Below, piece after piece: positions 1 to 64,000 of a stretch of DNA of 64,000 nt. The notes under the pieces are model-generated. The model was not told the origin of the DNA and did not search any database. It was given only the letters and a program-made list of their open reading frames with translations. Location: assembly GCF_009932335.1 (NCBI RefSeq), contig NZ_BLJF01000001.1:2108001-2172000 (forward strand), written 5' to 3'. The stretch's first letter is position 1. Each line of letters begins with the position of its first letter. This DNA comes from Pseudomonas asiatica (GTDB taxonomy: Bacteria > Pseudomonadota > Gammaproteobacteria > Pseudomonadales > Pseudomonadaceae). Both the position numbers and the translations under genes were made by a program.

Positions 1-2851
1 CGGTCTGTGGCCGCTGGCGGCCCACCACCAGCCCGGCCACGGCAATGTTGTCACCATGCCCGACATCTTGCAGCTCGCGCGAACTGCGACAGCCCAGGGC
101 CCGCAGGCGTGAGCGCAACAAGGTCAGGGGATGCGGCCCAAGCGTGGTACCCAGGGTCTGGTAATCGGCCATCAGGTCCTCTGCCACACTGGGGACGGGC
201 AGTTCGACGGTACGTTCCGGCAAGGCTTCGATATCGGCGAACAAAGGCAGCTGCGGCTGCACCGCCGCCACCTGCCAGCGCGCCTGGTGCCGGTCGCTGG
301 CCAAGGCGCGCAACGCGCCGGCATCGGCCAGGTGGGCGCGGGCACGCGAATCGAGCCCGGCACGCAGGCACAGGTCTTCGACATCGCGCCATGGCCGCTG
401 TGCCCTCGCCTGCTCCAGGCGCCTGGCATCGGCCTCGGCAAGGCCGCGTACCAGGCGCAAGCCCATGCGAATGGCCAGCACCTCTCCAGGCTCAGGCTCG
501 AGCGTGCAGTCCCAGTCACTGTGGCACACATCGACCGGCCTGACCTCGATACCCTGGCGTCGGGCCTCTTGCAGCAACTGGTCGGGGCTGTAGAAACCCA
601 TGGGCCAGCTGTTGACCAGCGCGCAGGTGAAAATCGCCGGTTCATGGCACTTGAGCCAGCTGCTGGCGTAGCACAACAAGGCAAAACTGGCCGCGTGCGA
701 TTCCGGAAAGCCATAACTGCCAAAGCCCTTGATCTGCTCGAAGATGCGCTCGGCAAACGCCAGGTCATAACCATTGCGCAACATGCCCTGCACCAGCCGC
801 TCGCGGTGCGGTTCCAGACCGCCGTGACGCTTCCAGGCGGCCATGCTGCGGCGCAACTGGTCGGCCTCGCCCGGGGTGTAGTCGGCCGCGACCATCGCCA
901 GCTCCATCACCTGCTCCTGGAACAGCGGCACACCCAGGGTGCGCTCGAACACTGCCTTCAGTTGCGGCGAGGGATAGGTCACCGGTTCCTGCTTCAGGCG
1001 CCGGCGCAGGTAAGGGTGGACCATGTCGCCCTGGATCGGCCCGGGGCGGACGATGGCCACCTCGATGACCAGGTCGTAGAACTTTTCCGGCCGAAGCCGC
1101 GGCAACATGGCCATTTGCGCGCGCGATTCGATCTGGAACACGCCCATGGTCTCGGCACGGCTGATCATCGCGTAGGTGGCCGGGTCTTCGGCGGGGATGG
1201 ACGCCAGGGTCAGGTGCCGGCCACGGTGGCGTTGCAGCAGGTCGAAGCAACGGCGCAAGGCGCTGAGCATGCCCAGCGCCAGCACGTCGACCTTGAGCAG
1301 GCCGACCATGTCCAGGTCGTCCTTGTCCCACTGGATCACCGTGCGCTCCGGCATCGCGGCATTCTCCACCGGCACCAGTTCGTCCAAGGGTTGCTGCGAG
1401 ATGACGAAGCCGCCCGGGTGCTGTGACAGGTGCCGAGGGAAGCCGATCAGTTCGCCGGCCAGCACCAGTACCCGGCGCAGCGAAGGGCTGCCCGCCTCGA
1501 AGCCGGCCTCGGCCAGGCGCTGGTCGTCGGGTATGCGATCGCTCCAGCGGCCACAGCATTTGGCCAGGGCGTCCACCTGGTCGGCGGGCAGCCCCAGCAC
1601 CCGCGCCACATCCCGCACCGCACCGGCGGCATGGTAGGTGTTGACCACCGCAGTGAGCGCCGCCCGGTGTCGGCCGTAGCGACGGAAAACATACTGGATC
1701 ACCTCCTCGCGCCGGTCGTGCTCGAAGTCCACGTCGATGTCCGGCGGTTCGTTGCGCTCGCGCGACAGGAAGCGCTCGAACAACAGGTGGTGTTGCATGG
1801 GGTCGAGCTCGGTGATGCCCAGCACGAAGCACACCACCGAGTTGGCAGCCGAGCCCCGCCCCTGGCACAGAATGCGCTGGCTGCGGGCGAAGGCGACGAT
1901 GTCGTGCACAGTCAGGAAGTAGCTTTCGTAGCCCAGCTCCTCGATCAGCGCCAGCTCCTTGGCCAGCACATCCCTCACTTTGCTGCTCGGCCCGTTTGGC
2001 CAGCGCGACGGCAAACCCTGCTGGCACAATTCGCGCAACCAGCTCGCCGGGCTATGCCCCTGGGGCACCAGTTCGCGTGGGTACTGGTATTTCAATTCGC
2101 TCAGCTCGAACTGGCAGCGCGCAGCGATGGCCAGGGTCTCGGCCAGCAAGTCGGCGGGATAGAGCTCGCCCAGTTGCGCCTGGCTGCGCAGGTGCCGCTC
2201 GCCATTGGCAAACAGGAAGCGCCCGGCCTCGGCCACCAGGCAATGCTGGCGAATGGCGGTCATGCAATCTTGCAGGGCGCGGCGACCGCGCACGTGCATG
2301 TGCACGTCGCCACAGGCCACGGCGCGGATGCCGACCCTGGCCGCCAGGCCGCGCAAGCGTTCAAGGCGCAAGGTATCGTCACTGCCGCGGTGCAGGTGCA
2401 CGGCCAGCCACAGGCGCTCACCGAACACGCCGTGCAGCCACTGCCCGGGGGTGGCATTGCCGCTGTCATCGGCTACCCACAATGCCAGCAGGCCCTGATG
2501 GTGCTGCTGCAGGTCATCGCGAAACAGTTGGTACTCGCCCTTCTGCGCCCGCCGCCGGGCCCGGGTGATCAGCGCGCACAGGTTCTGGTAGCCGGCCAGG
2601 TCCTGCACCAGCAGCACCAGCCTGGGGCCGTCCTGCAACTGCACTTCACTGCCCACGATCAGCCGCAGCTGGTGTTCCTTGGCCGCCTGCCAGGCACGGA
2701 CGATGCCGGCCAGGGTGCATTCGTCGGTGATCGCCAGCGCCTGGTAGCCCTGTTCACGCGCGCGCCGGAACAGCTCGTCGGCGCTCGACGCGCCGCGCTG
2801 GAAGCTGAAGTTGGACAGGCAGTGCAGCTCGGCATAACCCGGGGTGTTCAT
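1..2851 (-). CDS. dnaE2: Error-prone DNA polymerase DnaE2 (3' end cut by window edge)
   Basis: C-family DNA polymerase alpha paralogue used for translesion synthesis with ImuA and ImuB. About 950 codons are visible, starting [20 protein letters not shown] (PHP domain). The polymerase core carries [20 protein letters not shown], with the acidic metal-binding residues, followed by the fingers/thumb region and then the C-terminal part ending at the edge; the family is usually about 1020-1050 residues, so some 70-100 residues are missing. The start codon overlaps the imuB stop in ATGA, showing translational coupling. It is the last gene of the lexA2 cassette and so is expected to be SOS-induced. 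The strand and frame are certain from the continuous homologous reading; the only missing information is beyond the left edge. Confidence 0.96.
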
Positions 2852-4266
2852 GCGAACCAGCCCTGCAGCCACAACGGGCCGGCCTTGCCCAGGTCGCGGT
2901 AGGCCCAGCCGCGCAGGCCGTCGCGGGTTTCGATGCGGTAATAGTCGCGGCGCACATCGCCGCCATCCCACCAGCCCGATTCGATGCGCTCGGCATGGCC
3001 TTGCAGGCGATAGCCGCCTTCGTCCAGCGCCATGGGGGCCGACAGCAGCCAGCCAGGGCGGCTGCCAGGAACGACCGGCATGCTGCCCTCGGCACCCTGC
3101 TCTACCGCTTGCCAGGCGCATTCGGGGCGATGATCGGCTGCCGCGCTCAGGCCCTTGACCGTCTCATCCCCCAGGCGGGCGCGTAGCCGTTCGCGCAATT
3201 GTTCCCAAGGTTGCGCCTGTTGCGCACGCGGGTCGAACAATGCCTGGTGTTGCGGCACGAAGGGTGGCAGGTCCTCGGCAACCAGCCGCAGGTTGCGCAC
3301 AGGTGCGGGAATGCGTAGCGGCTCCAGGCGCCCGCGCGCCAGTTCGAACAGCATCGCGGCATCGCGTTCGGCGGCCAGCAGGCCTACCTTCAGCAAGGTA
3401 TCCGGCCCTTCGGCATGCTCCAGGTGCAGGCAGAAACGCTGCACGCCACAGTCACGCCCGGCGAGGAACGCGGCAAGGTCGTTGAGCATGCGCCGCAGCG
3501 GAAACAGCAGGGCCTGGTGCGATTCGACGTCGAAGTTCAGCTCCAGCCGGGTCTCGAAACGGTCCGGGGGCTGGTAGAAGCCCAGCCCCAGGTTGCGCAG
3601 GCCGAGCAGCTGATCAAGGTGCAGCTGCACCTGGGCCGGAAAGCGCCTGGCCAGGCTGTCGCGGGGCAAGGCCAGCACCTGGCTCAACTGGCGCAGGCCC
3701 ATGCGGGCAAAGGCCTCGGCAGCCTGCGCAGGCAGGCCGATACGCTCGATGGGCATGCCCAGCAGCGCCGCACGGGTGGCATCGGCATCCATCACGGCCA
3801 GGCCATCGTGAGCATTGGCGAGCATGCGCGCCGCCACCGGGTTGCTGGCCAGGACGATGCGTTGGCGCAAGCCCAGCTCCGCCAGCTCCTGGCGCAGGCG
3901 GGCCTCGAACAGCGGCCAGGGGCCGAACAGCTGCAGGCTGGAGCCCACCTCCAGCAACAGCGCCCGTGGGTAGTGCAGGCTGACCTGGGCACTGAAGCGG
4001 TAGGCCCAGGCTGCCAGCAACTGCTGCACCTGGTCGATGCGCTTGGGGTCGGCTTCGACGCAGCTGAAGCCATCGGCCAGCGCACGCGCCGTCGTCAGGC
4101 TTTGCCCGGCCCGCAGGCCGAGCGCCGCCGCCGCCGGGTTGACCGCCTGCAGCACACGTCGCTGGGTCGGCCCGCCAAGCAGCACCAGGGGGGTATCGGG
4201 GTCGTCACGCTCACGCAGGACCGTGTCCAGCGCCAGCTGCGGAAGCAGGATGCAGGCCCAGAGCAT
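2848..4266 (-). CDS. imuB: ImuB, catalytically dead Y-family polymerase-like protein
   Basis: 472 residues. The N-terminal half (about 1-340) is Y-family polymerase-like (starts [20 protein letters not shown]), but the paired acidic metal ligands of active DinB/UmuC are not seen, as is typical of ImuB. In other bacteria ImuB bridges ImuA, DnaE2 and the beta clamp rather than synthesising DNA. The C-terminal third has the ImuB-specific region ([19 protein letters not shown]) and ends [10 protein letters not shown]. The gene overlaps dnaE2 by 4 bp (ATGA) and follows imuA after 6 bp, so the three are one operon. Annotation tools often label it DNA polymerase Y family. Confidence 0.95.
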
Positions 4267-4272
4267 GTTGCA

Positions 4273-4893
4273 TCAGCCCCGCCCCGGGCAGGCGATGGGC
4301 AGCGCCGGGGGCATGCCGCCACGGCTTTTCAGCACGCGCCATTGTGCCGGGCGGGTGTCGACGGCAATGCGCAGCGCTGCGGGCGAAGGGTTGTGCGCCG
4401 CCTGTTGCGGCCGGCAGGCGAAGGCCAGCGCCTGGCCGGTTTCGGCAGCCACCTGCAAGCGCCGCAGGGCGCGGTCATCGGCACGTTCCGGCCAGCACAG
4501 CACCGCCGCGCAACTGCCGGAGCGCAGGCACTGCTCGGCGGCCCACAGGGCATCGGCAGGTTCGGCGTCCACCTGTACCAGCCAGCGCAGGTCCACCCCC
4601 GCGGCCTGCCAGGCCGGGGCGTAAGGAATGAATGGCGGAGCCACCAGCACGATTCGGCTGGCTTCAGCGCTCAAGCGGGCCAGGGTCGGCCACAGCAGTT
4701 GCAATTCGCCGCAGCCGGGGCTGGCCAGCAACAGTTCGCTGAGCGCAGCCGCCGGCCAGCCACCTTCCGGCAGGCATTGGTCAAGGGCGACATGGCCCGT
4801 GGGCTGCAGGCCGAGCGGCCGCGCCTGGGCCTGCCGGCCGCGCCATACCCGGCGCTGGTCGAGCAACCTGTCGAGGTCGACCACCGCGCCCAT
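4273..4893 (-). CDS. imuA: ImuA, RecA/SulA-like translesion accessory protein
   Basis: 206 residues, the usual length of gammaproteobacterial ImuA (also called SulA2 or RecA-like). It reads MGAVVDLDRLLDQRRVWRGR and continues with GHVALDQCLPEGGWPAAALS, the region corresponding to the RecA-fold start, but with no intact Walker A motif. Homologues support DnaE2/ImuB mutagenic repair and interact with RecA. The ATG overlaps the lexA2 stop by one base (TGATG) and imuB follows after 6 bp. The order lexA2-imuA-imuB-dnaE2 leaves little doubt about identity. Confidence 0.93.
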   Translation of the reverse strand: MGAVVDLDRLLDQRRVWRGRQAQARPLGLQPTGHVALDQCLPEGGWPAAALSELLLASPGCGELQLLWPTLARLSAEASRIVLVAPPFIPYAPAWQAAGVDLRWLVQVDAEPADALWAAEQCLRSGSCAAVLCWPERADDRALRRLQVAAETGQALAFACRPQQAAHNPSPAALRIAVDTRPAQWRVLKSRGGMPPALPIACPGRG

Positions 4894-5501
4894 CAGTCAC
4901 GCCTCAGCAAGCCGCAGAACACGCCTTCGATGAAGAACTCCTGTTCAGGCCGCACATCGATGGGCGCATAGGCCGGGTTGCGTGGCAACAGCCGGTAATT
5001 GCCACCCTGGCGCTGCAGGCGCTTGATGGTCACCTCGCCGTCCAGGCGGGCGACCACGATCTGGCCATCGCGGGCGTCGGCCTGCTGGAGGATGCCGACC
5101 AGGTCGCCGTCGAAAATGCCGTCGTCGATCATCGAATCGCCACGCACCTTCAGAAGGTAGTCGGGGGTACGGCGGAACAGGCTGGGGTCGAGCAGCAGTT
5201 GCTCGTGAATGTCGAGGTCCGGGCCGATGGGGGCGCCTGCCGCCACCTGGCCCAGCACCGGCACTTCGAGGATTTCCGGGCGGCGCAGCCGTTCGGCCAG
5301 GCGTATGCCCCGCGCCTGGTTCGGCGTGACGTCGATGTAGCCGGCCTGGCACAGGGCGGTGATGTGCTTGCGCGCCACGCTGCGCGAGGCAAAACCGAAG
5401 CGCGTGGCGATATCGGCCAGGCTCGGCGGCTGGCCGTGGTCGGCGATGCGCTCACGGATGAACTCGAAGATGGCGCGGCGTTTTGGGGTAAGATTGTCCA
5501 T
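4893..5501 (-). CDS. lexA2: LexA2 SOS repressor
   Basis: Chosen start MDNLTPKRRAIFEFIRERI gives 202 residues, the normal LexA length; an ATG three codons upstream and a longer reading to 5609 lie across the operator and are unlikely. N-terminal winged helix (about 1-70) includes GFASRSVARKHITALCQAGY. Then come the Ala-Gly cleavage site in VAAGAPIGP and the S24 peptidase domain with the catalytic serine in VRGDSMIDDGIF and the lysine in VARLDGEVTIKRL. It should repress its own operon and self-cleave on RecA filaments. It heads the imuA-imuB-dnaE2 cassette, the typical place for the second LexA of P. putida. Confidence 0.94.
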   Translation of the reverse strand: MDNLTPKRRAIFEFIRERIADHGQPPSLADIATRFGFASRSVARKHITALCQAGYIDVTPNQARGIRLAERLRRPEILEVPVLGQVAAGAPIGPDLDIHEQLLLDPSLFRRTPDYLLKVRGDSMIDDGIFDGDLVGILQQADARDGQIVVARLDGEVTIKRLQRQGGNYRLLPRNPAYAPIDVRPEQEFFIEGVFCGLLRRD

Positions 5502-5504
5502 GGA

Positions 5505-5516
5505 GCACATTTGTAC
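5505..5516 (-). promoter_or_regulatory. LexA2 operator (GTAC-N4-GTGC)
   Basis: On the minus strand the sequence immediately upstream of the lexA2 ATG is GTACAAATGTGC, an exact match to the GTAC-N4-GTGC motif I recall as the P. putida LexA2 box, and unlike the CTGT-N8-ACAG box of E. coli LexA. Its position 4 bp before the start codon would block the promoter or ribosome access. It implies autoregulation of the whole mutagenesis operon. Confidence 0.85.
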
Positions 5517-5890
5517 TCTTTTCGGAGCACGCTGAACAGCCCCCTTCGTCGACGGCTTGGCGGCTGCGATAGTAATCAGAACTGAAAAGGCCAAAAAGCG
5601 GTAAGTCAAACCCCCAAATCGACCCTACAGCACATTCCCTAAACATTAGTTCCAGGCCGCCCACCACCATCGCGTGGTCTCAGTCGTTCCGCCTGGCCCT
5701 CTCTGTGTCTACTGTGTCATCGGGGGATGCTCCTAGGCCGTTGCGTGAAAGCTCCACATCCGTGGCGTACATACGCTTCCGCTGAACGACCGCCCTTGCC
5801 ACGTCGACCATAAAAGCCACACAGCTATGGCTTTGCTTACTGTTGATTTGGGGGCATGCTGTTAACGAAAGGTCGCGAGGGGAACAAGTC
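5517..5890. other. Intergenic region between lexA2 and accessory genes
   Basis: About 370 bp with no convincing gene. It must hold the promoter of the lexA2 operon (minus) and of the small gene at 5891 (plus). Short readings on the minus strand (for example 5680-5892) lack a ribosome-binding site and family resemblance. The base composition falls towards AT near 5800, marking the entry into the accessory patch. Confidence 0.6.
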
Positions 5891-6292
5891 ATGAACCAAG
5901 AGGCATTTCAAATAAGCGCGCTGTCAGCTGCTGAATTGGCTGATTACCTACGCAACACGAAAGGGACAACCTCTCCAGGGGAACGTTACGCCAGGGCTTT
6001 TGGTCTGAACCCAGCTGAGTTTGACGTTTACCTCGCTACGTATCGCAAAAGCCAGGCAGATGGTGCAACCACGACTGACTCCGAAGCAGCGCTACGCTTC
6101 ATAGCAGATGTCCTACGTGTGGTTCTGATGGTGACTGAGACCGGTGCGACTATCGAGCAAGCAATTGGCTGGTTCCGCCAAGATCAATTGTTAACTTTCG
6201 AGGGGCGAACTGCGGAGCAACTAGTCAGTCAGGGCCAAGTTGAGCAGGTGCTGCAATTTCTGGCCTCCTGGCAGGCCGGGAGTCAAGGATGA
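5891..6292 (+). CDS. Small protein resembling MbcA/ParS-type antitoxin C-terminus
   Basis: 133 residues from ATG 5891, preceded by GAGGGGAA. I recognise no full-length family. The C-terminal stretch, roughly residues 87-130 (TIEQAIGWFRQ, then FEGRTAEQLVSQGQVEQVL), has the W...G.TP-like...G...V...L pattern of the Xre/MbcA/ParS toxin-binding domain (DUF2384), which pairs with RES toxins; no RES toxin is next door. The stop overlaps the next ATG by 4 bp, so the two genes are co-translated. Base composition is lower in GC than the flanking core genes, suggesting transfer. Alternatives: a regulator, or a component of the neighbouring defence locus. Confidence 0.7.
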   Translation: MNQEAFQISALSAAELADYLRNTKGTTSPGERYARAFGLNPAEFDVYLATYRKSQADGATTTDSEAALRFIADVLRVVLMVTETGATIEQAIGWFRQDQLLTFEGRTAEQLVSQGQVEQVLQFLASWQAGSQG

Positions 6293-6606
6293 GTAACGAC
6301 GCCTACCTACAGACCGGCCAGCAACCGAACTATCACTTATGCTATCGAACCATCCTTTGCGCCATGGATGAGCGATACGACATACGCGGCTATGTACTGG
6401 CGGAAATGGTGAAAACATGTCTGAAGCACCGAGCCTGTCTATCTGCGGCCCAGCGCGAGTGCTTTATGCGATATGCGCAACCGGAGGCGATCATCTATCT
6501 CGAATATCTAACGGCCAATTTATTGTTTGGCCCACAGGGACGCTTTTCACCCAAGGAGTATCATTATTCACAAACAGCAGATATCAATCAGTTTCGAGGC
6601 CTCTGA
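6289..6606 (+). CDS. Hypothetical protein co-translated with the 5891 gene
   Basis: 105 residues, starting MSNDAYLQTGQQPNYHLCYR; unrecognised. It overlaps the preceding gene by ATGA, so it is a real partner gene. The sequence is mixed alpha/charged with no signal peptide or membrane segment. In antitoxin-like pairs the second gene is often the toxin, but the length and sequence do not match RES, HipA or RelE families that I know. Downstream, a second reading in the +1 frame (about 6558-6700) keeps a protein-like composition, so the true C-terminus may be longer if a frameshift exists. Confidence 0.65.
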   Translation: MSNDAYLQTGQQPNYHLCYRTILCAMDERYDIRGYVLAEMVKTCLKHRACLSAAQRECFMRYAQPEAIIYLEYLTANLLFGPQGRFSPKEYHYSQTADINQFRGL

Positions 6607-6908
6607 TGAAAATGAAAAAGAGCTAGTGTACAGGACATCGGACAGGATCAAACTCGTACTTATTCGAAAGCCGATTAATCGGAGTATCATCCGCGAGCTG
6701 TAAGAAAGGGGTAATGGTACAACCTTGATCAACCAGCGCCGTTTTGCACTAATCTGGAACCCGCTCACCATTATCCGCCAGACAAAGAAGGCGAGGTGGT
6801 TGGGCCTGGGCATTTTGTCTTTCACTCTAGGTTAGCGGATCGCAACGTCCGATCAGCCGCACATCAGTAATAATACGATGGTCCCTGGCGGCATCCCCAA
6901 TCTTGCGT
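6607..6908 (+). other. Gene-poor stretch with an ambiguous open reading
   Basis: About 300 bp between convergent genes. Read in the +1 frame relative to the 6289 gene, it gives EASDENEKELVYRTSDRIKL and on to a stop near 6700. After that stop, the same frame continues with a basic/hydrophobic segment (TKKARWLGLGILSFTLG) to about 6830. No normal start codon precedes it. It may be a frameshifted tail or remnant of a lost gene. No clear terminator was found for the helicase gene. Confidence 0.3.
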
Positions 6909-8627
6909 TCAAATCAACGGGCAGCGATTTCGCCCAGTCGGCGTCAAGATAGTCGCCTTCTTCATTGCACGAGTGACAGCGACACGCATGGCTAAACGGG
7001 CCTGACGCACGCGATCCGGGGTTGCTTCGGTCGGCAAGAAACGCCCCTTCATCACTCCCTCATAAAGAATGACCTCTGTGAATTCCTTTCCCTTCGATTT
7101 GTGCATGGTCATCAGATGGAGCCCCTTCCAGTCCCTGGTGACAGCTTGAAAGTGGTCCTGAATAAGAGCATCCCGCACCAGCTTCTCTGCTCCTGAATAG
7201 CCTTCAGCTGAGCGCCACATCTCGCTCAAACGGCTTCGAAGCAGCGACCCCTTCCCAAGCAAGCGCACATACCGACCATCTATACCGATCTGCTTGAAAA
7301 CCTGCTCGGTGCTTGAATCCAGAAATTGTCGTGCGGCAACCCAGTCAACTTGGGGGTCGCCAGTCAATTGCAACTCAAGACGCTGGACTGCAATAAGCTG
7401 TGCGGCAGCAAGAACCCGCTTGTGCGGCGCTCGACGAAGTGCTTGCCCACCGAACAACTGCTCCAGAGCGAGTACCAATTCCAAGTGAGCCTTGCTTGGG
7501 GCTTTCTCGCCTTTCCTGCCACGCAGATGAGCACATAGGTTTCTAAGAAGTCTTTCAGTAATGAGTTCAGCATTCGCGCCACCTTCCAGCAACGCGGCGA
7601 TCGCCGTAGCAGAGAGCGCTGCCGCCTCCTGGTCGAACGCCACCTCATGGGAAAGCCTGGGCAGATTGTCCGCATCACTCGAAAGGTACGCAGAAACCTC
7701 AGCCATGAAGCTTTTGCTGGGAACCAGAATGGCTAGTGACCAATCACGTCCGTATCTATTCAACCGTGCTATAGCAGTCAGAATGGCAAATTTGAAAGCC
7801 CGATGGAGCATCCCCTTGCGCGGCGCATAGGGTGTAACCGACACATGGGTGTAGGCTCTGCCCCTATTTACTCCTGCCAGCAGATCGTTGCCGAACTGGA
7901 CAATGTCGGTCCCTGTGCTCCGGTGATTTTCCATTCCAAAAGAAAAGGAGGCGGGGCGGTAGGCCTGTTCGAACTCTTGAATCCTGCTAGCACTGGCACC
8001 GCGGAATTCGTAGATTCGTTGTTCCGGATCAGCTAAAGCCAGCACCTGGCTATGCCGAGTCAACGCCCGAATGAAACGCCACTCATCCTCGTTCGTGTCC
8101 TGGAACTCGTCGAGTATGATCAGTGGATAGCTGTTGCCGTAGATGCGCTGCAGCGACTGGCTTCTCTCCAGCAACATGGCAGCATTGCTGGCGAACAGGT
8201 CGAAGTGCAACAGTCCCTCCTCCTCGAGCAGCCTGATTTTCTCCAAGGCTATCTGTTCTTCGCTCAATGTGGACAATCGCGCAGCAGCCTCTGGCGGAGG
8301 AAGAAGCGATAAGGGTCGCCCGTTGCGGAGCAAGTAGCCATGGCTGCGCAGCAAATTCCACGTGAAGCCATGATAGGTGTTGACCTCGAGCCGAGCCTGC
8401 TCAAGTTTCGGCAGCATTTTCCCGGCCTGTTCCGCAACCCTCGCGACCGTTGCCCTGGCGAAGCTCAGGAACAGCACCTGCTGATACTCTGTGAGGTCTA
8501 GTCGGCCTAGAAATGCTTCAGCTTTGAGCAATGCGACTGTGGTTTTCCCTGAGCCAGGGCCGCCCATCACCACCAGATGTCTGGGTGACTCGATAACATC
8601 CCGTCGAGACTGATCAAGCACCATCAT
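6909..8627 (-). CDS. UvrD/Rep-family helicase, GajB-like
   Basis: 572 residues, superfamily 1A helicase. Motif I is GGPGSGKTT (about 21-29); Walker B/motif II is LIILDEFQDTNEDEW; motif III region is ALADPEQRIYEFRGA; motif V is MTMHKSKGKEF; motif VI is RVAVTRAMKKA. The gene begins 3 bp after the stop of the OLD-family ATPase/nuclease gene, the GajA-GajB order of Gabija anti-phage systems, where the UvrD-like protein senses or unwinds DNA and activates the nuclease. It is slightly longer than the Bacillus GajB (about 490 residues). It could instead be an OLD/UvrD pair outside the named Gabija family. Confidence 0.88.
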   Translation of the reverse strand: MMVLDQSRRDVIESPRHLVVMGGPGSGKTTVALLKAEAFLGRLDLTEYQQVLFLSFARATVARVAEQAGKMLPKLEQARLEVNTYHGFTWNLLRSHGYLLRNGRPLSLLPPPEAAARLSTLSEEQIALEKIRLLEEEGLLHFDLFASNAAMLLERSQSLQRIYGNSYPLIILDEFQDTNEDEWRFIRALTRHSQVLALADPEQRIYEFRGASASRIQEFEQAYRPASFSFGMENHRSTGTDIVQFGNDLLAGVNRGRAYTHVSVTPYAPRKGMLHRAFKFAILTAIARLNRYGRDWSLAILVPSKSFMAEVSAYLSSDADNLPRLSHEVAFDQEAAALSATAIAALLEGGANAELITERLLRNLCAHLRGRKGEKAPSKAHLELVLALEQLFGGQALRRAPHKRVLAAAQLIAVQRLELQLTGDPQVDWVAARQFLDSSTEQVFKQIGIDGRYVRLLGKGSLLRSRLSEMWRSAEGYSGAEKLVRDALIQDHFQAVTRDWKGLHLMTMHKSKGKEFTEVILYEGVMKGRFLPTEATPDRVRQARLAMRVAVTRAMKKATILTPTGRNRCPLI

Positions 8628-8630
8628 CTG

Positions 8631-10442
8631 TTAAGGCCCAACCAAATCGAGAAAGTCATCATCCAGTTCCGACAGTTCAGGCTCGGGCTTCTTGGGAACA
8701 ATTGTGGCTGTAATGCTCTCGAGGGTGCTGACAATGAATTCCGGGAGTTGATGTCGGGTCATGGCGGTACAAAGTAAGCTGGCAGCAGCACCATCGCCTT
8801 TCCAGCGCTTCAGCAGCACCCCTAGAATCGCTGCTACCTCATCCTTCGTGGCATCAGGGCCCGGGGCCTTGTCCTTTAAGTCTGAAGGCCAAGCACCGCT
8901 GTCGACCAGAGACGCAACCCAGCCACGCAACACTTCCTCATCGGTTCCTTTGAGAACGACGTTCTCGAAACCTTTCTCAGGCGCTTGATAGGGGTAGTCG
9001 ACCGACGCCCTAATAGCTTCCAATTGCTCGGGTGCCTGCTCGTCGAAAACGGCATAGACCTTCTTCCCGAGCCTGCGGTAGTAGGCCCCCATCGGAGCGA
9101 TCAGCGAGTCAGTCGTCGCATCGATGATTGGGATGCCCAACGCCTCAAGCGGCATGAAAGACTCCGGCTCCTGCTGATGAAGCAGTCGCGCTACGGCGGG
9201 CCAAGCGTCATATTCCGTCCGGCCTTCGGCAATCAGCACCCGACGTGCCAGAAGGGCCTCACAAACACGCAGCCGCATGTCTTGCCGGTACATTTTTGCT
9301 TTGATGCCCGGCGGCAGCCCTGCAGGCATAGCACTCAAGTTTCCATCGTTTCGGCTGATAACGATTACCTGCTCGGGGTCGAACTCTTCGAGCACGTAAG
9401 GCGAATGCGAGGTAAACAGCGCCTGGGCTGACTTGTTGCGCACACCGTTGATGATGCGTTTTTGAATATGCGGCGGGATTGCTATCTCTGGCTCCTCCAT
9501 CGCAAAAATCACGTTCTGCTTTAGCTCCGCGATCAGTGACAGAAGTGCCAGTACCATCATGTTAACAGTACCGGTGCCTTGGCTCTGGAATGGTGCTGCA
9601 TGCGCTTCGCCATCACTGCGCTGCGCACCGGTTGCCATGAAGACAGTTAACGCTTTTCGCAGAGACTCGCGAGTCAGTTGCGTGACACGCATTTGGGGAT
9701 CGCTACCATCATCGCTGGGCATGTAGCCGCGGATCGAGGCCTGAACATCCGCCAGGATGTCGTTGATCCCGATCTCCGGATCAGCTGCAACCTGCAACTG
9801 TCGAAGCTCAACCAAAAGCCCTTCCCAGATTTTGAAGTTCTTGTCGTCCTGTAACCGCAAAATGATGTCCAAGAGCGAACCACGCTCAAGGCTCAACGCA
9901 CGACTGCCGGTTCGGATCGTGCGCAGATACAGAAATCCACAGACACGCTTATCGGCAGTTCTGAAGAAATCGTAGGACCCATCCTGTTTCATCGGCGAAC
10001 AGAAGTAAGTGGTACCAGTGAAATCATCCTCATCGGCATCGTAGCTGCCGATAAAAACGACGCGCAAACAGGCCTGAACCATCTGCTCGTCAGTACTCTC
10101 TGCTGGCGGGCCTCCGAGCAGATCTCCCGCGCCATTATCCCACCACTCGATGTGATCCCTAAAACGCATTTCCTGATCCATATTCAGATCAGTGATGACC
10201 ACTTCTATGGTTATGTTTACTGGCTGCCCCTGCAGATCGACATACTCTCCCGCATAAAAATCGTGCTCATCTATCACTGGCCTACGGGAGAGTCGCTCGG
10301 GGCCTAGTACGAGATCAAGTGCCTCTAGGAGCGTAGACTTACCAATGTTGTTATCACCAACGATGACGGCATGTTTGGGCAACAAAACATCCGCACGCTT
10401 GATGCCACGGAAATTCTCAATCTGCAGCCGTGCAACCCGCAT
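8631..10442 (-). CDS. OLD-family ATP-dependent endonuclease, GajA-like
   Basis: 603 residues. The N-terminal ABC/SMC-like ATPase has Walker A GDNNIGKSTLLEALD (about 29-43), signature-like SQGTGTVNMMVLALLSL, Walker B NVIFAMEEPEIAI and H-loop ALFTSHSPYVLEEF. A C-terminal TOPRIM nuclease follows, with VLIAEGRTEYDAW (the conserved acid in AEG) and the later acidic strand KKVYAVFDEQ. The arrangement ATPase-TOPRIM plus an adjacent UvrD helicase is the Gabija layout. Flanks are mobile-type genes, and the composition is less GC-rich than the core. Start MRVARLQIENFRG is the usual beginning of this family. Confidence 0.88.
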   Translation of the reverse strand: MRVARLQIENFRGIKRADVLLPKHAVIVGDNNIGKSTLLEALDLVLGPERLSRRPVIDEHDFYAGEYVDLQGQPVNITIEVVITDLNMDQEMRFRDHIEWWDNGAGDLLGGPPAESTDEQMVQACLRVVFIGSYDADEDDFTGTTYFCSPMKQDGSYDFFRTADKRVCGFLYLRTIRTGSRALSLERGSLLDIILRLQDDKNFKIWEGLLVELRQLQVAADPEIGINDILADVQASIRGYMPSDDGSDPQMRVTQLTRESLRKALTVFMATGAQRSDGEAHAAPFQSQGTGTVNMMVLALLSLIAELKQNVIFAMEEPEIAIPPHIQKRIINGVRNKSAQALFTSHSPYVLEEFDPEQVIVISRNDGNLSAMPAGLPPGIKAKMYRQDMRLRVCEALLARRVLIAEGRTEYDAWPAVARLLHQQEPESFMPLEALGIPIIDATTDSLIAPMGAYYRRLGKKVYAVFDEQAPEQLEAIRASVDYPYQAPEKGFENVVLKGTDEEVLRGWVASLVDSGAWPSDLKDKAPGPDATKDEVAAILGVLLKRWKGDGAAASLLCTAMTRHQLPEFIVSTLESITATIVPKKPEPELSELDDDFLDLVGP

Positions 10443-10677
10443 ATCCGTCCGCTCCCGATCCTGTGTAAGCCTCAGACAAAAAGGCCAATAGCTATCACAC
10501 AGTAGTCGAGAAATTGGCCCAATGCCTTCCGTGGGACTGCTTTTGCAGAGCGCGCGTTGCGCTCCCTACGAAGCAGATTCGGCATCGTAACCTTGGCAGC
10601 CACTGATCCCATCCGACTTGATAAAGGCCTACTAGGTTAAACGGCGTGACTGGCACATATGCGGAGGCGGCTTGGCA

Positions 10678-11646
10678 TCATCCACGGCTTTTCTCTGAAC
10701 GCTTGGGCCGGCTGGCCAGCGTTTCAACACGGGCTTCGGCAGCGATCGCACGCTCACGGGTCGCAGCCAACTCCTCGCGCACTGCCTGCAATGCACTTTG
10801 CAGAACAGCCATTTGCTCCCCCGCCCCAGTCGCTTGTTGCTGGGCGTGTATCAACTGGGCAGCCAATAGCTGCGCCTGGGTACGCGCGACGTGCGTTTGC
10901 TCACGGGCATCGCCGAGATTGAGCTGATACTCCTCGAGGCTGCGTTGGGCCACACTGAGCCGGCCCTGGGCGTCCTTGAGTTGTGCGCCCAGCGCCTTGC
11001 TCTCCTCCCGGGCTCGATCGATCTCGCGATAGGCCCGGTCTTCGACGTCACGGGTGTAGCGCTGCTGCTCCACGCGCGCATGTTCGGCCTGCTTACGGCT
11101 GTCATACAACTGCGACTCTATCTGCTCCAGTTGCTGGTGGGCATCGTCACGCTGCGCCTGCAATTCATCACGCTGCGCACGCAGGTCGTCGATCTGCGCC
11201 TGACGCTGAGCAAGCAATTGTTCTAGGTCTGCCAAGCGGGTTTCTGCGCCCTGCCGTGCGGTAACGGCCTCGGTTGTTTGCTGTCGCGCCTGGACAACCT
11301 CCAGTCGGGCACGAGCTTCCAGCGCACCCAGCACTTCGCGCTCCTCGGCTAGGACCTGACGCTGGCCGGCCAACGCTTGCTCCGCCACACCCTGGGCCAG
11401 GGTAGTGGCCTGCTGCCAGATAGCCATAAACGCCTGTGCCACCTCCGCTGGCAATCCAGGCAAGCGCGTTTCGCCGCGCAGGCGCGCTGCCAGTTGCTCC
11501 CACCACTGATCGAGCAAGGCCCCGACCCGCGCGGGGCTGCCGCGCCCCAACTCTTGGCGCACCCGCTCCACCGTTGGCCGCTCGCCACGGGCGAGGACCG
11601 CGTCCGCCGCCGCAAACACGTCATTTTCCGGTACGCCTACCGCCAT
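10678..11646 (-). CDS. KfrA-like DNA-binding coiled-coil protein
   Basis: 322 residues. The N-terminal KfrA_N-type helix-turn-helix (about 1-70) reads AADAVLARGERPTVERVRQE and GSPARVGALLDQWWEQLAAR. From about residue 80 to 310 it is a long Gln/Arg/Ala-rich coiled coil (QRQAQIDDLRAQRDELQAQR). Plasmid KfrA binds its own promoter and helps partition; chromosomal relatives are common beside integrases. Here it is divergent from a truncated integrase, and a dyad resembling a recombinase core site lies 19 bp upstream of its start. It may bind that site, acting as repressor or architectural factor for recombination. Confidence 0.85.
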   Translation of the reverse strand: MAVGVPENDVFAAADAVLARGERPTVERVRQELGRGSPARVGALLDQWWEQLAARLRGETRLPGLPAEVAQAFMAIWQQATTLAQGVAEQALAGQRQVLAEEREVLGALEARARLEVVQARQQTTEAVTARQGAETRLADLEQLLAQRQAQIDDLRAQRDELQAQRDDAHQQLEQIESQLYDSRKQAEHARVEQQRYTRDVEDRAYREIDRAREESKALGAQLKDAQGRLSVAQRSLEEYQLNLGDAREQTHVARTQAQLLAAQLIHAQQQATGAGEQMAVLQSALQAVREELAATRERAIAAEARVETLASRPKRSEKSRG

Positions 11647-11664
11647 GCCCTGCCCTCCACCATT

Positions 11665-11697
11665 TTAGGTCTGATAATTAAATCTTATCCGAGCTAA
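11665..11697. repeat. Tyrosine-recombinase core-site-like dyad (left copy)
   Basis: Two 13-bp arms, TTAGGTCTGATAA (11665-11677) and TTATCCGAGCTAA (11685-11697), are inverted repeats matching at 11 of 13 positions across a 7-bp spacer (TTAAATC). This arm-spacer-arm geometry is that of tyrosine recombinase core sites. It sits between the KfrA-like gene and the integrase fragment. The left arm recurs exactly at 62566-62578 in front of the intact integrase. Confidence 0.6.
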
Positions 11698-11760
11698 TCG
11701 TCATTAAACTTAATTAACAATACGGTATACGTGTCAAATAATACAATATATTAAGGATTG

Positions 11761-11977
11761 CCGTCTCAGTTCCACTGGCGGTGGATGCAGTGGCGCCTCG
11801 GTCGAGGCGTCTTCGCCGGGCACGGCGGCTAATACCGTGCGCAGTTACCAGAGCGCCCTCGCCTATTGGTCGGCCTGGCTTCAACTGCGCATCACCGGGC
11901 GCTCGGCGACGGCCCCTACCGTAGAGGTCGCAATGCAGTTCATCGTCGCTCACTTGGCCCACAAAGCTGGTAGGTAA
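11761..11977 (+). pseudogene. Truncated tyrosine integrase (N-terminal fragment)
   Basis: Reading to the stop at 11975-11977 gives TAANTVRSYQSALAYWSAWL and then VAMQFIVAHLAHKAGR, clearly homologous to about residues 28-78 of the intact integrase at 62641 (same SYQSALAYWSAWLQLR segment). It has the SAM-like core-binding part only; no catalytic domain follows, because unrelated sequence leading into a TetR gene begins at about 11978. No good start codon is visible. It is a broken duplicate of the right-hand integrase. Confidence 0.8.
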
Positions 11978-12072
11978 AAAGCACGAGCCTCGCCACCCAC
12001 TGACATCGCGCGCGTCGGCTGTGCTGTGGCAAACTGCCGGCTCTATTGGTTGTCCGATGAAATCGCCTCCCT

Positions 12073-12747
12073 ATGCCTGAAGCACATCCCCGCCCTGCTC
12101 CCAACGCCAAGGCCAATGAATGCGAATCCGAACCGATTGCCCGTCGTGGGCGCCCGGTTGGCGATCGCGACGCCAAAAGGTCCGAGTTGCTGGCGGCGGC
12201 GATCGCGGTGATCGCGCAAGAAGGCTATGCCGGTGCCACCATGCGCAAGGTGGCGCAGCACGCCGGGTGCACCACAGGCGCGGTGACCTACTACTTCGCC
12301 AACAAGGAAGAAATGGTCAGTGCCGTTGCGCAGACCCTGTTCGACAAGGTCGACGCACTGCTGGACATCCACCTCGATCAGGTCGACATCAAGTCGCTCA
12401 TTGAGCAGTGGCACCAATGGATCAGCCTTGACGAGCCAGGCAACTGGCTTGCATGGCTGCAACTGCTCACCCATGCCCGGCACCAGCCCGCGTTCGCCAG
12501 CGTCATCAAGCAGCGCTATACCAACTTCCGCGAGGTGGCCACTTCGGTGCTGGAGGCCGGCCAGCGCCAGGGCCAGGTCCGTGAAGATGTGCCGGCCGAT
12601 GTGTTGGCCGATCACATTGCCGCGTTCAGTGATGGCTGGCTCATGATGCTGCCTTTCGAATCCGAGCCTGTCAGCGCAGAGCGCGGGAAGGCCTTGATTG
12701 ACGCCTTCATTGTCATGATTTCTCCCCCTAAAACCGCCAAGTCCTAA
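12073..12747 (+). CDS. TetR-family transcriptional regulator
   Basis: 224 residues with an unusually long N-terminal tail before the HTH. The DNA-binding domain (about 35-85) has LLAAAIAVIAQEGYAGATMR and CTTGAVTYYFANKEEMVSAV; the rest is a BetI/AcrR-like ligand-binding domain. No divergent neighbour is intact: on its left is the integrase fragment and on its right the chemoreceptor gene 586 bp away, so its target is unclear. It is the first gene after the mobile-element junction. Confidence 0.88.
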   Translation: MPEAHPRPAPNAKANECESEPIARRGRPVGDRDAKRSELLAAAIAVIAQEGYAGATMRKVAQHAGCTTGAVTYYFANKEEMVSAVAQTLFDKVDALLDIHLDQVDIKSLIEQWHQWISLDEPGNWLAWLQLLTHARHQPAFASVIKQRYTNFREVATSVLEAGQRQGQVREDVPADVLADHIAAFSDGWLMMLPFESEPVSAERGKALIDAFIVMISPPKTAKS

Positions 12748-13333
12748 GTCGCCTCCCGGTAAACCCGGCGCCTTCCCAGGAAGGCGTCACCCCACCAAAC
12801 CGCTCGGTCTTCGCCGCCTTCCGTCGTCGCGCAACCGTCGCCCCGCGCCTTGCCGACCCAACCCAAGCACCAGGCCCCGATAGCGCCTGCCCTGCTTTTT
12901 TTGCAGGCTCTGGCGCCATTGCGTCTTGCATGTAAGCAAAACTCCTGTATTTTACAAAACACTTGATATAACAAATAAAACACAACCAAGTGGCAGGAGC
13001 GAAAATGGGCTTTAGCACCAAGACGCTGTCGCGATCCGAGCAGGCATGCCAGAACTGCCGGCTCCTTATTCCACAAAGACGCAGGTTGTCTGAAATGGAC
13101 GACCTCACCTTCCCCCACCTCTCCCAACCTGGCCTCGGCCTGACCCTCCGCGCAAGCGGGTGGCCAATTCGCAACGGGGCACGGAGGGGCGCCATGATCA
13201 CGTAACGCCAACTTCCGAAGGACAGCCCTTTGTCCGACGCGTAGCGATAGCAGGCCCTGCCAACAGCGCACCGGCTTTTGCGGCCCTGCTTGCCTGCGAT
13301 TTGCCCTTCGTTCCGACGAGGCCCGCACAGCCC
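12748..13333 (+). other. 586-bp intergenic region upstream of the chemoreceptor
   Basis: It holds an AT-rich promoter-like zone (about 12935-12990) inside GC-rich sequence. Just after that comes a possible small gene at 13005-13205 (66 codons, MGFSTKTLSRSEQ...), preceded by CAGGAG at a good distance. The small reading has no recognisable family and contains two Cys residues (ACQNC), so I leave it as a candidate only. Long antisense readings here are composition artefacts. Confidence 0.35.
12769..12786 (+). terminator. Hairpin after the TetR gene
   Basis: CGCCTTCC and GGAAGGCG form an 8-bp inverted repeat about 20 bp after the stop codon. There is no U-tract, so termination strength is uncertain. 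Confidence 0.4.
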
Positions 13334-14953
13334 ATGTTCAAAAAAATCTCGCTCACCTTGAAACTCTTCCTGCCACCCGCCATCGCCCTGTTCGGTCTGT
13401 TGCTGTTCGTGGGCTACACCGCGGTGCAACTGGACGACAACGACAGCCGATTGGTATCGCTCGAAAAGCAGCGCTACCCAACGCTGGAAGCTGCCGACAA
13501 CGTGATCTTCCAGTTTTCCCGCCTGCCCGGCCTGCTCAACAGCGCCGTGGCAGCGGGCGAGCGGGACACCTTGGATGAAGCGAGCGACGTGCTGGCCGAC
13601 GTCCATGCGCGGCTGCGCGACCTGGAACCGCTGACCGCTGAACGGGCCGACCGACACCGGGAGCTTCAAGCCTGGTCAGCGGCGATCAAGCGCTACGCCG
13701 ATAACGCGCTCGCCTCCTCCGGCCAACTGCTCGACGGGGCCGCGTTCGATGATTTGCGCCCCCATTTCGACCGCATGGCCAGCGACCTCAAGAACGCCCA
13801 GGCGCTGGGCGAACAGTTTCGCAGCCACGCCTACGCCGACTTCCTGAGCAGCTTGACCCAGGTCCGCGCCGACAACGCCACCACCACGCATGTCGGCTAC
13901 CTGCTCAGCTTTTGCCTGCTGCTGTTGGTCAGCGCCAGCGCGGCCTGGGTGATTCGTCAGGTCATGGGCAATGTCCGCGGCGTCATCGCGTCGCTCAGGA
14001 CCATTGCCAGCGGCGATGGCGACCTGACCCGCCGCGTGCATGTCGACTCCTCGGACGAAATCGGCGAAATGATCGGCCTGTTCAACGGCTTGCTGGACAG
14101 CCTGCAAGGCACCCTGCGCCAGGTCATCGAAACCGCCGCGCCCCTGGAGCAGATGTCCCGCGAGCTGCACCGGCTCACCCAGGGCGCGGAGGACAGCGCG
14201 CGCTCGCAGCAGGAGCGCACCGAGTCCATCAGCAGTGACATCGACACCATGACCAACAGCATTCAAGAAGTGGCACAGCGCTCCGGACAGGCCTCCGAGC
14301 AAGCCAGCGCCGCGGCGCGCCAGGCGAACGAAGCCAGGCACAACATCGACATACTGTCCTCCAGCATCGGCGACCTGGGCAACAGCGTGCTCGGCTCGGT
14401 GCAGGCCATGGAACAACTGGAAGCAGAAACCCAGCATGTCGGCGCGGTGCTGACGGTGATCCGGAGCATCGCCGAACAGACCAACCTGCTCGCCCTGAAC
14501 GCCGCCATCGAGGCGGCACGGGCCGGTGAGCAAGGGCGAGGCTTCGCCGTGGTCGCCGACGAAGTGCGCAACCTGGCCCAGAAAACCGCCGCTTCCATCG
14601 CGCAGATCCAAGACATCATCCAGCGCCTGCAAAGCAGCGCCAGCGGCGTCTTGCACGCAATGAACCTGAACGGCGAGAAGGCCAGGACAAGCATCGAGCG
14701 CTCAGAACATGCCACGCAGACCCTGGAGGCGATTACCAAGACCGTTCGCCAGATCGATGAGTTGAACGCCGGCATCGCCCGTTTCACCAACGAGCAGATC
14801 GGCCTTTCCCGTTCGATCCAGCAAGACACCGAGAAGCTGCAACAGGATACCCAGGCCACCACGCAAGGTGCCGACGCCACCGCACGGCTCGGTGAGCAAT
14901 TGGTCGGTATGGGCAACCACCTTCGCAGCGCCACCGCTCAGTTCCGCATTTGA
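13334..14953 (+). CDS. Methyl-accepting chemotaxis protein
   Basis: 539 residues from [20 protein letters not shown]; the reading continues upstream in frame, but this start precedes the first membrane helix directly. TM1 is about 8-32; a helical periplasmic sensor domain of about 150 residues follows; TM2 is about 187-207 ([20 protein letters not shown]); then HAMP and the signalling domain with the hairpin [20 protein letters not shown] and [17 protein letters not shown]. There is no C-terminal CheR-binding pentapeptide. It is followed after 29 bp by a porin and a small periplasmic binding-like protein, so it may sense the solute that these proteins take up or bind. Confidence 0.93.
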
Positions 14954-14982
14954 CCCTTACCCACCACAAGAGCAGTTGAAGC

Positions 14983-16143
14983 ATGCAAGGCATTAGAGCA
15001 CTCGGTATCGCAGGCCTTATCGCGACCACCCCGGCAATGGCCCTGGACCAGGGAGACTATCGATTCAACGGCTTCGGCACTGCCGGCCTCACCCACCTGG
15101 GAGGCGAGGGTCAAGGACGGAGCTTCGGCATCAGCGGGCAGACCACGGACGCCTGGCGCGGTGACCAGCTCTCCCGGCTGGGCGGCCAACTCCAATATGG
15201 GCTCACCGACAAGCTGGGGATGACCGTGCAGGGCACCCTCAAGCCGGAACAGGACACCTGGAAAGGCAACCTGGAATGGGCCTACCTCTCCTGGAAGGCG
15301 ACCGAAGGCCTGACATTGCGCGCAGGCCGGCTGCGCCTGCCGATCTACATGTACTCCGAAACCCTCGACGTCGGCGTCACCCACCCTTGGTTGCGGCTGC
15401 CGGATGAGGTCTACAGCCAGGTCCAACTGAGCAACTACGAAGGCGCCGATGCCCTCTACACCCTGCCCACCGGCATCGGCTCCGTGACGCTCCAGGTGGC
15501 AGGCGGCCAAGCCGCCAAGCGCAACCTGTTCGCCATGGATGACCTGTACGACATCGACTACAAGAAAATCTTCGCGGCGAATGTCAGCCTGGAAACCTAC
15601 GACTTCGGCACGCTGCGCGTCGGGTATGCCGAAGCAGACATCGACACGGACCTCAGTGCGTCGGTGGTCGCCCCTGGGGGAGCGCCCACGCGTGTCGACT
15701 TCCTGAGCCTGAACCGCAAGAAAGGCCGCTTCGCATCCATCGGTTACCAGTACGACAATGGCACCTGGGTCTCTTCGAACGAGTGGACCAGCAACAACAC
15801 CGAAGGTGACCAGCAAGGCAGCATCGATGCCTTCTACCTCATGGGCGGGCGCCGTTTTGGCGACGTGCTGCTCCACCTCACTTACGCTCAGCTCGACGAA
15901 GACGCTGGCCGCCAGAGCTCCTGGACCTACGGCGTGAACTACAACCTGGCGCCGAACCTGGTGCTCAAGGGCGAGTACAAGCGGGTGGACACGCGCGGCA
16001 ACGGCTACCGCGGCACCTTCGTGCAGAACGCCCAAGAGACCTTCGACCAGGCAGTCTTCGCGGCTAGCAACGGTGCCGCCGGCACTCCTTCGCGCAACTA
16101 CGACGGCGATATCGTCAGCGTCGGCGTCGATTTCGTCTTCTAA
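14983..16143 (+). CDS. Outer-membrane porin
   Basis: 386 residues. A short signal peptide (GIAGLIATTPAMA) is followed by an amphipathic beta-barrel with alternating aromatic/polar strands and a C-terminal Phe (GVDFVF), the outer-membrane assembly signal. Strand-like repeats such as LRAGRLRLPIYMYSETLDVG resemble the phosphate/anion-type and DcaP-like porins, but specificity cannot be read from the sequence. It sits between the chemoreceptor and the small periplasmic protein, with 10 bp to the latter, so likely one transcript. Confidence 0.85.
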   Translation: MQGIRALGIAGLIATTPAMALDQGDYRFNGFGTAGLTHLGGEGQGRSFGISGQTTDAWRGDQLSRLGGQLQYGLTDKLGMTVQGTLKPEQDTWKGNLEWAYLSWKATEGLTLRAGRLRLPIYMYSETLDVGVTHPWLRLPDEVYSQVQLSNYEGADALYTLPTGIGSVTLQVAGGQAAKRNLFAMDDLYDIDYKKIFAANVSLETYDFGTLRVGYAEADIDTDLSASVVAPGGAPTRVDFLSLNRKKGRFASIGYQYDNGTWVSSNEWTSNNTEGDQQGSIDAFYLMGGRRFGDVLLHLTYAQLDEDAGRQSSWTYGVNYNLAPNLVLKGEYKRVDTRGNGYRGTFVQNAQETFDQAVFAASNGAAGTPSRNYDGDIVSVGVDFVF

Positions 16144-16153
16144 GGAGCGCCAC

Positions 16154-16558
16154 ATGAAACCACTCATCACCGCAGTGTTCGCCGCAGCCCTGGCCACGGC
16201 CTGCACCCTGGCCCGCGCCGAAGTGGCCGTGATCGTGAATGCCAGCGCCAGCGCCGCACCGTCCCAGGCCGAGGTGGCCAACATATTCCTGGGCAAGAAC
16301 ACCAGCCTCAAGGGCCTCGACCAGAAAGGCTGGAACCCCACCAAGGAAAGGTTCTACAGCGCGCTGACCAACAAGAACGAATCTCAGCTCAAGTCGTACT
16401 GGTCAGGCCTGGTGTTCACGGGCAAGGGGCAACCACTGCAGAGCGTGGATGATGACGCCGCAGTGATTGCCAAAGTGGGCAGCGAGTCGAATGCCATCGG
16501 CTATGTCGACACCTCGGCCGTCAATGACAAGGTCAAAGTGCTCTTCACCCTGCCCTGA
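16154..16558 (+). CDS. Small periplasmic protein with PstS-like binding fold
   Basis: 134 residues, preceded by AAGGAG. Signal peptide MKPLITAVFAAALATACTLA with cleavage near ARA. The mature part VAVIVNASASAAPSQAEVAN, then NIFLGKNTSLKG and a C-terminal NAIGYVDTSAVNDKVKVLF, is typical of half-length phosphate ABC substrate-binding-like proteins, which in Pseudomonas are often found beside porins and chemoreceptors rather than with transporter genes. It may present a ligand to the chemoreceptor upstream; this is inference. Confidence 0.82.
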   Translation: MKPLITAVFAAALATACTLARAEVAVIVNASASAAPSQAEVANIFLGKNTSLKGLDQKGWNPTKERFYSALTNKNESQLKSYWSGLVFTGKGQPLQSVDDDAAVIAKVGSESNAIGYVDTSAVNDKVKVLFTLP

Positions 16559-16564
16559 GCTTCG

Positions 16565-16599
16565 CCGCCTCCCTCGACCTGGAACGCCGAGGGAGGCGG
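16565..16599 (+). terminator. Strong hairpin after the porin/binding-protein operon
   Basis: CCGCCTCCCTCG (16565-16576) pairs perfectly with CGAGGGAGGCGG (16588-16599) around an 11-nt loop, 7 bp after the stop codon. It lacks a long U-tract. Confidence 0.6.
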
Positions 16600-16652
16600 T
16601 GCCTTGGTGCCCGCAAGCAAGGACCCGCACGGCTGCGACCTGCAAGCCTTGG

Positions 16653-16672
16653 TTGAGCCATTATTTACTCAA
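16653..16672. promoter_or_regulatory. Candidate TetR operator TTGAG-N10-CTCAA
   Basis: TTGAGCCATTATTTACTCAA, 31 bp before the TetR start at 16704. The same TGAG-N10-CTCA design, with partly matching centre, lies upstream of the paralogous TetR gene at 23114-23133. Likely an autoregulatory operator. Confidence 0.5.
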
Positions 16673-16703
16673 ATGGGTGCCCTATGAGCCGTTTTCCTTC
16701 ACA

Positions 16704-17294
16704 ATGCCTGCACGATATGCAGTGTGGAATCTTCTGATGCACCTCCCTACCGATGAGCGCTTGCTCAAAGCGCTGGCCGACGCGATCGTCGTCCACCCCC
16801 GAGCCACCTTGAAGGAGCTGGCCGAGGCGGCGGGCGTGAGCAAAGCGACCCTGCACCGTTTCTGCGGCACCCGTGACAACCTGGTGAACATGCTGGAACG
16901 CTATGGCGACCAGATCCTCTCCCAGGTCATCGGCAACGCTGACTTGCACGGCGGCGACCCGACCGCAGCCCTGCATCGTCTCATCGTCGAGCACCTCAAG
17001 CATCGCGAGATGATGATCTTCCTGCTCTTCCAGTACCGCCCGGACTCGTTCGACGACAGCGAAGCGAACCGTCCGTGGCGGGCCTATGCCGACGCCCTGG
17101 ATGCCTTCTTCCTGCGCGGCCAGAAGGCGGGAGCTTTCCGTATCGATATCAGCGCGGCGATCTTCACCGAAATGTTCCTGAGCATGGTGTACGGCATCGT
17201 CGATGCCGAACGACGCGGGCGGGCGGCCAGCGCGACGTCCGTGCAGACGCTGGAACTGATGTTCCTCGACGGCGCTGCGGCACCCGCCCGCTGA
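16704..17294 (+). CDS. TetR-family regulator flanking the RND pump (copy 1)
   Basis: 196 residues from ATG 16704; an ATG at 16737 (MHLPTDERLLKALADAIVVH) is an alternative. HTH is at about residues 25-65, with recognition helix GVSKATLHRFCGTRDNL, nearly identical to that of the regulator at 23155 (GISRATLHRYCGTRDNL). The C-terminal domain also matches (AIFTEMFLSMVYGIVDAERR against ALLTEMFVSLLHGMVDARQR), so the two are paralogues. Convergent with the efflux operon end; a bidirectional role controlling the pump is plausible. Confidence 0.87.
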   Translation: MPARYAVWNLLMHLPTDERLLKALADAIVVHPRATLKELAEAAGVSKATLHRFCGTRDNLVNMLERYGDQILSQVIGNADLHGGDPTAALHRLIVEHLKHREMMIFLLFQYRPDSFDDSEANRPWRAYADALDAFFLRGQKAGAFRIDISAAIFTEMFLSMVYGIVDAERRGRAASATSVQTLELMFLDGAAAPAR

Positions 17295-17309
17295 CCTGAC
17301 TGCGCACGC

Positions 17310-17344
17310 AAAAAAAAAAGCCCCAGGGCATCGATCCCTAGGGC
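17310..17344 (-). terminator. Rho-independent terminator of the RND efflux operon
   Basis: On the minus strand GCCCTAGGG pairs with CCCTGGGGC (8 of 9) around a 7-nt loop and is followed by ten T residues. It lies 36 bp past the stop of the outer-membrane channel gene. Confidence 0.85.
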
Positions 17345-17379
17345 GAAGTGGCTGGACATGCCAACCAAAGGAGGCCGTT

Positions 17380-18783
17380 TCAGCCCTTGCCCGACCACCC
17401 ACCACCGAGTGCGCGGAACAGGTCGACCAACGCCAGTTGCCGCTGGGTACTGGCTTCGATGAAGGCCGCTTCGTTCACGTTGCTGTTGCGCTGGGCGTCC
17501 AGGTAGCGCAAATGGTTGTCCACTCCCCCCTCGTAACGTGCCTTGGCCAGCGCCAGGGTCGCACGACTGGTATCGACCAGGGCCCTTCGCGCAGCCTGCT
17601 CACGGCGCAGGGTGTCGGTGGCGGCCAGCGCATCGGCCACTTCGCGGAAGGCCACCTGGATCGCGCCTTCATAGGCGGCCACAGCCGAGTCCTTGCGTGC
17701 CTCGGCCAGGCTGAGCCCGGCCCGGTTGCGCCCGGCGTCGAACAACGGCAGCGACAATTGCGGCATGAAGGTCCAGCTACGCGAGCCTCCGTCGAACAGC
17801 CCGGACATCTGCGCACTGGCGGTCCCAAAGCTGCCGGTCAGGCTGATACGCGGGAAAAACGCTGCCCGCGCCGCGCCAATATCGGCGTTGCGCGCCCGCA
17901 GCCGATGCTCGGCGGCGAGGATGTCCGGGCGACGTTCGATCAGCGCCGACGGCGCGCCCGGGGCGATGTCCTGCAGGACCATCGGCGCCTCGTCGCGCTC
18001 GGCCGGGATCGCCTTCGCCGCGTCCGCGCTGCCCAGCAGCAGCACCAGGGCGTTGTAGGCCTGGCGCTGCTCGCGCACGATGCCTTCCAGCTCGGCCCGC
18101 GACTGCTCGACCAGCCCCAGCGCCTCCTGGTGATCCAGCGCCGTGGCCGTGCCGGCGGTGCGCCGCTGGCCGACCAGGGCCAGCGAATCCTCGCGGCTGG
18201 CCAGGGTCTGGCGGGTCAGCGCCAGGCGCCGCTCGGCGCCGTCCAGGGTCAGGTAGGCCTGGCTCACCTCGGAGATCAGGGCGATGCGCGCGGCACGCGC
18301 GACTTCCTCGGTGGCCAGGTACTGTTCCAGTGCCGCATCGCTCAGGCTTTTGACACGGCCGAACAGGTCCACTTCGTATTCCGGCAGCGACAACCCCACC
18401 TGATAGGTGCTGCTGACCCCTTCGCGGCCATCGCTCGACAAGTCGGTCGGCAAGTGCTGGCGGTTGCCGGAAGCCCCGGCATTCAAGCCCGGGACCCGGT
18501 CGGCACGCTGGATGCGGTACTGCGCGCGGGCCTGCTCGATATCCAGCAGGGTCTGGCGCAGCGAGCGGTTGTTGTCCAGCGCGGTCCCCACCAGCTGGCG
18601 CAGGGACGGGTCGACGATGAACGCCTGCCAGTCCAGTTGCTCCACCGCCCGGCCGCGATGGCCGGCGGCATCGCCCCACGCGGTCGCCACCGGCGCCTCG
18701 GGGCGCTGGTAGGTCGGTGCCAGGGAGCAGCCGGCCAAAGTGACGGCCAGCGCGAACGGAATTGCAAGATTGCGCATGAGCAT
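17380..18783 (-). CDS. RND efflux outer-membrane channel (OprM/NodT family)
   Basis: 467 residues starting [20 protein letters not shown]; the lipobox LAGC marks an outer-membrane lipoprotein. The start overlaps the pump stop in ATGA (an alternative ATG is 6 bp downstream). Two outer_membrane efflux repeats follow, e.g. NRSLRQTLLDIEQARAQYRI and GAARAAFFPRISLTGSFG, and the end is VDLFRALGGGW. It forms the exit duct of the tripartite pump encoded by the next two genes upstream. Last gene of the operon, followed by a clear terminator. Confidence 0.93.
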   Translation of the reverse strand: MLMRNLAIPFALAVTLAGCSLAPTYQRPEAPVATAWGDAAGHRGRAVEQLDWQAFIVDPSLRQLVGTALDNNRSLRQTLLDIEQARAQYRIQRADRVPGLNAGASGNRQHLPTDLSSDGREGVSSTYQVGLSLPEYEVDLFGRVKSLSDAALEQYLATEEVARAARIALISEVSQAYLTLDGAERRLALTRQTLASREDSLALVGQRRTAGTATALDHQEALGLVEQSRAELEGIVREQRQAYNALVLLLGSADAAKAIPAERDEAPMVLQDIAPGAPSALIERRPDILAAEHRLRARNADIGAARAAFFPRISLTGSFGTASAQMSGLFDGGSRSWTFMPQLSLPLFDAGRNRAGLSLAEARKDSAVAAYEGAIQVAFREVADALAATDTLRREQAARRALVDTSRATLALAKARYEGGVDNHLRYLDAQRNSNVNEAAFIEASTQRQLALVDLFRALGGGWSGKG

Positions 18784-21700
18784 CACTGGGTTACCTCGAC
18801 AGCGTGTTGCACGGGGGCCGGCTTGCGCTTGAGCAGCTTCAGCACGAATACGAAACAGATCGGCACGAACACCACGCCCAGCAAGGTGGCGCTGAGCATG
18901 CCGCCGATCACCCCGGTACCGATGGCGCGCTGACTGGCCGCACCGGCGCCGGTGGCGATGGCCAGCGGCACCACGCCGAGGATGAAGGCCATGGAGGTCA
19001 TCACGATCGGGCGGAAACGCAGGCGCGCGGCCTCGATGGCGGCGTCGCTCAGGCTGTAGCCCTTCTCCCACAGTTCCTTGGCGAACTCGACGATCAGGAT
19101 GGCGTTCTTCGCCGCCAGGCCAATGATGGTGATCAGGCCGACCTTGAAGTACACGTCGTTGGGCATGCCGGTGAGCGTCACCGCCCACACCGCACCCAGA
19201 GCACCGATCGGCACGATCAACATGACCGTCAGCGGGATCGCCCAGCTCTCGTACAGCGCCACCAGCAGCAGGAACACCACCAAGATGGCCAGGGCGAACA
19301 GGCTGGCCGCCTGGCCGCTGGACACCTTCTCCTGGTAGGAAAGGCCCGTCCAGGCGTAGCCGATACCCGGCGGCAGCTCGCTGACCAGGCGCTCCATCTC
19401 GGCCATCGCCTGGCCAGTACTATGCCCCGGCGAAGCGTCGCCGGCGATGCGGATGGACGGGTAGCCGTTGTAGCGCACCAGTTGCACCGGCCCCTCTTCC
19501 CACTGGGTGGTGACGAAGGCGCTGAACGGCACCTGCTCGCCGTTGGCATTCGGGGCATAGAGGCGCAGCACGCTTTCGGGGGTCATGCGTTCGCCTTGCT
19601 CAGCCTGCACCACCACGCGCTGCTGGCGCCCGGCATTGGTGAAGTCGTTGATCACCGCCGAACCGAAAGCCGTGGCCAAGGTGCTGTTGATGGCCTCGAA
19701 GCTCACCCCCAGTGTTCGGGCTTTTTCCCGGTCGATGTGCACACGCAACTGCGGCGCCTCGGCCAGGCCTTCCATCATCGCATAGAGAATCACCGGGTTG
19801 CTGTTGGCGCGGGCCAGCAGTTGGTCACGGGCGGCGAGCAGCGCTTCACGGCCAAGGCCACCACGGTCCATCAGACGCAGGGCGAAACCGCCGGAGTTGC
19901 CCAGGCCGTCGATGGGCGGCGGCATAACCGCGGTGATGGCACCATCACCGTTGGCGGCGAACTGCGCATTGATCGCTGCCGTTTCCGCCTCTGCCGATTG
20001 CGTCTTGTCACGCTGCGACCAGTCCTTGAAGGTGGGGAACGCCAGCGCGGCGTTGTCGCCCTGACCCGAGAAACTGAAGCCGCTGACGATGAACGAGTTG
20101 GCCACCGCCTCACGAGACATCAGGAATTTTTCCAGCGTCTCGGCGGTGTGGTCGGTGCGTACCCGGCTGGCGCCTGGCGGCAACTGTACGTCGACGACGC
20201 TGTAGCCCAGGTCTTCAGCTGGCACGAAGGCCTCCGGTAGACGCAGGTAGGAATAGCCCAGCACCACCAGGATGCCGACATACGCCAGCATCCAGCGCCC
20301 GGCACGCGCCACCAGCCCGTTATTGAGCAACGAATAGCGCTCGGTGATATGGGCGAAGCCACGGTTGAAGGCACCGAAGAAACCGCCCTTCTCATGATGG
20401 CCCTGAGGCACTGGCTTGAGCAGCGTGGCGCACAGCGCTGGGGTGAAGGTCAAGGCCAGGAAGCCGGAGAACAGGATCGAGACAGCCAGAGACACAGAGA
20501 ACTGCTGGTAGATCACCCCCACCGAACCGGACATGAACGCCAAAGGCAGGAATACCGCCGCCAGTACCAGGGTGATACCAATAATGGCCCCGGAAACCTG
20601 CCCCATGGCCTTGATGGTCGCCTCCACCGGCGACAGGCCTTCCTCGGCCATCAAGCGCTCGACGTTCTCCACCACCACGATGGCGTCGTCCACCAAGATG
20701 CCGATGGCCAGCACCATGCCGAACATGGTCATCATATTCACCGAGAAGCCGAGCAGCTTCATGATCATCAGCGTCCCGAGCAGGCACACCGGTACCACGA
20801 TCGAGGGCACCAGGGTGTAGCGGACGTTCTGCAGGAACAGGAACATCACCAGGAACACCAGCACCATGGCTTCGATCAAGGTGTGGATCACCTTCTCGAT
20901 GGCCACGTCGACGAAGCGCGAGGTATCGTACGGCACCGAATACTCGACCCCTTCGGGGAAGAACTGCGACAGTTCGGCCAAGCGCTCCTTGACCAGCGTC
21001 GCGGTCTGAATGGCGTTGGCGCCCGGCGCCAGCTGCACCGCGCCGGCCACCGCCGGGTGGCCGTTCAGGCGTGCCGACAGGTTGTAGTTCTCGCTACCGA
21101 TGGCCATGCGCGCGACATCACGCAGGCGTACGCTGGAGCCATCCGGGTTGGCGCGCAGGACGATGCCGGCGAAAGCCTCCGGCGTGTCGAGGGTGCCCTG
21201 CACCGCCAGGGTGGCGGTCAGTTCCTGCTCGCTGGCGCCCGGCGTGCTGCCGAAGCTGCCGGCCGGCACCTGGACGTTCTGGCCGCGAATCGCCGTGTTG
21301 ATGTCGTCGATGGACAGGCCATAGCCCACCAGTTTCTGTGGGTCCACCCAGACCCGCATGGCCGCTTCCGAGGCGAAGAACTGCAGCTTGCCCACGCCAG
21401 GCACGCGCAGCAGTTCGTTGTTGATGTTACGCGCGGCATAGTCGGCCAAGGCCGTGGTATCGCCACGGTTGCCAGCCGTGCTGGTCAGGGCGTAGATCAG
21501 CAGGAAACCGGAACTGGCCTGCTCGACTTTCAGCCCTTGGGTCAGCACCGCCTGAGGCATGCGCGCCTCGGCCTGTTTCAAACGGTTCTGCACATCGACC
21601 TGCGCCATGTCCGGGTCGGTGCCTGGCTCGAAGGTCACCATCACTTCGGCCACGCCGTTGGAGTTGTTGGTGGACTCGTAGTACAGCAGGCCCTTGGCGC

Positions 21701-21911
21701 CATTGAGCGACTGTTCGATGATGCTGGTCACCGACTCCACCATGACCTTGGCCGAAGCGCCGGGGTAGGAGGCGGTGATGGAAATCTGCGGTGGCGCCAC
21801 GTTGGGGTACTGGGCCACGGGCAAGGATGGAATCACCAGCAGGCCCGCCAGTGAAACGAACAACGCCACGACCCAGGCGAAGTTCGGGCGATGGATGAAG
21901 AATCTGGACAT
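18783..21911 (-). CDS. HAE1-family RND efflux pump, inner-membrane subunit
   Basis: 1042 residues, full length for MexB/AcrB-type drug transporters: [20 protein letters not shown] (TM1), porter domains, and the TM4 proton-relay pair in [20 protein letters not shown]. The later [20 protein letters not shown] and C-terminal TM block are also intact. It exports hydrophobic or amphiphilic compounds across both membranes with the MFP and OMF partners beside it. Divergence from MexB/TtgB in the N-terminal porter suggests a separate branch; I do not assign a named pump. Flanking TetR paralogues are the likely regulators. Confidence 0.95.
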
Positions 21912-21926
21912 CTCACTTCCCTCGCA

Positions 21927-23060
21927 TCACTGGGCGGCAGCCGTTTGTTTCTGGGCAGGCGCCACCGGCATACCGGGGGCCAGCCCGGCCGGGCTGCCGA
22001 CGATCACCTGATCACCCGGCTCCAGCCCCTCGGTAATCTGCCAGCGCGAACCCTGCATCACGCCGGTTCGCACGACGCGTGCCTCAGCGATACCATTGGC
22101 GGCGACCAATACCCGCGCCTGGCCGTCACTGCCTCGCTGGACCGCACGCTGAGGAACCAGGATGGCGTGGTTGTCGGTGCCTTGCGGCGTGCGCACGCGC
22201 ACATACATGCCCGGCAAGAGGGTGCCGTCCGCGTTGTCGAAACGCCCCCGCAGGATGACCTGGCCGGTACCGCGGTCCACACTCACATCGGTGAACATGA
22301 GCTCGCCCGAGCGCTGGAAATCGGTGCCTTCCACTTGCGCGGTCAGGCGCTGGCTGTCGGCCGAAAGTGCGCCGTCCTTCACCGCTTGTCGCAGGCGCAG
22401 CGCGTCAGCGGCAGACTGCGTGAAGTCGATGTAGATCGGGTCGAGTTGTTGGATACGCGCCATCAGCGTCGCATCCCCCTGCCCCACCAACGCGCCTTCG
22501 GTGGCCAGCGCACGGCCAATGCGTCCGGAGATCGGCGCAGTGACAGTGGCGTAGCCCAGGTTAAGGCGAGCGGCCTGCACATCGGCCTGCGCGGAACGTA
22601 CCGCCGCACGGGCACTGCGCAACTCGGCAGTGGCGCTGTCGAAGTCCTGCTGGCTGACCGCCTCGATCTTGACCAGCGGCTCATAGCGCTTCACACGTGC
22701 CTGGGCTTCCTGCTGCATGGCCTGGGCACGGGCGAGGTCCGCCTCGGCGCGGGCCAGGGCGGCCTTGAACGGCGCCGGGTCGATCTGGAACAGCACATCC
22801 CCCGCCTTGACGTCAGCCCCTTCCTCGAAGCGCTTGTGCAACACGATACCCGGCACCCGCGCCCGCACCTCTGCGACGCGCATCGGCTCGACCCGGCCCG
22901 GCAACTCAGCGGCCAAGGTCACCTGCTCGGAGGCCAACGTCACGATTTCCACCGGGTAGCTCGCATTGGCTGCACCGTACTGCTCTGCTGCGGGCTCGCA
23001 CCCGGCCAAGGCAATCGCCACAGCGAGTACGCCCACTCTTATCGAACCTGTCTTGCCCAT
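21927..23060 (-). CDS. RND efflux periplasmic adaptor (MexA/AcrA family)
   Basis: 377 residues from the ATG at 23060 (a GTG precedes it directly). The lipobox LAGC (VGVLAVAIALAGC) predicts an inner-membrane lipoprotein. It has the barrel-sandwich, alpha-hairpin (ARAEADLARAQAMQQEAQAR) and beta-barrel domains of membrane fusion proteins, with the lipoyl half motif GYATVTAPISGRIGRALATE. It begins the three-gene efflux operon, with 15 bp to the pump gene. It is divergent from the TetR gene at 23155, with a dyad operator between them. Confidence 0.94.
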   Translation of the reverse strand: MGKTGSIRVGVLAVAIALAGCEPAAEQYGAANASYPVEIVTLASEQVTLAAELPGRVEPMRVAEVRARVPGIVLHKRFEEGADVKAGDVLFQIDPAPFKAALARAEADLARAQAMQQEAQARVKRYEPLVKIEAVSQQDFDSATAELRSARAAVRSAQADVQAARLNLGYATVTAPISGRIGRALATEGALVGQGDATLMARIQQLDPIYIDFTQSAADALRLRQAVKDGALSADSQRLTAQVEGTDFQRSGELMFTDVSVDRGTGQVILRGRFDNADGTLLPGMYVRVRTPQGTDNHAILVPQRAVQRGSDGQARVLVAANGIAEARVVRTGVMQGSRWQITEGLEPGDQVIVGSPAGLAPGMPVAPAQKQTAAAQ

Positions 23061-23113
23061 CACTCACCCGAGCCTTGATTGAAAACGGGGCGAATGCTAC
23101 TTTTCAAACCCAG

Positions 23114-23133
23114 ATGAGTCAATGATGTCTCAT
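23114..23133. promoter_or_regulatory. Candidate TetR operator in the efflux/TetR divergent promoter
   Basis: ATGAGTCAATGATGTCTCAT: 8-bp arms (ATGAGTCA / TGTCTCAT, one mismatch) with a 4-bp centre, in the 94-bp region between the adaptor gene and the TetR gene. It has the same TGAG-N10-CTCA plan as the site at 16653-16672. A start codon at 23122 would lie inside it, one reason to prefer the start at 23155. Confidence 0.55.
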
Positions 23134-23154
23134 ATAAATCAAACAAGGCTCCTC

Positions 23155-23721
23155 ATGATCACTTCAGGCTTCCCACCTTCATCGCTTCCCGCCAAGCTGG
23201 TGAATGCCCTCTATGCCGCTGCCGCCTTGCGGCCCAGAGCGTCCATGGGTGAACTGGCGGCGTTGGCGGGCATCAGCCGGGCCACCTTGCACCGTTACTG
23301 CGGGACGAGAGACAACCTCGATAGCCAGCTCGAACAGCACGCCAAAGACACGCTGATGCAGATCCTCGACAACAGCGATACGTTGGCCTCCACAGAGCCC
23401 CTGGCCGCGTTGCGTCAGCTGATCCGCGCGCACCTGGCCCAAAGTGAACTGATCGCATTCCTCGCCTCCCGTTACCCTGTGCACATGAGCGTGCAGCACG
23501 ACCTCCGGTTCTATCTGGAACGGCTCGATGCATTGTTCTTCAGCGGCCAGCGACAGGGTGTATTTCGCGCGGATGTCACCGCGGCATTGCTGACCGAGAT
23601 GTTCGTATCGCTGTTGCATGGCATGGTCGATGCCCGCCAACGAGGGCGCGCGCCGAGGGAGAGTGCAACGGTGCTGGAGAACGCGTTCCTGCAGGGCATT
23701 GCAGCGCGGGCGCCCTGTTGA
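23155..23721 (+). CDS. TetR-family regulator of the RND pump (copy 2)
   Basis: 188 residues from MITSGFPPSSLPAKLVNALY; an upstream ATG at 23122 falls within the operator dyad. HTH recognition helix GISRATLHRYCGTRDNL; C-terminal dimerisation domain ends ATVLENAFLQGIAAR. Divergent from the efflux operon, so it should be its local repressor, with export substrates as inducers. Paralogous to the regulator at 16704 on the other side of the same operon, which may allow cross-regulation. Confidence 0.88.
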   Translation: MITSGFPPSSLPAKLVNALYAAAALRPRASMGELAALAGISRATLHRYCGTRDNLDSQLEQHAKDTLMQILDNSDTLASTEPLAALRQLIRAHLAQSELIAFLASRYPVHMSVQHDLRFYLERLDALFFSGQRQGVFRADVTAALLTEMFVSLLHGMVDARQRGRAPRESATVLENAFLQGIAARAPC

Positions 23722-23729
23722 GCGCCCGC
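23706..23729. terminator. Hairpin overlapping the TetR stop codon
   Basis: GCGGGCGC (23706-23713) and GCGCCCGC (23722-23729) form a perfect 8-bp stem whose loop contains the stop codon. It lies between convergent genes; no U-tract. Confidence 0.4.
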
Positions 23730-23781
23730 ATGGAGGCAACAGCCGTGAGGCCGCTATTGCGTCAAAGGTAGGGAATGAACG

Positions 23782-25035
23782 CTATTGCTCGTCGCCATCG
23801 AGCGGCGTACTCCAGATCACCAGCTCAAGGGCAGCGGCGATCTGGATGCGATGGTCGGCAAGCGGGACAGGCAGCAGGTCCTGGGCGCGCTCCAGTCGGC
23901 GCAGCAAGGTGTTGCGATGCGTACGCAGTACCTCGGCGGTCTGGGTGATGTTGCAGCCATTGGCCAGGAAGGCGTGCAACGAATGCTGAAGTACCGTGGG
24001 CTCGGTCGCCAAGCGCCCCAGGGTGCTCAAGACGAACTGCCTGGCCGCGCGGGCATCTTGGGTCATCAGCGACACCATCCTCACCTGATCGATCGTGGCA
24101 ACGGCAGGTGAACCCGCCAACCGGCCCATCAACCGCTGGGTGGTCAAGGCTTCCAGGTGCGAGCGCCGGAAGCCATTCATCCCCGCGCCCGCCGAACCGA
24201 TTGCCGCGCGTATCTTGGGAAATTGTCGAGCGACACCTTGCAAAAGGTTCAGGTCCAGCGGCTTTGCCGCATTGCACCAGGCCCACAGGGTCGCAGGGCC
24301 CGCGAATACGATCAGAGGCGCTACCGTACCCGTGAGCTGCGCCAGGGCTCGCGCCATATCTTCCAGCGGGCGAATCTCGGCGTCCGGGGTTTCGCTCCAG
24401 ACGAGGCAGGCGTGATGCCTCTGAGCCAGGCTGTAGCCCAGTCGCCTGCCAAATTGCTCGGCGTCCACATCCCTGCCGTCGAGCAGCCGGCTTACGAGGC
24501 TGCGTTTATCGATAGGGTCGTCATGGGCCTGGGCGCTCTTTTCTTCGAGGATGATCTGGGTCACCACACGCATGTTGCTGTCGATGAACGTCGAGATCGA
24601 CCGCGACGAGACCTCCAGGAACTCCGCGAGCAGCGCGGGATCCTGCGTCAGGCTGAAGGCCATCTTCATCCACAGGTCCCAGGCTGCGTTCTGTGTCGAC
24701 CTTGCGACATTCATCAGCAGCTCGGAGAGCCCCCTGCGGGCGAGCTCCCTGGCCGTGTCCACCATGTCAGCAGACACGTAGGGCTCCACCGGCTCCCCAG
24801 GGCGCTGCAGATTGGCATTGGCCCAGTGCAGCAACTCTGCCCGATTGGCGCGCCGGCACGCGGCGAGGATGACCGGATCCTCCAGCAACTTGGCATCTTC
24901 CGGTGTAGAAAACAGTGCCTGGTTCAGGCGCTCGATCCACTCGGGCGGCAGCGCCTGAGCGAGTTCGGCACCTTTGCGCATGAGCTCGCGAACGGCTTCC
25001 GAGGGGCGTGGCCAGGGGAATGGCGTGCTGGTCAT
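23782..25035 (-). CDS. PucR/CdaR-type transcriptional regulator
   Basis: 417 residues from MTSTPFPWPRPSEAVRELMR (a longer start at 25095 is possible). An N-terminal helical region, a GGDEF-like middle (AIGSAGAGMNGFRRSHLEAL) and a C-terminal PucR HTH_30 domain (LHAFLANGCNITQTAEVLRT followed by HRNTLLRRLER, about 350-385) are visible. Family members activate catabolic genes in response to substrate. It is divergent from the PhyH dioxygenase gene at 25275. The divergent region has a 50-bp element that recurs upstream of the monooxygenase gene at 37523. Confidence 0.88.
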   Translation of the reverse strand: MTSTPFPWPRPSEAVRELMRKGAELAQALPPEWIERLNQALFSTPEDAKLLEDPVILAACRRANRAELLHWANANLQRPGEPVEPYVSADMVDTARELARRGLSELLMNVARSTQNAAWDLWMKMAFSLTQDPALLAEFLEVSSRSISTFIDSNMRVVTQIILEEKSAQAHDDPIDKRSLVSRLLDGRDVDAEQFGRRLGYSLAQRHHACLVWSETPDAEIRPLEDMARALAQLTGTVAPLIVFAGPATLWAWCNAAKPLDLNLLQGVARQFPKIRAAIGSAGAGMNGFRRSHLEALTTQRLMGRLAGSPAVATIDQVRMVSLMTQDARAARQFVLSTLGRLATEPTVLQHSLHAFLANGCNITQTAEVLRTHRNTLLRRLERAQDLLPVPLADHRIQIAAALELVIWSTPLDGDEQ

Positions 25036-25040
25036 GATCA

Positions 25041-25089
25041 GTGCAAATCGCTCAAAAATCGTCTGGTAAATGGTGCAGTTCGTACCTTG
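25041..25089. promoter_or_regulatory. Element shared with the BVMO promoter (probable PucR-type regulator site)
   Basis: GTGCAAATC at 25041-25049 and TGGTGCAGTTCGTACCTTG at 25071-25089, 32 bp apart start to start at the GTGCA. The second half matches TGGTGCATTTCGCACCTTG at 37421-37439 at 17 of 19 positions and has the dyad GGTGC-N5-GCACC/GTACC. The first half recurs exactly at 37392-37400. Placed beside the PucR-type gene start, it is the best candidate binding site for that regulator. Confidence 0.6.
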
Positions 25090-25274
25090 GCTCAAGGCCA
25101 GGGGAAACCTAGCATGAACTCACTGCCTGAACAAAAAATACAAGGAGGCACCGTGACGCTTCATGTCCCTTTTTTGGGTTTAGCGCAGTGGCAAGCGGGT
25201 TTGTTTCCTGATGCCAGCAGTTGGGGGGATCAACCCGCCTGCGCCAACCGTTCTTTCAATCTGGAGTGTTCTCA

Positions 25275-26144
25275 ATGTCAGCCTCTCGCGACTCCATGCC
25301 AAGCCTGCCCGTGGTAACCCGCTCGACTTCAGCGCAAGAGATTGCGCTGCTGAGCGACCAAGCAGGAGCGGTCATCATTCGCAACTTCATGCCCCCCGAA
25401 CAAGTCGTGCGGATCAACAACGAACTCGACGCTCCCTTGGCCGCGCTCGATGCCGGCTCCAAGCATGAGCACGCGCTGATCGCCGAGTTCCACGGCCATC
25501 AGACCAAACGGCTCACCAACCTCGTCACCCACAGCAAGACCTTTCGTGAGGAAATCCTCGATGACGACCTCTTCCACGAACTGGGAAACGTGCTTTTCGC
25601 CCCGGAGTGCGGAGACTGGTGGCTGACCACGGCCCAGTTGATCGAGATCGGCCCGGGCAACAAAGCGCAAATGCTGCACCGCGACATGGCGCAGTACCAA
25701 CCGTTCGTGGCCATGAACAAACATGCGCCACGCGCCATCACCAACCTGATGCTGGCGCTGACCGATTTCACCGAGGAAAACGGCGCCACGCGCTTGATTC
25801 CGGGAAGCCAGGACTGGGATGACTTCAACGACGTCGGAACCCCAGAGATGACGATCCCCGCCCTGCTGAAAGCCGGGGATGCCGTGCTGTTCGGCGGCAA
25901 GGTCGTTCACGGTGGCGGGGCCAACGTGACCGCCGACTATTACCGTCGCGGGCTGACGATCCCGATGCAGGCTTCGATCATCACGCCTGAAGAAGCCTAC
26001 CCGTTGATCGTGCCGCTCGAGCTGGTGCGCACGCTTTCTCCACGCGTTCAGAAGATCCTCGGTTTCCGCTCCCAATACCCCAATGGCAGCCCTGGCCTTT
26101 GGCAGCATAACTACGCAGACCTGGCGGATTACCTTCAGCTCTAG
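25275..26144 (+). CDS. PhyH-family (phytanoyl-CoA dioxygenase-like) Fe(II)/2-oxoglutarate oxygenase 1
   Basis: 289 residues from MSASRDSMPSLPVVTRSTSA, preceded by GGAG. Double-stranded beta-helix oxygenase with the iron motif HRDMAQYQ (HxD), distal His in VVHGGGANVTADYYRRGL and the 2-oxoglutarate-binding Arg shortly after. It hydroxylates an unknown substrate using O2 and 2-oxoglutarate. A second, related enzyme lies at 35266 (shared LALTDFTEENGATRLIPGS-type stretch). It stands alone between the divergent PucR-type regulator and the convergent envelope operon, and a hairpin follows it. Confidence 0.9.
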   Translation: MSASRDSMPSLPVVTRSTSAQEIALLSDQAGAVIIRNFMPPEQVVRINNELDAPLAALDAGSKHEHALIAEFHGHQTKRLTNLVTHSKTFREEILDDDLFHELGNVLFAPECGDWWLTTAQLIEIGPGNKAQMLHRDMAQYQPFVAMNKHAPRAITNLMLALTDFTEENGATRLIPGSQDWDDFNDVGTPEMTIPALLKAGDAVLFGGKVVHGGGANVTADYYRRGLTIPMQASIITPEEAYPLIVPLELVRTLSPRVQKILGFRSQYPNGSPGLWQHNYADLADYLQL

Positions 26145-26209
26145 CATCCAGCGTTGACTTGCCTGGCCCTGAAGGTGCCACGACCATCCAAACGCCCAGG
26201 CAAGGAAAC

Positions 26210-26240
26210 AGGCCAGGCATCGGTTTGCGATGCCTGGCCT
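26210..26240. terminator. Bidirectional hairpin between convergent genes
   Basis: AGGCCAGGCATCG (26210-26222) and CGATGCCTGGCCT (26228-26240) make a perfect 13-bp stem with a 5-nt loop, between the PhyH gene and the YCF48-like gene. Confidence 0.7.
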
Positions 26241-26255
26241 TTGAGCGCCAGCCCT

Positions 26256-27218
26256 TCACTCCCGATAAGGCATTACCCCACGACGTGAAAACAGAACCGG
26301 TGTGCCATCGGCATTGAACAGCGCCGCCGTCAGCGATAGGCCATCAGCCGACTGGGTTTCCTCGAAACTGTGTCCACCATCGCTGCTCTGCACCATCAGC
26401 CCGTCCAACCCGACCGCCAGCACACGAGAGCCCGCTACCGCGACGCAAGTGACAGAGCCCTTGCTTTGCGTGGGCACTCGGCGAAAGCCCTTGCCGTCCG
26501 CTGAACCCTGCAACAAGGTACCGCGCTGGCCACCCAGTAGCAGACGCCCATCGGCCAGTACCGCGCCTGACCACAGGGTGCCTTCGTAGCCGGTATCCAG
26601 GTAACGCCAATTCTTCCCGTGGTCTTCGGAATGCAGCACCTGCCCATGCTCGGCCGTGGCGTAAAGCGTGCCGCGGCTGTCGGCAAACAGCCCCATCAGG
26701 TTGAGGTCGGCCCGCTTGGCCCCGGGCGGCGCTTGCACCGCCTGCTCAGCCCACGTCAGCCCCCCATCCTCGGTCGTCAGCACCAACGACCAGAGCCCTA
26801 CCGCCACGCCCTGCCGGGCATTGAAGAAGTGCACGGCGAACAGCGGTCGGTCTTCTTCGGTGGCCAGGCGCTGGACCTGCCAGGACTCCCCACCATCGGT
26901 GGTGGCCAGGATCGCGCCCCAGTGGCCCACCGCCCACCCGCGCTTGGCATCCACGAACGACACCCCCGTCAATGGCGTGGACAGCGGTACCGACCTCGCC
27001 TGGCGCCACTGCTTGCCCTGGTCGTCGGACAACAACACGACACCGTGGTCGCCCACGGCAACCACGCGCTCCCCGGCCCAGCTGGCGGCCAGCATGGTGG
27101 CCTGCGTGGCATTGCTCGCCTGTACGGCCGGCACGGCCTGCAACGGCGCGGCCTGAAGAGACATCAGCGGCAATGCTGCTGCGAGCAAGGCCGCGGTGAA
27201 TGAAACCCTGAATTTCAT
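26256..27218 (-). CDS. YCF48/BNR-repeat periplasmic protein
   Basis: 320 residues from MKFRVSFTAALLAAALPLMS, a clear signal peptide, with GGAGAG before the ATG. The body is a beta-propeller with repeated Asp-box-like units (SDDQGKQWRQAR, TTDGGESWQVQ, TEDGGLTWAEQ, SEDHGKNWRY), as in Ycf48/Hcf136-like proteins. In Pseudomonas and relatives these genes travel with MMPL, DUF1302 and DUF1329 genes in clusters for uptake or processing of hydrophobic compounds; the molecular task is unknown. It is the last gene of that operon, 10 bp after the MMPL gene. Confidence 0.88.
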   Translation of the reverse strand: MKFRVSFTAALLAAALPLMSLQAAPLQAVPAVQASNATQATMLAASWAGERVVAVGDHGVVLLSDDQGKQWRQARSVPLSTPLTGVSFVDAKRGWAVGHWGAILATTDGGESWQVQRLATEEDRPLFAVHFFNARQGVAVGLWSLVLTTEDGGLTWAEQAVQAPPGAKRADLNLMGLFADSRGTLYATAEHGQVLHSEDHGKNWRYLDTGYEGTLWSGAVLADGRLLLGGQRGTLLQGSADGKGFRRVPTQSKGSVTCVAVAGSRVLAVGLDGLMVQSSDGGHSFEETQSADGLSLTAALFNADGTPVLFSRRGVMPYRE

Positions 27219-27228
27219 GCTTCTCTCC

Positions 27229-29655
27229 TCAGTGCACCAGCGCACCGATCATGCGCACGGGACGCTTACGCGGGAACACCCGCTCCAGCCAGACGGCAAA
27301 GGCCGGCAGCACGGTCATGGCCATGACCATGTTGACGATGAACATGAAGGCCAGCAGCTTGCCCATGTCAGCCTGGAACTTGAGCTCCGAGAACGCCCAG
27401 GTGGCCACGCCCACGGCCAGGGTGATGGCGGTGAAAATAGTGGCGACACCCACCTCGAGTAGCGCGCACTCGACCGCCTTGGTAATCGACTGGCCATGGG
27501 CCAGGTGCAGTTGCAGGCGATTGTAGATATAGAAGGCATAATCAACGCCAATGCCCACCGCCAGCACCATCACCGGCAAGGTGGCGATGGTCAGGCCGAT
27601 CTGCAGTTCCTTCATGAACCAGTAGCCAATGAAAGTGCCGATAGTCAGCGGCAGGCAACACACCAGGACCGCTCGCAGGTCCCGGTACACCACGAACACC
27701 AGCAATGCGATGGCGGCATAGACATACAGCAGCATGGGGGTTTCGCTTTTTTCCACCTCTTCGTTGATGGCGGCCAGGACGCCGGCGTTACCGGACGCGA
27801 GGCGAACCGAAATGCCTGGCATCGGGTACTCGCTGCGAAACGCCTTGGCGGCGTCCACCACTCGGTTGATGGTGGTGGCCTTGTGGTCTGCCAGGTACAG
27901 GTGCACCGCCGACATGTTGCAGTCGGTGCGCATCAGCCCGGGCGTACGCGCCACCTCGGTGGCCAGCGCGGCGTAGTTCATCGGGTCGATGGGCACCGCC
28001 GCCATCTTCGGGTTGCCTTCGTTGTAGCCCTCGTTGAACTGGCGCATGTTGGTGGAGAAAGACGCGACCGACAGGACACCGGGCACCCCCTGCATGGCCC
28101 ACACGAAGCGATCCTGGTACTGGCCCAGGGCGACATCCTCGCAGGCCACCTGGCTGCCTTCGCTGGAAGCGGCCTTGTTGACTTCGAACACCACGCTGAG
28201 CCAGTCCAGACCTATGTCGTAGTTGCTGGCGATGGAGACCGCATCGCGATTGAAGCGCGAATTCTCGCGCAATTCCGGCGCGCCCGCCTGCAGCGTGCCA
28301 ACGACACGGTCATGGCTTTGCCAGATCGCCACCAGGAACACCACCAAGGCCGCGCCAAGCACCCACTGCGCCTTGCGCGGTTCGGCGAGCCGGGCCAGGC
28401 CACGCAGCCAGCGGGTGCGCCGCTGCCGGGAAATTTCCTGAGCGGCCGCATACTTGTCATCGACACGTAGCAAGGACGCCATCAACGGCAACATCACCAG
28501 GTTGGTGATGATCTTGTAGGCCACGCCAAGCGAGGCCGTGATCGCCAGCTCCCGCACCATCGGGATCGGGATCAACAGCAGCGTCACGAAGGAAACCAGC
28601 GCGGTCACCAGCGCCAGCGTCCCGGGAATCAGCAACCCCGTGAAGCTCGAGCGCGCCGCCTCTTCGGCGCGCTTGCCGATGGCGATCTCGCGCACGATGA
28701 AGTTGATTTGCTGCACGCCATGAGAAACCCCGATGGCGAATACCAGGAAGGGCACCAGCACCGCCAGCGGGTCGAGCCCGTACCCCAACAGGCGCAGGCT
28801 GCCGAACTGCCAGACCAGCGAGGCCAGCGAACAGACCAGCGCCAGCAGCGTGAAGCGCAGGGAGTGGCAATACCAGTACACTGCCCCCGCCGTCAGCAGC
28901 AACGCCAGCAAACAGAACTCCAACACCGCTGAAGCCCCGTCAGCGATGTCGCCGATCTGTTTGGCGAAACCGATGATCTGGATTTCGAAATCGCCATCTT
29001 CGAACTGCTGGCGGATCTCTTTTTCCAGCCTGTGGTTGAACGCCACGTAGTCCAGGTGGGCGCCATGGGTGTCGTACTCGTTGAGTTCCACCGTGATCAT
29101 CGCGCTGCGCTGATCACGGGAAACCAGCGTGCCGATGAAACCACCCTGGGCAGTGGAGTTGGCGATCGTCGCGATGACCTGGTCATCCAGGTGCTCGGGA
29201 GAAACCGTCCCCGGTACCAGTGGATCCGCGCGAAAACCCTCTTCGGTGATTTCGTTGACGAAGGCATTGGGCGTCCACAACGAACGCACGCTGCTGCGCG
29301 AAACACCCGGAAGAAAGGTCACCGCCTGGGTGACGTCATACAGCCGTTTCAGACCTGCGGAGCTCCAGATATCGCCCTGTCGGGCCTTGACCACGAGGGT
29401 CAGCCGGTTCGCCCCCAGCAGGTCATTGCGGTAAGCCTCGAATGTCTCGATGTATTCATGGCCTACCGGCAATTGCTTTTCGAAGCCGGCATCCATGCGC
29501 AGTTGCACGGCGAACCAGCCCATGATCAGCGTGAACATCGCCAGGCTCGCCAGCACCAGACGACGATGCCCGAACAACACACCCTCGACACGTGACAACA
29601 GGCCACGTGCCGGGGCTTCAGATAGCTTTACAGAACCGTTCACGGCAAGCCTCAC
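27229..29655 (-). CDS. MMPL/RND-superfamily lipid or hydrophobic-compound transporter
   Basis: 808 residues with two repeats, each a TM helix, a large periplasmic domain and a five-helix sterol-sensing-like bundle. TM-rich stretches include FTLLALVCSLASLVWQFGSL and VLAVGIGVDYAFYIYNRLQL, the latter with the GxxxDY motif of MMPL proteins. It is shorter than drug RND pumps and lacks a fusion-protein partner. It overlaps the DUF1302 gene by 4 bp. Likely role: moving a lipid-like molecule between membranes with DUF1302/DUF1329 partners; direction is not known. Confidence 0.9.
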   Translation of the reverse strand: MRLAVNGSVKLSEAPARGLLSRVEGVLFGHRRLVLASLAMFTLIMGWFAVQLRMDAGFEKQLPVGHEYIETFEAYRNDLLGANRLTLVVKARQGDIWSSAGLKRLYDVTQAVTFLPGVSRSSVRSLWTPNAFVNEITEEGFRADPLVPGTVSPEHLDDQVIATIANSTAQGGFIGTLVSRDQRSAMITVELNEYDTHGAHLDYVAFNHRLEKEIRQQFEDGDFEIQIIGFAKQIGDIADGASAVLEFCLLALLLTAGAVYWYCHSLRFTLLALVCSLASLVWQFGSLRLLGYGLDPLAVLVPFLVFAIGVSHGVQQINFIVREIAIGKRAEEAARSSFTGLLIPGTLALVTALVSFVTLLLIPIPMVRELAITASLGVAYKIITNLVMLPLMASLLRVDDKYAAAQEISRQRRTRWLRGLARLAEPRKAQWVLGAALVVFLVAIWQSHDRVVGTLQAGAPELRENSRFNRDAVSIASNYDIGLDWLSVVFEVNKAASSEGSQVACEDVALGQYQDRFVWAMQGVPGVLSVASFSTNMRQFNEGYNEGNPKMAAVPIDPMNYAALATEVARTPGLMRTDCNMSAVHLYLADHKATTINRVVDAAKAFRSEYPMPGISVRLASGNAGVLAAINEEVEKSETPMLLYVYAAIALLVFVVYRDLRAVLVCCLPLTIGTFIGYWFMKELQIGLTIATLPVMVLAVGIGVDYAFYIYNRLQLHLAHGQSITKAVECALLEVGVATIFTAITLAVGVATWAFSELKFQADMGKLLAFMFIVNMVMAMTVLPAFAVWLERVFPRKRPVRMIGALVH

Positions 29656-31298
29656 AAGGTGCGGGAGATCGCGATGCCGACATAATCGCGGTCACGATAA
29701 AGCTGGTCGTAGGGCGTCTCGCCGCCCATGAACTTCGCGTAGTTGAGGGAAATCTGCCAACTGGCCGGGTTTCGCACGAAGTTCAGGTACAGGTTCATGC
29801 TGCTCGCGTCTTCGGTGAAGGTCGCACTCAAGTTCGGCGTTCTGCCCCCCAGCGAGCGCGAATAGAAGACACCTGGAGTGACCTGCCAGCCCGGTAACAA
29901 GGTGCCGTCGTAGGTCAGGCTGAAGTCCAAATTGATGCCCGAGGACGTCTTGTCGCCACGGGACTTGGGCGCTGTCGCAGGGTCCAACTGCCAGGCATTG
30001 AGCCCCGCGGCAAGGGGCTCGCCATTGAACTCGTCATGCAGCCCGGGGTAATGGATGACCACCAGTTCCGACAGCAGGGTACCCGTGCTGGCTCCGGTGA
30101 AATCGAGCAGCGTCGGGGAGTTGGACGGTGTGAAGCTGTAAAGGCCGGTGAGGTGCCACTGGAATTTCTTTTCGTCTTTCCAGCACTTGCCCCCATTGCT
30201 GGAACACAGGTCGACAACAGGGTTGAGCATGACCGAATCCTTCGGCCGGTAAGAAAGCTCTGTACCCACTGCCCAGTCACCGATCGGCATGTTGGCACTG
30301 ACGCCATACATCATCCGGTCTTCCTGGTATTCCCAGGTCGGTGCCGCCGCGAAGGTGTTAGGGTCAAGAATGGCGACGCGCAATGATGGCAACTTGTCGT
30401 GATAACGCATCACGTAGAAGCCATAGTTGATGTCGCTGTCTTCCGGCTGCCAACGCAGCGAAAGGCCCCACTGGCCGCTGTCGCGGGCGTCTTTTTCGGA
30501 GAACCCATAGTCTCCCCTGCCCTCACCCAGCGCGTTGGTAGTGGACCAGTAGCTGCCCACCGGCGGCAACTCGCTCTTGTTCCAGCGAAATTGATAGTAG
30601 GCCTCGACGTTGACACCCGAGCCCAGGCCCGAGGCGACACTGAGCATCGGCGCGGGCAGCACGGCCTCCTTGAGCTGCACGCCAGGGCGCGCCAAGGCTT
30701 GGTAGTCGTAGGCGTTGGTGTTGTTGATGCCACCGGCCACGAACAGGCTTTCGCCCCAGTTGATCACCTGGTTACCCAGGCGCGCGCGGACCCGCTGCCC
30801 GCCCACGTTGAATCCTTTGCTCACCCAAAGGTCCAGCAGGCGAGCCTTGAAAGCGAGGTCGTCACGCGCGTCGTCACTCAGCCCGTTGCTACCGACGCTC
30901 TCAGGGGTGTTGAACGACAGCGTGCCGGTGGTATCGGTGGCAGCGAAGTCGCGGATCCAGGTGCCACGCGCCATGAAGGTGACGTCCTCGGGCATCTTGA
31001 GCAACAGCTCATGGGTGCCCTTGAGGTAGTTGGTGAACATGTCGCCGCGGTCGTAGTTCAGGTCGCCCTGGTCCGCCACGCCGGAGCTCTGTGCCAGGCA
31101 GCCGGAGGGCACGTTGTGCCCGATCGGCCCCTGGTTGATCAGGTTGCAGCCCCGCGACTCGGTACGCAGGCCCATGCCTGCGGTGATCGTGGAATCGAAG
31201 GAGCCATTGAGGGTTTCGGTTTCAAATGTGAACCCCATTGCCAAGGGGGTTGCGCACACGATGACAAGGCCTGACGCTTTCGTAATTATTTTTTTCAT
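29652..31298 (-). CDS. DUF1302 outer-membrane protein
   Basis: 548 residues. Signal peptide MKKIITKASGLVIVCATPLA; mature protein starts FTFETETLNGSFDSTITAGM, the hallmark of DUF1302, and ends in a beta-rich region with a terminal aromatic-like strand (DYVGIAISRTL). Predicted beta-barrel, with family motifs such as GNQVINWGESLFVAGGINN. DUF1302/DUF1329 pairs are regularly found in clusters for degradation of steroids, terpenoids and other hydrophobic substrates. Follows DUF1329 after 24 bp and overlaps the MMPL gene. Confidence 0.92.
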   Translation of the reverse strand: MKKIITKASGLVIVCATPLAMGFTFETETLNGSFDSTITAGMGLRTESRGCNLINQGPIGHNVPSGCLAQSSGVADQGDLNYDRGDMFTNYLKGTHELLLKMPEDVTFMARGTWIRDFAATDTTGTLSFNTPESVGSNGLSDDARDDLAFKARLLDLWVSKGFNVGGQRVRARLGNQVINWGESLFVAGGINNTNAYDYQALARPGVQLKEAVLPAPMLSVASGLGSGVNVEAYYQFRWNKSELPPVGSYWSTTNALGEGRGDYGFSEKDARDSGQWGLSLRWQPEDSDINYGFYVMRYHDKLPSLRVAILDPNTFAAAPTWEYQEDRMMYGVSANMPIGDWAVGTELSYRPKDSVMLNPVVDLCSSNGGKCWKDEKKFQWHLTGLYSFTPSNSPTLLDFTGASTGTLLSELVVIHYPGLHDEFNGEPLAAGLNAWQLDPATAPKSRGDKTSSGINLDFSLTYDGTLLPGWQVTPGVFYSRSLGGRTPNLSATFTEDASSMNLYLNFVRNPASWQISLNYAKFMGGETPYDQLYRDRDYVGIAISRTL

Positions 31299-31322
31299 GT
31301 TGGCTCTCGATCTGGCGTCGGT

Positions 31323-32744
31323 TTAGCGCTCGCTGATGGCTCGCAGATTGTCGGAGGTGAAGAAGTCGCGCTTCAGGCGAGGGTTGCCACTGTCTTCGGT
31401 GATCCAGCGAATATCGTTCTTGCCTGCCCCGATGGAGGTCATGTCGAAGAGGTAACGACCCTCGGCCAGGTTGTACTGGACCTGGGCCTGCACGTCGCAA
31501 GCGCCGGTCTCGAACACGGGAATCGAGAACCCTTCACGCACCTTCCAGATCTGCCCTTGCTTGTCGAAGTCGACGGCCAGCAGCGGGTTCCAGCTGTCCT
31601 CGTCGATGTAGAACATGCGTTTGGGCGCTTGGTGGCGCATGCCTTGGCGAACATTGGCCTCGACGACCCAGACGCGATGCAGTTCATAGCGACGCGACTG
31701 CGGCGAGATCGAGTCGTTGCCAGCGAACGCCTCCACCTTGGCAGCGGTGTCGTAGGCACCGAAATCGTTGTAAGGCACCAGCAGTTCCTGCTTGCCGATC
31801 AGTTTCCAGTCGAAACGGTCCATGGTGCCGAAGAAGATGTTCGCCTCGTCCACGGTGTACTGGTTGTCGAGGCCGATCTGTGGCGCGTCGTAGGAATACG
31901 ACGGCATGCGCCGCACGCGACGCTGACCAGGGAAGTAGTAGAAGGTCGTGGCCTGCTCGCCGGCCACAGCCGTTTGCACGGCGGATTGACCGGCCAGCGC
32001 AGCGGGCTCCAGGTAGTTGAAGAAGGTCGCGTTCTCCAGCCGGCCATAGGAAGAGAAAAGCGCGCTCCCCTTCTTGCCCCAAGGGGTCAGGAAGAAGGTG
32101 TCGGTCGACTGGCGCAACCATTCCCCGCCCTTGCGCGGAGAAATGCCTGAAATGCTCCGGGGAATTTCCACGCCGACGCCGCGATAGCGCATCTTCATGT
32201 TCCACATTACCTCGGCCCCAGTGCTGGGCATTGGGAACGGGATACCGGGTACATGGGCTTCTTCAAGGGCTACACCGGCAGCGTCGAGCTTGGCAAAGCC
32301 AACGTTTTGCCTGGTGTTCTCGATCACGAAATCCGGCGCGCTGCAGGTACGACGGGTCGGGTAGACATCCATGCGATAGCCTGGGACTTTCTTGAACAGT
32401 TCGAGCTGGCCAGGGGACAGCTTGCTCGCATGCTGTGTCACATTGTTCGCGTCGATGCTGTAGAGGGGCTTATCACCCTTGAACTTCCAGTGCTCCCCTC
32501 GTACCTGGCCGTAACTCCACCCCGCCCCCTGCTGCCCTGGCTGTGCCCAGGCCGGAATATCCCCGCTTGAACTCGCTGCGCTCTCACCGCCCAGAGGGGT
32601 CAGCTTCGAACCCAGCGCCTCAGGCTCCTGGGTCGCTGCCTGAACCGAGCAGATCGCGGTCGATACCGCGCAAGCCAGCAGCAGTTGCCTGAAAACACGG
32701 CGAGCGGACACTTCACCTTCCAGCCGTTCAGTCACTTCTTTCAT
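31323..32744 (-). CDS. DUF1329 periplasmic/outer-membrane protein
   Basis: 473 residues. The N-terminal signal segment (RQLLLACAVSTAICSVQA) follows a charged 18-residue tail. DUF1329 landmarks include LGSKLTPLGGESAASSSGDI, the RRVRRMPSYSYDAPQ block and a LolB-like beta fold. First gene of the four-gene operon DUF1329-DUF1302-MMPL-YCF48. Its promoter region carries two tandem copies of the GATCA-N7-TGATC operator, so it is probably controlled by the TetR regulator at 36647. Confidence 0.92.
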   Translation of the reverse strand: MKEVTERLEGEVSARRVFRQLLLACAVSTAICSVQAATQEPEALGSKLTPLGGESAASSSGDIPAWAQPGQQGAGWSYGQVRGEHWKFKGDKPLYSIDANNVTQHASKLSPGQLELFKKVPGYRMDVYPTRRTCSAPDFVIENTRQNVGFAKLDAAGVALEEAHVPGIPFPMPSTGAEVMWNMKMRYRGVGVEIPRSISGISPRKGGEWLRQSTDTFFLTPWGKKGSALFSSYGRLENATFFNYLEPAALAGQSAVQTAVAGEQATTFYYFPGQRRVRRMPSYSYDAPQIGLDNQYTVDEANIFFGTMDRFDWKLIGKQELLVPYNDFGAYDTAAKVEAFAGNDSISPQSRRYELHRVWVVEANVRQGMRHQAPKRMFYIDEDSWNPLLAVDFDKQGQIWKVREGFSIPVFETGACDVQAQVQYNLAEGRYLFDMTSIGAGKNDIRWITEDSGNPRLKRDFFTSDNLRAISER

Positions 32745-32818
32745 TGCAGGATCCTCAACAAAGGGCTTTGACCGTGGCTCGACTTTCCAGACGGAAAACC
32801 AGCCCTGTCACATCTCAT

Positions 32819-32856
32819 GATCAACTGACCTGATCAACCGATCATGTCGCAAGATC
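32819..32856 (-). promoter_or_regulatory. Tandem TetR-type operators upstream of the DUF1329 operon
   Basis: Site 1, 32819-32835, GATCAACTGACCTGATC (perfect GATCA-N7-TGATC). Site 2, 32840-32856, GATCATGTCGCAAGATC (one mismatch in the right arm). The two begin 21 bp apart, two helical turns. The same paired arrangement with the same 21-bp spacing lies at 36295-36332. The remaining sequence to 33076 shows no gene. Confidence 0.65.
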
Positions 32857-33075
32857 ATGACGCAAGCCATATGCCAGAATCCTCATGAATAAATATATTC
32901 TTTCAATATCAATTAGTTAGATGATACTCCCTGCGGTGGACGCAGCGCTTTCATGCACCATCATGTGAATTATCGAAACAAGTGTTACCAAAAGATGATC
33001 GACGGCTGGGCATAACGACACCAGCTGAGGCGTGCCATTCACCCGACAACCGTACGGCGCATAAAATGCCCCCCC

Positions 33076-33106
33076 AAAAAAAACCGCCCCGAGGGGCGGC
33101 AAAAAA
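33076..33106. terminator. Terminator of the PhyH2/FAD-oxidoreductase/membrane-protein operon
   Basis: On the minus strand CCGCCC..GGGCGG is a tight hairpin followed by eight T residues; A/T runs on both sides make it work in either direction. It lies 31 bp past the stop at 33137. Confidence 0.8.
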
Positions 33107-33136
33107 GCAGGCCGGTGGCCCGCCATGGAGTAAACG

Positions 33137-33844
33137 TTATCGGGAATGAACGAGCGACTGAGAGGAAACCCGCTTGGAGCGCTCAAGCGCGCCATAGGCG
33201 TAGTACAACTGCACGATCGAATAGGACCAGGTCAGGAAGGCGAAGGTCATGAAGACCATCTTCGTGTCATCGCCCGGAATCGGAAAGAAGTCATACCGCA
33301 ACGCCACCGTCAGCCCCGCCGCCCCGCCCAGCACGGTAGCCAATGCATGGAACACCTCCCCGGCACGTGCCAGGCGCCACGTGAAGTAGCACAGGTACAC
33401 CGTGTAGAGTGACCACATGAGCAAGTAGAAGAACGCCAATGTATCGTTGACGATGCCAGACAGGTAGTAGACGCAGGTGGCGGCAAAACCGGCCACGAAC
33501 AGCAGCAGGTCTTTTGCTATAGAAGGTTTGTAACCGTGGGTAACCGCCATCAACCCCAATGTTGCGATAACAGGTACGCCCACCCCGCGCGAAAACGCAT
33601 CGAGAAAAATCGCGACATTGTAATTGGCCTGCCAACCCGTCGCGATGAACGCCGTGAAGTTCGATGCGGAAATCCCCACGACCAGGAACTCCAGGCCAAG
33701 CAGATAATTCTTCCGCCTGACGAATGCCATGCCATAACCCAGCCCGCACACCACCAACAGAATGCACGAAACCAGTGCACCTAGATCTCTGAGCTCCACG
33801 ATAACCGCCTCTGTAAATAATGCCGCGCCACAGCCTTGCGCCAT
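33137..33844 (-). CDS. Polytopic membrane protein of unknown function
   Basis: 235 residues from the ATG at 33844; a GTG at 33799, preceded by AGAGGCGG, would give 220 residues and has the better ribosome-binding site. Six or seven hydrophobic helices (LGALVSCILLVVCGLGYGMA, LLLFVAGFAATCVYYLSGIV, ALATVLGGAAGLTVAL) separated by short loops; no signal peptide and no known transporter motif. It follows the FAD oxidoreductase gene after 17 bp and ends the operon, so it may move the substrate or product of the two enzymes or anchor them. Function unrecognised. Confidence 0.75.
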   Translation of the reverse strand: MAQGCGAALFTEAVIVELRDLGALVSCILLVVCGLGYGMAFVRRKNYLLGLEFLVVGISASNFTAFIATGWQANYNVAIFLDAFSRGVGVPVIATLGLMAVTHGYKPSIAKDLLLFVAGFAATCVYYLSGIVNDTLAFFYLLMWSLYTVYLCYFTWRLARAGEVFHALATVLGGAAGLTVALRYDFFPIPGDDTKMVFMTFAFLTWSYSIVQLYYAYGALERSKRVSSQSLVHSR

Positions 33845-33861
33845 CGAGGCGCCGGCACTGT

Positions 33862-35229
33862 TCAGTTTTTCAATGCACTGTCTTTGCGCACTTTTTTATC
33901 GGTCCAGGCATCCAACAACCGGGCCGCTGCAAGCGCCGTGTTTATAGCGCACCATTGGAAAGGCTCCGGCAGCATGGACGGTGTCTTGTGCTGCAATGCC
34001 GAAAGCAGTGGCGGCTTTTGGCCGTTGATTCTCTGGGCGAACAGCGAGCCCATGAGCGATTGCGTCGCAAGGCCATGGCCCGAGCATCCCGCCGTATAGA
34101 AAATGTTCTGTTTCGCCCCCGTCGTGCCGATGACGGGCAGGAAGTCGTAAGCCCCACTGACATAACCGCTCCAGCAGTGCTGAATGCCAAGGCCTTGCAG
34201 ACCCGGAAAACGTTGGCGCAACACCCGCGCCAACGCGGCATAGGCGCTGTAGTCCGGAATGTTGGGAGTCTTGGAACCGTAGGCATAGCCCAACTGTTTG
34301 ACCGTCAACACCAGGGTGTCATGCGCCGTCAGGCGGTGGCTCTCCATCGTGTAGTGCGGGGTGATGATCCCTTCTCGCCCTTTCCATCCCAGGGCAGCCA
34401 ACTGCTCCGTCGACAGGGGCTCGGTTTCGATTGCCGATACGCGAATCGGCGCCACCTTGTTGCGCAACAGTCCCACCTGAGGCGTATAGGCGTTGGTCGC
34501 CATGACCATCACGGGCGCCGTTGCAGTGCCGAACGGGGTCTTGCAAGTGATGACTTGCCCTTCACTGTAGGAAACCAACGGGGTGCGTTCGTAGAGTTTC
34601 ACGCCGGCCTGGATGGCCGCACGGCGCAGGCCACCGATGTACTTCCCTGGGTTCAGGGTGCCACCGCGCTGCTCGCTGCCAAACAAAAAGGCAGGTGGGA
34701 GCCCGCGGGCGCGCATCTCGGCCTGGTCCACGAAACGGGTCACAGAGCCCAATGTGTGCCCAAGCGCCATGTTCGCGCGCAGCCGCTTTTCCTGGCCTGG
34801 ATGCACGGCAGCTCGGATAACCCCCGAGGGGATGTAGTCACAATCTATACCCAACGCCGCGAAACGCCCTTCCACATACGTGACAGCCTCGTCGTAGAAA
34901 CTGACGAACGTCCTGGCCTGTTCCAGCCCCACGCGCTTGACGAAGACTTCGCACTCGATTCCCATGCTGCCGAGCAGGTAACCGGCATTGCGCCCACTGG
35001 CACCGAAACCGGCGAACTCCTGCTCCAGCACGATGACGCTCGCCCCAAGGGCTGACAGCTCCAAGGCCGTCGATAAACCGGCAAACCCGGCTCCTATCAC
35101 GATCACATCGGCATGCGCGTGACCTTTCAATTCAGGTTGCAGGTCGATAGGACGTTCCACCCACCCGCCGAGGCTGCGAAACCTCAGTGTTTCCGAACCG
35201 TTCCCGGCCACATTGTTCGACGCATTCAT
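33862..35229 (-). CDS. FAD-dependent oxidoreductase, DAO/PuuB-like
   Basis: 455 residues. The N-terminal FAD-binding Rossmann motif is VIVIGAGFAGLSTALELSAL at about 42-61, followed by the conserved GASGRNAGYLLG block of gamma-glutamylputrescine oxidase/OrdL-type enzymes. C-terminal FAD contact region YTAGCSGHGLATQSLMG. Such enzymes oxidise secondary amines or amino acids to imines with release of aldehyde or H2O2. Second gene of the PhyH2 operon (36 bp after it). Confidence 0.88.
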   Translation of the reverse strand: MNASNNVAGNGSETLRFRSLGGWVERPIDLQPELKGHAHADVIVIGAGFAGLSTALELSALGASVIVLEQEFAGFGASGRNAGYLLGSMGIECEVFVKRVGLEQARTFVSFYDEAVTYVEGRFAALGIDCDYIPSGVIRAAVHPGQEKRLRANMALGHTLGSVTRFVDQAEMRARGLPPAFLFGSEQRGGTLNPGKYIGGLRRAAIQAGVKLYERTPLVSYSEGQVITCKTPFGTATAPVMVMATNAYTPQVGLLRNKVAPIRVSAIETEPLSTEQLAALGWKGREGIITPHYTMESHRLTAHDTLVLTVKQLGYAYGSKTPNIPDYSAYAALARVLRQRFPGLQGLGIQHCWSGYVSGAYDFLPVIGTTGAKQNIFYTAGCSGHGLATQSLMGSLFAQRINGQKPPLLSALQHKTPSMLPEPFQWCAINTALAAARLLDAWTDKKVRKDSALKN

Positions 35230-35265
35230 TCACTTCGCTCCAGGGAATTCTGCCAAGGGGAAGGG

Positions 35266-36183
35266 TTAGAAGCCTTTGCCTGGCTCGGAGAAAGACGCCA
35301 TGCCCAGAAGCTCTTGTGGGTCGCGCATCTGCCCATCGATTTCAACCCAACCCAGCAGCGTGGAGCTGGCACTCCAACCCAGCAGACGTTGCAGTTGCGC
35401 AGGGAGCTGCCGAACACGCTCAACAGGAATGGACAGGAAGTGGTTTTCTTCCAGTCGCAGGAAAGCCAAGTCATACGCCATGGTCAGACCGGTGCGAGGC
35501 GTTGAGGATGTATTGGCGCCACCACCGTGGTAGACCGACCCCATCCATAGCAGCGCAGAGCCTGCCTTCATTTCGGCGGCGATTGTTTCTTCCTGCGTTG
35601 GCATGCGTTCGTCATCCCATTGATGGCTGCCGGGAATGACACGTGTCGCACCGTTCTCTTCGGTGAAGTCCGTAATGGCCAGCATGATTTGCAGCCGAGC
35701 CTCACGACCATATTGCGGATGCCGCCAGAGCGATGTGGCATCGTCGCGATGCAAAGGTTGCAAACCCTGGCCTGGGCCGATCTGGATAGCCTGGGTAATG
35801 CTGAGTTGGATATCCGGCTCGATCTCGACGCGGTCGCTTCCGACCCAGACATGGGTAGGTGTTTGCAAGATCTTTCTGGCGGACTCGAGAAACAACGGAT
35901 TCAGCGCCACCTCTACCGCCGTGTCACTTCGCCCGAGAATTCGGGCGACGCGGCGTGTCTGGGTGCCGGCAAAGTAAGGGTCCATACCGCAAGGCGTGAC
36001 ACTCAAAAAGGTGTCCAACTCCTCGGTCAGGGCCTTCAAGGTGCCTTCCGAGACAAAGTTGGAAATGATTACGGCACCGTCACGCTTGATGATTTCCACT
36101 ACCTGCTCGACCGGTGTGTCGCTGCTGACCGTCGAAAGTTTCCGTGTATCCATTTGCGCATTTACCTGTGTGCTTTGAGTCAT
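35266..36183 (-). CDS. PhyH-family Fe(II)/2-oxoglutarate oxygenase 2
   Basis: 305 residues from MTQSTQVNAQMDTRKLSTVS; MDTRKL, 10 codons in, is an alternative start, since neither has a strong ribosome-binding site. Iron ligands: HRDDATSLWRH (HxD) and VYHGGGANTSSTPRTGL (distal His, then Arg). Shares the segment ITDFTEENGATRVIPGSHQW with the oxygenase at 25275, so the pair are related but not recent duplicates. First gene of the operon PhyH2-FAD oxidoreductase-membrane protein. It is divergent from the TetR gene, with tandem operators between them. Confidence 0.9.
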   Translation of the reverse strand: MTQSTQVNAQMDTRKLSTVSSDTPVEQVVEIIKRDGAVIISNFVSEGTLKALTEELDTFLSVTPCGMDPYFAGTQTRRVARILGRSDTAVEVALNPLFLESARKILQTPTHVWVGSDRVEIEPDIQLSITQAIQIGPGQGLQPLHRDDATSLWRHPQYGREARLQIMLAITDFTEENGATRVIPGSHQWDDERMPTQEETIAAEMKAGSALLWMGSVYHGGGANTSSTPRTGLTMAYDLAFLRLEENHFLSIPVERVRQLPAQLQRLLGWSASSTLLGWVEIDGQMRDPQELLGMASFSEPGKGF

Positions 36184-36294
36184 TGTTTGTCAGCGGATCT
36201 GGGCCCAGGGCCCGGCTACAAGTTGCCGTAGGCACCCTGCGCTCACCTGTCGCGAGCGCCGAAAATCCGGCACTACCGACAAGAGCGATCGACT

Positions 36295-36332
36295 GATCAA
36301 CCGACATGATCACTTGATCAAGTCTTATGACC
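36295..36332. promoter_or_regulatory. Tandem TetR-type operators in the PhyH2/TetR divergent region
   Basis: Site 1, 36295-36311, GATCAACCGACATGATC (perfect GATCA-N7-TGATC). Site 2, 36316-36332, GATCAAGTCTTATGACC (one mismatch). They start 21 bp apart, exactly as upstream of the DUF1329 operon. The 463-bp divergent region (36184-36646) holds no other gene. Confidence 0.68.
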
Positions 36333-36646
36333 AAAGCAATTCACGTGCCGTTTTCCTGACCCGCGCCAGCGTCCACGGAAATTCAGGGGCGAGCGCCTGG
36401 CCTGCCGATGCACAGTGATACTGGCGTTCCCAAATCGGTGCCTCCCCGTGTTCGCCCGGCACGCCATATTGTGTATTAACGAAACACTTGTTATCTAAAG
36501 TTTCCCAGGGAAGGCGTCGCGCAGACCGCCCCCTGACGCTCAATCGCATCGACGCATGGATTGGGAAACAACCATGCGTTAGCATTCGTCCCCGCCGAGG
36601 CCAGACCCGATGGCTGGCGGCAATACCGAAGAGGGAGAAATGCCCA

Positions 36647-37228
36647 ATGGCTCGAATAGGCGCTGAATTGCGCAGACAAGACTTTATTGAAGCCACCGTG
36701 AAAGTGATCGCGGAACATGGAATAGCCAACGCCACCACTCGCCGTATCGCGGCCGAGGCGAATTCGCCACTGGCTTCGTTGCACTACGTCTTCCATACCA
36801 AGGACGAGTTGTTCTATGCGGTCTATGAGTCCTTGATCAACATGCCGCAACAGTCGTTGCAGGACGTACCCACAGGCGCCACGGCGGCAGAGTCGGTGGG
36901 GGAAATGCTGCGCCAGCTCGTCAAATGGTTCACCGCCCACCCTGACCTGGCGACCACACAGTTCGAGCTCTTCTTCTGGAACCTGCGCAACAACCCGGCC
37001 ATGGCAACCAAGATCTATACCGTATCCGTCGAAGCGACCAAGCAAGCCATCGAAAAGGTCACTGGCCCCGGGCTGGACCAGGCCAGGCTGACCACCATCA
37101 GCCGCTTGCTCATCAACCTGTTCGACGGCCTGTTGCTGGCTTGGTCCGCCCATGGCGACCGGGAACGCTTGGAAGCCGAGACCGAAACCGCCTGCCAAGC
37201 TGTAAAACTGCTGGTGGCCAGTTACTGA
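36647..37228 (+). CDS. TetR-family regulator, likely controller of the oxygenase/BVMO regulon
   Basis: 193 residues from MARIGAELRRQDFIEATVKV, preceded by GAGGGAG; in-frame sequence upstream to 36488 is not needed. HTH (about 10-55) has ATTRRIAAEANSPLASLHYV and FHTKDELFYAVYESL. The C-terminal domain is BetI-like with YRKR-type ligand pocket helices. It is divergent from the PhyH2 operon, whose intergenic region has tandem GATCA-N7-TGATC sites. Single or tandem copies of the same site precede the DUF1329 operon and the BVMO gene, so one regulator for all three promoters is the simplest reading. Confidence 0.88.
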   Translation: MARIGAELRRQDFIEATVKVIAEHGIANATTRRIAAEANSPLASLHYVFHTKDELFYAVYESLINMPQQSLQDVPTGATAAESVGEMLRQLVKWFTAHPDLATTQFELFFWNLRNNPAMATKIYTVSVEATKQAIEKVTGPGLDQARLTTISRLLINLFDGLLLAWSAHGDRERLEAETETACQAVKLLVASY

Positions 37229-37391
37229 TCAAGGTTCGAATGCGCCGTGCTTCAGTACGGCGCGATCGGTACTGACTAGCCATCAACCTGGCTTACCTTC
37301 CCGCCTTTCTCATACCGGGCGACTGCCCCAGCCTGCCCCCTCCTTGCCTCTCCCTTTCTTGAGAGAACTGCCCCCGCGCCATGGCGCGATG

Positions 37392-37439
37392 GTGCAAATC
37401 ATCCCAAACCAATAGAAACCTGGTGCATTTCGCACCTTG
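37392..37439 (+). promoter_or_regulatory. Element shared with the PucR/PhyH1 promoter region
   Basis: GTGCAAATC (37392-37400) and TGGTGCATTTCGCACCTTG (37421-37439), with the perfect dyad GGTGC-N5-GCACC. The same two blocks, 32 instead of 31 bp apart, occur at 25041-25089 next to the PucR-type gene. Probable activator site about 85 bp before the BVMO start. Confidence 0.6.
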
Positions 37440-37474
37440 ATCCGCCTGCGTTGCCAATCCTATTCTTGCCAAAC

Positions 37475-37504
37475 GATCAAGTCATTTGACCAAGTCTCTA
37501 TAAC
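37475..37504 (+). promoter_or_regulatory. TetR-type operator over the BVMO promoter
   Basis: GATCAAGTCATTTGACC (37475-37491), one mismatch from GATCA-N7-TGATC and identical to site 2 at 36316 in GATCAAGTC and TGACC. A TATAAC -10-like hexamer follows at 37499-37504, so a bound repressor would cover the -35 region. No tandem partner is seen here. The 294-bp gap before the gene contains only this and the upstream shared element. Confidence 0.6.
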
Positions 37505-37522
37505 ACAACAATAGGAGGCGAC

Positions 37523-39049
37523 ATGTCCTCTCACACTGCTCTTCCGGTTGAGCCGCTCGATATTTTGATCATGGGAGCCGGTGTGTCTGGCATTGGTGCG
37601 GCAGCCTACCTGCGGCGTCATCAGCCGCACAAACGATTTGCGATTCTCGAGTCCCGCGAACGAATGGGCGGCACCTGGGACCTGTTCCGCTACCCTGGCA
37701 TTCGCTCCGACTCGGACCTGTACACCTTCGGTTTCGACTTCAAGCCCTGGACCAAGGCAAAGTCCCTGGCGGACGCCGCAGACATTCTCGAATACCTGCG
37801 AGAAGCCATCGACGAATATGAACTGGCGTCCTTCATCCAGTACCGGCAGAAAGTCGTTTCGGCGAACTGGCAGAGCGATAAAGGGCTCTGGGCAGTGAGC
37901 GTCGAGGATGGTCACACGGCAGAAACCCGCATCATCGAGTGCCGCTGGTTGTTCAGTGCAGGCGGTTACTACCGCTATGACCAAGGGTTCAGCCCACGCT
38001 TCGAGGGCACGGAGGCGTTCAAGGGACAGATCATTCATCCCCAGCACTGGCCGGAAAACCTGGACTACACGGGCAAGCGTGTCGTCGTCATCGGCAGCGG
38101 TGCAACGGCGGTAACCTTGATTCCAGCGATGGCGGACAAGGTCGCCAGCATCACCATGCTGCAGCGCACCCCTTCCTACATCATCAACCAGCCCGCCAAA
38201 GACTCCGTTGCAGCGTTTCTGCGCAAAATCCTGCCTGCGCAAACCGCCTATTCCCTGACACGCTACAAGAACGCCAAGATCACCCTGGCTTTCTGGGCAT
38301 TCTGCCAACGCTTCCCCAAGCTTTCGAAAAAGCTGCTGCTGTGGCTGACCCGCAAGGAATTGCCCAAAGACTACCCGGTCGACGTACATTTCAACCCGCC
38401 CTACAACCCCTGGGACCAGCGCTTGTGTTCGGTCCCCGAAGGCGATCTGTTCAAAGCCATCAGCGCAGGCAAAGCCGACATCGTCACCGATCACATCGAG
38501 CGGTTCACCGAGTCCGGAGTATTGCTCAAATCGGGCAAGACACTGAAGGCCGACATCATCGTCACCGCCACGGGGCTGAACGTACAGCTGTTCGGCGGCA
38601 TCACCCTGCACAAGGACGGCCGACCGGTGATACTCAGCGAAACCCTGGCCTATAAAGGCATGATGCTCTCTGGTGTGCCCAATTTCGCCTTTGCCGTGGG
38701 CTACACCAACTCGTCCTGGACCTTGAAAGTGTGCCTGCTGTGCGATCATTTCTGTCGCCTGCTGGGCTTCATGGACAAACAGGGCCACAACGTCTGCGAA
38801 CCCAAGGCGCCAGCCGGTATCGAAACCCGCCCCTTGCTGGACTTTGGCGCCGGCTACGTGCAACGCGCCTTGGACAGCATGCCGCGCCAAGGGCCGCGTG
38901 AGCCCTGGGTGATGTCGATGGACTACTTCCGCGACGTCAAACTGCTGCGTCGGGGCAACGTTGCCGACAAGTGCCTCTCGTTCACCACAGTGCCCAACGC
39001 GCCTTTGCACGCTGGTGTCATGCTGCAGCAACAAGGTAGCCGTCGATGA
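37523..39049 (+). CDS. Flavin monooxygenase, Baeyer-Villiger type
   Basis: 508 residues preceded by AGGAGG. First Rossmann motif [20 protein letters not shown] binds FAD; the Baeyer-Villiger fingerprint FxGxxxHxxxW is present as [11 protein letters not shown]. The second dinucleotide motif [16 protein letters not shown] binds NADPH. The EtaA/AlmA-like segment [15 protein letters not shown] points to the group acting on aliphatic ketones or long-chain alkanes. It would insert oxygen next to a carbonyl to give an ester or lactone. The next gene is a translationally coupled hydrolase that could cleave this product. Promoter carries both regulon motifs described here. Confidence 0.9.
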
Positions 39050-39921
39050 GCGCCGATCGCTTCTGCGAGCTACCGGGGGAGCGCAAGCTCTGCTATCGCA
39101 CTCACGGCGATGACGACGCCCCGGCGGTCCTGCTCATCGTCGGCCTGGGGCTGCAATTGACCTACTGGCCGCAACCGATCATCGCCGGCCTGGTCGAGCG
39201 CGGGTTCCGCGTCATCACGCTGGACAACCGTGACTCGGGCCGATCGTTCTTCACCGACGTGGTACCTCCCACGGCCATGCAGCAGTTCCTGCGCAAGCGC
39301 ACTCCCGGCTATGACCTGGGCGACATGGCCAACGACGTGATCGGGCTCATGAACGGCCTGAACCTGGAAACGGCGCACGTGGTGGGGATGTCGATGGGCG
39401 GCATGATCGCCCAGACCCTCGCGGCCCGGTACCCCGAGCGCGTCAGGACGCTCACTTCGATCTTCTCGACCACCGGCTCGCTGCGCGTCGGCCAGCCCGC
39501 GCTCAAAGCCCTTTTCCAACTACTGCGCCGCCCGCCGCGCAACCAGCAGGAAAGCGTTCGGGACTACGTGGACATCATGCGACTGATCGGCTCGCCCCTC
39601 GAATGCGACGAGCAAGCCCTGCGCAACTACGCCACGCAGGCCTGGGAGCGCGGCGGCGGCGAGGTGAGCAACCTCGGCACCGCCCGGCAGATCGGCGCCA
39701 TCATCAACTCTGGAGACCGCACCCAGGAGCTGCAGCGGGTTCGCTGCAGCACGCTGGTCATCCACGGGGACAAAGACCTCATGGTCGCGACCACCGGAGG
39801 CTTCGCCACGGCCGCGGCGATTCGCCAGTCGAGCCTGGTGCTGTTGCCTGGGATGGGGCATGACTTCCCAACGTGCCTGTCGGGCACACTGCTTTCCCTG
39901 CTGGCAGGGCACATGCGCTAA
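39046..39921 (+). CDS. Alpha/beta-fold hydrolase coupled to the BVMO
   Basis: 291 residues. Nucleophile elbow GMSMGG (Ser), acid in HGDKDLMV and catalytic His in GMGHDFP; N-terminal oxyanion region [14 protein letters not shown]. Start overlaps the monooxygenase stop (ATGA), so the enzymes are made together. Likely role: hydrolysis of the ester or lactone from the Baeyer-Villiger step into an alcohol plus an acid. A terminator follows. Confidence 0.9.
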
Positions 39922-39935
39922 CACCGTTTCCATTT

Positions 39936-39966
39936 AGGGGCGGATTGCTTGGCCGCCCCTCTTTTT
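39936..39966 (+). terminator. Rho-independent terminator of the BVMO-hydrolase operon
   Basis: AGGGGCGG (39936-39943) pairs with CCGCCCCT (39953-39960), then CTTTTT. It lies 15 bp after the hydrolase stop. Confidence 0.88.
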
Positions 39967-40115
39967 ATTCCACCAGAGGTTTCTCGCAACAGGCTTAACC
40001 CAAACCCAAAACAACAACATTCCAGTTTCAAGCACACCTGAGCCGCGACGACGGCCTGGCGCGATGCTCCTCCACTGCCCGTTCAACAACGACAACAACT
40101 GAGCAAGAGGTACGT

Positions 40116-41273
40116 ATGGAATTCAAGTTCTTACTCCCCACCAAAGTCGTGATGGAGCCAGGCCTGCGTGAGCGCACTGGCGAGCATCTGCGTGAATTGG
40201 GGCTCAAGCACGTTCTGATCGTCACGGATGCCGGGGTCAAGGCCGCCGGGCTGCTGAACAGCGTTTACGCCAGCCTGGAAAGGTCGGGCATTTCGTTCGA
40301 CGAAATCGCGGACGTGAAGGCGAACCCTCGCAGCGAAGACATCAACCGCGCGGCACAGCTGTACCGCGGCAAAGGTATCCAGGGCCTCCTGGCCATCGGC
40401 GGCGGCAGCGCGATGGACGCGGCCAAGGCCATCAGCCTGCTGCTGACCCACGAGGGCCGGATCGAAGACTACGAGGGTTCTTTCACCCTTAAGCATGCCA
40501 TTCCACCTATCGTCGCCATCCCGACCACCGCCGGCACCGGCAGTGAAGTGACCTGCTTCGCGGTGATCACCGACACCGTCCGCCATTTCAAGATGAGCGT
40601 CCAGGATTACCGGGTCGGGCCCGTTTTGGCACTGCTCGACGCCCATATTCTCGACACGCTGCCTTCGTCGATTGCCGCCGCAACCGGCATGGATGCCCTC
40701 ACCCACGCCATCGAAGCCTACACCGGTCGCATGGCGAACCCGATCAGCGACGGCCTGGCGCTGCACGCCATCCGCCTGATCAGCCAACACCTCAAGCCCG
40801 CCGTGCTGGAGCCTGGCAACCTGCACGCCCGCCAGCAGATGCTGGTGGCTAGTCTGATCGCCGGCATGGCCTTCGGGAACGCCGACGTCGGCAGCGTGCA
40901 CTGCATCTCCGAAGCCATCGGTGGCATGTACGACACACCGCACGGCGTGGGCAACGCGATCTTCCTGCCCTTCGTGTTCGGTCACAACCGCGATGCCGAC
41001 ATCACCCGCCACGCCCAGGTCGCCTATGCGCTCGGGATCGACCCCAACCTCTCGCCGGCCGAGGCCGCCGAGGCCGCTGTCGGTTACCTGTTCCAGATGA
41101 GCAAGGATCTGGGCATCCCCCGCTTCGCCGAGGTGAAGGGCGTGCGCGAGGAAGACTTCCTGACCATCGCTGAAAAGTCGAAGAAAAACTTCTCCGACGC
41201 CAGCAATGCCAAGGAAATGACCGTCGAGACCTACCGTGAAATCGTCGCCACTGCTTACCACTTCGTAGCGTGA
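40116..41273 (+). CDS. Iron-containing alcohol dehydrogenase
   Basis: 385 residues, group III ADH. NAD-binding GGGSAMDAAKAISLLL (about 93-108), PTTAGTGSEVT, and metal-ligand His residues in DALTHAIEAYTG and the later CISEAIGG...HGVGNAIFLPFVFG block. Oxidises an alcohol to an aldehyde (or the reverse). It begins the gene set ADH-permease-aldehyde dehydrogenase-two aminotransferases-reductase, with 12 bp to the permease. Its leader contains an AACAACAA motif at 40010-40017, further from the start than usual for Crc/Hfq. Confidence 0.92.
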   Translation: MEFKFLLPTKVVMEPGLRERTGEHLRELGLKHVLIVTDAGVKAAGLLNSVYASLERSGISFDEIADVKANPRSEDINRAAQLYRGKGIQGLLAIGGGSAMDAAKAISLLLTHEGRIEDYEGSFTLKHAIPPIVAIPTTAGTGSEVTCFAVITDTVRHFKMSVQDYRVGPVLALLDAHILDTLPSSIAAATGMDALTHAIEAYTGRMANPISDGLALHAIRLISQHLKPAVLEPGNLHARQQMLVASLIAGMAFGNADVGSVHCISEAIGGMYDTPHGVGNAIFLPFVFGHNRDADITRHAQVAYALGIDPNLSPAEAAEAAVGYLFQMSKDLGIPRFAEVKGVREEDFLTIAEKSKKNFSDASNAKEMTVETYREIVATAYHFVA

Positions 41274-41285
41274 GGGATGTCAGTC

Positions 41286-42617
41286 ATGAGCGAATCAATC
41301 CCTAGCGCTTCGCTGAAGCGCACCCTGGGTCCGTTTTCGGTACTGCTGTTCGGCCTGGCGTTCCTGGCGCCGTTGATCGTCTTCGGCACCTATGGCGTGA
41401 TTACCCAGGCCAGCGGCAACACCACGGCGATGGCCTACCTGATCGCGGCGACCGGCGTGGTGTTCACGGCGTTGAGCTATGGCCGGCTGGTCAGGGTGTT
41501 CCCGGTGGCCGGTTCAGCCTACACCTATACCCGCAAGATGCTGAGCGCGAACCTCGGTTTCATGGTGGGCTGGGCCGCCCTGCTCGATTACTTCTTCATC
41601 CCCATGCTGATCTGGCTGCTCGGTGCCAGCTACCTCAACATGGCGTTTCCAGAAGTGCCGCAGTGGGTGTGGATCATCGGGTTCATCGTCTCCACCTCGC
41701 TGCTGAACGTGCTGGGCATCCAGGTTGCCAACCGTTTCAACGTGCTGTTGATGGTCGCGCAACTGGCCATCATCGTCGTGTTCATCGGCCTGTGCGTGCA
41801 CTACATTGTCGCGGCCAACGGCCCTGGCGGGCTGTTGTCGGCCAAGCCGTTCTTCAACCAGAACGTGCCCTTCGCCACCAGCATGGCCGGCGCCGCCATC
41901 GCCGCGTACTCGTTCCTGGGCTTTGACGCGCTGTCCACGCTCAGCGAGGAAACCCGCGACCCGGGCCGCACACTGCCGCGCGCCATCCTGCTGGTCGCGT
42001 TGATCGGCGGCTCGGTCTACGTCGGCTCCTCGTACTTCATGTACCTGGCGCACCCCTCCCCCACATTCGAGTTCGTGGACGGGGCTGCCTTCGAGATAGC
42101 CCGCATGATCGGCGGCGACCTGTTCTTCGTCGTGGTCCTGGCGGGGATCATCATCGCCCACTTCGCCGCAGGCATGTCATTCCAGGCCAGCGTGGGCCGG
42201 CTGCTGTACGCCCTCGGCCGGGACAACCAACTGCCACGCAAGCTATTCGGGGCCTTGCATCCTCGTTACAAGACCCCGGTCTTCAACATCCTGCTCTGCG
42301 GCATTTTCGGCACCGCAGGTTTTGGCCTGACGATCGCCACCGCGACGTCCCTGGTCAATTTCGGCGCTTTTCTAGCCTTCACCGCCGTCAACCTCTGCGC
42401 GTTGCGGCTCACCTTTGACGCACGCGTCAAGGACGGGGCCGGCCTGCTGCACGGCGTGCTTTTCCCACTCATCGGCCTGGTCACGGCCGGCTGGATGCTG
42501 GCCAGCCTGGATAAAGACGCACTGATCATGGGTTGTAGCTGGCTCGCCCTGGGCGCGGTTTACCTCGCCTGCCGGACCAGCTTCTTCCGCAACCCAGTGC
42601 CTGACGCGCTGGCGTAG
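41286..42617 (+). CDS. APC-family amino acid/amine permease
   Basis: 443 residues from [20 protein letters not shown], chosen because GAGGG at 41272 is well spaced; an ATG at 41277 is too close. About 12 TM helices, beginning [20 protein letters not shown]; the APC signature region [20 protein letters not shown] and [20 protein letters not shown] are clear. It should import an amine or amino acid with protons. Placed between alcohol and aldehyde dehydrogenases, so its substrate is likely an amino alcohol, diamine or related compound used by this cluster. Confidence 0.92.
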
Positions 42618-42696
42618 CGGCCACCTTCCAATCGAATGCCCTGACGACAACCACAAGGCAAGGCCATGGCCTTGCCGTTCAATGGCGAGAATCGAC

Positions 42697-44121
42697 ATGC
42701 AAACCAAACTCTTGATCAACGGTGCCCTGGTGGCCGGCGAAGGCGAAAACCTCGACGTGTACAACCCGTCCCTGGGCAGCGTCCTGGTACAGACCACCGA
42801 AGCCAGCCGTGCCCAGGTCCATGCCGCGGTGCAAAGCGCGGATGCGGCCTTCGACGCCTGGTCGCAAACGCCGCCCAAGGACCGCGCGGCACTGCTGCTC
42901 AAGCTCGCTGACAGCATCGACGCCCAGGCGCCGGTGTTTGCCCGCCTGGAGGCAGACAACTGCGGCAAGCCGTTCACCGCCGTGTTGCAGGATGAACTGC
43001 CTGCCGTATCCGACGTGTTCCGCTTCTTTGCCGGTGCCGTGCGCTGCCTGCAGGGCTCGGCGGCGGGCGAGTACATCCCGGGCCACACCTCGATGATCCG
43101 CCGCGACCCGGTGGGCGTGGTCGCCTCCATCGCGCCGTGGAACTACCCCCTGCTGATGGCAGCCTGGAAACTGGGCCCAGCCTTGGCCGGCGGCAACACC
43201 GTCGTGCTCAAGCCGTCGGAACACACGCCGATGAGCACCTTGAAACTGGGCGAGTTGCTCGCCGACATCTTCCCCGCCGGTGTGGTCAACATCGTGCACG
43301 GTCGCGGCGCCTCGGTGGGTGAGCCGCTGACCAGCCACCCCCAGGTACGCATGGTGTCGCTGACCGGCTCCGTGCGCACCGGCAGCCGTATCATCGAAGG
43401 CACCGCCGACAGCGTCAAACGCATGCACATGGAGCTCGGTGGCAAGGCACCGGTGTTGATCTTCGACGATGCCGACATCGACGCCGCCGTCGAAGGCATC
43501 CGCGCCTTCGGCTTCTACAACGCCGGCCAGGACTGCACCGCCGCATGCCGCCTCTATGTGCAGAAGGCGGTGTACCCGGAGTTCGTGCGCAAGCTCGGCG
43601 AAGCCGTGTCCAGCATCAAGTGCGGGCTTCAGGATGACCCGGCGACCGAGATGGGCCCGCTGATCACCCAAGAGCACCTGGAGCGTGTCGAGGGCTTCGT
43701 GAACCGTGCCAAGGAACTGCCTCACATTGAGGTGGTCACCGGCGGCAAGCGCGCTGCGGGCGGCGGCTTCTTCTTCGAGCCGACGGTCCTGGCCGGCGCT
43801 ACGCAGGAGGACGAGGTAGTGTGCCGTGAAATCTTCGGCCCGGTGGTGACGGTTTCGCCATTCGAAGACGAAGCCCAGGCACTGGCATGGGCCAATGAAT
43901 CGGACTACGGCCTGGCCTCGTCGGTATGGACCGCCGATGTGGGTCGCGCCCATCGCCTGGCCGCTCGCCTGCAATACGGCTGCACCTGGGTCAACACCCA
44001 CTTCATGCTGGTGAGCGAAATGCCCCATGGTGGCGTGAAGCTGTCCGGCTACGGCAAGGACCTGTCGATGTACGGGTTGGAAGACTACACCGTGGTTCGC
44101 CACGTGATGTTCAAGCACTGA
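42697..44121 (+). CDS. Aldehyde dehydrogenase, aminobutyraldehyde/betaine-aldehyde type
   Basis: 474 residues from [20 protein letters not shown] (an ATG five codons upstream is possible). NAD-binding fold, general base Glu in [18 protein letters not shown] and catalytic Cys in [11 protein letters not shown]. Closest in style to gamma-aminobutyraldehyde dehydrogenases. It would turn an aminoaldehyde, from the alcohol dehydrogenase or from transamination, into the acid. An antisense reading of 635 codons over this gene is only a composition shadow. Confidence 0.92.
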
Positions 44122-44166
44122 CCGCCCACGACCCAGATAGCCCAGATCATTTTTCAAGAGGTTTGC

Positions 44167-45420
44167 ATGAACAACATCGAGACATTCGAAAGGCTCGAGT
44201 CCAACGTGCGGATGTACTGCCGTGACTTGCCGCTGGTGTTCGATACCGCCCAAGGCAGCAAGATCCGAGGTGAAGACGGCCGCGAGTACCTGGACTTCTT
44301 CGCTGGCGCCGGCGCCCTGAACTATGGCCACAACGACCCGCGCATGCGCGATGCCTTGATCGCGTATCTGTCGTCCAACGGCGTGACCCACGCCCTCGAC
44401 CTGCACACCACCACCAAGCGCCAGTTTCTCGAAGCGATCGAGCGCGACCTGTTCAAGCCACGCGGCTGGGACTACAAGGTGCAGTTCACCGGCCCGACCG
44501 GTGCCGACGCCGTCGAGGCGGCGTTGAAGCTGGCGCGCAAGGCGACGGGGCGTACCAAGGTCGTCTCGTTCTATGGGGCTTACCACGGCATGACCGCCGG
44601 CGCCTTGGCCGTCACCGGCAACCGCACTCGCCGTGGCCCTGGGCTTTCCACCGATGTGGTGTTCGTGCCGTACGAAGACAGCCCCTACGGCGAATTCGAC
44701 AGCATTGGCTTCCTCGAGCGCCTGGCCAACGACCAGGGCAGCGGCTCGGAGCTACCGGCGGCGGTGATCGTCGAGTCCGTGCAGATCCAGGCCGGCGTCT
44801 ACCCGGCTTCCAACGAATGGCTGCAACGCTTGCGCAAGTGGACCAGCGATCACGGCGTGTTGCTCATCTGCGACGAAATCCAGGCCGGCTGCGGGCGCAC
44901 CGGCGACTTCTTCGGCTTCGAGCGCTCCGGGGTGGTGCCAGACCTGATCACCTGCGCCAAATCGATCGGCGGCTTCGGCCTGCCGATGGCGATCGTGTTG
45001 ATTCGCGCCGGGCTGGATGTGTGGCAACCGGGCGATCACATCGGCACCTTCCGCGGCAATCAACTGGCCTTCTTGACGGCCCAGATCGCGCTCGGCTATT
45101 GGCGCGATGAGTCGTTCCTGAAGTTGCTGGCCACCAACTGCGCGGCCATGGAGCGCGCGGTCGCCGGTTTCGCGGAAATTCCTGGCGTCGCCTCCGCGCG
45201 CTGTCGCGGCATGATCGCCGGCATCGACTTCGGTCGCGGCAACGTCGCATTCGCCAAGGATGCCCAGCAGCGTGTGCTGCAGGCGGGTGTGCTGGTCGAC
45301 CGCTGCGGCCCGAACGGCGAAATCATCAAGCTGATGCCACCGGTGAACACCCCGACCGACCAGCTCGAAGAAGGCCTGAAAGCCTTCGGCGAATCGGTCG
45401 CGGCAGCGTTTAGCCAGTAA
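44167..45420 (+). CDS. Class III aminotransferase, EctB-like
   Basis: 417 residues. PLP enzyme with KVQFTGPTGADAVEAALKLA, the HGMTAGALAVTGN block, Asp in LLICDEIQAGCGRTGDFFGF and the PLP lysine in ITCAKSIGG. The overall pattern is that of EctB diaminobutyrate-2-oxoglutarate transaminases, but no ectA/ectC lies nearby, so an ectoine role is not supported; a catabolic omega-transaminase role is more likely. Preceded by AAGAGG; 46 bp after the aldehyde dehydrogenase. Confidence 0.9.
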   Translation: MNNIETFERLESNVRMYCRDLPLVFDTAQGSKIRGEDGREYLDFFAGAGALNYGHNDPRMRDALIAYLSSNGVTHALDLHTTTKRQFLEAIERDLFKPRGWDYKVQFTGPTGADAVEAALKLARKATGRTKVVSFYGAYHGMTAGALAVTGNRTRRGPGLSTDVVFVPYEDSPYGEFDSIGFLERLANDQGSGSELPAAVIVESVQIQAGVYPASNEWLQRLRKWTSDHGVLLICDEIQAGCGRTGDFFGFERSGVVPDLITCAKSIGGFGLPMAIVLIRAGLDVWQPGDHIGTFRGNQLAFLTAQIALGYWRDESFLKLLATNCAAMERAVAGFAEIPGVASARCRGMIAGIDFGRGNVAFAKDAQQRVLQAGVLVDRCGPNGEIIKLMPPVNTPTDQLEEGLKAFGESVAAAFSQ

Positions 45421-45516
45421 CTGCACGGGCCTGCGGTGCGGCCTGTATCGATACAGCGCCGCATGCAGGCTCATCGCGTGCAGTCGACAACCCGTCCGTG
45501 GCAGGAAATCACACCA

Positions 45517-46896
45517 ATGAGCAACGTCACTTCAACCATCCAGAATGACTTGGCTTCATTCATACACCCCAACACCAACCTGGCGCAGCACCAGGAAATC
45601 GGCCCCCTCGTGATCGCCGGCGGCGACGGCGTGCGGGTCTTCGATGAGCAAGGCAACGCCTACATCGAGGCGATGTCGGGCCTGTGGAGCGTTGCCTTGG
45701 GCTTCAGTGAAAAGCGCCTGGTCGACGCCGCCGTCGAGCAGTTCAGGCAACTGCCCTACTACCACAGCTTCAGCCACAAGACCAACGCCCCGGCGGCGGC
45801 GCTCGCCGCCAAGCTGGCCGAGCTGGCGCCGGGCGACCTGAACCATGTTTTCTTCACCAATTCAGGCTCCGAAGCCAACGACTCGGTGGTGAAGATGCTC
45901 TGGTACGTGAACAACGCGCTGGGCAAACCGCACAAGAAGAAATTCATCTCTCGCCAGCAGGCCTATCACGGCGCCACCATCGCTGCCGGGAGCCTGACCG
46001 GCATCCCCTCGATTCATCGCGACTTCGACCTGCCGGCCATCCCGGTTCACCATCTGACGTGCCCGAACTTCTACCGGTTCGCCCGGCCAGGGGAAACGCA
46101 GGAAGCCTTTTCGGCCCGCCTGGCGAACGAACTGGAGCGCTACATCCTCGCCGAAGGGCCGGAAAGCATTGCCGCCTTCGTCGGCGAACCGGTGATCGCA
46201 GCGGGCGGCGTGATCCCTCCTCCCACTGGCTACTGGGCGGCGATCCAGACAGTGTGCAGGCGCTACGACATTCTTGTGGTGATCGACGAGATCGTCACCG
46301 GTTTTGGCAGGCTGGGCACGATGTTCGGGGCTCAGCTGTACGACATCCAGCCCGACATCATGGTGCTCTCCAAGCAGCTCACCTCTTCCTACCAGCCGCT
46401 GGCGGCCGTGGTGGTGTCCGATGCCATCAACGATGTACTGGTGAGCCAGAGCCAGCGCCTGGGGGCATTCGCCCATGGCCTGACCTGCACGGGCCACCCC
46501 GTCGCCACCGCGGTTGCGCTGGAAAACATCCGCATCATCGAAGAGCGCGACCTGGTTGGCCATGTCCAGCGCCTGGCCCCCATGTTCCAGCGCCACCTGC
46601 GCACGTTCGAAGACCACCCGCTGGTCGGCAACGTCCGAGGCGTCGGGCTGATGGGCGGGATCGAACTGGTTGCGAACAAGGCCACCGGCCAACCGTTCGC
46701 CCAGCCAGGTGCACTGGGTGGCTACGTGTTCACACAGGCCCACAAGCATGGGCTGATCATTCGCGCCCTCTACGACACGATCGCGTTCTGCCCGCCGTTG
46801 ATTACCACGCAGGGCGACATCGAAGCGATCTTCAGCGCCTTCGAGCGCACGTTGGCTGATGCAACGGACTGGGCCCGATCGCAGAACCTGCGGTGA
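45517..46896 (+). CDS. Class III omega-aminotransferase, SpuC-like
   Basis: 459 residues from MSNVTSTIQNDLASFIHPNT; AGGAAA precedes it, and the in-frame extension to 45436 overlaps leader sequence. Substrate-binding and PLP motifs: YIEAMSGLWSVALGF, HVFFTNSGSEANDSVVKML, VVIDEIVTGFGRLGTMFGAQ and the lysine in VLSKQLTSSYQPL. Resembles polyamine/beta-alanine:pyruvate transaminases that convert terminal amines to aldehydes. It would feed the aldehyde dehydrogenase of this cluster. Confidence 0.9.
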   Translation: MSNVTSTIQNDLASFIHPNTNLAQHQEIGPLVIAGGDGVRVFDEQGNAYIEAMSGLWSVALGFSEKRLVDAAVEQFRQLPYYHSFSHKTNAPAAALAAKLAELAPGDLNHVFFTNSGSEANDSVVKMLWYVNNALGKPHKKKFISRQQAYHGATIAAGSLTGIPSIHRDFDLPAIPVHHLTCPNFYRFARPGETQEAFSARLANELERYILAEGPESIAAFVGEPVIAAGGVIPPPTGYWAAIQTVCRRYDILVVIDEIVTGFGRLGTMFGAQLYDIQPDIMVLSKQLTSSYQPLAAVVVSDAINDVLVSQSQRLGAFAHGLTCTGHPVATAVALENIRIIEERDLVGHVQRLAPMFQRHLRTFEDHPLVGNVRGVGLMGGIELVANKATGQPFAQPGALGGYVFTQAHKHGLIIRALYDTIAFCPPLITTQGDIEAIFSAFERTLADATDWARSQNLR

Positions 46897-46926
46897 GCAA
46901 AGGCTCTCCCGTGGGGCATCACATAA

Positions 46927-46934
46927 AACAACAA
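46927..46934 (+). promoter_or_regulatory. Crc/Hfq-type AAnAAnAA motif
   Basis: AACAACAA 4 bp before the AAGAGG ribosome-binding site of the reductase gene. Exact match to the AAnAAnAA target of the Pseudomonas Crc/Hfq catabolite-repression complex, in the position where it blocks translation. Confidence 0.55.
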
Positions 46935-46950
46935 TCAAGAGGCTTTGAAC

Positions 46951-47859
46951 GTGCGCGAACAAAATGATGAAAGTTTCGAGTTTGATGTGTCCGTGGTCGG
47001 GCTCGGTGCGATGGGAACGCTCATGGCACACGCGTTGCTCAAGCAAGGCAAACGCGTGGCGATCTGGAATCGATCACCCGGCAAGGCTGCGTCGCTCGTC
47101 GCCGCTGGCGCTCACCTGTGCGACAGCGTTGAAACCGCGCTGGTTGCAAGCCCGGCCACGATCTTCGTGCTCCTGGACAACCACGCGACCCACGAGGTGC
47201 TCGGGATGCCAGGTGTGATGCATGCACTGGCCAACCGTACGATCGTCGATTACACCACCAACGCCCAGGACGAGGGACCGGCGCTTCAGGGCCTCGTCAA
47301 TCGGGCGGGCGGCCATTACGTCAAAGGGATGATCGTGGCCTACCCGCGCAACGTCGGCCATCGCGAAAGCCACAGTATTCATACCGGCGATCGTGAGGCC
47401 TTCGAGCAGCACCGGTCGCTGCTTGAAGGGCTCGCCGGCCATACGGTGTTCCTTCCCTGGGGCGAAGCATTGGCCTTCGCGAGCGTGCTCCACGCCCATG
47501 CGTTTGCCGCGATGGTTGCGTTCTTCGAGGCCGTGGGTGCGAGCGAACGGTTTGGCCTGTCGGTTTCGAAGACAGCCAGGCTCCTGCTCGACACGTCACG
47601 CTTTTTCGTCGCCGACGCACTCGAGGAAGCGGCACGCCGGCTCGAAGCGCAGGATTTCGCAGGCGACCAGGCGAGGCTCGATGTACATGTAGATGCCTTC
47701 GCGCACATTGCCCAATCCCTGCATGCACAAGGGGCCTGGACGCCAGTGTTCGACGCGGTATGCCAAGTCGCGCAGCGCGCGGCATCAATGGGCTATGGCA
47801 ACCAGGACATTGCAGCCATCACCCTGTCATTCGCCCACGACAAAGCGCCCGGGCACTAA
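46951..47859 (+). CDS. Imine-reductase-like NADP-dependent oxidoreductase
   Basis: 302 residues from GTG 46951, placed 7 bp after AAGAGG; a TTG two codons earlier is too close to it. Rossmann motif GLGAMG at 17-22 and WNRS at about 39-42 (NADPH-type). The block GGHYVKGMIVAYPRNVGHRE (about 119-138) corresponds to the GG.YVDG.I.AYP...G pattern of imine reductases, a branch of the beta-hydroxyacid dehydrogenase superfamily. The position expected for the catalytic Asp or Tyr appears to be Ser (in GEALAFASVLHAHAF), so activity may differ. Cyclic imines from aminoaldehydes are reasonable substrates given the neighbouring transaminases. Confidence 0.8.
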   Translation: MREQNDESFEFDVSVVGLGAMGTLMAHALLKQGKRVAIWNRSPGKAASLVAAGAHLCDSVETALVASPATIFVLLDNHATHEVLGMPGVMHALANRTIVDYTTNAQDEGPALQGLVNRAGGHYVKGMIVAYPRNVGHRESHSIHTGDREAFEQHRSLLEGLAGHTVFLPWGEALAFASVLHAHAFAAMVAFFEAVGASERFGLSVSKTARLLLDTSRFFVADALEEAARRLEAQDFAGDQARLDVHVDAFAHIAQSLHAQGAWTPVFDAVCQVAQRAASMGYGNQDIAAITLSFAHDKAPGH

Positions 47860-47896
47860 CCGCGTGATACTGGCCTTTCGGATCGAACCTGAAGAC

Positions 47897-47910
47897 AACA
47901 ACAATAAAAA
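47897..47910 (+). promoter_or_regulatory. Overlapping Crc/Hfq-type A-rich motifs
   Basis: AACAACAATAAAAA contains AACAACAA and AATAAAAA, both AAnAAnAA, directly before the GGAGG of the 50-codon gene. Confidence 0.55.
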
Positions 47911-47925
47911 TCGCTGGAGGATCAT

Positions 47926-48078
47926 ATGCGCCGATTTGGTTTTCTACTGGCCGTGTTGACGCTGGCCGTTTTCCTGAGTGCCCTGCTTGCCCCCAGGCCT
48001 TCTCTCGTCAACCGAGCGGCGGCGCAGCGCATGGGGCATCCGATCACCAGCATCGGCGAGATTTTCAGGGGGTATTAA
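47926..48078 (+). CDS. 50-residue single-pass membrane or secreted peptide
   Basis: MRRFGFLLAVLTLAVFLSAL begins the peptide; a helix of about 18 hydrophobic residues (4-22) is followed by a basic/alanine-rich tail and ends IGEIFRGY. A strong TGGAGG sits 5 bp before the ATG, and Crc/Hfq-type motifs lie just upstream, so translation is expected and regulated. It has 66 bp to the reductase gene and is followed by a hairpin. Family unknown; it could be a membrane partner of one of the transporters or enzymes. Confidence 0.7.
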   Translation: MRRFGFLLAVLTLAVFLSALLAPRPSLVNRAAAQRMGHPITSIGEIFRGY

Positions 48079-48091
48079 CGAGGTTTCACCT

Positions 48092-48119
48092 GGCCGCTGG
48101 CACGCATCCGCCAGCGGCC
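48092..48119. terminator. Bidirectional hairpin between convergent operons
   Basis: GGCCGCTGGC (48092-48101) and GCCAGCGGCC (48110-48119), a perfect 10-bp stem with an 8-nt loop. It lies between the peptide gene (plus) and the symporter gene (minus). Confidence 0.65.
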
Positions 48120-48127
48120 GCAGGTAA

Positions 48128-49786
48128 TCAATGATCGACCGCACCGCTGGCACCAAGGCCGGTCTGGCCCCTTACGAACTGGTCGGCGAACGCCGCCCTT
48201 TCTGCCTTGGCTCGCGCAGTCCGGTCTAGCCGGGAAACGCCATACGCCACCGCAAACGCCAGCGGCATGGAGAACAGCGCAGGCTGGGTATAAGGGAACA
48301 GCGGCTCGGGAAAGTGCAACACATCCACCCACACGAGCTTGGAAAACACCACGAAGCCCATGGCGCTGACCAACCCCACGTAGCCACCGGCCAACGCGCC
48401 GCGCGTGGTCAACCCCGACCAGAACATCGACAGGAACAGCACCGGGAAGTTGGCCGAAGCGGCGATGCCAAAGGCCAGCGCGACCATGAAGGCCACGTTG
48501 ATGTTTTCGAACACGATGCCCAGGGCTATCGCCACCAGGCCAAGGCCCAGGGTCGCCAGCTTGGTCACCCGCAGCTCCTGGGCCTCGCTGGCCGCGCCTT
48601 TCATGATCACCCGCGCATACAGGTCATGGGCGATGGCGGACGCCCCGGCCAGGGCCAGGCCTGACACCACGGCCAGGATGGTGGCGAAGGTCACGGCAGA
48701 CAAAAAGCCCAGCAGCAGGTTGCCGCCTACAGCCTGGGCCAGGTGCATGACCACCATGTTGCCCCCGCCCACCAGCTTGCCACCCACCTGCCCGCCTTCG
48801 AAGAACTGCGGCTGCTGGCTGACGATCACGATCGACGCCAGGCCCAGCAGGAAAATGACATTGAAGAAGTAGCCGATGAACCCGGTGGCATAGAGCACCG
48901 ACTTGCGTGCCTCCCGGGCATCGCTGACGGTGAAGAAGCGCATCAGGATATGCGGCAGCCCGGCGGTGCCGAACACCAGCCCCAGGCTCAGCGACAGCGC
49001 TGTCAATGGGTCAGCCAGCAGGCTGCCGGGCGCCAGCAGGCGCTCGCCCAGGGCATGGGTGTGCATGGCCTTGCTGACCAGGGTGTCATAGCTAAAGTCG
49101 AATTCGCGCATCGCCAGGAACAGCACCACGGAGCCGCCCACCAGCAGCAGGAATGCCTTGATGATCTGCACCCAGGTGGTCGCCACCATGCCGCCGAAGG
49201 TCACATACAGCATCATCAGCGCACCGACGATCACCAAGGCGATGTGATAGTCCAGGCCGAACAGCAGCCTGATCAACTGCCCGGCCCCGACCATCTGCGC
49301 CACCAGGTAGAAACACACCACGGTCAGCGAACCGATGGCGGCCATGGTGCGCACCTTGCCCTGGTCGAGGCGGTACGAAGTGATGTCAGCGAAGGTGAAG
49401 CGGCCCAGGTTGCGCAGCCGCTCGGTCATCAACAGCAGCAACACCGGCCAGCCCGCGAAGAAGGCAATGAGGTAGATGTAGCCGTCCATGCCGGAGGTGT
49501 AGATGAGCGCGGTGATCCCCAACAGCGTCGAGGCGGACATGTAGTCACCGGCCAGCGCCAGGCCATTCTGCCAGCCCAGGATGCCGCCACCGGCACTGTA
49601 GAAGTCCGCCGTCGAGCGGGTGCGCCGCGCTGCCCACCAGGTGATGCACAGGGTGAACAGCACGAACACCATGAACATGCCTATCGCATGCAGGTTGAGC
49701 GGCTGACGCTGGCCCGCGCCGAGCGCAGGCGAAGCCAACAGCAGGCCGGAGTGCAGCAACAAAGCCAGAGGCAGTAGTTTCTTCAT
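48128..49786 (-). CDS. Sodium:solute symporter (SSS family, ActP-like)
   Basis: 552 residues from MKKLLPLALLLHSGLLLASP; an in-frame extension upstream lies in the DUF485 gene. About 13-14 TM helices with signal-like first helix; ActP landmarks include SAGGGILGWQNGLALAGDYM, then SASTLLGITALIYTSGMDGY and FADITSYRLDQGKVRT. Imports acetate-like monocarboxylates with Na+. Its ATG overlaps the DUF485 stop (ATGA), as with yjcH-actP in E. coli. Last gene of the sigma-54-associated operon. Confidence 0.92.
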   Translation of the reverse strand: MKKLLPLALLLHSGLLLASPALGAGQRQPLNLHAIGMFMVFVLFTLCITWWAARRTRSTADFYSAGGGILGWQNGLALAGDYMSASTLLGITALIYTSGMDGYIYLIAFFAGWPVLLLLMTERLRNLGRFTFADITSYRLDQGKVRTMAAIGSLTVVCFYLVAQMVGAGQLIRLLFGLDYHIALVIVGALMMLYVTFGGMVATTWVQIIKAFLLLVGGSVVLFLAMREFDFSYDTLVSKAMHTHALGERLLAPGSLLADPLTALSLSLGLVFGTAGLPHILMRFFTVSDAREARKSVLYATGFIGYFFNVIFLLGLASIVIVSQQPQFFEGGQVGGKLVGGGNMVVMHLAQAVGGNLLLGFLSAVTFATILAVVSGLALAGASAIAHDLYARVIMKGAASEAQELRVTKLATLGLGLVAIALGIVFENINVAFMVALAFGIAASANFPVLFLSMFWSGLTTRGALAGGYVGLVSAMGFVVFSKLVWVDVLHFPEPLFPYTQPALFSMPLAFAVAYGVSRLDRTARAKAERAAFADQFVRGQTGLGASGAVDH

Positions 49787-50106
49787 GCGCCCCACTCCTC
49801 TTCCAGCCCGGCGACCAGCGTCTGCGTCAGGCGATCGAATTCGCCATTGGCCCGGTACACATAGAACGCCGACAGCGCACAGAAGAACACGAACAGGAAA
49901 GCGCCGGCCGCGACGCCGAAGGTCATGTTCGACCCCTCGACCAGGCGCCTGGCGATCAGCTCGGGCCAGAACGATACCAATGCGATGTAGCCATAGAACA
50001 AGGCCAGGATCAGCACGAACAGGCTCAGGGTAAAACGGTTTCTGCGCGTCACCAGTTGCTGGAACCGGGCACTGGCGCGAACGCGCGCGTATAACAGGCT
50101 GGACAT
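49783..50106 (-). CDS. DUF485 membrane protein (YjcH-like)
   Basis: 107 residues with two TM helices (FTLSLFVLILALFYGYIALV and GAFLFVFFCALSAFYVYRAN), the standard DUF485 layout, and a soluble acidic tail. It is always found with ActP-type symporters and is thought to be a subunit. Translationally coupled to the symporter gene; a Crc/Hfq-type AACAACAA lies 21 bp before its start. Confidence 0.92.
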   Translation of the reverse strand: MSSLLYARVRASARFQQLVTRRNRFTLSLFVLILALFYGYIALVSFWPELIARRLVEGSNMTFGVAAGAFLFVFFCALSAFYVYRANGEFDRLTQTLVAGLEEEWGA

Positions 50107-50127
50107 GGGACACCTCGCTCAATGTAC

Positions 50128-50135
50128 TTGTTGTT
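50128..50135 (-). promoter_or_regulatory. Crc/Hfq-type AAnAAnAA motif before DUF485-symporter genes
   Basis: AACAACAA on the minus strand, 21 bp upstream of the DUF485 start codon, in the 56-bp gap after the acyl-CoA synthetase gene. Confidence 0.55.
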
Positions 50136-50162
50136 ATGGGGTGTGCAGCTGTTGCAGCTCGA

Positions 50163-51815
50163 TCAATGCTCGGCGTCGGCGGTCTGCGCCTCCTGTTGCC
50201 GGGCCCACTCGCGCAGGACGAACTTCTGGATCTTGCCGGTGGCGGTCTTGGGCAGTTCCGTGAGCGACACATGCCGCGGCGCCTTGAAGTGCGCCAGGCG
50301 TTCACGGCACCAGCGGATCAGGTCGGCCTCCGTAACCGTGGCCAGCGCATCAGCGCGCAAGGTGACGAACGCATGGGGTGTCTCACCCCAGCGCGAGTCC
50401 GGGCGCGCCACCACCGCCGCCTCAACCACCTCTGAGTGCTGGTAGAGCACTTCCTCGATTTCCAGCGAACTGATGTTCTCGCCACCGGAGATGATGATGT
50501 CCTTGGCCCGGTCCTTGATTTCCACGTAACCGTCCGGGTGCAGCACGGCCAGGTCGCCCGTGTGCAGCCAGCCATTGGCCAATGCGGCCCGGGTGGCCTC
50601 TGGGTTGTGCAGGTAGCCTTTCATCACGGTGTTGCCGCGCACCACCAGCTCGCCAAGGGTAAGGCCATCGGCTGGAACCGGGCGGCCGGTATCGGTATCC
50701 AGCACCGTGGCCTCCTCGAGCATCGGGTGGGCGACACCCTGGCGGCTCATGAACTGCGCCCGGGCCTCAAGCGGCAACTCGTCGACCCCCGGCTGCCACA
50801 GGCACAATGTGCTGGGGCCATAGCTTTCGGTCATGCCATAGGCATGGGTGATGTTGAAGCCACGCGCCTCCATCGCCGCAATAACCGCACTGGGCGGGGC
50901 AGCACCGCCAGTGATCACCGATACCGGCACCGGAGGGGCACTGGCATGCTCGGCGTGGATCAGCATCGACATCACCACCGGGGCGGCGCTCAGGTGAGTC
51001 ACGGCATGCTCGGCGATGGCGGCGTTGATCGCATCAGGCTGGACCTTGCGCAGACACACGTGGGTGCCACCGGACAACGTCACCGCCCAGGTATGGCTCC
51101 AGCCGTTGCAGTGGAACATCGGCAAGGTCCACAGGTAGACGCTGCGCGGCCCCAACTGGAAGATCAGCGCCCCAGCGCAGGCGTTTAGGTAGGCGCCGCG
51201 GTGATGCAACACCACGCCCTTGGGGTCCCCCGTGGTGCCGGAGGTGTAGTTGATGGCGATCGACTGCCATTCGTTCTGTGGCGCACTCAAGGGTCGCGCG
51301 GGGTCGCCCTGGGCCAGGAACGCTTCGTAGTCCAGGTCGTGGGCCAGGTCGGCGCGCTCGGCCTGATCATCGTCGATGCCCACCAGCAAGGGCGGCGCAT
51401 CGAGCATGGCCAGCGCCTGACTGGCCACGGCACCGAACTCGCGGTCGCAGATCAATACCTTGGCCGCGCAGTGCCGCAAGATGAAGGCGATGCTGCGTGC
51501 CTCGAGCCGAATGTTGATGCATACCAGCACCGCCCCGGCACCGGGCACGCCATAGTGGGCTTCGAGCATTTCAGGGATGTTCGGGGCCAGTATCGCCACC
51601 CGTTCGCCCGGTTGCACACCGACCCGCTCCAGGGCACTGGCCAGAGCACGGCTGCGCTCGTGCAACTGAAGATAGTTGTAACGCCGCCTACCATAGACCA
51701 CCGCATCTCGCTGCGGATATACCTGTGCGGCCCGCTTGAGAAACGACAGCGGCGACAGCGGCACATGGTTGGCTTCGTTGGGGGCAAGCTCGTGATCGAG
51801 GGTTGGAACCATCAT
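50163..51815 (-). CDS. AMP-forming acyl-CoA synthetase
   Basis: 550 residues from the ATG at 51815 (MMVPTLDHELAPNEANHVPL). ANL-superfamily motifs: AINYTSGTTGDPKGVVLHHR (P-loop-like A3), YGMTESYG (A5), TGDLAVLHPDGYVEIKDRAK (A7/A8) and the catalytic lysine near PKTATGKIQKFVLREWA. Activates a carboxylic acid to its CoA thioester, feeding the acyl-CoA dehydrogenase in the same operon. Start overlaps the stop of a 15-codon mini-reading frame with a strong ribosome-binding site. Confidence 0.92.
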   Translation of the reverse strand: MMVPTLDHELAPNEANHVPLSPLSFLKRAAQVYPQRDAVVYGRRRYNYLQLHERSRALASALERVGVQPGERVAILAPNIPEMLEAHYGVPGAGAVLVCINIRLEARSIAFILRHCAAKVLICDREFGAVASQALAMLDAPPLLVGIDDDQAERADLAHDLDYEAFLAQGDPARPLSAPQNEWQSIAINYTSGTTGDPKGVVLHHRGAYLNACAGALIFQLGPRSVYLWTLPMFHCNGWSHTWAVTLSGGTHVCLRKVQPDAINAAIAEHAVTHLSAAPVVMSMLIHAEHASAPPVPVSVITGGAAPPSAVIAAMEARGFNITHAYGMTESYGPSTLCLWQPGVDELPLEARAQFMSRQGVAHPMLEEATVLDTDTGRPVPADGLTLGELVVRGNTVMKGYLHNPEATRAALANGWLHTGDLAVLHPDGYVEIKDRAKDIIISGGENISSLEIEEVLYQHSEVVEAAVVARPDSRWGETPHAFVTLRADALATVTEADLIRWCRERLAHFKAPRHVSLTELPKTATGKIQKFVLREWARQQEAQTADAEH

Positions 51816-51859
51816 GGCAGACACCTCATCGACACTTTGCTCAGGTTTTGCACGCACAT
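51812..51859 (-). CDS. 15-codon leader mini-gene coupled to the acyl-CoA synthetase
   Basis: Reads MCVQNLSKVSMRCLP, then TGA, which overlaps the synthetase ATG. AGGAGG is 5 bp before its ATG, whereas the synthetase itself has only a weaker GAGGTG. Ribosomes would terminate exactly at the synthetase start, giving translational coupling. A-rich Crc/Hfq-type sequence lies immediately upstream. Could be a leader regulating the synthetase, or simply a chance overlap. Confidence 0.45.
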   Translation of the reverse strand: MCVQNLSKVSMRCLP

Positions 51860-51871
51860 ACCTACCTCCTG

Positions 51872-51885
51872 TTCTTGTTATTATT
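51872..51885 (-). promoter_or_regulatory. Crc/Hfq-type A-rich motifs before the acyl-CoA synthetase
   Basis: On the minus strand AATAATAACAAGAA holds three overlapping AAnAAnAA matches (AATAATAA, AATAACAA, AACAAGAA) ending 1 bp before the AGGAGG of the mini-gene. Confidence 0.6.
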
Positions 51886-51898
51886 GCGCCAGGGCGCG

Positions 51899-52666
51899 TT
51901 ACAGGCTGCTGCACAGATGGCCGCCATCGACCACGATCTCGGCGCCGCTCATCGCCCGCCCAGCATCGCTGGCGAGCAGCAGCAAGGCGCCGTCCAGGTC
52001 CGACGGCACGCTGAAGCGTCGGCTGGGGATACGCGAACGCAACTTGTCACCGGCCTCGCTGGCCAGGAAGGCCTCGTTCAAATCAGTCATCACGTAGCCG
52101 GGCGCCAGGGCGTTCACCCGGATGCCATGGCGCGCCAACTCCAGCGCCATGGCGCGGGTCAGGTGGGCCAGGCCGGCCTTGGCCGCCAGGTAAGGGCCTA
52201 CGGCACCGGCCACACGGCAGGCGAGGATCGAGGTGACATTAATCAGGCTGCCCCCCTTCCCCGCCGCCACCATGCGCCGGGCGCTTTCCTGGGCCACGGC
52301 CCAGGCGCCCTTGAGGTTGGTGTCGAGCACGTGGTCCCAGGTTTGATCATCGCAGGCCAGCAAAGGCTGGCTGTCGCTCACCCCCGCATTGTTGACCAGG
52401 ACATCCAGCGGGCCGGCGGCATCGAGCACCCGGCAGATGTCCTCACGGCTGGTCACATCGAGGGCAAAGGCCTGCGCCCGCCCTCCAGCCACCTCGATGG
52501 CCTCCACCAACGCCCGCAGCGGCGCCTGGCGCCTGGCGGTCACCACCACCTCGGCGCCTGCAGCGGCCAGGGTCATGGCGAAGTGACGGCCCAGGCCGCT
52601 GGAGGCCCCGGTCACCAGGGCGCGGCGCCCGTCAAGGGCGAACAGTCGGACAAGGTTCGGCTGCAT
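51899..52666 (-). CDS. Short-chain dehydrogenase/reductase
   Basis: 255 residues, classical SDR. NAD(P)-binding TGASSGLGRHFAMTLAAAGA, NNAG, catalytic Ser in INVTSILACRV and YLAAK (Tyr/Lys); C-terminal DGGHLCSSL. Likely a 3-hydroxyacyl-CoA dehydrogenase-type or ketoreductase step beside the acyl-CoA dehydrogenase, whose stop codon overlaps its start by one base. Confidence 0.92.
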   Translation of the reverse strand: MQPNLVRLFALDGRRALVTGASSGLGRHFAMTLAAAGAEVVVTARRQAPLRALVEAIEVAGGRAQAFALDVTSREDICRVLDAAGPLDVLVNNAGVSDSQPLLACDDQTWDHVLDTNLKGAWAVAQESARRMVAAGKGGSLINVTSILACRVAGAVGPYLAAKAGLAHLTRAMALELARHGIRVNALAPGYVMTDLNEAFLASEAGDKLRSRIPSRRFSVPSDLDGALLLLASDAGRAMSGAEIVVDGGHLCSSL

Positions 52667-53838
52667 CAGTGGGCCCCCAGGCGCTGGTCGAGCAGCTTCT
52701 TCGCCAGGCTCATGCGGTGCACTTCGCTCGGACCGTCATAGATGCGGAACGGGCGAATGTCGCGGAAGATCCGCTCCACCACGGTGTCCCCGGTCACCCC
52801 GCGGCCACCCAATACCTGGACGCAACGATCGACCACCCGCCACAGCGCCTCGGCGCTGATCACCTTGGCCATGCTCGAATCGACATTGGCACGCCGGCCC
52901 TGGTCGAGCACCCAGGCGCAGTGCCAGACCGCCAAGCGCACCACGTGCAGGTCCATCATGTTGTCGGCGAGCATGAAGCCCACGCCCTGGTGCTCGCCCA
53001 GCGGCTTGCCGAAGGCGTCACGGGTGCGCGCATAGTCGCAGGCGATGTCGTGGGCGCGGCGCGCGGCACCGAGCCAGCGCATGCAATGAGTCAAGCGTGC
53101 GGGCGCCAGGCGCACCTGGGCATAACGGAAGCCCTTGCCGATCTCGCCGAGGACATCGCTCGCCGGGATACGCAGGTTGTCGAAACGCAGCTGCCCGTGA
53201 CCACCGGTAAAACAGCCGTCCAGCGAGTCCAGCTGACGTTCATGGATGATGCCGTCGCGCTTCATGTCGGTCAGGAACATGGTCGCGGTGCCATCCTCCA
53301 TGCGCGCCATGATAATGCCGAAGTCCGCGCCTTCGGCCCCGGTGATCAGCCACTTGCGGCCATTGATCAGATAGTCGTCGCCATCGCGGGTGGCAGTGGT
53401 ACGCAGCATCGACGGATCCGAACCGGAGCCCGGAGCAGGCTCGGTCATGGCGAAGCACGAACGGGCATGGCCCTGGACCAGCGGGCGCAACCAGCGGTCC
53501 TTCTGCGCCTCGGTGGCGACCACGTCCATCAGGTGGATATTGCCTTCGTCCGGCGCATGGATATTCAGCGCTACCGGGCCCAGCGGCGAGTAACCGGCCT
53601 CTTCGAAAACGATCGCCTTGGCCACATGGCTCAGCTCCAGGCCGCCCATTTCGCGGCTGGCGTGAGGCGTCAGCAAGCCGGCGGCGCGGGCGCGGGCCAC
53701 CAGGTCCTGGCGCAGGGCGTCGCTGGGGCCATGGCTGTCCTGGCGGGGGTCGTTCTCGAACGGGATGACCTGTTCGGCAATGAAGTCTCGGGTCTTGGCC
53801 TGCAAGGCGAGCAGTTCGTCCGGGAGAGTGAAGTTCAT
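52666..53838 (-). CDS. Acyl-CoA dehydrogenase
   Basis: 390 residues, full length. FAD/substrate motif ARSCFAMTEPAPGSGSDPSM, VLGGRGVTGDTVVERIFRDI and a C-terminal Arg-rich finger GPSEVHRMSLAKKLL. The N-terminal part resembles the ACAD11/isovaleryl-type branch that often sits with APH-like kinases. It introduces a double bond alpha-beta to the thioester; may act on 4-hydroxyacyl-CoA after phosphorylation by the neighbouring kinase, as in levulinate-type pathways (inference). Confidence 0.92.
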   Translation of the reverse strand: MNFTLPDELLALQAKTRDFIAEQVIPFENDPRQDSHGPSDALRQDLVARARAAGLLTPHASREMGGLELSHVAKAIVFEEAGYSPLGPVALNIHAPDEGNIHLMDVVATEAQKDRWLRPLVQGHARSCFAMTEPAPGSGSDPSMLRTTATRDGDDYLINGRKWLITGAEGADFGIIMARMEDGTATMFLTDMKRDGIIHERQLDSLDGCFTGGHGQLRFDNLRIPASDVLGEIGKGFRYAQVRLAPARLTHCMRWLGAARRAHDIACDYARTRDAFGKPLGEHQGVGFMLADNMMDLHVVRLAVWHCAWVLDQGRRANVDSSMAKVISAEALWRVVDRCVQVLGGRGVTGDTVVERIFRDIRPFRIYDGPSEVHRMSLAKKLLDQRLGAH

Positions 53839-53891
53839 GGCTGTCCTTGTGTGTTCTTGTCTATCGGAGGAATGGGGTGGTCGATGCAGTT

Positions 53892-54248
53892 TCAGGGCAA
53901 GGCCTTGGGGTTGCTGATCGCCAATCGGGCAACGGTGATCTGGCGCAATGTCTCGACCAGGGTGCGCCGGGTTTGCGGGGCGTCATGGCTGCCCTGGCGA
54001 ATGGCGCGAGCCAGTTGGCGGCGCAGGTCGGGCAATGTCGACGGCGCGTCATCGACCAAGGCGACCAGACGCGCCTGCTCCTGATCCTCGGCCTGAGCAC
54101 CCAGGCGGCTTTCGCGGGCCGCAATGGCCATGGCGTTGGCGATCATCAAGGCCGGGTAACGCAACTCGCCGGGCAGCGCTGGCAACAGCTGCTCCAGAAG
54201 CGTCGCGCGGGCGATCTCGAGCAATTGGTGGGCGTTGGGTTGGGTCAT
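53892..54248 (-). CDS. DUF6285 protein
   Basis: 118 residues, starting MTQPNAHQLLEIARATLLEQ; mostly helical with no membrane segment. Proteins of this kind (DUF6285) regularly separate an APH-like kinase gene and an acyl-CoA dehydrogenase gene, as here, and may be a subunit of the kinase. Overlaps the kinase gene by 4 bp. No catalytic motif is visible. Confidence 0.82.
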   Translation of the reverse strand: MTQPNAHQLLEIARATLLEQLLPALPGELRYPALMIANAMAIAARESRLGAQAEDQEQARLVALVDDAPSTLPDLRRQLARAIRQGSHDAPQTRRTLVETLRQITVARLAISNPKALP

Positions 54249-55303
54249 GGCGCTTCGGCTCCAGTCATGTGCAGGATGTCGAGTTCGAGCTCCGGCAACA
54301 GCCGGGCTGTCAGTGCCAACTCGAGCGACGGTTCTTCACCGGACAGATGGCGCTGCCCTTGCTGCAAGGCAATGACTGCCCAGCGCAGGGTGGCCATGAC
54401 CTGCCAGTAGTGCAGCTGACTGCGTTCGATGCACAGCGAAGACACCTCGTGATAACCACGCAGAAAATCCTCCAGCTGGCCAATGCCGCCGGCTTCGAGG
54501 TCTGGACGGGTAAAACGCCAGCAGCGGGCGGTGAACCAGCCGAGGTCCTCGCAAGGATCTCCCCAGCTGGTGAACTCCCAGTCGAGCACGGCCTCCAGCC
54601 CTTCTTCGCTGGCCAGGTAGTTGCCGGTGCGGTAGTCACGGTGCAACAAGCACAGGGTGCTGCTGCGCGGCGCATGCAGCTCGCACCAGCGCAGGCCCCA
54701 TTCCAGCACCGGATAGGCATCGGCGAGGGTGTCGAGGTAGCGGCGGTAGGCGTCGATGGTCGCCAGGGCCGGCGAGCTGTCCGGAACGGACAGGAAGCCC
54801 AGCGTGGCGCACGGCGGGCGGACCTGATGCAGACGCGCCAGGTTGGCGCCAAGCTGCGCCGCCAGTTGCGCCCGGCCCTGAGGACCGGCGCCGGTGCTGA
54901 GCGCGCGGCCGGTAGCGCTACCCGGCACATACTCCATCACGAAGAACACCCGCCCATGCACGCGCACATCGCGGCACAGCCAGAGCGGGCGTGGCACTTT
55001 CACGCCGGCCTGGTAAACCACCTGCAGCACGGCGAACTCCTGTGCACGGTCAAGGCTGGCGGGTAGCGCTGAAAGCGCATCGCTGCGCAGTACCCAACGC
55101 CGGACACCAGCCCACGGGCCGCCTTCGATCAGCAGGTCCAGCAGCCAGTTTTCCTGGATGGCACCGCCGCTCAGGCGCTTGCGCGCCTGGATGACCACCC
55201 GCGTTGCCGAGGCCTGCTCTCGGATGAACTCGGCCAGGCGGTGATCGTCAGTCATGGCCGCGAACGTATCGCTGGCCGGGGAAATCGTTGGTGAACTGCT
55301 CAT
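54245..55303 (-). CDS. APH-like phosphotransferase (hydroxyacyl-CoA kinase type)
   Basis: 352 residues from MSSSPTISPASDTFAAMTDD; MTDDHRLAEF, 16 codons later, is also possible. Catalytic loop LLHRDYRTGNYL (HxDxxxxN) and metal motif VLDWEFTSWGDPCEDLGW. The family includes LvaA-like kinases that phosphorylate 4-hydroxyacyl-CoA before dehydration, which agrees with the acyl-CoA dehydrogenase and DUF6285 partner. First gene of the operon, with a sigma-54 promoter 50 bp upstream. Confidence 0.88.
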   Translation of the reverse strand: MSSSPTISPASDTFAAMTDDHRLAEFIREQASATRVVIQARKRLSGGAIQENWLLDLLIEGGPWAGVRRWVLRSDALSALPASLDRAQEFAVLQVVYQAGVKVPRPLWLCRDVRVHGRVFFVMEYVPGSATGRALSTGAGPQGRAQLAAQLGANLARLHQVRPPCATLGFLSVPDSSPALATIDAYRRYLDTLADAYPVLEWGLRWCELHAPRSSTLCLLHRDYRTGNYLASEEGLEAVLDWEFTSWGDPCEDLGWFTARCWRFTRPDLEAGGIGQLEDFLRGYHEVSSLCIERSQLHYWQVMATLRWAVIALQQGQRHLSGEEPSLELALTARLLPELELDILHMTGAEAP

Positions 55304-55350
55304 GGGTCTGTAGGCCCTGCCTTTGGTTTCTGGGTTGGCACAAGCCCAAG

Positions 55351-55366
55351 AGCAAGGCCTGGGCCA
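55351..55366 (-). promoter_or_regulatory. Sigma-54 (-24/-12) promoter of the APH-DUF6285-ACAD operon
   Basis: On the minus strand TGGCCCAGGCCTTGCT. Compared with TGGCAC-N5-TTGCW it has one substitution in the -24 box and a full -12 box at exact spacing. It lies about 50 bp before the kinase start and 140 bp from the divergent sigma-54 activator gene. Confidence 0.7.
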
Positions 55367-55444
55367 ACTCTTCAAAAGTCAGCCACAGGCCGCATACAGC
55401 CTGGGTTCTGACGCCTCACCGCCGAGCGAAAGTCAGGCTGCTCG

Positions 55445-55494
55445 TTGCATATTTGCAAGGTATTGATTCAATATCGAAACATTTCAAATATGAA
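55445..55494. promoter_or_regulatory. Cluster of dyads, probable enhancer sites of the sigma-54 activator
   Basis: Three inverted repeats: TTGCATATTTGCAA (55445-55458, perfect 5-bp arms), TATTGATTCAATA (55461-55473, perfect) and TTCAAATATGAA (55483-55494). All are in AT-rich DNA about 80-140 bp upstream of the sigma-54 promoter and just before the activator gene, the right distance for upstream activating sequences and for autoregulation. Confidence 0.5.
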
Positions 55495-55505
55495 TAGGCC
55501 CCGTG

Positions 55506-57458
<1,953 letters not shown>

Positions 57459-58018
57459 ATGAAAGCCCCAATCCCATGTTCAACCCATGACGTCTGGTTG
57501 GACAGTCTCAAGGCCCGATACCGTCTAATCATCCGCCAACTGACTGGCTCGACGTACATCGCCGGGTTGCTAGCGATTTTGTTGTGGGGGCGCTCAACCT
57601 GTTTAGTTACCTGAGATACTCATTCTGCGAGCGCTTGCCCTCTATCAGATCCGGCGACTATGCGCGGTGTACTGTATCGTCCGGCATTCTTGCTCAGTCG
57701 CCTGAGGACCATGCTGATGCAGTCGGAGCAGTCGGAGTAGGACAGTATGGCGTCCGGAGGTGCGTTTTCGCGATGTGCATATTCAGCCGGTCTGGACGCG
57801 ACTGACCGCTTTCGACCCAAAGCTGCCTGTGGAGAGCGGCAGCAATCGGCCAACTACGGACATTCAGCTGAACAGTAGTCCCGCCACCAGTTTTTTAGAC
57901 TTGGACATCCTGCACTCTTCAAATGCTGGATCCTCATACTTTAAATGGGTTGGAATCTTCTGAGCACGGAGGATTCAGGCTACAGCGATAGAGAGGCCGG
58001 AGACCGCTCAAATGGCTG
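57459..58018. other. 560-bp gene-free junction between core genes and mobile module
   Basis: No reading with family resemblance or a good ribosome-binding site. The first part has sequence typical of a decayed edge. A 56-bp repeat-like segment (57797-57852) is listed separately. Base composition is lower in GC after about 57850, marking entry into the recombinase module. Confidence 0.6.
57797..57852 (-). repeat. Dispersed repeat-like segment, left copy
   Basis: On the minus strand its core GGCAGCTTTGGGTCGAAAGC is closely similar to GGCAGCTATGGGTCGATAAC in the segment at 62475-62530 on the plus strand, and both begin with GCCGATTGC; about 39 of 56 positions agree. The two copies are inverted and bracket the recombinase-ParB module. 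Similar TTTGGGTCGA-containing segments are familiar to me from intergenic Pseudomonas DNA. Confidence 0.45.
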
Positions 58019-58372
58019 TCAGTGAGCGCTGCCAGGACCCAGGCAAACATCGATCATTTCCGCGACGTCAAGCAAACGCTCGCGCAAAGCGGGAAGCCAG
58101 ACCACTGCTACGGACGAGTTCCGCTGCGCCAACTCAAGCACCGCCTGAAGGGCATGTTCGGAATGCCGCATTAATTCAATCAAATGAAGGCCACTCGGAC
58201 CATGGCTGCCCGCCAGCCAATGCTTAGCCGTACGTTCACTGGCATCGGTCCAATGGCGCAGCGTCTTGATTGCGCGATGTGACGTGCCTAATTCGGTGCG
58301 CAAGGCAGCAGCTAGGGCACCGGCGTAAGTTTGGGCGCAGATTGGAAATGAATTACCCATTTTAGTGATCAT
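58019..58372 (-). CDS. Small HTH-like protein divergent from the recombinase
   Basis: 117 residues from MITKMGNSFPICAQTYAGAL, preceded by GAGGAG; longer in-frame starts lack a ribosome-binding site. Residues about 18-60 (LAAALRTELGTSHRAIKTLR, then DASERTAKHWLAG) look like an Xre/Cro-type helix-turn-helix. The tail is helical and ends in VAEMIDVCLGPG. Divergent from the serine recombinase gene, so a likely repressor or control protein of the module. No named family recognised. Confidence 0.75.
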   Translation of the reverse strand: MITKMGNSFPICAQTYAGALAAALRTELGTSHRAIKTLRHWTDASERTAKHWLAGSHGPSGLHLIELMRHSEHALQAVLELAQRNSSVAVVWLPALRERLLDVAEMIDVCLGPGSAH

Positions 58373-58494
58373 CTTTCCGTATCTCCTCTTTATATTCGTG
58401 AGTAGCGCATCTGATGTAGGCCGGTAGGTGTGGTGCGGTCTACGGCTTGGCATGGGTGTAGACCCCAAGTCGCTAAGGGGGCATCGATCTACAA

Positions 58495-60048
58495 ATGAGA
58501 CGAGCACATCTATCCACGACCGAAGGCAGCAATAGAGCTGCTGCCTATGTCCGCATGTCGACGGAGCACCAGCAGTACTCCACTGAAAATCAGCTGGATG
58601 CCATTCGCGTTTATGCGGCAGCACATGAGCTGGAGATCGTCCGGGTATACACCGATGCGGGTAAAAGTGGCTTGAGCCTGGATGGTCGGGAAGCTCTCCA
58701 ACAGCTACTTCTAGATGTCGACGCTGGTCAGTCCGAGTTCTCTGTAGTTTTGGTCTATGACGTAAGTCGCTGGGGGCGCTTTCAGGACCCTGATGTGAGC
58801 GCCAGCTACGAAGTTCGATGTCGGCAGGCGGGTGTCAGGGTCGAATATTGCGCCGAACAGTTCGTTAACGATGGCTCACCGGTATCCAGCATCATCAAGA
58901 GTGTTAAACGCATGATGGCTGGTGAGTACAGTCGTGAGCTGTCCGTCAAGGTGTTTGCGGGGCAGTCGCGCTTGATCCAGCTGGGATACCGACAAGGTGG
59001 CCCGGCTGGATATGGATTGCGTCGTCAACTTATAGATCAGACAGGGCAGCCTAAAGCAATCTTGGATCGGGGAGAGTACAAAAGCCTTCAGACGGATCGG
59101 GTGATTCTCACGCCTGGTCCTGAGTCCGAACAACAGGTCGTTCAAGACATTTACCAGGCATTTGTCAGGGAAGGTCGAACCGAAGCTGAAATTGCAACTC
59201 AACTGAATCGGCGTGGACTGCTTACAGACTTCCAGCGACCTTGGTCACGGGGAGTGGTGCATCAGGTCCTGATCAACGAAAAGTACATCGGTAACAATGT
59301 TTGGAATCGCACGTCTGGCAAGCTGAAACAGCCCCGAACATCCAATCCAGTTGATCAGTTGGTGCGGTCCGACGGTGCCTTCTCCTCTGTGGTCGACCAC
59401 GCTTTGTTTCTCGCGGCGCAGGCCATCATCCGAGCGCGGTCACGGCACTGGACTGACGAGCAAATGCTGGCGACGCTGAAACAACTATTTGCGGAGCGAG
59501 GTTGTCTGTCTGGGTTGATCATTGATGAGCAAGAGGATTGCCCCTCCAGCAGTTGTTATCGCCAGCGCTTTGGTAGTCTGCTACGCAGCTACAGCCTAAT
59601 TGGCTATTCCCCCGGACGGGACTACAGCTTTCTGGAGGCCAATCGTCGGCTGCGAGAGCTGTATCCGCACATCTTGGTCGACACACAGGAGCGCATTCGT
59701 CTTGTCGGTGGACACATCTCGGTCGATCCCCAGACCCAGCTGGTTTGGGTTAATGATGAGTTCTCGATTTCGGTGGTGCTTTGCCGCTGTCAATGTTCAG
59801 AGTCAGTGCGCAGGCGTTGGCAGCTACGCTTCGATTTCGGCTTGTTACCTGACCTTACTGTCGCTGTTCGCATGCTCCCAGGTGAGCAGGAGGTGCTTGA
59901 TTACTACCTCTTTCCCATGATCGATTTGGCGGCACCTCACCTGCGTCTGGGAGATACTAATCCGCGCGAATTGGAACTCTACCGGTTCAACAGCTTGGAT
60001 ATCCTAGCGGCCCTGAGTCGACGTATACCCCTGGGGAGCGCTGCGTAA
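58495..60048 (+). CDS. Large serine recombinase
   Basis: 517 residues. Catalytic domain: AAAYVRMSTEHQQYSTENQL with nucleophile Ser22, VYDVSRWGRFQD with the conserved Arg, then the long helix VKRMMAGEYSRELSVKVFAG. A recombinase DNA-binding domain follows (GYRQGGPAGYGLRRQLIDQ). The C-terminal half lacks an obvious four-Cys zinc ribbon and has instead a region around ERGCLSGLIIDEQEDCPSSS. Stop codon overlaps the next ATG in TAATG. Unlike phage integrases it is co-translated with two ParB-like proteins. Less GC-rich than core genes, so transferred DNA. Confidence 0.9.
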   Translation: MRRAHLSTTEGSNRAAAYVRMSTEHQQYSTENQLDAIRVYAAAHELEIVRVYTDAGKSGLSLDGREALQQLLLDVDAGQSEFSVVLVYDVSRWGRFQDPDVSASYEVRCRQAGVRVEYCAEQFVNDGSPVSSIIKSVKRMMAGEYSRELSVKVFAGQSRLIQLGYRQGGPAGYGLRRQLIDQTGQPKAILDRGEYKSLQTDRVILTPGPESEQQVVQDIYQAFVREGRTEAEIATQLNRRGLLTDFQRPWSRGVVHQVLINEKYIGNNVWNRTSGKLKQPRTSNPVDQLVRSDGAFSSVVDHALFLAAQAIIRARSRHWTDEQMLATLKQLFAERGCLSGLIIDEQEDCPSSSCYRQRFGSLLRSYSLIGYSPGRDYSFLEANRRLRELYPHILVDTQERIRLVGGHISVDPQTQLVWVNDEFSISVVLCRCQCSESVRRRWQLRFDFGLLPDLTVAVRMLPGEQEVLDYYLFPMIDLAAPHLRLGDTNPRELELYRFNSLDILAALSRRIPLGSAA

Positions 60049-60941
60049 TGGCCACATCGGAAGAGCATCTTGCACTTCATGTGGCGCAGGCGGCGCCTAT
60101 TGCGCAGATCCCACTCGCGGATATTCGCGTGCTCAATCCGCGTAGTCGCAATCAACAAGTGTTTGCACGCCTGGTGGAAAACATTGCGAGTCTGGGGTTG
60201 AAACGACCGATCACGGTGACCCGTAACGGTTCGAGTTTCGACCTGATCTGTGGGCAGGGGCGCTTCGAAGCCTTCAAGGTCCTGGGGGAGTCGGCCATTC
60301 CAGCGGTCGTGGTGACGGCGGCAGAGGCAGACCGCTATCTCATCAGCCTGGTAGAGAATCTGGCGCGACGTAAGCATTCGAACCGCGACTTGCTGATGGC
60401 GATCAACGTACTGCACGAGCGTGGTTACTCCATCAGGCAGATTGCCCAGAAAACCTGCTTGGACCGTGCCTATGTTGGCGGCATTTTGATCTTGTTGCGG
60501 CAGGGAGAGGAGCGCCTGATCGCTGCCGTCGAAAAGGGCTGGCTACCGATTAAAGTCGCGATCCATGTGGCACGGTCCGACGATGCCCAGGTCCAGGCCG
60601 CCATGGTCGAAGCCTATGAAAGTGGATTGTTAAAAGGAGATGAACTCATCAAGGTGCGCCGCCTGATCGACCGAAGACGCGTTCTTGGCAAGGGCTATGG
60701 TAGGCAGCATGGAGGCGAGCGCATGACCACTCCTCGCCAGTTGCTGACTGCCTATCAGACTGAGGTGCGCCGTCAGCGCCTGATGGTAAAGAAGGCGGAC
60801 ATCGGTGAGCAAAGATTGCTCTTCGTCGTGACTGCATTGCGTCGGTTGTTGGCCGATGAATTTTTCCGGTCAATGTTACGCAGTGAAGGTATTGATGATA
60901 TGCCGCAGGTATTGGCCGAGCGAATTCAGGGGGACGCATGA
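60048..60941 (+). CDS. ParB/RepB-like protein 1
   Basis: 297 residues. N-terminal ParB/Srx fold: IPLADIRVLNPRSRNQQVFA, box I-like FDLICGQGRFEAFKVLGES and box II-like LVENLARRKHSNRDLL. A ParB helix-turn-helix (YSIRQIAQKTCLDRAYVGGI) and RepB-type C-terminal region follow. Canonical ParB uses these boxes for CTP binding and parS spreading. No ParA gene is nearby, so ordinary plasmid partition is unlikely. Coupled by overlap to both the recombinase (TAATG) and ParB-like 2 (ATGA). Confidence 0.88.
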   Translation: MATSEEHLALHVAQAAPIAQIPLADIRVLNPRSRNQQVFARLVENIASLGLKRPITVTRNGSSFDLICGQGRFEAFKVLGESAIPAVVVTAAEADRYLISLVENLARRKHSNRDLLMAINVLHERGYSIRQIAQKTCLDRAYVGGILILLRQGEERLIAAVEKGWLPIKVAIHVARSDDAQVQAAMVEAYESGLLKGDELIKVRRLIDRRRVLGKGYGRQHGGERMTTPRQLLTAYQTEVRRQRLMVKKADIGEQRLLFVVTALRRLLADEFFRSMLRSEGIDDMPQVLAERIQGDA

Positions 60942-61843
60942 CTGTCGTCAAGCGTGCCTTTGCCCCCGAGTTGATTACCGTCCGCTTACCGCTGATCTTG
61001 CCCTCTCGCCAAGTCACCCACGACATGCTGACGTCCGTCAAATTCGCAGCGATTTTAGCCTCCATCCGTGAATTGGGCGTGGTCGAGCCGCTCGCGGTTT
61101 ATCCCGAGCCGGTTCACGGGACGGGAGGGGAGCCTCGTTATCTACTGTTGGATGGTCATTTGCGGCTAGCTGCGCTCGCACAGTTGGGGGCGGAAGACAC
61201 GTTGTGCCTGTTGGCGACAGATGACGAAGGTTTTACCTACAACCGGCAGGTCAACCGACTTACCCCGATTCAAGAGCACAAGATGATTCTGGAGGCGATA
61301 CGCAAAGGAACGACTGCCGAGCGGATTGCCGAAGTCTTGAGCGTCAACGTCGGACGCATCCGCGAGCGCCAGCATTTGTTGCGGGGGATTGCGCCGGAAG
61401 TCGCTGAGATGCTGAAAACGCGAATGGTTAGTCAGGCGGTCTTTCGCGTGTTGCGTAAGATGAAGCCGATGCGCCAGGTAGAACTAGTCGAGATGATGAT
61501 TTCCGCCAACTGCTTTACTGGTCGCTACGCCGAAATGGTATTAGCCGCAACGCGTCCTGAACAGCTGGTTGAGGCAAAGAAAGTCAGTGAGGGCGTGACT
61601 GCTGAAGACATTGCACGCATGGAGCGAGAGATGGAAAAACTCTACCACGATTACCGGTTGGTCGAGGACACCCTCGGCGAAACCATGCTGGTACTCGTGG
61701 TTGCCAAGGGCTATGTGTCTCGCATGCTGCGCAATCAGACTATCGCAGCTTACCTGGAGCGTTTCGAGCCTGACCTAGTGCGGGAGCTGGCGGGGGTTGT
61801 GGAGGCGGTCACCGCAGATGCTCGTAGTCTGGAGCGTGAATAG
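60938..61843 (+). CDS. ParB/RepB-like protein 2
   Basis: 301 residues. ParB-like N-terminus with divergent boxes (RYLLLDGHLRLAALAQLGAE in place of GERR, YNRQVNRLTPIQEHKMILEA in place of ENxxR) and an HTH (GTTAERIAEVLSVNVGRIRE). The C-terminal RepB-type region includes LGETMLVLVVAKGYVSRMLR. The two ParB-like proteins may form a heteromer in which only the first keeps the nucleotide-binding box. Third gene of the tightly overlapped recombinase module. Confidence 0.87.
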   Translation: MTVVKRAFAPELITVRLPLILPSRQVTHDMLTSVKFAAILASIRELGVVEPLAVYPEPVHGTGGEPRYLLLDGHLRLAALAQLGAEDTLCLLATDDEGFTYNRQVNRLTPIQEHKMILEAIRKGTTAERIAEVLSVNVGRIRERQHLLRGIAPEVAEMLKTRMVSQAVFRVLRKMKPMRQVELVEMMISANCFTGRYAEMVLAATRPEQLVEAKKVSEGVTAEDIARMEREMEKLYHDYRLVEDTLGETMLVLVVAKGYVSRMLRNQTIAAYLERFEPDLVRELAGVVEAVTADARSLERE

Positions 61844-61872
61844 ACCTACCTGCTGTGCTTAGTGGGAGGACA

Positions 61873-62547
61873 TCATTCGTTTCGGGGGCAGATCGTCAGT
61901 GCTATGTTGGCGAGGGCATGGGCTTTGGCTGGAATCGCGGCTTCGTCCCGTGCAGAGGTGGCAATCAGTGGGGCATTGAGACCAAGGCTAGCAATGGCAT
62001 CAGCTTGTCGCGTTTCGTCGCGAAATTGCAGGGTTGCGCCGTCCTATTGACGCCAAGGTTCAGCAACGTCAAGTTGCCTAGCATTGGGATGCTCTCATGC
62101 CGTTCACGAATCAGGAGCTGCCAGGGCGTCAATGTGCCGCAAGAGCGCACAATCACTTCGATATCCGAGTCGTCGCTGTCGGCTGCCACGCTGCCATCTT
62201 TCTGCGTCCAGCGGGACGTGCCAACTACGCGGCAAAATGTGGTCTATATCAAGCGCTGATAGGTCTGGTGTTTCCGGTTCTTCGCTTTTAACGGATAGCC
62301 GTGAGCCGCCCTCGAGTTCCGTTAGCAGCGAACAGGTTTTTGCGGTATCCAGCCGGTTTGGGTACAGCGGTGCACTGATGCAAGCGTTACGGAATTCAAG
62401 GATCAGCGTCAGCTGTAGTCGAACGTGATGAAGGATTGCGCTGGGCCGAAGGCAGCGTTCGTGACTAGCAGCTTTTGCCGATTGCGGCACTTTGCGAAGG
62501 GCAGCTATGGGTCGATAACGGCCCTTCACGATCATGGATATCGTCAT
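61873..62547 (-). pseudogene. Decayed DUF262/DUF1524 (GmrSD-like) HNH protein, C-terminal part
   Basis: Read on the minus strand in three successive frames it gives CSLLTELEGGSRLSVKSEEP, LSALDIDHILPRSWHVP (the D-H-x-x-P HNH motif of DUF1524), then ESIPMLGNLTLLNLGVNRTA and KRDKLMPLLAL. It ends AAIPAKAHALANIALTICPR before a stop at 61873-61875. These pieces follow each other in the order found in intact DUF1524 proteins but are broken by at least two frameshifts, and the large N-terminal DUF262 part is absent. Likely a dead type IV restriction or related defence gene. Confidence 0.65.
62475..62530 (+). repeat. Dispersed repeat-like segment, right copy
   Basis: Inverted relative to 57797-57852; shares GCCGATTGC and the GGCAGCT-TGGGTCGA core. 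Lies inside the start of the decayed HNH reading, just left of the integrase core-like site. Confidence 0.45.
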
Positions 62548-62565
62548 GCCGACCTCTTCGTTATA

Positions 62566-62599
62566 TTAGGTCTGATAAGCACCCGGTTATCCGCACCTA
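62566..62599. repeat. Tyrosine-recombinase core-site-like dyad (right copy)
   Basis: Arm TTAGGTCTGATAA (62566-62578) is identical to the left-hand site at 11665-11677. The other half, TTATCCGCACCTA (62587-62599), shares TTATCCG with the left site's right arm. The spacer is 8 bp (7 bp at the left site). It lies about 40 bp before the integrase start, the same relative place as on the left. Confidence 0.6.
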
Positions 62600-62640
62600 T
62601 TGCACCGTTGAGCGAGAAGACATTGACAGAACCGATAGCG

Positions 62641-63732
62641 ATGCCCTCCTCCTCGCCTTTAGTGTTGGCGGAACTGGCCGCCAGCACCCGTGCCGCCGCC
62701 GACGCATTCATCGCCGCCGGTACCGCGGCCAACACCGTGCGCAGCTATCAGAGCGCCCTCGCCTATTGGTCCGCCTGGCTGCAACTGCGCTACCGGCGCG
62801 CACTCGGTGATGGCCCCTTGCCGCCGGAGGTGGCGGTGCAGTTCATTGTCGACCACCTTGCCCGACCCGACGATGCAGGCTGCTGGAGCCACCTGCTGCC
62901 AGCGGACCTCGATGCTGCGCTGGTCGCTGCCGGCGTCAAAGGAAAACCAGGCCCGTTGGCGTTCAGCACGGTCAGCCACCGCCTGGCCGTCCTGGCCAAG
63001 TGGCATCGCCTGCAGCAGTGGGAAAACCCGGCAGAGAGTCAGGTCGTGAAAACCCTGTTGCGTGAAGCCCGTAAGGCCCAGGCTCGCCACGGCGTCTCTG
63101 TGCGCAAGAAAACCGCCGTGGTGTTGGAACCGCTGCAGGCGATGCTTGCTACCTGTACCGATGGTATTCGCGGCCTCCGCGACCGTGCTCTGTTGCTGTT
63201 GGCATGGAGTGGCGGCGGACGCAGGCGCTCAGAAGTGATTGGCCTGCAGGTTCAGGACCTCCGTCGCTTGGACGCAGACACTTGGCTCTACGCGTTGGGG
63301 GCGACGAAGACTGACACCGGTGGCGAGCGGCGGGAAAAGCCCCTGCAAGGGCCTGCGGCCCACGCACTGCAGGCGTGGCTGGAGGCGGCACCCGCGCAGA
63401 CCGGACCACTGTTTCGTCGGCTGTACAGAGGCGGCCGGGTCAGTAGCACCGGACTATCAGGCGATCAGGTGGCGCGTATCGTCAAGCGTCGAGCGCAATT
63501 GGCCGGCCTTGAAGGGGATTGGGCAGCGCACAGCCTGCGCTCGGGCTTTGTCACTGAGGCCGGGCGTCAAGGTGTGCCACTGGGAGAGGTGATGGCGATG
63601 ACCGAGCACCGCAGCATCACTACGGTGATGGGCTATTTCCAGGCAGGATCGCTGCTGGGCAGTCGTGCGACCAAGCTACTTGGCCAGGCCCTCACACCTC
63701 AAGCGAGTGCCAGCGCGCCCTCCGATGAATAA
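62641..63732 (+). CDS. Tyrosine recombinase/integrase (intact)
   Basis: 363 residues from MPSSSPLVLAELAASTRAAA; a TTG at 62608 could extend it. N-terminal SAM-like domain (AANTVRSYQSALAYWSAWLQ) is followed by the catalytic domain. Active-site residues: Arg in SGGGRRRSEVIGLQVQDLRR (about 193), Lys in ALGATKTDTGG, HxxR in AHSLRSGFVTEAGR (about 297), His in TEHRS and the nucleophile Tyr in MGYFQAGS (about 331). The set is complete. A truncated homologue is at 11761. It would act on the core-like dyad just upstream. Confidence 0.92.
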   Translation: MPSSSPLVLAELAASTRAAADAFIAAGTAANTVRSYQSALAYWSAWLQLRYRRALGDGPLPPEVAVQFIVDHLARPDDAGCWSHLLPADLDAALVAAGVKGKPGPLAFSTVSHRLAVLAKWHRLQQWENPAESQVVKTLLREARKAQARHGVSVRKKTAVVLEPLQAMLATCTDGIRGLRDRALLLLAWSGGGRRRSEVIGLQVQDLRRLDADTWLYALGATKTDTGGERREKPLQGPAAHALQAWLEAAPAQTGPLFRRLYRGGRVSSTGLSGDQVARIVKRRAQLAGLEGDWAAHSLRSGFVTEAGRQGVPLGEVMAMTEHRSITTVMGYFQAGSLLGSRATKLLGQALTPQASASAPSDE

Positions 63733-63777
63733 TTGCCTCGATCAGTGACAACCGTCATCCCGCACAATGCACTGAAC

Positions 63778-63999
63778 TCAAAATACAAAGGCGCTCGCCA
63801 GGATTTCGAAACCGAACAAGAACTTTGGCTGGGCGTCGGTATGAACTGAAACGGTGCCGGCAGCATGGGAAATCCGCAGCAACGCATCGGTGCGCCCGTG
63901 GCTCATGAGCTTGCGCAGCACCGGCAGTCCGGCAGGCAAGTCGATGATGATTTCATGGACCCGTCCTCGGATGGTCTCACCGAGGTAGTCGCTAAGCGA
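63778..63999 (-). CDS. C-terminal fragment of an unrecognised gene entering from the right
   Basis: The last 73 codons of a minus-strand reading open to the window edge: SLSDYLGETIRGRVHEIIID then LPVLRKLMSHGRTDALLRIS and a final EILASAFVF before TGA. No internal stop and a protein-like composition support a real gene, but the family is not recognisable from this piece. Convergent with the integrase, 45 bp away. Confidence 0.55.
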   Translation of the reverse strand, partial: SLSDYLGETIRGRVHEIIIDLPAGLPVLRKLMSHGRTDALLRISHAAGTVSVHTDAQPKFLFGFEILASAFVF

Positions 64000-64000
64000 T

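Follow-up and report, generated by a model that had tools for sequence, protein, structure and literature searches.

The locus at 58019–61843 raises the question of what two ParB-like proteins do when they are encoded together with a large serine recombinase. The window, i.e., the whole stretch of 64,000 nucleotides of Pseudomonas asiatica DNA that was analyzed, has the following genes at and beside this locus.

58019..58372, minus strand: divergent small gene, putative regulator of 117 residues (from the annotation of an identical plasmid copy; phrog_23106)
58495..60048, plus strand: large serine recombinase of 517 residues (Resolvase domain 15–156, Recombinase domain 211–314)
60048..60941, plus strand: ParB-like 1 of 297 residues (ParB_N and RepB, PF07506; motifs NPRxR, CGQGR, and ENxARR)
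60938..61843, plus strand: ParB-like 2 of 301 residues (RepB, PF07506, and an N-terminal ParB fold that has diverged; motifs DGHxR and N102...R107)
61965..62544, minus strand: two-frame remnant similar to the 3′ portion of a GmrSD-type restriction gene (PF07510 below the cut-off)

The coordinates and reading frames of the genes, and the TAATG and ATGA overlaps at the two junctions, were confirmed in the window sequence. The plasmid copy is 100% identical to positions 56500–64000 of the window, and its public annotation gives the same four genes with the same starts. The first-pass annotation described the recombinase and ParB genes as fused, but the open reading frames merely overlap, as in translational coupling, and form no fusion. 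The overlap is −4 or −1 between the recombinase and ParB-like 1 in 90 of 98 distinct loci and between ParB-like 1 and ParB-like 2 in 83 of them, where the in-frame start closest to the upstream stop was chosen by a script, a choice that biases the counts toward small overlaps. The high frequency of these two overlaps across the 98 loci suggests that the coupling is not a matter of chance.

The divergent gene had been taken for an HTH gene, a name that is not given to it by any family in Pfam or NCBIfam at E values up to 1. A PADLOC search with the gene gave no match, and its sole match is the uncharacterized phage family phrog_23106. The gene is present in 61 of the 79 loci in which the recombinase runs forward with over 1.2 kb of sequence upstream, and 15 columns are conserved at 95% or more in the alignment of 72 sequences. 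In many loci, it belongs to the conserved set. The remnant at 61965–62544 scores 17.8 and 21.9 bits with PF07510 against a cut-off of 23. This stretch is common to the sibling units L040 and L041 up to approximately 62520 and lies mostly within the element described below; the remnant is possibly decayed cargo.

The order of recombinase, ParB-like 1, and ParB-like 2 is found in 69 of 76 species-level loci with enough upstream sequence when ParB-like 2 is used as the bait, and the three-gene order is conserved across genomes as the first-pass annotation had proposed to check. ParB-like 2 occurs in 26 of 398 Pseudomonas genomes, and ParB-like 1 and the recombinase adjoin it in all 26. The recombinase occurs in 28 of the 398; 26 have the pair, one (G135) is on a contig that stops within ParB-like 1, and one (G189) is a remnant. 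The recombinase is broken in two genomes (G118 and G200), both of which have the ParB pair. No intact solo recombinase of this family was found among the best matches of the 28 genomes (up to three candidates scored in each). A ParA-like open reading frame was detected with two ParA queries in only one of 130 fetched stretches, which are 3.9–24.9 kb long (99 of them at least 10 kb) and partly overlap. The adjacency, the lack of an intact solo recombinase in the 28 genomes, and the near absence of ParA in the stretches agree with the earlier suggestion that the ParB-like proteins go with the recombinase and not with ParA. The gene set is widespread: it occurs across Pseudomonadota and, judging from metagenome-assembled genomes, also in Verrucomicrobiota and Planctomycetota.

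The recombinase has a Resolvase catalytic domain (PF00239, E = 6.7e-22) and a Recombinase domain (PF07508, E = 2.9e-18) in Pfam, and by these domains it is assigned to the large serine recombinase class. Tyr18, Arg20, Ser22, Asp89, and Arg92 are invariant in 38 aligned sequences; the conserved Ser, Arg, and Asp of the Resolvase domain are presumably the catalytic residues. The zinc ribbon typical of serine integrases has no Pfam match up to an E value of 1, and the C-terminal region is conserved without a Pfam match. Not every large serine recombinase carries a recognizable zinc ribbon. Assignment to the SCC cassette recombinases (Ccr) fails in NCBIfam, with scores of 67.5 for CcrB and 33.1 for CcrC (cut-off 900 each) and 17.8 for CcrA (cut-off 700).

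The models of both ParB-like proteins keep the ParB fold. ParB-like 2, described in the first-pass annotation as having lost the box I/II-like motifs, has not lost the ParB domain; its profile aligns to that of ParB-like 1 with 96.6% probability, and its model matches ParB/Noc structures. ParB-like 1, for which box I/II-like motifs had been noted, has NPRxR and ENxARR, but GQGR stands in place of the canonical GERR, with the Glu and the first Arg replaced. In 43 sequences, Gln70 is conserved at 90% or more and Gly71 is invariant. CTP binding and hydrolysis are therefore not to be assumed for ParB-like 1. The profile of ParB-like 1 is similar to KorB (E = 8.6e-8), and KorB is among the fold matches of both proteins. 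The NCBIfam partition_RepB model gives 23.1 bits against a cut-off of 201.5. When 8000 candidates were scored, 1558 of them counted as relatives of ParB-like 2 at E = 0.001. Pairwise comparison of the protein distance matrices shows correlation (r = 0.93, 0.90, and 0.97; 81 sequences), which is explicable by co-inheritance alone. Regarding parS-like sites, the 13 divergent regions listed hold no perfect palindrome whose arms are 8 long, and the window element holds none whose arms are 9 long; degenerate sites may occur.

The boundaries around the genes are given below.

57797..57853, plus strand: left end, one arm of a 57-nt imperfect inverted repeat, with the predicted crossover core TCGA at 57812–57815
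62474..62530, plus strand: right end, the second arm, with the predicted core TCGA at 62512–62515

The arms are 70% complementary and are listed first among the inverted repeats of the region. The ends coincide with the positions where similarity to units in other flanks is lost, and terminal inverted repeats lie on both sides of the mobile unit in the window group. The genes are, as judged from these boundaries, the core of a discrete mobile element of approximately 4.7 kb at about 57812–62515. The joined element ends are palindromic at 25 of 35 positions, and none of 1000 control joins is equally good. The predicted attB palindrome is weak in the window (equaled by 27 of 1000 controls), not significant in L041 (96 of 1000), and clear only in L040 (0 of 1000). 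The sequence recognized at both window junctions is the TCGA core alone, and no classical target duplication is recognized.

In the comparison of occupied and empty sites proposed in the first-pass annotation for mapping the ends, a Sphingobium site without the unit is found, but an exact empty site for the window insertion is not found in 398 genomes (two candidates scored in each). In that search, 14 of the 398 match some part of the site, one of which is the G189 remnant. For L040, 0 of 144 genomes join both flanks, and two match one flank.

Copies in other flanks should be noted. Similarity of L040 and L041 to the window is confined to 57800–62517 (95.4% identity) and 57809–62523 (91.9%), respectively, and their flanks differ (matches longer than 150 bp considered). 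In G189 (locus L181), the window site is occupied by a truncated, diverged copy in the opposite orientation, which ends at the identical base. Its element part has 89.3–89.4% identity with the window element and is closer to L122, L041, and L031 (91%), and its flanks are 97.3% and 94.8% identical. Such an opposite-orientation copy at one site is expected if a serine integrase acts on sites that are nearly palindromic and have TCGA as their core; the orientation of serine integrases depends on the central dinucleotide, according to PMC3783163 (refs 43 and 44 therein). In principle, the G189 copy may have arisen by inversion in place; the identity gap that speaks against this, between these L181 relatives and the window element, is 2 points. 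On plasmids, Agrobacterium pAt1D1460 and pAtC58 have only a 3.9-kb unit in common (96.9% identity), and each pAtC58 flank is also found elsewhere without the unit. The Agrobacterium and Sphingobium plasmid units sit between short direct cores; in Sphingobium, comparison of L142 with L133 gives the site without the unit and the core CGGCCGTG. In Rhodobacterales, the left end alone is defined. The insertion sites are clade-specific or short. In a flank-repeat scan of 82 loci, only eight direct and seven inverted pairs reached the threshold, as did 7 and 10, respectively, of 325 comparisons run as controls; four of the seven inverted pairs are copies of the window element.

Other targets were considered and rejected. 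For a dispersed repeat, the motif CGACCCAAAGCNGNC occurs three times in its own genome, where the reversed control also gives three matches, and the long palindromic attB pattern occurs 0 times with up to three mismatches; CGACCCAAAGCNGNC with two mismatches is no commoner in the window than expected by chance. The control count and the absent pattern suggest that the element ends are not a common genomic repeat. For a tRNA gene, the Rhodobacterales left end has TGGCGGAG in 24 of 27 loci (L099 left out), but the random controls are high: when 560 stretches of 3.2 kb are drawn at random from these loci, true ends included, 123 contain the 8-mer, and its reverse complement occurs in 4 of 28 of the same upstream windows. 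TGGCGGAG is similar to the 3′ terminus of a tRNA-Ser gene found in L105, a locus without the left copy, and any tRNA is found in only 7 of 49 loci scanned. With regard to defense islands, PADLOC gave 67 families among neighboring open reading frames (148 of 249 candidates scanned); of the 25 listed, 20 match three proteins, mostly with type I methyltransferase models. Pfam gave 91 families, none in more than three proteins among the 25 listed. These raw counts make no case for enrichment.

We consider it probable that the locus is a compact integrative element, in which the serine recombinase uses the ParB-like pair as accessory or directionality factors. In this view, the approximately 4.7-kb element would be circularized by the recombinase and linked to a short chromosomal site that is nearly palindromic; the crossover would lie in the TCGA core. 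The operon-mates ParB-like 1 and 2 would most likely be DNA-binding accessory factors of recombination, which may bind at or near the element ends to aid synapsis or to decide between integration and excision, and the small protein encoded divergently is probably a repressor of the operon. The linkage, the discrete ends, the unrelated flanks, the opposite-orientation diverged copies at one site in two genomes, the Sphingobium unit-free site, and the ParB folds are read from sequence; the recombination steps, the accessory role, and the regulator role are inferred. For attP × attB recombination by the recombinase, the loci appear to preserve only footprints of events.

Alternatively, the recombinase may act alone, and the pair may retain the excised circle, for example by a partition-like or clustering activity with host factors. 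The RepB domain of plasmid partition proteins in both ParB-like proteins fits this explanation, and PMC5704250 puts forward a protein related to ParB as maintaining an integrative element of a streptococcal kind. It is unlikely, since 129 of the 130 stretches of limited length lack a ParA-like open reading frame with the two queries, the four genes of the unit include no replication gene, and so small an element would hardly need partition. The similarities to KorB argue for a different role, in which the ParB-like proteins regulate transcription of the operon and cargo and take no direct part in recombination. A separate candidate regulator is already present divergently, the 4- or 1-base coupling to the recombinase suggests matched amounts, and the 13 divergent regions listed have no perfect inverted repeat (arms of 8, gap of up to 6), although imperfect operators are possible; we regard this role as improbable as well.

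The unit may also not be self-mobile but be a module repeatedly shuffled with defense or toxin-antitoxin neighbors by homologous recombination at short repeats. Agrobacterium mosaic neighborhoods, in which AbiE, Fic, and VapC genes meet at one short sequence, and repeats of approximately 80 nt with 81% identity that surround the Sphingobium unit are consistent with such shuffling. Sharp ends in unrelated Pseudomonas flanks and an inverted, diverged copy at one site are both hard to obtain in that way, and the explanation is very unlikely. An integron-like cassette array, prompted by the Agrobacterium mosaics, is only a rival.

Within the integrative element with ParB-like accessory factors, a more specific version can be held only tentatively: a heteromeric DNA clamp of ParB-like 1 and 2 may load at the element ends and license or direct the recombinase. 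The subunit that has Gln and Gly in its GERR motif, ParB-like 1, would then bind nucleotide but hydrolyze it slowly or not at all. If true, this would be a recombination directionality system derived from a segregation clamp. To reverse direction, serine integrases generally depend on a small protein unrelated to them, and recombinase switching is a standing question. With the widespread minimal four-gene element, it can be tested directly whether site-specific recombination is open to control by ParB-type clamps. ParB relatives alongside the recombinase suggest a helper of a new type for this familiar class of recombination enzymes. They further suggest that many proteins now named plasmid partition proteins may be parts of mobile elements, the recombinase neighborhood having been counted in the surveyed loci only.

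The closest known systems share parts of this arrangement. Large serine recombinases (phage integrases, TnpX/TndX, and CcrAB) have the Resolvase and Recombinase domains in common with the window recombinase. Serine integrases likewise use near-palindromic sites with a short common core, and orientation freedom is expected with a palindromic core; in contrast, the window recombinase has no zinc-ribbon match, its own conserved C-terminal region, and two ParB-like partners. It differs from CcrAB in the CcrB score given above. Insertion sequences and small transposons are also few-kb units with terminal inverted repeats as in the window group, whereas the present units have a serine recombinase, two accessory-like proteins, and, in other clades, direct cores. 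ParABS and RepABC share the ParB N-terminal fold and RepB (PF07506) with the window pair, but the window-type loci have no nearby ParA in 129 of 130 stretches, partition_RepB is below the cut-off, and GQGR replaces GERR.

In the openly accessible text of PMC5704250, PMC7466150, PMC6429310, and PMC6563490, no integration module with a serine recombinase and a ParB-domain protein appears, while that of PMC3146451 describes one. In that account, the integration module of Dehalococcoides ssrA genomic islands has six genes, including a CcrB-like serine recombinase, a second small serine recombinase, and one ParBc-domain protein of 210 residues, and has ssrA as a fixed target. The window unit has one recombinase and two ParB/RepB proteins of approximately 300 residues, and its ends map to sequences other than ssrA; no tmRNA was found in the window or in 49 loci scanned. 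The authors of PMC3146451 suggest that other genes of the module control how active the integrase/excisionase is or alter the element once it is excised.

Four genes span positions 58019-61843 of the window, which is part of a 5.97-Mb genome: a small divergent gene, a serine recombinase gene, and the genes of two ParB-like proteins. The three larger products are listed here with a broken gene piece found beyond them.
Serine recombinase, 517 residues, Resolvase and Recombinase domains
ParB-like 1, 297 residues, ParB_N and RepB domains
ParB-like 2, 301 residues, RepB domain and a diverged ParB N-terminus
61965-62544 (-), a broken piece similar to the 3' portion of a GmrSD-type restriction gene, below the Pfam cut-off

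The stop/start overlaps read in the first-pass annotation are present, TAATG between the recombinase and ParB-like 1 and ATGA between ParB-like 1 and ParB-like 2. Among 98 distinct loci, a coupling of 4 or 1 bases is found at the former junction in 90 and at the latter in 83, with the nearest start codon chosen at each junction. The catalytic-type residues of the recombinase are invariant in 38 sequences. The GmrSD-like piece sits in a stretch common to sibling units (a unit being the recombinase with its ParB-like pair, wherever found), and is possibly decayed cargo.

The three-gene order, which had been noticed in this one sequence, is conserved across genomes. With ParB-like 2 as bait, a one-genome-per-species collection gave 94 loci encoding a relative, of which the best 80 were retained. 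The upstream side was assessed in the 76 having at least 3.2 kb upstream of ParB-like 2. ParB-like 1 adjoins ParB-like 2 in 73 of the 76, and an intact recombinase and ParB-like 1 are both beside it in 69. In the seven exceptions, the recombinase is fragmented (loci L090, L091, L100, and L109), ParB-like 2 is broken with its upstream partners intact (L070), fragments are found (L060), or ParB-like 2 is alone (L058). At L109, approximately 2.4 kb of other DNA (~5838-8224) divides the recombinase gene. Pseudomonas, Rhodobacterales, Bradyrhizobium, and Aggregatibacter are among the sources of these loci, as are metagenome assemblies of Verrucomicrobia and Planctomycetes. Within Pseudomonas, ParB-like 2 was found in 26 of 398 genomes (at most five candidates scored per genome), and both partners adjoin it in 26/26 in the 1.5 kb flank viewed. 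The recombinase as bait (at most three candidates per genome) gave 28, namely the same 26 and the genomes G135, whose contig stops within ParB-like 1, and G189, where the unit is reduced to a remnant. A stop interrupts the recombinase of G118, and that of G200 is split in two. The distance matrices of the three proteins are correlated (r of 0.93, 0.90, and 0.97 for 81 sequences) vs at most 0.14 in 500 permutations; the correlation is a mark of co-inheritance and is not in itself proof that the proteins are in contact.

Judging from sequence comparison, this gene set is a mobile element. Similarity to the window runs over 57800-62517 (95.4% identity) in locus L040 and over 57809-62523 (91.9%) in locus L041, and the flanks of these units are unrelated. 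A 57-nt inverted repeat, 70% complementary, lies at both element limits, and the joined element ends form a near-palindrome (25/35 positions; controls as good, 0/1000). The joined flanks of L040 are GAGTGACCGCTATCGATACCAGTCATTC, the best-scoring form of which is 12/15 palindromic (controls as good, 0/1000). Those of the window are less clearly palindromic (10/15; 27/1000), and those of L041 are not near-palindromic (9/15; 96/1000). TCGA is the core common to both window junctions.

The strongest single fact for mobility is found in G189 (locus L181). Its left and right flanks are the same as those of the window and end at the same bases, and the ~1.5 kb between them consists of an inverted left end of the element and ~450 bp of other DNA. 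The element part, equivalent to window 57806-58876 in inverted form, abuts the right flank. Its identity with the window is about 89.3-89.4%, against 97.3% and 94.8% for the flanks. Since such similar flanks enclose a diverged and inverted element part, the most likely history is two entries at one site, in opposite orientations. A weaker explanation is that the element inverted in place and then changed at a faster rate. The element part has 91% identity with L122, L041, and L031 (the last over just 869 bp), against 89.4% with the window, and this gap, which bears on two entries vs inversion in place, is two points only. For serine integrases, orientation depends on the dinucleotide at the centre of the core, according to PMC3783163 (citing its refs 43 and 44). 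A palindromic TCGA core would leave the orientation of the element free.

The surrounding ~15 kb (window 48938-64000), containing levulinate-type catabolic genes, the element, and a tyrosine integrase gene, is 99.99% identical to the P. aeruginosa plasmids p12939-PER and pPA272; this level of identity indicates a recent exchange between chromosome and plasmid. The tyrosine integrase gene (62641-63732) lies just beyond the right end of the element, and a 156-bp part of this gene recurs at 11810-11960 with 77-79% similarity.

Other clades give a similar picture at different sites. Among Agrobacterium plasmids, pAt1D1460 has the 3.9-kb pAtC58 unit by itself (96.9% identity), and both pAtC58 flanks occur elsewhere without it. 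All eight junctions flanking this unit or its former partners consist of CCTTGA (once CCTGGA), 7 bases, and YGAACC, a pattern absent from four other stretches inspected at the outer edges of neighbouring genes. On pAt plasmids (L128 5000-12300, L135-L139), the same pattern is the meeting point of AbiE, Fic, and VapC genes; it resembles a tRNA T-arm and is likewise found at sites lacking the recombinase unit.

In Sphingobium pSPHCH01 (L142), the arsH side is joined directly to the DUF2493 side, where CAP-1 (L133) has a unit with CGGCCGTG at both ends. The repeats around this core are only 81% identical over 80 nt, so more than one event may have occurred. Across the Sphingobium plasmid loci L132, L133, L140, L142, and L143, the spot before DUF2493 has alternative occupants: ars genes, nhaA together with an SLC13 permease gene, or a recombinase unit.

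In Rhodobacterales, where the mapping covers the left end and no right end, the left-end 8-mer TGGCGGAG is upstream in 24 of 27 loci, beside several differing flanks. Its reverse complement is found in 4 of 28 upstream windows, and the 8-mer in 123 of 560 random 3.2-kb stretches taken from these loci, true ends included. Downstream genes that some of these loci have in common fit cargo.

At L045, a similar stretch lies on either side of the unit (6901-7056 and 10947-11108); on visual inspection this stretch resembles a small gene's 3' end, which would suggest that the unit supplies a replacement gene end. A 36-bp direct repeat with one mismatch surrounds the 4.7-kb unit of L054 (6678 and 11361), giving candidate attachment sites, and a 216-bp stretch is repeated on either side of the unit in L034 (5192 and 10940).

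For ParB-like 1, profile searches give Spo0J, Noc, ParB, and KorB, at a best E of 8.9e-16. For ParB-like 2 they give Noc and Spo0J, the best E being 2.6e-7. The AlphaFold model of ParB-like 1 (mean pLDDT 81.2, pTM 0.47) matches CDP-bound Spo0J (6sdk, E 2.1e-11), and that of ParB-like 2 (79.9 and 0.43) matches CTPγS-bound ParB (7bnr, E 2.6e-10). The query-normalised TM-scores are 0.20-0.47 among the matches listed, and thus support the domain folds and not their arrangements. ParB-like 1 has NPRxR, G-x-G-R, and E-N-x-A-R-R motifs, and ParB-like 2 has DGHxR. GQGR in ParB-like 1 stands in place of the GERR of canonical ParB, where the replaced residues are required for CTP handling.

The most likely working of the element as a whole is as follows. 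The recombinase would circularise the element and insert it at a short near-palindromic site, as suggested by the footprints at the ends, G189, and the sites in other clades. The ParB-like pair, made together with the recombinase, may bind the element ends and aid synapsis or set direction, a role to which linkage, coupling, and fold point. The divergent protein would control the operon. Steering of a serine recombinase by a ParB-type clamp, put forward in the first-pass annotation as CTP-gated licensing, is a bolder and less likely reading. Our literature search found no published description of a gene set comprising this recombinase and a ParB-like pair. The nearest described system is the ssrA island module of Dehalococcoides (PMC3146451), where a CcrB-like recombinase is coupled with a single ParBc protein, alongside four further genes.
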